Shown here: in pieces, positions 1 to 26,269 of the stretch | How the letters are laid out: every line of letters starts with the position of its first letter | Numbering within the stretch: position 1 is the stretch's first letter | NCBI GenBank assembly: GCA_038093975.1 | Contig: JBBPTG010000310.1 | Location: 1-26,269, forward strand | Direction of reading: 5' to 3' | DNA from: Chalciporus piperatus | Taxonomy: Eukaryota > Basidiomycota > Agaricomycetes > Boletales > Boletaceae | DNA length: 26,269 nucleotides | Made by a program: the position numbers and the translations under genes | Notes under the pieces: model-generated | Told to the model about the DNA's origin: nothing | The model's input: only the letters and a program-made list of their open reading frames with translations | Databases searched by the model: none

Positions 1-1510
1 TCGGGATCTGCTTCTCCGTGATCTTCTCGACGAGATAAAGCATCAGCCCTTCCATTTGTGGCACCTGGTTTATAAATAATCGAGTAATTATACTCTGAGA
101 GCAACGCATTCCATCGTGCTTGACGTGGGCTCAGAGTTTGGGGAGATTTCCAATATTCGAGATTCTTGTGATCAGTCCAAATCTCGAAATGTTCTCGACC
201 CATCAGACAATGTCTCCATTCCTGCAAAGCCCGAATGACAGCTAGAAGCTCCTTGTCATAAACCGGGTAGTTCTTCTCGGCAGAACTAAAGGAATGGGAA
301 ATGAAGGCACAAGGCCTCCAGAGGCCATCATCGCATTTAACCGAGAGCACAGCTCCCGTTGCAATATCACTAGCGTCCGTTTCTACTCTGACTTCTTTAG
401 AGCGGTCAGGATAAGCTAAAAGCGGAGCGGTAGTGAATTGTTGCTTCAGCTTGTCAAAAGCTTGCTGTTGCTCCGGTCCCCACCGGTATGGTGTGTCCTT
501 TTTGGTAAGGTCATTCAAGGGACGAGCAATGTCAGCGAAGCCCTGAATGAAGCGTCGGTAGAAGTTCGCCAATCCTAAAAAGGACTGAACACCCTTCAAC
601 CGAGTTGGCGCCGGCCAATCCAAAATAGCCTGCACCTTTGAGGTGTCCATCTCTACGCCTTTCTGGGAGATAACCATTCCCAAGAAATCTACGGAATCCA
701 CCGCGAAGCTACACTTTTCTGGTTTTACGTAAAGATCGTTCTCTCTGAGACGTTGCAATACGGTTTTAACTATTTTTAAGTGCTCTGCTCTAGTTTTTCC
801 GAACGTAAAGATCATGAGATCGTCGATATAAATAATAAGAACCCCATGAAGATCGCTAAATAGATCATTCATCATTTGTTGGAATGTGGGGGGAGAGTTC
901 GTAAGACCAAAGTACATGACAACTGGTTCATAAGCGCCAAATGGAGTAACGAAAGCCGCTTTCCATTCGTCGCCTGCTTTTATTCTAACATTATTGTATC
1001 CCCAACGTAGGTCCATTTTAGTAAACATGTCAGCTCCTTTGAGCTGGTCGATAAGTCCGGAAATGAGGGGAAGAGGGTAAGCGTTCTTGACAGTTCCCTC
1101 ATTTACGTAACGATAATCCATAACTAATCTCTTTTTACCGTCCTTTTTTGGAATAAAGAAAACAGGAGATGTCTGAGGGGGGATTTCGACGGACGAAGAT
1201 ATCCTTTCGATAACTCCTTATCGATGAACTTTTTAACGTCATCTAGTTCCTGTTCGGACATCGGAATCACCCGACCCTTTTTGGGAACAAAATCAGGCTT
1301 GAGATCTATTGCGTGGTCCCACGCCTTTCGGGTAGGCATACGCTCACTCTCTTGCTCTGAGAAGACGTCTAAGTACTCGTGGAGTTCTACTGGGACTTTC
1401 TCGGTGAGCCCCGCCTCAAACACTCGACGAATAGAAAACGAACGATTCAAATGATAGTTGACTACTTTACACTGATCTGTACAGCGTGTGAATCGTACTC
1501 GTTTGGCTAC
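1..1510 (-). pseudogene. pol of left gypsy copy: reverse transcriptase and RNase H, frameshifted, partial
   Basis: The minus strand encodes an RT with the catalytic YIDD box near 820-830, followed by the RNase H segment that continues off the left edge. It is about 90% alike to the right copy by eye. The conserved linker after the protease (a Cys-x3-Cys pair near 1470-1490) is in frame with the protease but separated from it by the stop at 1511-1513. A run of six G at 1177-1182, where the right copy has four, shifts the frame by two bases between the N-terminal part and the RT fingers. Beyond that shift the frame is open to position 1. This copy keeps the Arg of the conserved KMDLRWGYNN segment, which the right copy has lost. 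Confidence 0.88.
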
Positions 1511-2074
1511 TCAATTGATTTCAGGGTTATGCCTCTCAAGCCAATCATAGCCGATGATCATGTGATGAGTGCCAAGTACAGAAACAAAAGCGTCCATGTG
1601 CTCAAAATGTCCATTGTGTCCCAAAACAAGCGAAACCTTGTGAGTGACACCGCCTATCGCTCCCTCTGAGCCGTCGGCGTTGTACACTGGAATAGGAAAA
1701 GGAAGTTCTTCCAGTGTCAAACCATGTCGCTCACAGAATGATTTATCTATAAACGTTTCGGTTGCGCCGGAATCCAATAGAGCGGAAAACTCCATTTTCT
1801 TCCATTGCTCGCCTTTATCGTACATAATAGTAATAGCGAGATCCAGCTCGTTTTTCCGATTCTGATTCCTTACATGTATTTTTGATGGGATTTCTTTTTT
1901 CGAATATTTTACCTTAAGGGAATTAAGCACGAATTGTTTTACTTCTGTCGCCACGCCACTAAGGGACGCCCTTTCAGAAGAAGAAAAGTTATATTTAAAC
2001 GGAACACAAGGAGTAGTACTAATACAACCATTTGGTACACTATGTCCGAGCCGCCGAGAACCCATTTCTCTCAT
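1511..2074 (-). CDS. Retropepsin-like aspartic protease domain, left gypsy copy
   Basis: This 187-codon ORF carries LLDSGATETFI, the DSGA active-site motif of gypsy proteases (near 1770-1790), and a downstream GYDWLERHNP segment typical of the protease end. Its ATG overlaps the gag stop as ATGA, so gag and protease are in different frames joined by a four-base overlap. The same overlap exists in the right copy, so it is a property of the element rather than decay. The ORF ends in TGA at a codon where this family normally has Trp (HNPxIDW), and the right copy has TAG at the same codon. The enzyme would mature Gag and Pol in the particle. Confidence 0.88.
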   Translation of the reverse strand: MREMGSRRLGHSVPNGCISTTPCVPFKYNFSSSERASLSGVATEVKQFVLNSLKVKYSKKEIPSKIHVRNQNRKNELDLAITIMYDKGEQWKKMEFSALLDSGATETFIDKSFCERHGLTLEELPFPIPVYNADGSEGAIGGVTHKVSLVLGHNGHFEHMDAFVSVLGTHHMIIGYDWLERHNPEIN

Positions 2075-3402
2075 TGGCTGTTTCCTTTTAAAGCCTCGGC
2101 TGCCTGTGCCTTGGCTTCTGATTCAATGCGGTCGCGCCAGTACGCTTCCGCTTCTTGGTTGGTATATGCCGCTTGATGCGACATGTAACTTGTGCTGGTG
2201 GACGGGCCAGCGGGGTAGGGGGAAGTTTGGGCAGGGTAGGGTGCAGGGATGGTACCTGCGAAGGGCATCTGCCGGTTGTCAAACGGCAGGGAAGTTTCAA
2301 CGTATTGTTGAGAATAGGGATCCCACATAACGACTTGTCTCTGACGGGGACGGCGCGGTTTTGGGCAAGCGTTAGCAAAGTGACCAGGCTGATCACAATT
2401 GAAACAATTGCCGTGAACCGGCGGTCTTGGCATTTGCTGCGCCGACAGATCCATCGGGGCTCCACGACCAGGCTGTGTGCCTGTGGGAGTGAAACGGGGG
2501 GCCGCATACGGAGCGGGGGGACGTGGGAGCGGGCGTGATGCAATTGGGTAACGAGGGGGAAGATACGGATATGATGATGAAGGCCTTGGCGCAGTCGCGG
2601 GTGCCTGACGAACTGGAGCACCGCGTTCAACGACAATACGCTCGAATGTGCGACCTAACTTTCGGTAGGTGTCGATTGTATTGGTTAAATTTTGCTCGTC
2701 AACATTGGTGTTGATTTGCGCCTGATAATAGATCTTGTAATCTATTGCCTTTTTCAGAAGCTCTTTGGCATGAGCGTCTTCTATCTCCGATTCCGCTTTC
2801 AACAATTCAAACTCCTGAAGGAAGATGTCCACAGGTTTCCCAGCCTGCTTCAATGCTTCCAATTTCCGGAGACTCTCGTGAGCGAGAACGTCAATCTGGA
2901 AATGTGATTTGAGGAGATGTGAAAATATTGTCCACGTGGGCCATGCTAGGAGTCCCAGGGGTGCTCGATCAGGTTCTGGTTCGCCTTCTACGGGTGGCGG
3001 TGGTAATAGTTCATATCGAGACCATTTTTCTATTGTCATCTGGGCGAACCCAGCCGCTTTTCCTTCTAACCGTGAAAGTACGGCGAGGCATAGAACCTTG
3101 TTGTTTTTCCACGTGTGGACGGACTGCCAGGCGTTAACCTGCGCTCACCACAGACGGAATTTGGTGCGGTCACCATCCCATTTTCCCGGGTCGGCAACTT
3201 TTTTGGACACAGAGTCCGAATTGTCTGAAATGAGCGCCTTCAGAGCGGCGGTGAGAGCAGCGATGGGATCAGCGGGATCTGCCATCGGGGATTCGGGACG
3301 GGGAGTGGGGGGATGTGAACTTTCGGATGAGGAAGGGAAGTGACGTGGGGGAGATCTGTAACCCTGAGCTTGTGTTTCTTGATCTAAGAACTCTGCTGAC
3401 AT
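2071..3402 (-). pseudogene. gag of left gypsy copy, one in-frame stop
   Basis: A 444-codon reading frame from an ATG at 3402. It contains a capsid-like middle region, a Pro-rich stretch and one CCHC zinc knuckle (CFNCDQPGHFANAC, near 2370-2415), which binds element RNA. The only interruption is TGA at 3145-3147; the right copy has TGG (Trp) at the same codon, so this is a G to A nonsense change. The frame resumes directly after it and is open to the TGA at 2071. The gag stop overlaps the protease start. The N-terminal 40 residues are Ser/Pro-rich and vary between the copies. Confidence 0.9.
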
Positions 3403-4097
3403 ATATCCTTACTGAACCCTATCTTCCAAAGGTTCTCTGGGGATGACAGACACGAGGACGAAGAAAATATCTTTTCGAGCGGAGGTAATACCTGCGACGC
3501 TTATCGGAATCTCGGCAGACCTTCTGAGGAATTTTCCCAAGATCTGATTTGATTTTACACATATACTACTCTCGAACTTCTATTTTCGAGCAGCAGCAAA
3601 AGCTATCGTAATACAGGATACTATTTTTTATTGTTTTCTATTTTTGTACCTCGGCGGTGCTGCCGGCTTACGTTGCTACGTATGACTCAGCCAAGGGGGC
3701 GGCGACGCGCTTTTCCCTTGTCGTCCTTCGCAATTGGGCACGATCCCAATCCGGTCTTTGAACAAAATACTATAGTACTGAGGATAACAGGAACGGGGCA
3801 CTAAAGGCTGGCCCAAAAGAATAGAATAGCCAGATGGCGAATGCGTGACGTCAACGGGTGATCACGCGAACCCGGATCGTGTCTACAGTCAGAGGGTTGG
3901 CGCGTGAGCGGGCCCCAAGACGTCTCGAACGATCAAAAAGCCCCTAGTGCACTATGGGGAACAGCAACTTTATCCAATTTATGACGGCGGACGGCCGTAT
4001 ATGCAGCAGTGGACGGAGTTGCGGTCTCCTGTGTGTCACGTACACAAACGGTCTTCTTGACCAACTCTTTAGCCCTAGAGTCCAGGCGGTGTTTTCA
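3403..4097 (-). other. 5' leader of left gypsy copy (untranslated)
   Basis: About 700 bases between the primer-binding site and the gag ATG. It is highly similar to 8764-9454 of the right copy, and I see no conserved reading frame in it. A leader of this length would be expected to hold packaging and dimerisation signals, but I cannot point to specific ones. Confidence 0.75.
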
Positions 4098-4108
4098 AGT
4101 CTAATCCA
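4098..4108 (-). promoter_or_regulatory. Primer-binding site, self-priming type (left copy)
   Basis: On the minus strand TGGATTAGACT lies two bases inside the LTR end. It is an exact 11-base complement of AGTCTAATCCA, which starts 33 bases downstream of the start of the LTR TATA box, where the RNA 5' end is expected. The match does not extend beyond 11 bases on either side. It does not look like the 3' end of initiator Met-tRNA. Tf1 and sushi elements prime minus-strand DNA in this way. Confidence 0.82.
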
Positions 4109-4110
4109 AG

Positions 4111-4565
4111 TGTTATGACTAGGTCACAACACAGCGGGGACTTAAGGCAACACTAAGCCTTGCGAAGGAATATGCTGAGTACTAAAGCTTAATTGCGGCG
4201 AAGCAACAAATGGATTAGACTGGGGTCTGTGATAAGTACAGGGCTACTTATATACTATTGAGAAGTGCGCACAGACCAACAGCCGAATAAGGAAATCATA
4301 AAGGAAAAGATAAATAAGGTAAATGGGACGATAGATAAGAAAAGGTACCAGGTACGGATTAGGGTCTAGGCCATGACATCATTGCTGACTCATCTAAGTC
4401 TGGACCTTTGTCACGTGACCTGATTATGTAATAGTTTACGTAATGCTACAGGGACTACCGGAGCAGATTAAGATGAATCCGGCTTGACCCCTAAGTTGTA
4501 GACAAAGTCCAGAGTTCGAATACCGTTGTAGGCAAAAGTTTGAAAAGTTTTTAAATACTATAACA
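4111..4565 (-). repeat. Complete 5' LTR of left gypsy copy, 455 bp
   Basis: On the minus strand it begins TGTTATAG and ends TCATAACA, so the termini are a short inverted repeat with TG...CA ends. It contains a TATA box. The primer-binding site follows after two bases. The right edge lies inside the integrase reading frame of the older copy, after the codons for AYVAK. A five-base target duplication would be TTTAG (4566-4570), to be matched beyond the left edge of the window. Confidence 0.9.
4211..4254 (-). promoter_or_regulatory. LTR core promoter: TATA box and predicted transcription start
   Basis: TATATAAG reads on the minus strand at 4254-4247. About 33 bases further on, at 4221, begins AGTCTAATCCA, the segment complementary to the primer-binding site. 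In self-priming elements that segment is the RNA 5' end, so the start can be predicted from two independent signals. The same arrangement is present in the inverted LTR at 9855-9898 (+). Confidence 0.7.
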
Positions 4566-5357
4566 TTTAGCCACGTAAGCGCGGAGATACTGCTGGAGTT
4601 CTCGATTCATACGCTCCGTTTGGCCATCGGTTTGGGGGTGATAAGCGGTTGACAGCTTCTGTTCTATTCCTAGAAGGGTGCAAAGCTGCGAAGTAAACTC
4701 CGATGCAAATTGCGGTCCTCGATCTGAAACAATCGAAGAGGGAAGTCCGTGTCTACACCAAACATTGTCTCTAAATAAAATAGCTAGTTCTTTCGAAGAA
4801 ATTGTCTTTTTACAAGGTATAAACTCGACTTCTTTAGAAAAGCGATCTACAATTACACAAATAGCATCAAAGCCATGTGGTTTGGGGAAACCTGTGGTAA
4901 AGTCTATAGATATATCCTTCCATGGTTCTTTCCGAACGGGAAGGGGGATTAATTTGCCAGCTTGTGCAGTTGACTTTCCCTTCGTGAGGGCGCACGTCTG
5001 ACAATGTTCTACGTAAGTTTTAACGTCTTTTGTGACACCAGGCCACGAGAAATATCGAGTAACAAGATGTAATGTACGTCCTTGACCACCGTGGCCACCA
5101 ATAGGAGAATCATGAAGTATTGTAAGAAGTTTAGTACGTAAAGAAATAGGTACAAAAACTTTGTTTTTATCATTTTTAAATACTATAGACCCCTCGTCAA
5201 AAACAAAGCCATCTAGAGTATTATTTTTTATTTTTTCTGATTCATTTTGTATTTCGTCATACATAGGTGAAGAAAGAGTAACCATATTAATAAAAACAGA
5301 AGCAGGAAGTACAGTAATATTTTTGTTATGGTCGGGATCTGTTTCTCCGTGATCTTC
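4566..5357 (-). pseudogene. Integrase domain of right gypsy copy, truncated by nested LTR
   Basis: This segment continues in frame from the RNase H part after a stop at 5358-5360. It contains the HHCC zinc-binding region (H...H...CxxC near 5010-5105) and the DDE core: Asp in the IDFTTGFP segment, Asp in SDRGPQF and Glu in QTERMNRE. The native sequence stops after AYVAK at 4566; the four residues that follow before a stop are read from the inserted LTR. The C-terminal integrase part, where a chromodomain would lie in chromoviruses, is missing from the window. The domain normally joins element cDNA to the chromosome. Confidence 0.9.
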
Positions 5358-6839
5358 TCAACGGGATAAAGCATCAGCCCTTCCATTTGTAGAACCCGGT
5401 TGATCAATAATCGAGTAATTATACTCTGAGAGCAACACGTTCCAGCGTGCTTGACGTGGACTCAGAGTTTTGGGAGATTTCCAATATTCAAGATTCTTGT
5501 GATCAGTCCAAATCTCGAAATGTTCTCGACCCATTAGATAATGCCTCCATTCCTGCAAAGCCCGAATGACAGCTAGAAGCTCCTTGTCATAAACCGGGTA
5601 GTTCTTCTCGGCAGAACTAAAGGAATGAGAAATGAAGGCACAAGGCCTCCAGAGGCCATCATCACATTTAACCGAGAGCACAGCTCCCGTTGCAATATCA
5701 CTAGCGTCTGTTTCTACTCTGACTTCTTTAGAGCGGTCAGGATATGCTAGAAGCGGAGCGGTAGTGAATTGCTGCTTCAGCTTGTCAAAAGCTTGCTGTT
5801 GCTCCGGTCCCCACCGGCATGGTGTGTCCTTTTTGGTGAGGTCATTCAAGGGACGAGCAATGTCAGCGAAGCCCTGAATGAAACATCGATAGAAGTTAGC
5901 CAATCCTAAAAAGGACTGAACACCCTTCAACCGAGTTGGCGCCGGCCAATCCAAAATAGCCTGCACTTTTGAAGTGTCCATCTCTACGCCTTTCTGGGAG
6001 ATAACCATTCCCAGGAAATCTACAGAATCTACAGTGAAACTGCACTTTTCTGGTTTTACGTAAAGATCGTTCTCTCTGAGATGTTGCAATACGGTTTTAA
6101 CTATTTCTAAGTGCTGTGCCCTAGTTTTTCCGAACGTAAAGATCATAAGATCGTCAATATAAATAATCAAAACTCCGTGTAGATCGCTAAACAGATTGTT
6201 CATCATCTGTTGAAATGTAGGTGGAGAATTGGTAAGTCCGAAATACATAACGACTGGTTCGTAAGCACCGAATGGAGTAACAAAAGCTGCTTTCCATTCA
6301 TCGCCTTCTTTTATTCTAACATTATTGTAACCCCAACCAAGGTCCATTTTGGTAAACATATCAGCTCCTTTGAGCTGGTCGATAAGTCCAGAAATGAGGG
6401 GAAGAGGGTAAGCATTTTGTACAGTTCCCTCATTCACGTAACGATAGTCCATAACTAATCTCTTTTTACCGTCCTTTTTTGGAATAAAGAAAACAGGAGA
6501 TGTCTGAGGGGATTTCGACGGACGAAGATATCCTTTCGATAACTCCTTATCGATAAACTTGTTGACATCGTCTAGTTCCTGTTCGGACATCGGAATCACC
6601 CGACCCTTCTTGGGAACGAAATCAGGCTTGAGATCTATTGCGTGGTCCCACACCTTTCGGGTAAGCATACGCTCACTCTCTTGCTCTGAGAAGATGTCTA
6701 AGTATTTGTGGAGTTCTACTGGGACTTTCTTGGTGAGCCCCGCCTCAAACACTTGTCTGATGGAAAAAGAACGTTTCAAATGATAATTTACTACTTTGCA
6801 CTGATCAGTACAGCGTGTGAATTTTACTTGTTTGGCTAT
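5358..6839 (-). pseudogene. RT and RNase H part of pol, right gypsy copy
   Basis: A long open frame holding RT motifs (SPVFFIPKKDGKKRLVMDYR; YIDDLMIF with the two catalytic Asp) and RNase H (VETDASDIATGAVLS, WTDHKNLEYW). The conserved KMDLRWGYNN box reads KMDLGWGYNN here (Arg to Gly). The frame runs from just after the TAG at 6840-6842; the first ATG is at 6779. It ends in TGA at 5358-5360, where the left copy has CGA (Arg, minus strand of 28-30 region), so the stop is a CpG to TpA-type transition between RNase H and integrase. In a complete element this would be one Pol polyprotein. Confidence 0.9.
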
Positions 6840-7403
6840 CTAATCACTTTCAGGGTTGTGCCTCTCAAGCCAATCATAGCCAATGATCATATGATGAGTG
6901 CCAAGTACAGAAACAAAAGCGTCCATATGTTCGAAATGTCCATTGTATCCCAAAACAAGCGAAACCTTGTGAGTGACACCACCTATCGCTCCCTCTGAGC
7001 CGTCGGCGTTGTACACTGGAATAGGAAAAGGAAGTTCTTCCAGTGTCAAACCATGTCGCTCACAGAACAATTTATCTATAAACGTTTCGGTTGCGCCGGA
7101 ATCCAATAGAGCGGCAAACTCCATTTTCTTCCATTGCTCCCCTTTGTCGTACATAATAGTAATAGCGAGATCCAGCTCGTTTTTCCGATCCTGATTTCTT
7201 ACATGTATTTTTGATGGGATTTCTTTTTTCGAATAATTTACCTTAAGGGAATTAAGCACAAATTGTTTTACTTCTGTCGCCACGCCACTAGGGGACGCCC
7301 TTTCAGAAGAAGAAAAGTTATATTTAAACGGAACACAAGGAGTAGTACTAATACAACCATTTGGTAAACTATGTCCGAGCCGCCGAGAACCCATTTCTCT
7401 CAT
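6840..7403 (-). CDS. Retropepsin-like aspartic protease domain, right gypsy copy
   Basis: A 187-codon ORF nearly identical to the left copy's protease, with the LLDSGATETFI active site near 7100-7120. The start overlaps the gag stop as ATGA. It ends in TAG after HNPESD, at the codon where the left copy has TGA. The region after the stop is in frame with RT. Either the stop is damage to a conserved Trp codon or it is a leaky stop that sets the Gag-PR to Pol ratio; two different stop codons at the same place fit both ideas. Confidence 0.88.
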   Translation of the reverse strand: MREMGSRRLGHSLPNGCISTTPCVPFKYNFSSSERASPSGVATEVKQFVLNSLKVNYSKKEIPSKIHVRNQDRKNELDLAITIMYDKGEQWKKMEFAALLDSGATETFIDKLFCERHGLTLEELPFPIPVYNADGSEGAIGGVTHKVSLVLGYNGHFEHMDAFVSVLGTHHMIIGYDWLERHNPESD

Positions 7404-8763
7404 TGGCTGTTTCCTTTTAAAGCCTTGGCTGCCTGTGCCTTGGCTTCTGATTCAATGTGGTCGCGCCAGTACGCTTCCGCTTCTTGGTTCGTATATGCTG
7501 CTTGATGTGACATGTAACTTGTGCTGGTAGACGGGCCAGCGGGGTAGGGGGAAGATTGGGGAGGGTAGGGTACAGGGATGGTACCTGCGAAGGGCATCTG
7601 CCGGTTGTCAAACAGCAGGGAAGTTTCAACATATTGTTGCGAATAAGGATCCCACATAACAACCTGTCTCTGGCGCGGCCTGTGGGGCTTTGGGCACGTG
7701 TTTGCAAAATGACCTGGCTGGTCGCAATTGAAACAGTTTCCCCGAATGGGGGATCTTGGCATTTGCTGTGCCGAAAGATCCATCGGGGCTCCACGACCAG
7801 GCTGTGTGCCTGTGGGAGTGACACGGGGAGCCGTATACGAAGCGGGGGGACGTGGGAGCGGGCGCGATGCGATTGGGTACCATGGTGGAAGGTACGGATA
7901 TGAAAAAGAAGGCCTAGGGGCAGGAACGGGTGCCTGACGAACTGGTGCACCACGTTCTACAATGATATGTTCGAAGGTACGACCTATCTTTCGGTAGGTA
8001 TCGATCATGTCATTGTAACTTTGCTCATCAACAGTAGTGTTGATTTGCGCCTGATAATAAACTTTATAGTCTATTGCCTTTTTCAGAAGCTCTTTGGCAT
8101 GAGCATCTGCTATCTCCGATTCCGCTTTTAACAACTCAAACTCCTGGATGAAGATATCCACAGGTTTCCCAGCCTGCTTCAATGCTTCCAATTTCCTGAG
8201 ACTCTCATGAGCGAGAACATCAATCTGGAAATAGTCCTTGAGCATTTTTGAAAACATGATCCAATCTGGCCATGCTTTCAGGCCCATAGGTGCGTGATCC
8301 GGTTCTGGCGCCAACGGATCTTCTTCTGCAGGGGGAGGCGGTGGCAGTAGTTCAAGCGAGACCAGGTCTCGATCATCATTTGCGCATATCCAGCCGCTTT
8401 TCCTTCTAACCGTGAGAGGACGGCGAGACATCGGATCTTGTTGTTTTTCCACGTATGGACAGACTGCCAGGCGTTAACCTGCGCCCACCACAAACGGAAC
8501 TTGGTGCGGTCACCATCCCATTTCCCAGGGTCAGCAACCTTTTTGGACACGGAGTCCGAATTGTCTGAAAGAAGCGCCTTCAGAGCGGCAGTGAGGGCAG
8601 CAATGGGATCAACGGGATCTGCCATCGGAGTTCGGGGGCGAGGAGTAACTGGTGGTATGCGTGGGGAGGGAGTGCGAGAGTTTTTGGATGAGGATGAAAA
8701 GTGACGTGGAGGGGTTCAATAACCTTGATCTATTGGTTCCTGATCATAGGACTCTGCTGACAT
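7400..8763 (-). pseudogene. gag of right gypsy copy, nonsense and frameshift
   Basis: This corresponds to left gag throughout: start MSAE at 8763, capsid region, Pro-rich region and CCHC knuckle (CFNCDQPGHFANTC near 7700-7740). TGA at 8716-8718 is codon 16; the left copy has AGA there. One base is missing near 8353-8357 compared with the left copy, which separates the N-terminal 115-codon ORF (from 8625) from the C-terminal ORF that ends at 7400. The remainder is open and ends in the ATGA overlap with the protease. Confidence 0.9.
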
Positions 8764-9454
8764 ATAACCTTACTGAACCCTATCTTCCAAAGGTTCTCTG
8801 GGGTTGACAGACACGAGGATGAAGGAAATATTTCTTGGAGCGGAGATAATATCTGCGACACTTAAGGGAATCTTTGCAGACCTTCTGAGGAGTTTTCCCA
8901 AGATCTGTTTGGATTTTGCACATGCACTACTCTCGAACTTCTATTTTCGAGCAGCAGCAAAGATCTATTGTAATACAAGATTTTTATTTATTGTTTTCTA
9001 TTTTGTATCTCGGTGCTGCCGGCTTACGTTTCCTACATATGACTCAGCCAAGGGGGCGGCGATGCGCTTTTCCCTTGTCGTCCTTCGCAATTGGGCACGA
9101 CCCCAACTCGGTCTTCGAACAAAATACTATAGTACGGAGGATAACAGGAACAGGGCACTAAAGGCTGGCCCAAAAGAATAGAATAGCCAGATGGTGAATG
9201 CGTGACGTCAACGGGTGATCACGCGAACCCGGATCGTGTCTACAGTCAGAGAGTTGGCGCGTGAGCGGGCCCCAAGACGTCTCGAACGATCAAAAAGCCC
9301 CTAGTGCACTATGGGGAACAGCAACGTTATTCAATTTATGACGGCGGACGGCCGTATATGCAGCAGTGGACGGAGTTGCGGTCTCCTGTGTGTCACGTAC
9401 ACAAACGGTCTTCTTGACCAACTCTTTAGCCCTAGAGTCCAGGCGGTGTTTTCA
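8764..9454 (-). other. 5' leader of right gypsy copy
   Basis: Matches 3403-4097 of the left copy closely. Small ORFs exist on the plus strand (8804-9181) but they are not kept in the left copy, so I treat the stretch as untranslated leader. Confidence 0.72.
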
Positions 9455-9465
9455 AGTCTAATCCA
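9455..9465 (-). promoter_or_regulatory. Primer-binding site, self-priming type (right copy)
   Basis: Identical to the left copy's site (TGGATTAGACT on the minus strand), again two bases from the LTR end at 9468. Its conservation in the older copy supports a functional role. Confidence 0.8.
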
Positions 9466-9467
9466 AG

Positions 9468-9544
9468 TGTTATGACTGGGTCACAACACAGCAGGGACTT
9501 AAGGCAACACTAAGCCTTGCGAAGGAATATGCTGAGTACTAAAG
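9468..9544 (-). repeat. LTR remnant of right gypsy copy (77 bp of the U5 end)
   Basis: It matches 4111-4187 of the complete LTR with about two differences, then stops abruptly where another LTR begins in the opposite orientation. The missing U3 part should lie beyond whatever was inserted here. Confidence 0.88.
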
Positions 9545-9903
9545 TGTTATAGTATTTAAAAACTTTTCAAACTTTTGCCTACAACGGTATTCGAACTCTG
9601 GACTTTGTCTACAACTTAGGGGTCAAGCCGGATTCATCTTTATCCGCTCTGGTAGTCCCTGTAGCATTACATAATATATTACATAATCAGGTCACATGAC
9701 AAAGATCCAGACTTAGATGAGTCAGCAATGATGTCATGGCCTAGACCCTAATCCGTGCCTGGTTCCTTTTCTTATCATCGTCCCATTTACCTTATCTATC
9801 TTTTCCTTTGTGATTTCCTTATTCGGCTGTTGGTCTGTGCACACTTCTCAATAGTATATAAGTAGCCCTGTACTTATCAAAGACCCCAGTCTAATCCATT
9901 TGT
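9545..9903 (+). repeat. Opposite-oriented LTR of the same family, 3'-truncated
   Basis: It starts TGTTATAG and follows the inverted complement of 4565-4206 with scattered differences. It includes the TATA box (9855-9862) and the predicted start (9888). Similarity ends after CCATTTGT, 16 bases past the start; the remaining roughly 95 bases of the LTR are absent and the DNA changes to GGCC-rich module sequence. It is inserted in the U5 remnant of the right copy, after ACTAAAG. The second side of a target duplication is not in the window. Confidence 0.87.
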
Positions 9904-10270
9904 GAGCCCATTCAGCTCGTTAGGCCGTACAGCAAGGCCAGCCGATCACCAATTAGGCCGTGCTCTACTGGCCGGCTAACGATTGGCCGCTGGTGTATGG
10001 TCACCTAGGTTAGGGATCGGCTAGTAATAGAATGTACACGTAGAGTAGGGATCAGCCAATGTACCATTGTGCCCTGGCAGTGGGAATGGCCAACACAAAG
10101 GTTCCATGAGGTAGGACCTGGCTGACTGGTGCTAATCACCCAGTCCTGCCTGCATCAGGGTTCGGCCCATAGAGAATAGGGATAGGCCGATGTGTAAACC
10201 CTCTATGTATAGGGAGTGGCCGATGCAGAAAATGTTTAGGGGTGGGCATTGGCCACTGAATCATGTCTCC
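9904..10270. repeat. Decayed outer part of left terminal repeat
   Basis: GGCC/CCGAT-containing stretches such as TAGGGATAGGCCGATG recur at irregular spacing. They resemble the 33-bp modules further in but are much diverged. There is no counterpart at the right end. No gene is seen. Confidence 0.55.
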
Positions 10271-10905
10271 TACAGCAGGCATGGCCCGATAGATTGAGCG
10301 TCAATGGGTAGGGATGGGCCGATGCAATGATGTCTATCTGTAGGGATGGGCCGATGCAACCCGCCTCAGTAGGTAGGGATTGGCTGATGTATAGTTTGTC
10401 GATGTGTAGGGATGGGTCGATGCAGTCATTTCAATGTATAGGCATGGGCCGATATACCTAGTGTCACTAGGCAGGAATGGACCGATGCAATCAGTGTCAA
10501 TGAGTAGGGATGGGCCGATGCATTGAGCATCAATGCGTAGGAATGGGCCAATATACCTATTGTTACTAGGTAGGAGTAGGCCAATGGGTTGAGCCTCAAT
10601 GCGTAGGAATGGGCTGATATACCTATTGTCACTAGGTAGGCATGGGCCGATATACCTATTGTCACTGGGTAGGCATTGGCTGATGCAATCAGTGTCAATG
10701 TGTAGGGATGGGCCAATGGGTTGAGCCTCCATCCATAGGAATGGGCTGATGCAATCAGTGTCAATGTGTAGGGACGGGCCAATGGGTAGACCCTCAATGC
10801 TTAGGAATGGGCCGATATTTCTATTGTCACTAGTTAGGGGTGGGCCGATGTAAAGTTAGTCCATCGGTAGGGATAAGCCAATGTGATCAGTGTCAATATT
10901 ATATG
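10271..10905. repeat. Left terminal inverted repeat made of 33-bp modules
   Basis: Each module has a near-constant half, read here as GTAGGNATGGGCCGAT, and a variable half of about 17 bases drawn from a few types (GCAATCAGTGTCAAT, ATACCTATTGTCACTAG, GGGTTGAGCCTCAAT and others). From 10271 the order of module types matches the reverse complement of 25283 inwards, apart from one extra module near 10323-10355. Because 33 is divisible by three the array is open in several frames; I do not regard those ORFs as genes. Such subterminal arrays commonly bind the transposase. Confidence 0.85.
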
Positions 10906-10917
10906 GCCTACACTACA

Positions 10918-12225
10918 TTACATCCTCAGCCTCTCCACCATGTCCATCTGACGTAGCAAAGAAATCATATGGAATATGTGTTGCCTACGAGTGTAGGCCA
11001 GAAATTCTAAGCATTCAAACATGATCCAAGATAGGGCCATCAGTGTGGCATCATCATTTCTGGCCTGTTCTTCTTCGGCTGCTCCCTCCGGCGGCTGGTA
11101 TTCTCTGTGCAGCCCTTGGGCCAATTGTCTGTTGGCCCAGTTGATTGCTTGCTCCACTGGATTGCGGCCAACGACGTTATCATCAATGTATTCCATGCCA
11201 TGATCATGAAAACCACTCACAGTGATCGAACGTTCCTGTGAATGGTGTATTTCCTGTCGCCATGTCCTCAGGATTTCTACCTTGCCAGTCATGGGCTGCA
11301 ATCCAATGAATTCTTCTGCCCTCATAGGATGCCACGAGGTACTTACGCAGGTCCAGCTCGTCCAGAAGTCTATTTTCGTTTTCCCTCCGATCATTCGACG
11401 ACATGATAGCTGGGATGTCAGGTGATGTAATATCCTGCTCATCGGCCTCGGCTGGATCACGGCCTGACAAGGTAAGAAAATGTATTTCGACCCACATCCT
11501 CTGGCCCCTGGTTTGATGCGTTGCCCCTGATTTGGCTGACCTCTGTTGGAACCATTCGGCCACCCTTGCTGCGTCGGCACGGACTGTCCTGATATCCTCC
11601 TCCGAGTCATTACCCAAAAGGATTTGAACAGTTCTCTCGGCCGATACGATGTGATTCCACAAAGGCATTCTGGGTACCTCCAAAAACCAGCTCAACGGGA
11701 AGCCATCTCTGGGGCCGTCTGCTGGCAAATCTTGCAGAGCATGTTTTCTGATACGACCGAAGGTCTCTGAAATGGATTCATTGACCTCGGCTGTTCGGGC
11801 GATCAGGCCAACTTGCCAAAGAACATCCGTTGAAGCTCTTATCAGCAGCCGATGAATCCTGTTGCCTCAAAGGTGGCATGCGGAATGTGAACTCTGTTCT
11901 TGGCATCCCTGCGGCCGTGCTATCTTCTGTCTAGGGAATGTCATCTGAATCCCTCCCAATATTTTCCTTGACATACCTGAAGAAGAATCACCACCTTCAC
12001 TGTCAGAGATATTGGCTATGATTGGTTGTGAATCCCTCGGAGAATCTGCAGACATCCTTGTGTCTGCGCCGGCCGATGATGATTCACTTGAAGTTGTCAT
12101 TCTCTCGTCTTCGCTGGATTCCGGCTCTGTGTCATTGTCAAATCCTAAGTCACTCAGGGGTCAGTGTTCCTAAGATGATTTTCGGCTGACAACTTACCTG
12201 CGAATCTTACTTGCTTTGGTGCCAT
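10918..12225 (-). CDS. Uncharacterised 379-aa protein, five exons, intact
   Basis: Exons (minus strand) 12225-12198, 12144-11977, 11926-11893, 11858-11347 and 11315-10918; all phases agree and there is no internal stop. Introns are 53, 50, 34 and 31 nt; the first begins GTAAGT, the second GTATGT and the last GTAAGT. The start is the ATG of MAPKQVRFAG. Residues about 10-70 are acidic and Ser-rich, probably disordered. The central part has the Trp-rich SWFLEVPRMPLW segment, and the C-terminus is helical with a run of hydrophobics around ALSWIMFECLEFLAY. I do not recognise a family. It is the first gene inside the left terminal repeat and is divergent from the next gene, with a 297-bp shared upstream region. 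Confidence 0.72.
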
Positions 12226-12522
12226 GTGTATGTTGCAAAATAGTCAAGGACAGACCAGGGGAGATAGAACCCATCGGCTGAGCCTAATCAGATCAATCAG
12301 ATCAACAGCACCCGAGACTCCAGTTTCCCATGTCACCTGCTCCCTATGAGAATTCAAGTACATTTCCAGCTCCGCTCACCCAACTTGAACAAACACATTA
12401 TGTCACTTTCTATAGCTTTTATTCTCGGCCGTCACTCATCCACAACTGTTTAACACTTGATTTCATCTCGCCTCTCTAACACCGTGCTCTTCACCTCCTC
12501 TCTACTTGCCATCCATCACAAC
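12226..12522. promoter_or_regulatory. Shared upstream region of a divergent gene pair
   Basis: 297 bp separate the start codons of the 379-aa (-) and 656-aa (+) genes. It contains TCGGCC-type hexamers like those in the terminal modules (for example CTCGGCCGTCAC near 12424) and an A+T-rich TTTCTATAGCTTTTATT stretch near 12408, a possible plus-strand TATA region. No precise start can be assigned. Confidence 0.4.
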
Positions 12523-14604
12523 ATGATGTCTGCTCAGAAAGCCAACACCTCTGCTCAAGCTCTCGCTGAGTTCCTCAAGATCACCATTGAGGCCATCATT
12601 CAAAGTGGCGAAGGCCGAGGGAGCCGCTTGTCAAGCTCGGAGTTGGAGGCTCGCACCCAAGACTGGGAGAGGAGATTGGATTTGATGAGGGCGGCATTGG
12701 TGCGTCCAGACTACTCCCTCCTACCCTATCCTATGCTCATCTTTCTCACTTCCCACAGCATCGTTTTCGCCCGATGGCTGAGGCTGCCACCATCATCCCT
12801 CTGATAGTCATCGCCGCAGACATTCGGATCCCCAGCCGCACCAACGTCAACAGTTGGCCGGTATGGGAGTCCATCCTCCATCCTGGTGACTCCATCAAGT
12901 TCCACCATTGGTACCGGCCATCTGAGGCCACTGACTCGACATCGCCCCCCCCTGCCACTGCCGAGTTGCCCACCACCCTGCCTTCTACGGCTCCTCGCAT
13001 CACCTCGCCGCCGCCAGCTCGTCAAGGAAAGGGTAAACAGAGGGCTGTTGCAGTTGAGTCAGATGAGGCCGAGGAGCCAGAAGATGACCCAATAGAGCGG
13101 CCGGTCCCCTCAAAGTCCTCGAGGCCTCACCCGAAACACACCAATGTGTCAGCACCATCGGGCCCATTGCTGCCCTCCCTCCCTTCGATCGTTGTGGAGA
13201 CTCAACACCCACCACCGCAAGCACCCAAGCCGGCTCGTCTCCCACTCCCAACTCCAAAGACACCGTCTCGCCCTCGCCACCACCTGCCTATGATGCAAAC
13301 CAAGGCTCAACAAGAATGGAACAAGGTCGAACGTGCCAAAAACGCTCAACCCGGCCTGTCCTGTCCCTCCCCTGCCTTGGCTGCTGCCGCCTCAGGCAGC
13401 GGCTCCCTTCTACCCCCTCCGCCAGAACACTCTCCATGTGACCGGTGTGTCACCATGGGTTGGGAATACATCCCGCATCCCCCTGGAGCGAGCCAGAATG
13501 CCTGCATTCCCTGTTTTCAGGGAAAGCAGAAGTGTTCCCTCACAACGGCCCATCCAAGATGTGCGGCTTCGGCCCCTTGGACGGATTTGCCTGCCACCCC
13601 AGGCCCCTCCACCAGGCCGAAGAGCACTCGCCAAACAAGGGTGGCAACAGGCAAGGGGAAAGGCAAGCAGAGAGCGACGGCTCCTGAGGACGACGGCTCT
13701 GACGACCCATTGGCCATTGAGCAGACCAAGCGGCTGGAAGGCAAAGGGCAGGCAGGCCCGAGCACAATCAAGAAGAGAACAAGGGCTCAGTCGGCATCAG
13801 AGGAGCCGAAGGCAAAGAGGGTGAAGCCAAGTGAGTTCATAGGTCATTCAGGTCTCTATTTGACATTAACATGGTCTACCAGCTCCAGTGGTCGAGGTCC
13901 CGACCTTCCGGCAGGTCATCTCGAGGGTCATCAGAGAGCAAGAACACCTTCCAGGTGTCTTGGCGGTCGCTCGTCCGTCGGGCGAGTCGACCGACTATGC
14001 CGAATGGAGGGATTACGCTCTGAGGCTCGAAGGTGCCATCCATCCTTCGGCCGCTCAGTTCGACCAAATGGAGGCTAGATTCTCCGAGCTGGAGTCTGGG
14101 CTCTCCGTGGTATCCCAGCAGGTCAGTGGGATGTCGAGGGTATTGGAAACCGTCAGGCAAGTACAAGCCGTGGATCATCGTCCATCACCGGCTGCCTCGT
14201 TTGTCTGGCATCCTCGCCCATCTCCCTCTGCCTCTCTCCCCCTTCGCTCTCCCTTGGCTTCGGCTCCCCCACGATCTGCCTTGTCCCGCTCGCCCTCAGT
14301 GGCTGCATCCCTCCTGGCGCCCGAGATCATCCCTGCGGCCAGCACAGTCACCTTGGAGGCCGACCCGACTGTGGACTCAAGGCCAGTCATTGCATCGAGT
14401 GACCAAGGGACAGTCGCATCGCCGGCCGACACCCAGACTGAGTCTGACATGGGTACAGCCATTCAGGCTTTGTTTCAATACCCCTCCCAGCCGTCCAGTC
14501 CGGCCGCTGAGTCAGATGACAGTCCATTGGGCAAAGATGCTGATACGACTGCCAAGATTCCCTCAGTGGATGATCTATCAGAGACGATGGACACTGGGGA
14601 GTGA
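12523..14604 (+). CDS. 656-aa Zn2Cys6-like protein, three exons, intact frame
   Basis: Exons 12523-12699, 12759-13830 and 13883-14604, joined in phase by introns of 59 and 52 nt (GTGCGT...ACAG, GTGAGT...CCAG). Residues about 130-280 and 345-420 are Pro/Ser/Lys-rich and contain GKGKQRA repeats, so a nuclear, disordered protein is likely. A cysteine cluster lies at residues 286-318: CDRC, 18 residues, CIPC, six residues, C. This spacing fits a fungal Zn2Cys6 cluster whose third Cys (position 296, in GWEY) is Tyr. The segment before the C-terminal Ser/Pro-rich tail, around RFSELESGLSVVSQQVSGM, looks like a coiled coil. It could be a DNA-binding regulator of the element. The function is an inference. 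Confidence 0.72.
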
Positions 14605-14845
14605 GGGCAGGGCTGATGCATATCATCATTTATCTTGTACTTTATATACATCGCAATAGAGTGTTTTCTGAGCAGTCTATTCAAAACGCCTACTTAAGCA
14701 GTAAAGTCCTAAAGAAAGAAACCTAGATTAGGGTCTCTTTTTGGTAGGTGTTACTACACCATCGTCCTTGTGAGCTGGAGTCTTCCTTGGTCTACCTGAC
14801 CTGCGAGCCGATGGCTCAGGGACTTTATGGAATGTTTCATCGGCT

Positions 14846-15258
14846 GCACCCTGGATCAAATTGTCATTTGTCAGTCAAGCTCAATATATACATAAGTGCA
14901 CTGACCTTGTCAGCCTTGGTCTCGGCCAGCTGCCTTGAATCCTTCTCTTTGCGAACTCTCTTGGTGAGCCTGTCATCAGCCGACGAATCGGCGGCTGAAC
15001 CATCCTCTTCAGTCAGAGGACATTTATTCTTCCTACCCTTTGTTGAAGTTTTCTCCTTCCTGTCATCGGTGGCACCCTGGGTCACATTGTCATTTGTCAG
15101 TCAAGCTCAATATACACATATGTCTACTTACCTTGTCAGCCTTGGTTTCGGCCGGCTGCCTTGAATCCTTCTCTTTGCGAACTCTCTTGGTGATCCTGTC
15201 ATTGGTCGACGGATCAGGGACTGAACCATCCTCTTCAGTCAGAGGACGTTTGTTCTCT
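14846..15258 (-). repeat. Tandem duplication of an exon plus its intron
   Basis: Positions 14846-15036 and 15070-15258 are about 85% alike with a period of 224 bp. Each unit holds an exon end coding for PLTEEDGS...TKRVRKEKDSRQ...KADK, the GT donor, a 55-nt intron and the acceptor. The duplicated unit keeps phase 0, so both copies are usable in the same protein. Confidence 0.88.
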
Positions 15259-15289
15259 CTAAGGCCCTTTGAACTTTTCTCCTGGACCC

Positions 15290-15405
15290 TTGGCTTAGGA
15301 GGCTGGGGCTTAGTCTTAGACTTAGGCTCCAATGGCTTAGGCTGTAGCTTAGGCTCCAATGGCTTAGGCTGTAGCTTCGGCTGTGGCTTCGGCTTCGGCT
15401 GGGAC
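15290..15405 (-). repeat. In-frame minisatellite coding for Pro-Lys-Gln repeats
   Basis: A 27-base unit coding LQPKPLEPK occurs twice in succession, flanked by shorter PKPQPK units. It lies in exon 7 of the 763-codon gene, upstream of the duplicated segment. It probably encodes a flexible basic linker. Confidence 0.75.
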
Positions 15406-17430
15406 TCTGAGTTAGACTTTGTGAGCAAAGATAAAGTTGTTATGTATTACCTTGTCAGTCCCCTGAGACGTTTTCTGACTGTTCCTTGTAAACCTTGGAC
15501 GGTTCACCTTGTTTGGTTCTGACATCATGCCAGCTGGAAGGGCCTGGGGTCTTTCGGGATGCAGTACGATGTTTATCGAAAGCTGGCAAATCTGTCAGCC
15601 GATTAGCATGCTCTCATCAATGCCAATGCTGCATGGACCCACCGTAGTCCCCCATTTCATTGTCTTCATCCTCCTCGGCTGATGACACATCAGACATGAT
15701 GGGTACCTCTTGTGCTTTCCCTTTCCCCTTTCTCTTGGGAGTCTGCACAGAGACAAATCTATTGTCAGTCAGTTCTGGCAAGGGAGCTCTCTGACGACTC
15801 TGGAGCCGTTTGCTCTTGTCTAGCCGCTTGCTCTTGTCTAGCCATTTGCTCTGGTCATGTGTTACCTGGAATCCCCCTTTCACCCCTCCCACCTGACTCC
15901 AAGCAAATATCGGCACCTTCCTGGCCTGCTGTTTGCTCTGCCAGAAACTAAGCAAGCTTTCGACTTGCTTTTGCCTCATCTTCGATGGATCAATCATCAC
16001 AAACCCTTTCGGCAGATAGTCGGCATGGATGAAGGCGGCTTGTCGTTTAGCCACCTCGCCAAATGGAACCTTGGCCTTGTGGCTACCCGACTCTAGTCCT
16101 GTCGACCTGCTCAGCCGAGATCTATTCAACCTCGGCCGACTCACTGTAATGAGCAGTCAAGAAGGCTCACATCACATCCTTCATCTGGTCAAGGTTCATC
16201 AGCTTGATATCAGGAATGATTGGAGGCTCATTCCCTGTCCAATCAGGCTTGAGCAACTTTATCATCGCCTCAACCCTATTCTTCTTCTTCTTCCTAGTAA
16301 TGACCGGCAAGCCTTCCAAAGACCCTTCATCTTCGCTCCCTTCTTCGGCTGGCCTGTCGTTCACCCCAAAAGCTGTGTTGGCCCATTTGTTCCATTTAGG
16401 GCGAATGCTGTCCCAATGTTCAAACAGCGGGCCATTGTCCAACTCGTCGTTGTAATCGAAGCTGAATTGTATGGTTAGCTTGAGATCGACAGCGGCCGAT
16501 GAAGCTAACTGATTGAGAAATAAGGACATCGTCGTCTTTGTCCTTCCATGCACTCATGACCATCATCCGCGCTCCACAGTTCTTCCACATATTCTTAGCA
16601 AACGCAAGGACCATGTTTGGAGCTTTCTTCGACGCATTGCTGATTACATAGCCATAGAGCTCAATACCAGCCGATCAATCAGACAGTCAGAGGACCTACT
16701 CAGCTTGGACTTCGGCCAACGGCTTGTCTGCATTCCATTCTTCGACCTCAGCCTCTAGTTGCTCTCTGTTGTCCTTGGAAAGTGATTCCAGGAATTTAGT
16801 GATGCCAGCCTGCCAATGCTTGATCATCCCCTGGGACCCCCGCTTCTCCTGAAACTTGTATTCGATGATTGCCATCACCTCTTCTTTGTTCCTTTGGGAT
16901 ACAATTTTGCGGGCCGTCCAGCGCTGACTATACTTTGGCTTGTCCTCGGCTCGTTTGCGAGACTTGCTGTACAACCATAATGTGTATTGCTAGTGTATTA
17001 TTGCAATCAGCATCTAAGGGCTTAAAACACTGGATTCACTCACATTTTTGCGGTATTTGAAAGCCTCAAGTCCAAGCCCCTTGACAGACTCGAGCTCAGC
17101 TAACCTGCCCCACATATTCTTCATGATCGACGCCTTCTTGGCCTTCTCTGAATTTTTCCAAGGCGTGACGAACTCCGCCATAATAGCCAACTCTTCCTCT
17201 GAAAATTCTGTCAGCCGCTTCTTCAGCTGGTTTGGCCCATCTTCTGCTTGCTCAACATTCTCCTCATTAGGGTTCTCTTCCTCGAATTCATCCTCTGCCA
17301 ACGAATCTATGTTACCGTCACCTGGGTGGTCTATATCACCCGGTTCCTCAGAGGCATGATTGCTGGAGGGAAGGTCCTGTTTATCATAGGAACGTTCAGC
17401 TGTCGTTTGGGTGGCAGACTTCATGACCAT

Positions 17431-17864
17431 CTTTCTGTTGCTTCAGGTGCAAGAGAAACAAATCCTGGTGTCAGGGTTAGGTTTTTTTGGTTGCTGGTCA
17501 TTGGCTCCTTCGGTCTGATAAGTCCCAATGATGTCGGCTCTGGGTCAATTTATCAGACATCTAAATTAGGCCCGAGGATGTCGGGTGTGAAGCTGTCAAT
17601 CAGACGCTTGTCACCTTTCAGCCATGTCTGCATCTTACATCGTCCTGATGACATCGGATAAGAAGCTGTCAAGATATCGGCTAATGCATCCAATGTCAAG
17701 CGGCTGTTGTTCGGAGGAAGGATCTGATGGCTCTGACGTACAAATGCTTCCGCGAGTGATCAAAGGCTCCGGCCCGTTCATCTTGTCACCTATGCCCCTG
17801 GGTGGCCTGAAATATGCTAACCTGCCAATGAGGCAAACATTATCACCAAGTATCCGATTGTACA
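17431..17864. promoter_or_regulatory. Shared upstream region between the AT-hook-like gene and the KDZ gene
   Basis: 434 bp separate the two divergent start codons. The stretch contains several direct repeats of ATCGGCT/GTCGGCT and of TGATGACATCGG / CCAATGATGTCGG type. A small ORF (17624-17864 part) has no supporting features. A bidirectional promoter is likely by position only. Confidence 0.4.
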
Positions 17865-20800
17865 ATGGTCAAGCCCAAGATCGAGAAGGCCACACCATGG
17901 ACCCCAGTGCAAGAGGTCAAGTTTCTCAAGAAGGGATCAAAGATCAAGATGGTCAAGCTCACCCCGCCAAGCCACAAGAGCAAAAAACACAAGGCTGCTA
18001 TCCCTCAATCATCACCTCAGATGCCGAGACTGGAAACGCCACTGGATCGTGGCCTCACACCAAGCACTGCTGATCGGATGTATGACGCAGCTGATGGAGA
18101 GTATGTTCTGCCTTCTTTGAAACTACCTAAACCCAAGGTATGCTCGACTGTGTGGGTGCCCAGATTTAATGACTGAGGGTATTTGAATAAGACCCAAACA
18201 ATTATTTGAGGGAGTCCCTGGACATGAAAGATGAATACCTCGCTGCTTGGCTGGATATGGAGGCGCCTTCTGAGAGAATTTGCAAGATCTGTCAGGGAGA
18301 CGGAGTGTATAAGTGCCAGGACTGTTTTATGCAATCGGTTTTCTGCACAGGTTGCTGCAGAAAGCAACACGAACAACGCCCTCTTCATAGGGTGTTACAA
18401 TAGACCAGAGATTGTTTTGAGGAATCCACACTCCATCGGGTATGTCGTTTGAAACACTGACAAATCGGTCAATGACAGACTATTTGCACAGACAGGGTTG
18501 GAACTCCATCTGGGACACTTAGGAAGTCCCTGTCCCCATACTGCCCCTCTACCTCCAGTCACCTTGGAGGACGAGGCTTGGAAGGATGATGATGTTGCCC
18601 ATCGGCCGGCTCATTTACAGCCTCTGGCCGAGCCAGGCTTTCTCCTGGTCATAGATATATCTGGGGTACACTATGTGAACATGAGATTTTGCAACTGTCC
18701 AGAGGCCGATGCAGCTCATAAACAGCTCTTTCTGGCTCAGCTTTTACCTTCCACCATCAAAGAGCCGAGCACTGTATTTACCTTTTGGCTGCTCGACGAC
18801 TTCATCCGAGACAATCTGGAATGTGGCACCTCTGCTTCAAACTACTTTAGCAAGATTCGGCGGATAACATCCAATGCATTTCCTCATTTTGCCTGTGGGT
18901 GGCTTCATTGCTCAGCCAAAGCCCAGCCAAAGCCGAGCTAATGGTGATAACAGAACCGATATCGAGAGCTCATCCATGCCGCTCGACTATGGAGGCTGTT
19001 AAAGCTGCTCAAGTGGAATGGATATGGGCATACCAAGGGGTCTCCTGGATTGGGTGCTCTGGCTTTGTTCTGTCCGGCATGCCCTCAGCCAGGGATCAAC
19101 ATGGACATTAATTGTGTTGGGGGAGTGGCTCCGTGAGTGTATTAGCAACCTTGACCGATGCACTAGCATCTCATGATCCTAAAGGTGGATGATCACCCGA
19201 ACCATCGTTATGGACGGCAATTTCAAGGCGGAGCATTTGCCTGACAAGAGGCCTGATGACCAAGTATGGCTGATGCCTGGGACAGGGTTTATGGTAGAAA
19301 GCCAGAGATACAAGGAGTACCTTGAAGTCACGAATCATCCCATCGAGGCATTGACATTTTGGCTTTCAAAGACATTGCTGACAGCGTCGGGCAGAAGTCG
19401 AACTGTAACAACCATCGAGCAGTCAATCAGGCCAATGCCAACCGACAAAAGTTAGAGGCCACAGGAATCGGGGGGTGCGCATGTGCCAGACATGGATGCT
19501 TCATTCCCCATGCAGTGGTGGACTTCCAGAAGGGTGAGAGATAACATGTTCGGCCGCCGGCCGAGAAACAGATGCATTGACCACAATGACAGGCAGGTCA
19601 ATATGGATTATGCATTGGCACATGCCTTGGAATACAACATGGCTGGCATTCAAAGGGTGATCCTCTTCTATAACATCAATTGCCAATACATGAAGCGGCT
19701 GAGGCTGCGGCTCAAGGGCAACAAATATGTCAAAATACCATCGGCCGTAGAGTTGGTGCCAGGGTTAGGCATATGGCATGTGCATGGTCATCAGGCTGAA
19801 TGTTTCCAGAGATACGCACTCAACTTTATCTGAGGGGCAGGGCGGGTGGATGGGGAGATAATTGAAACCTTATGGGCAAACTTGAACATTGTGTCCCCAT
19901 CCACAAGGGGAATGAGCAGCCCTCACAGATGAGAATTGCTGGACTTCCAAATGGCCGACTCCAACTTTGTCAAAATAATAAGGATGAGTGGGTGACCTGC
20001 ATTCTGTAATGACAGATCGCCTAACACCTCGGATTTGTAGCTCAGAGTCTCAAGAGAAAACACAAGCAAGCAGTCAAAGGGCTTGTCGAAGCCGAGAAAG
20101 CTTTCCAAGAGTTGGATGATGGCATTCCAGAGGCGGAAAGAAATGAGTGGCAAGCTTTAGAAGATCAGGCTCACAGAAAGAGAGTGAAGGACCTGACGGC
20201 CATGGACGTCTACGAGGTGCATTTGAAAAAAGGTTTGTGGCCAGTCCTACTGAGCCAAAAAGAGTGTATCGAATTGATTGGAATCCCAGCACCATCGGCC
20301 AAGGCAATCGAGCTTCAGCTGCTACAGAGTAGTCAAGGTGGCAGAAATCAGGCAGTGTCATTGATCACACTTGGTATGCAGCTACAGGAGATGAAACTTG
20401 GTTGGGCATCAGAGAGCCGCAGGCTTCCGATTCGGCCGACTGAACAACAGCAATTGGTAATCGCCCGAAAGAAGGAAAGGTTGGCTGGGCTTATCCATGC
20501 TTTTATTACAGAGACAGCCGCATTCTGGGGGGATGTGGGAGAGTCAAGCGATCTGGAAAACTATCTGGAGCAAGAAGCGTCCAATGTGGCCGATGACGAA
20601 CTCTGGGAGGATGAAGATCAGAGAGATAGAGCATTGGCTGACGTTCCAGATGTTCCTTTGCCATCGACTCTCGGCTGGAAGTTTTGCACTGCGCATGGGT
20701 TGCAGGATGTGGCAGACAAGGAGAAACAGTTGCGGATAGGCCAAGCAAACGATGCCCTCCATGAAATTCATCTGGGTCTGGCAGACAAGGCAGTCCTCTT

Positions 20801-21382
20801 TCGGACCGAGGTCAGGCATGCTGGGAGTTACACCATGACAACACGGGCATGGTCAAGGGTGACCATGGTCGAGGAAACAGTGAAAAAGAATGTGGCCATT
20901 TATCGAGCAGCCAGGAAAGCATTACAAGACTTGGACGCTAGCCAGCAAGACTTGGAGAAGTATCGGCCAATCAGCAAGAAAGACTTGCAGGTGTCAACGG
21001 CCGTGAGCAATCTGAATGCTCGTGGACATCGAGATAATACCCTTGCTTGGTTCTGGACCATGGATATACCGAGGGACGTGGTAATGAATAACTGGATGTC
21101 CGAATGTGAGAGTGCTCCTCTGCTTCTCGGCTCGGCTGAATCTCTATGCTAGTCTATCGGGTGCATTGGCTCAGAGCAAAGGCCCAAAGAGATAGATGGA
21201 AAGAAGAAACTGAGCTTTTGGTTCAAGAAAAGGTGTGGACCACGAACTTCTTTGCTCATAAGGCAGGTGATTGGAGCGAAAAAGGGAACAATGCGAAAGA
21301 ACAGGGAAGGGTGGGAGCCGCGGCATATGCAGACAGACAGAAAAGGATGTATGCCAGGCTCAGAGATCATTGTCAGGATTAA
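17865..21382 (+). pseudogene. KDZ-superfamily transposase with CxC2 cysteine cluster, inactivated
   Basis: Inferred exons 17865-18100, 18178-18439, 18492-about 18890, 18954-19132, 19185-19540, 19593-19987, 20041-21105 and 21153-21382. The CxC2 cluster (CKICQ...CQDC...CTGCC...H...PLHR) is at 18270-18390, followed by LELHLGHLGSPCP and, near 19070, CPACPQPGIN. Presumed DDE residues: Asp in MDGNFK (19213), Asn instead of Asp in FYNINCQY (19672), Glu in GRVDGE (19855). Later landmarks are CARHGCF, HVHGHQAECF and the C-terminal YRVHWLRAKAQRDRW. Lesions: TAA 18188, TAG 18401 (Trp in relatives), a one-base phase error at the exon 3/4 junction, a frameshift near 19340-19358, splice donor GT read as AT at 19541, and TGA at 19831 and 19930. 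The enzyme would excise and insert the element. Confidence 0.9.
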
Positions 21383-21383
21383 T

Positions 21384-22695
21384 TCAAGTACGGTGGACAA
21401 GATTTTCTATGTCATCTACATTGACCCAATCTACATCGAAGAGGTTCATGGCCTGTTGAACGTTCTCCCTCATGTAGTATGCCAAGCAAACCCAACTTCC
21501 TTGAACCACAGGAACTCCATGCCGGATGATCCGCCCAGAAAATGCTACCACGGTGCCTGGAGGGTAATGAAGGGTAATGCCGAGTGTAGGCAGCTCCATT
21601 GTTAAGCCAGGATCATAGTCACCAAAGGATGCCAGCAGATCTAACCCCTGTGACATAGATCCTGAGTCTCGATGCAAAGGAGTCGCTCAATTGACCATGA
21701 CTGACATGGCATTGAAGACCGAGCCCCACTGCCTCATGATGGCAGTCATCTCCGTGTGGCCGCTCGTTAAGGCCCATGTGGCCAACCTTCCCTGAGCCAC
21801 CCTTGCAGATTGGTAAGCCCTGGGATGCATAATACTGTAGGCAGCCGAGAGGATCGCGTTTGGGACCAACATGTCTTCTAACCAAGCCGCAAGGCTCGGG
21901 TCTGCTAGGTTGACAGACGGCGCTGGACTTGAGTTACTGGCCTGCAAGAGATCAGGTCGTTGAATTGAATAAATCAAGGTGAATTGAACATACATTATGA
22001 GCTTGGGGAAACCAGCCAGGTGAGATGTTCAATGACCCCTGGAATGCAGCTTCCTGGGAAAAGAGGGCATTGGCAGTCCGCCAACCATGACACGATGACA
22101 GCGGGGTTGTGATGGTGGATTGAAGAAGCGGTTGGATTGCAGGCAGAGTGTTATGCACCCATGACTAGACAGCCGAGTGAGGCCTGAAAAGACACATTCA
22201 GCAGACTAGGCCTACCTGAAATTTGGAGGTGAGCGGCGATGGGAGATACCAAAGTAGGATGCGGCCAGCTTGATCTGTGACAATGCAAGGCGCATCTATG
22301 AAAGTGGTCAGAAGGGAGGGAAGCCGCTCGGAAATCCTTTGTTCGTGATCTGGATTTATGCCAGACTTGATATATCCCAGAACCGATGCAAGTTGTTCTG
22401 CTTGAATATCCAGGCGGACTGCGGCCGAACATCAGCTGCCTGAATGGCCTTTCATGGAAAATAGCTTGCCTGGACGGCTGAAGGCTGAAACCATCGCAAC
22501 CACCATGCGTTCGGCCTCAATGACAGCATTAACAGGAATCTGAACATCTGGCAAGACAGGTTCGGTGGTGTGATTGCGGAAGCGCAGCACCTCCTCCCGA
22601 AAACGTGCCTGGACATAGGTTGCCAACAGATCGTTGAGATAGAGGGCGAAGTTGGTATCAGTTAATTCCTCAGAGGTAACATGAGGTGGGTCCAT
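21384..22695 (-). pseudogene. TET/JBP-family 2-oxoglutarate/Fe(II) dioxygenase, four exons, one stop
   Basis: Exons (minus strand) 22695-22470, 22418-22216, 22164-21994 and 21941-21384; all phases agree, giving 385 sense or stop codons before the terminal stop. Introns are 51, 51 and 52 nt; the first uses a GC donor (CCAG|GCAAGC). Fungal TET/JBP landmarks are LSPGWF-like NISPGWFPQAH (exon 3), LVPNAILSAAYSIMHP and WGSVFNAMSVMVN (exon 4), iron ligands H290-x-D292 (LHRDSGS) and H341 (IIRHGV), and R358 for 2-oxoglutarate. TGA at codon 285 (21689-21687), five residues before the HxD, removes the catalytic half; relatives have Arg there (VNR.T..HRD), so CGA to TGA is likely. Such enzymes oxidise 5-methylcytosine in DNA. 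Its stop lies one base from the KDZ stop. Confidence 0.87.
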
Positions 22696-23686
22696 AGTAA
22701 ATCAAGGGAGTCGTGGTGTAACCCTCGACAGATAGGTAGAAACGGGAGCGTCTGCGGGTCCTTCGGGGCCGTCGGGTCAGTTCCTCGGGTCCAATGGGCT
22801 ATCAATATCCGGCCGACACTTTGGGAATACATCCATGACAGGCATGGGAAACCCATGTGCTTGAACTCTGGACCAAAGATAGCCTGGCCGAAAGTCAGCC
22901 TTCTCCATCAAACATCTGATGCTCACTAAAGTTGAAACATACACTTTGTTGGTGTACTTCGGCTGCAGATTACAGGCAGCCATTGGAGAGGCAGGACAAT
23001 GGCCTCCTGCAGCAATGGTCTCCCTGAGGGAGAAAGTGGTGAGTATGGATTTGCACACTTCCTGCAGGATTGTTAACAGCCAAACAATAGGCTGTAGTGA
23101 ATCGGTTGATGGCATACAAATCAATCGCTCACAATGATCTGCCACACATCCCTCTGTTGGATCGGGTCATCTTGCTGATTATTGTGAGCAATCTAGAGGA
23201 TGGCCAGCTCCGCCAGGAAATTTCAATGACACCTGGGAGCCAATTGCATATAATGCAACAAACATCGCTGAGGTGCGGCCGAGCATTGTCGGCCATGGAT
23301 TTGCAGCACAAGTGGTGGTTAGAAGGCAGCAATGGCCTGCCTGGTGACTATCGTCGGCAGGAGTTCGGAGACTTCATCGGGCCGGCAGAGGCTTTTTTCG
23401 GTGTGAGTTACCAGAAGTATCTTGGGTTAGCACTATGGGTACTCAAAATCTGGAATAGGGACTGCTCGCCCTTGCTCAGAATGCTGATAATAGCTCTGGG
23501 CTTCAGGGCGACATCGACGAGATGCAACAGAGCTTGCATGGGCAATTCGTGGAGGCAGCCATGACTTTACGAGAAATGAATAGGAGCTTGGTGCTGACAT
23601 GGAACAGGGCGAGAGGGTTGATAATGCTCACCCAATGGATTCGTGAGCAGGAGGGTAGAACCCATGTAGAAGGGGTCTGGGGATAG
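22681..23686 (+). CDS. Uncharacterised protein of up to 264 aa, four exons, open frame
   Basis: Exons 22681-22893, 22976-23038, 23091-23402 and 23480-23686 join in phase (introns 82, 52 and 77 nt; donors GTCAGC, GTGAGT and GTGAGT). The first ATG lies inside the start of the divergent TET gene (15-bp antisense overlap), so the true start may be different. Exon 3 has a hydrophobic helical stretch (LLDRVILLIIVSNL) and a KWWLEGSNGLPGDYRRQEFG segment. Exon 4 is a predicted coiled coil (GDIDEMQQSLHGQFVEAAMT...LREMNRSL). I do not recognise a family. It is convergent with the 184-aa gene. Confidence 0.55.
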
Positions 23687-23878
23687 GTAGAATATTTTAA
23701 ATATGCCAGCCAAAGGACATGTACTCCAGCCGAAACTCGTATCACAGTGAGCAAATGCAGCTGGCCCTGATAAACACTCAACATTGAGGAAATCTAATAT
23801 TACAGTACATTGTAGTCGAAATGCACGATGAGAATGAAACATAAGCATGAGCATGTATCTAAGAAGCATAACAAAGTA

Positions 23879-24520
23879 TTCTGCAAAGATTGTGAGCCGA
23901 TGAAGAGGAGAAGTAACTAGCTGACTCACAATGGTTCCTCAGCCGCTTTCTCAAGCTGGTGGGCAGGGTCTGTGTAGGGGTGGACATACTACATGGCAGA
24001 CCTTCAGCAAGGCACTGATGACAAGGCTGAGCCAATGAGCCTCCATTGCACAAGAGCTCGTCGGCTGCCTGACACTGTTCACATAGCTCTCTACTTTGAA
24101 CCTCCATTCCCAATACAGCCTCAAGGCCCCTAGGCAGCAGCCATAGGTTCGATGGTCCAGCGAGAGGGAGATCAACAGGTGACCGAAGAATCGGCCGAGG
24201 GATTGATGGGCCCATGGGAGCGGGGGGGGCCGGTGGGTTGGCAGCAGAGGCCAACCCTGAGACGCGTGACGCAACTATGTCCAGTGAGTCGCAGATGGTG
24301 TCCAAGACAGGTGGGGAAAATGGGGAGACACTGGGAGACATAATTCCTGCAGTCAGCTAGAGGATGATCAGTCGAATGATAGACGATCTGAAGAACAGCT
24401 TTGTACCGCTGCCTGCAAAACCATGTGTGCCCAGGTGCGACGATGGGCGAGATCATCGATCTCCCTGAGCTGTGGGCAAGCAAGATATTCGAGAGCATTT
24501 CGGCTGCTAGAGGGGTCCAT
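23879..24520 (-). CDS. Zn2Cys6-like protein of about 184 aa, three exons
   Basis: Exons (minus strand) 24520-24385, 24346-23930 and a last exon that supplies only the end of the stop codon (T|AA across 23930 and 23880-23879). If the last intron is retained, the frame runs to 23859. Introns are 38 and 49 nt. An earlier ATG at 24568 is in frame. The protein has a Pro-rich middle and a cluster C-x2-C-x7-C-x8-C-x2-C-x6-C (from CEQC to PCS), close to the fungal Zn2Cys6 pattern, followed by a basic SLRKRLRNH end. It resembles the cluster of the 656-aa protein, so the element may encode two related DNA-binding proteins. Moderate confidence in the structure, low in the function. Confidence 0.6.
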
Positions 24521-24682
24521 GGCGACGTTAGATATCGATTCAGATGATTGGAAGGCGATCTGAATCATCAGTCAACTGTCAGAATTGGCCAATGGGGCTG
24601 GCTGGGCGAGGGTGAGTCTGGATCTCGGGAATCAATTAGGGTCTTTGATTGATTGATCAGAGCTTCTTAGTGATTCCAGAGT

Positions 24683-25283
24683 ATGCCTAGTGGCTTGCTT
24701 TGGATCAGCCCATGCCTACTCAAGGACAAGGTTTGCATTAACCTGTTCCTACATATTTACAATCAATGCATCGGCCCATCCCTACACATTGACACTGATT
24801 GCATCGGCCCATCCCTACCTAGTGACAATAGGTATATCGGCCCATTCCTACGCATTGAGGCTCAACCCATTGGCCCATTCCTACACATTGACACTGATTG
24901 CATTGGCCAATGCCTACCCAGTGACAATAGGTATATCGGCCCATGCCTACCTAGTGACAATAGGTATATCAGCCCATTCCTACGCATTGAGGCTCAACCC
25001 ATTGGCCTACTCCTACCTAGTGACAATAGGTATATTGGCCCATTCCTACGCATTGAGGCTCAATGCATCGGCCTATCCCTACACATTGACACTGATTGCA
25101 TCAGCCCATTCCTGCCTAGTGACACTAGGTATATCGGCCCATGCCTACACATTGAAATGACTGCATCGGCCCATCCCTACACATCGACAAACTATACATC
25201 GGCCAATCCCTACCTACTGAGGCGGGTTGCATCGGCCCATCCCTACCCATTGACGCTCAATCTATTGGGCCATGCCTGCTGTA
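24683..25283. repeat. Right terminal inverted repeat made of 33-bp modules
   Basis: Modules of the form ATCGGCCCATNCCTAC plus a 17-base variable half (ACATTGACACTGATTGC, CTAGTGACAATAGGTAT, GCATTGAGGCTCAACCC and others) run to 25283, where similarity with the left end (10271) stops. Read inwards, the order of variants equals that of the left end. The part from 24683 to about 24760 is diverged. Long ORFs with an 11-residue repeat peptide are a consequence of the 33-base period. Confidence 0.85.
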
Positions 25284-25689
25284 TGTCGGAAATTTCGAAA
25301 ATTTAATTCAATGGATTGCAAGTGCTTGAAATGCCGCAATAGGAAGTCACCATTACATCAGCATTGCAATACTAAAGGTCTGATTGCGAACCGGCTGACT
25401 ATGATATTGCAATCAGGATGGCAATGGGCATTGAAACCGCGCCGGTCCGAATGTGATCACATGAGGAGCCACAGCACAGATATTAAGTTAGCATTGAAAT
25501 GACATTTAAATCAGGATGGCATTATTATTTAAATTAGGATTGCAATACTATTGTAATAGGGGTTCAAGGAAGGTATAAGGATCAAAATGTTATCGCACCG
25601 GTTGTCGCACCGGCCAACCGGCAACTTAACACCGGACATCTCAAGCGAGTTGAAATGCAACCAACCAATCATAATTAGCTTGAAATACT
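25284..25689. other. A+T-rich flank without recognised gene
   Basis: Repeated words such as GGATTGCAAT, ATCAGGATGGCA and TGAAATG recur at irregular spacing, and CGCACCGGTTGTCGCACCGG forms a short direct repeat near 25595. I see no coding region or element ends here. Confidence 0.5.
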
Positions 25690-25795
25690 TGTTGCAACCG
25701 GGATTCGAACTGGAGACTAGGAACATTAACAAGATTATAATATTAAGTAGCATGACTTACCTTGAGCATAGTTTACCATTAGGCTACGCGCCCTT
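25690..25795 (-). repeat. tRNA-derived (SINE-like) sequence with A- and B-box
   Basis: The minus strand from 25795 reads GGGCGCGTAGCCTAATGGTA, like the 5' half of a tRNA with an A-box, and about 65 bases later AGTTCGAATCCCGG, like a B-box/T-loop. A true tRNA is unlikely: the 3' side does not pair with GGGCGCG and the T-stem is poor. The A-box to B-box spacing suits a pol III promoter, so a SINE head or decayed tRNA is the best reading. Confidence 0.5.
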
Positions 25796-25915
25796 GTATA
25801 GTATTATAACACACTCAAATATATCGAGCATGTCTACACTTAGAGAAAATCAGTGAAGGCAAACACGAAGTACTGATCAGATGCAATCTGAATACATTGA
25901 TACTATCAATACCAT

Positions 25916-26266
25916 CTATTTGTCGGTGCCACGGGGTGAACTGCGGGTCGCTGGCTGCGCTGCTTTGCCCCGTCTACCACGACCCCTACCACGACCCCTT
26001 GACACTGGTTCGGGATTGACGGGCGCCGCTTCATCGACGGGCTGCTCTAGAACGAGCTCATCAACATGTGCAAGCTCCTGCGCAGGGTTGCCGGAACCGC
26101 TCAAAACTTCAACTGCGTTCAATGTTGGTCCGAGGTCAAGTGGCAGGTCTATGTTAGTAGCATCAACAGGCAGGTCCTGGACCTCGTCTTCCATGGTCTG
26201 GGTCGGGTCTGCGAGTGCCATTGCCATGGCAGCATCAATATCCGCAGTGAGATCTTCTTCAGTCAT
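25916..26266 (-). CDS. Basic RGRG-tailed protein, possibly incomplete at the window edge
   Basis: A 116-codon ORF starting at the last ATG in the window (26266), so the true N-terminus may lie to the right. The first 75 residues are acidic, with DLTADIDAAMAMALAD, and the tail SRGRGRGRGRRGK is a basic low-complexity repeat of the kind seen in RNA- or DNA-binding proteins. No family is recognised. The repeat suggests nucleic-acid contact but this is weak. Confidence 0.45.
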   Translation of the reverse strand: MTEEDLTADIDAAMAMALADPTQTMEDEVQDLPVDATNIDLPLDLGPTLNAVEVLSGSGNPAQELAHVDELVLEQPVDEAAPVNPEPVSRGRGRGRGRRGKAAQPATRSSPRGTDK

Positions 26267-26269
26267 GGT

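Follow-up and report, generated by a model that had tools for sequence, protein, structure and literature searches.

In this study, we analysed a window of 26,269 nucleotides from Chalciporus piperatus (the window being the whole stretch of DNA under study) and found that the block of genes within it represents a damaged member of a large fungal transposon family, organised as a seven-gene unit (Table 1). It is very likely that the family belongs to the KDZ superfamily, is closest to the TET-bearing Kyakuja elements and moves its seven genes as one cargo by cut-and-paste transposition. The window copy itself is broken, with two in-frame TGA codons and an Asp to Asn change in YDIN in the transposase gene (g4) and one in-frame TGA in the TET gene (g5).

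Table 1. Features of the element in the window; dN/dS values were pooled between copies in the modelled frames
Feature	Position	Strand	Basis and remarks
KDZ/TET element, ~15.4 kb remaining	9904..25279	.	complete on the left, truncated on the right
Candidate 7-bp target duplication CATTTGT in gypsy LTR	9897..9903	.	
Terminal sequence type A (GAGCCCATTCAGCTCGTTAGG...)	9904..9931	+	58 genomic places, <=3 mismatches; control 0
Left subterminal array of 33-bp units centred on GGCCGATG, degenerate in its outer part	9932..10905	+	motif counts
g1, no recognised family, model 388 aa, 6 exons	10918..12363	-	56 genome match rows; dN/dS 0.32 (2 copies)
g2, Zn2Cys6-like, model 654 aa	12523..14604	+	68 genome match rows; dN/dS 0.35
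g3, basic protein, AT-hook-like C-terminus, window model 721 aa	14728..17430	-	26 match rows; dN/dS 0.47
g4, KDZ transposase with CxC2 cluster, broken	17865..21382	+	Pfam; dN/dS 0.45
g5, TET/JBP dioxygenase, 350 aa in copy C137 model	21384..22695	-	Tet_JBP Pfam; dN/dS 0.22
g6, no recognised family, model 219 aa	22919..23686	+	26 match rows; dN/dS 0.48
g7, small Zn2Cys6-like, model ~196 aa	23879..24568	-	54 match rows; dN/dS 0.81, weak
Dispersed word TCGGCY / RGCCGA, 74 sites (TCGGC 86 sites)	10920..24600	.	both strands
Right subterminal array; outer ~370 bp and B-type terminus missing	24690..25279	-	

Extent and genomic copies of the element

A preliminary description had placed the start of the block at 10271. 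However, homology to five other loci stops at 9904, where the flanks become unrelated (at one locus at 9903, with one matching base), and 10271 therefore falls within the end array. On the right, a different, foreign repeat runs from 25280 on, and because the element stops there, approximately 370 bp of this end must be missing. Each of the inverted arms (10332-10784 and 24802-25254) spans 453 nt, and the two are 93% complementary, with a period of 33 bp. The earlier view that matching arrays bound the block holds in so far as both arrays are part of the element, neither being an unrelated satellite, but the actual termini are situated further out than the arrays and differ from each other. 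That the block is a mobile unit, as had also been proposed, is borne out by many genomic copies with a common gene order, orientation and ends. The detected genes are collinear in all 12 compared copies (g1 of copy C10 coming from a separate genome search), the sole exception being one weak 24-residue g7-like match. Companion genes do adjoin KDZ genes: a KDZ gene of the family, defined as the 24 matches chosen out of 75 rows of the genome search, lies within 9 kb at 10 of 24 g3 places, in all 10 cases divergently, and no KDZ of the family is that near at the other 14, while 15 of 25 TET genes over the cut-off have a family KDZ within 8 kb (13 convergent, two co-directional). The alternative would be that host genes happen to lie together between two unrelated satellites, and its only support is that the five companion genes contain no Pfam family over the cut-off; it is refuted by the collinear copies, the common ends and the target duplications on relatives, and we regard its probability as negligible.

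Gene content and coding constraint

Independent spliced models of all seven genes reproduced the order -,+,-,+,-,+,- of multi-exon genes set out in the preliminary description. As judged from the pooled dN/dS values (Table 1), most of the seven genes are shown to be under purifying selection. Other frames on the same strand gave values of 0.67-1.78, except the +1 frames of g6 (0.31) and g7 (0.47), and in g7 both alternative frames lie below the modelled one. These lower values make g6 and especially g7 uncertain; clear coding constraint is lacking in g7 and, to a lesser degree, in g6.

The pairing of a KDZ transposase with a TET/JBP protein, likewise noted before, was recovered with Pfam, which assigns both KDZ and CxC2 to g4 and Tet_JBP to g5. 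The KDZ domain (PF18758) scores 116.1 bits, over the Pfam cut-off, in the copy C137 model, and 39.6 bits in the pieces of the window copy (34.6 bits with the stops read as X); the CxC2 cluster (PF18803, 81.9 bits) lies ahead of the transposase core. The best solved relatives of g5 are 8jkk and 7vpn (CcTET), at E ~7e-28. HxD, the equivalent of Asp337 and the distal His are preserved in all 16 aligned g5 copies, although copy C194 has a stop codon between the H and D of HxD. The Gly331 position is occupied by Ser. By its predicted sequence, g5 is an AG-type TET/JBP protein near CcTET and presumably serves to remove methylation from DNA.

The two Zn2Cys6-like proteins and the AT-hook-like protein of the preliminary description were also found. 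Six-cysteine clusters are present in g2, with five of six cysteines in the window copy and all six in five other aligned copies, and in g7, with all six in each of the seven copies where the stretch is complete; the Zn_clus match of g7 is below the Pfam cut-off (E 0.11, protein typed from two copies). The C-terminal tail read off the g3 model is one that we take to be AT-hook-like from the familiar motif. In protein-database searches nothing was found at E <= 0.001 for g1 among 4309 candidates or for g6 among 640. The TET query gave 13 relatives, the best from Boletus edulis with 38% identity, so fungal TETs are present in the database; relatives of g1 and g6 may be missing from it, or may have been overlooked owing to introns or length. 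AlphaFold on the main g1 exon returned an unusable fold (mean pLDDT 34).

Ends, target duplications and core orientation

The two ends are of unlike type, A (GAGCCC...) and B (CACATAG...), which differ across the first ~28 bases and have common sequence only inward of that point, leaving the extreme ends without an inverted repeat. The B end begins with CA and the A end reads ..GGGCTC, hence TC rather than TG. Genome-wide there are 58 A and 55 B ends, and as reversed control patterns gave 0 matches, chance is excluded. A perfect 7-bp target duplication flanks two of six convergent A/B pairs, C193 (CAGTTGA) and C217 (TCTCGTC), both short non-autonomous copies in which the duplication is exactly 7 bp and the eighth base differs on both sides. 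No matching duplication was seen at the other four A/B pairs, including C10 and C295 with several genes inside, nor any in the four same-type pairs; the C137 pair consists of ends from two nested elements, and none of the genomic A/B pairs is a full-length copy having both ends plus a target duplication. As for the candidate duplication at the left end of the window copy, gypsy LTR copies that lack the element run straight through the point corresponding to 9903/9904, and contig C62 has a B end that adjoins the identical LTR base with CATTTGT repeated, which is suggestive only because that B end sits on another contig. Since the non-autonomous C217 copy, with its target duplication, consists of both ends, the arrays and a core of ~215 bp, ends plus arrays appear to be sufficient in cis.

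The core is found in both orientations relative to the A and B ends (29:17), with 15 A and 10 B ends on the g1 side and seven A and 14 B ends on the g7 side. We think that this mixing probably reflects real rearrangement, through recombination between inverted arrays within one element or between elements. On a tree of g5 with 11 labelled copies the orientation label changes four times (shuffled mean 3.87), and two pairs of near-identical copies (C295/C356 and C17/C427, with 2-4 differences in ~700-790 bp) are oppositely oriented; the tree, however, was built on less than 800 bp and has several weak nodes. Misassembly of near-identical arrays of 1-2 kb could yield the same pattern, and the genome is a draft of 484 contigs in which several element copies break at contig ends and the target duplications do not match at the long A/B pairs. 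An assembly artefact is thus a possible, though less probable, explanation, against which speak the occurrence of the mixing on both sides and on many contigs and the end-to-gene distances, which fall at ~0.8-2.8 kb for 45 of the 46 assignments and reach 4.0 kb for one. The lack of matching target duplications at C10 and C295, both in the minority orientation, weighs against real rearrangement to some extent; it is more in keeping with chimeric contigs, or with exchange between elements, than with the flipping of a single element's core.

Decay of copies and the dispersed word

In all 11 copies decay is fastest at CpG, and in the window copy 72/830 CpG sites have decayed as against 13/1713 CpA, 14/1593 CpT and 37/1658 CpC. 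The comparison with neighbouring gypsy copies (CpG observed/expected 0.94 against 0.56) is an unfair decay control, because the gypsy copies may have diverged while active. The rapid CpG decay suggests that the element is a methylation target. In the mechanism that we propose, the KDZ/CxC2 transposase would assemble on the arrays, aided by the Zn2Cys6-like and AT-hook-like proteins, and TET would oxidise 5-methylcytosine on the element and so delay silencing; copies that lose the race against silencing, the window copy included, would then decay, quickest by C-to-T changes at CpG.

The word TCGGCY, often as the palindromic CGGCCG, is spread across the interior of the element in exons and non-exons and also forms the core of the array units. 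Its density is 5.4-7.1 per kb in four element copies versus 0-2.4 in 14 other stretches, two of which contain 230-284 bp of element (C295, 2.39 per kb; C178, 0.62 per kb); the remaining 12, which may include pieces of element as well, have 0-1.3 per kb. The excess was judged by first-order shuffles, synonymous-codon shuffles and these other-sequence controls. The interior contains 86 TCGGC sites where first-order shuffles predict 20.4; 74 of them are TCGGCY, 65 lie within modelled exons and the strands are split 48/38. Density per kb is 6.13 for exonic and 6.83 for other DNA, exons contain 45 TCGGCY sites against 20.8 +/- 3.9 in 1000 synonymous-codon shuffles (maximum 34), and CGGCCG is the top hexamer in three of three element copies (z 24-35). 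Under a maximal-order Markov model, little of the excess is left (CGGCCG 42 versus 27.5 expected; TCGGCCGA 8 versus 10.5), because shorter words within the word are themselves enriched.

CGG recognition is a known property of Zn2Cys6 proteins. One tentative reading is that TCGGCY is a tag read by g2 and g7, which would guide TET or activators to the DNA of the element, as a fungal counterpart of sequence-specific anti-silencing. The excess over both kinds of shuffle, the similar density in and outside exons, the rank of CGGCCG and the core shared with the array units all speak for such self-tagging. However, CGG binding by g2 and g7 is putative, the maximal-order result is unfavourable, 20 of 23 sites in C217 are found within 0.7 kb of one end or the other, and no protection of the word's CpGs is visible, as they decay like others (68/651 versus 433/3576, p 0.24). 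Alternatively, the word might not have been selected as a tag at all but be a by-product of the lineage's codon preference, amino-acid content or mutational bias. We find this, like self-tagging, somewhat unlikely: protein and codon usage alone yield 20.8 of the 45 exon sites, two of the six frame/strand classes account for 28 of the 45 (19 in antisense 2 and nine in sense 0), the Markov result fits and C356 is also rich in GC words at 14.4-20 kb (GCCGGC z 16.2, CGGCCG 8.7), but the excess survives synonymous shuffling, the word is just as dense outside the exons and on either strand, it is not dense in the 14 other stretches, and strong CpG decay should deplete a CpG word rather than enrich it. 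Self-tagging may be taken further, in a form that we consider rather doubtful: the coding sequence of the seven genes would carry its own address, with TCGGCY/CGGCCG at a mean spacing of 150-200 bp, and two Zn2Cys6-like proteins would read it, tell self from host and bring TET to self only, while the array copies would serve transposition and the arrays would let the core flip.

Fungal TET genes are often found in transposons, which raises the question of how such an enzyme would be directed to the transposon and not to the genome at large. By combining TET with two proteins that putatively bind CGG and with one dispersed CGG-containing word, which may let the element recognise itself, the family makes TET targeting directly testable, and the core exchange between unlike ends offers a natural assay for recombination between long inverted arrays.

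Comparison with known systems

A KDZ/TET transposon as such is already known. TET+ Kyakuja (KDZ) transposons of Agaricomycetes, as described in the main text of Kojima 2025 (PMC12730594), carry TET and make 7-bp target duplications, and our element shares with them the KDZ transposase, the AG-type TET, the duplication length, one CA terminus and extreme ends without an inverted repeat; two Laccaria Kyakuja families have CA..TG termini, in contrast to CA..TC here. The portions of that text covered here do not mention arrays, Zn2Cys6-like or AT-hook-like proteins, two further genes, the word or flips, and the terms 'tandem repeat', 'zinc' and 'subterminal' are absent. Cryptococcus KDZ1-3 are likewise mobile and have a KDZ transposase with a CxC cluster; according to the sections of that report covered here, they are ~9-11 kb long with 139-241 bp TIRs and 4-8 bp target duplications, have CxC1 rather than CxC2, and are presented with no mention of TET (PMC12810828).

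Unlike Zisupton, with its 8-bp target duplication, the family has duplications of 7 bp, as seen at the two short copies. In maize Spm/En, TnpA binds subterminal repeats and also relieves methylation; the subterminal arrays are similar, but Spm/En has a CACTA transposase rather than KDZ, no known TET and few genes as against seven. VANDAL is a plant element with a transposase of the MULE type, unrelated to KDZ. It nevertheless provides a parallel, since the portions of two reports on VANDAL/VANC of Arabidopsis covered here describe element-encoded counter-silencing and a short word that is dense in one family, rare elsewhere and arranged in tandem arrays; there the word is mainly non-coding, whereas here it occurs in coding and non-coding DNA alike, with TET on board (PMC5735166, PMC10398659). 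Within the part of the literature covered, the gene set, the dispersed word and the core flips of the element look new.

Results

We show here that the KDZ element in the window (contig C310 of the Chalciporus piperatus assembly, 26,269 bp; the genome searched comprises 35.5 Mb in 484 contigs) is a mobile unit with ends, arrays, genes and CpG-type decay. Our gene models agree with the preliminary description in giving seven intron-containing genes (g1 to g7 from left to right) in strictly alternating orientation, -,+,-,+,-,+,-, between inverted 33-bp arrays. Its start at 10271 has to be moved outwards; the left array runs on beyond this point, and homology to the window stops at 9904 in L005, L006, L007 and L032 and at 9903 in L004; beyond that break the five loci are unrelated to the window. 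A second terminus, type B (CACATAGC...), was detected on contigs C356, C46 and C295, and genome-wide there are 58 A ends (GAGCCC...) and 55 B ends, with none in the reversed control. The right edge of the window element lies at 25279 and the next ~530 bp are a different repeat, within which a tRNA-like stretch can be seen by eye. The truncated end and flank on C135, being followed there by a piece of g1, point to an internally deleted derivative of the element, either an allele or a duplicate. At the left, an LTR piece (9542-9903) is an inverted copy of 4206-4568, and the KDZ element begins right at its edge.

Features bordering the window element and its short relatives
Feature	Location	Strand	Remarks
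Two gypsy-like retrotransposon copies	window 1-9541	-	~90% alike
Repeat bordering the truncated right end	window 25280-25811		also at C31:15556-16085, there apart from the element
Truncated right end and flank shared with window	C135:7802-10327 (L003, L036)		~98% alike, then piece of g1
Short non-autonomous relative, A and B ends, 7-bp duplication	C217:9004-12528 (L072)		long inverted repeat
Short non-autonomous relative, A and B ends, 7-bp duplication	C193:2563-6466		sequence read at ends

Pfam places KDZ and CxC2 in g4 and Tet_JBP in g5, and no Pfam family passed the cut-off for the other five genes (g1, g2, g3, g6 and g7). The proposed check for loci with the same gene order found them: in the window and 11 fetched stretches (12 copies; genes counted above 35 bits) order and orientation are identical, except for one g7-like match of 24 residues close to the far end of C295. 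The window, C137, C10 and C356 have all seven genes (g1 of C356 is cut by the contig edge), and in the remaining 8 copies the set is cut short by deletions, insertions, contig edges or the limits of the fetched stretch. KDZ genes of the element's family were 24 chosen from 75 KDZ match rows genome-wide. TET rows over the cut-off numbered 25 (36 in total), 15 with a family KDZ within 8 kb and 10 without; 13 of these 15 neighbours are convergent and two co-directional (C36 and C388), perhaps representing another subfamily. The proposed association of companion genes with KDZ held for g3, since 10 of its 24 places (26 rows) have a family KDZ within 9 kb, every one divergent, and 14 do not (on C178 the KDZ is at 9.7 kb). 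Genome-wide match rows, many of them pieces of one gene, were 56 for g1, 68 for g2, 26 for g3, 26 for g6 and 54 for g7. One g1-like stretch (C377:8519-9073) sits in an open frame of 3024 residues. Pooled pairwise dN/dS estimates among related copies, with stop counts that take in terminal stops, favour coding constraint in g1-g5 (two copies only for g1) and are equivocal for g6 and g7.

Convergent neighbouring ends on one contig formed 10 pairs, 6 A/B and 4 same-type. Perfect 7-bp duplications flank two A/B pairs, both short (C193, 3.9 kb; C217, 3.5 kb); comparison of flanks gave no matching target duplication at the other four (C10, C51, C137 and C295), nor was one found at any of the four same-type pairs (C120, C202, C375 and C185). 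The A end on C137 is flanked by the sequence of window 17802-17860, internal to the element; its own element is therefore one inserted into another. The LTR at the left flank of the window finishes in CATTTGT, and on C62 a B end joins the LTR at that same position, next to a second CATTTGT; since C62 is a different contig, this no more than hints at a target duplication of the window element. The C217 element is made up of two arms (~1.3 kb, 87% complementary), which include both arrays, and of a piece that corresponds to the first part of g3 with the adjacent g3-g4 gap (window 17351-17565). On C295, the distal part of the copy (21814-22964 and 23550-24156) matches the middle and array of this short element, so that a full and a short element may be joined there in a chimera. 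Short matches to g7 residues ~38-64 lie close to element ends on many contigs (e.g. C193:3335, C202:31816 and C302:24241); part of the end region may derive from g7.

The window copy is decayed. Its g4 frame has two TGA stops and Asp replaced by Asn in YDIN, a motif which, with DGNF and DGE, we take to have a catalytic role in the transposase; this Asp is kept in all 11 other aligned copies, and the KDZ stretch is free of stops in other genomic copies. In addition, g5 has one TGA stop and g2 has lost one cysteine. Among 182 private substitutions the biggest class is C-to-T at CpG (72/830 vs 13/1713 at CpA, 14/1593 at CpT and 37/1658 at CpC); CpG is the top C-to-T context in 11 of 11 copies, at rates from 0.67% to 9.3%, an excess which fits methylation followed by deamination. 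CpG observed/expected is 0.56 in the element (window 10920-24600) vs 0.94 in the adjoining gypsy copies, a comparison of limited use for judging decay, since the gypsy copies may have diverged during their active life.

Discussion

The core is found in both orientations relative to the ends. With ends assigned within 4.5 kb, after removal of weak and duplicate rows (44/56 g1 and 31/54 g7 rows used), 25 of the 44 g1 places have an end (15 A, 10 B), as do 21 of the 31 g7 places (7 A, 14 B); the window type, A-g1..g7-B, accounts for 29 assignments vs 17 for the opposite, C10 being counted at both sides. Near-identical copies differ in core orientation, and in the g5 tree (16 copies, 11 labelled), which is short and has some weak nodes, the label changes 4 times vs a mean of 3.87 for shuffled labels. 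The mixture would follow from recombination of one inverted array with the other; misassembly and exchange between elements stay live as alternatives, because the long end pairs tested lack matching duplications.

A further question is whether a word of the arrays marks the element for its own proteins. The array unit includes GGCCGATG, and the same word, TCGGCY, recurs throughout the interior, where 86 TCGGC (74 of them TCGGCY; strand split 48/38) compare with 20.4 in first-order shuffles. Modelled exons hold 65 of the 86, density outside exons being about equal, and exons have 45 TCGGCY vs 20.8 +/- 3.9 after within-gene shuffling of synonymous codons (n=1000; maximum 34). Word density is 5.4-7.1 per kb in four element copies vs 0-2.4 in 14 other stretches, the densest of which contains 284 bp of element. 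CGGCCG is the top enriched hexamer in 3 of 3 element copies (z 24-35), whereas the top z of 12 other stretches is 4.5-16.2, the highest belonging to GCCGGC in a stretch of C356 (14.4-20 kb) in which CGGCCG has a z of 8.7. However, the excess is mostly gone under a maximal-order Markov test, CpGs inside the word decay at the same pace as other CpGs, and in the non-autonomous C217 element 20 of 23 sites lie within the outer 0.7 kb of each end, so that we regard a self-tag read by the element's own Zn2Cys6-like proteins as possible but rather doubtful.

In the mechanism we envisage, the transposase would bind at the arrays, the Zn2Cys6 proteins would read CGG words and TET would act against silencing. 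The g5 TET aligns to CcTET (8jkk, 7vpn), and the iron-binding HxD, the distal His, the Asp337 equivalent and Ser at the Gly331 position are present in 16 of 16 aligned TET copies, with a stop separating the H from the D on C194 and one just upstream in the window. According to Kojima 2025 (PMC12730594), residues at the Asp337 and Gly331 positions mark AG-type TETs, which may act on 5mC and 6mA.

The likeness to the VANC anti-silencing system of plant elements is functional at best, their transposase being unrelated to KDZ. As described in PMC5735166 and PMC10398659, the VANC word lies mainly in non-coding DNA, unlike that of the present element. The nearest described kind is the TET+ Kyakuja transposon. 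The present element has CA at its B end, but its A end reads ..GGGCTC, with TC in place of the 3' TG given for two Laccaria families of Kyakuja in PMC12730594, and we file it provisionally as KDZ, Kyakuja-like. In Pleurotus, according to PMC7641404, CxC2 precedes intact KDZ copies, and CxC2 likewise lies ahead of the transposase in the present element.
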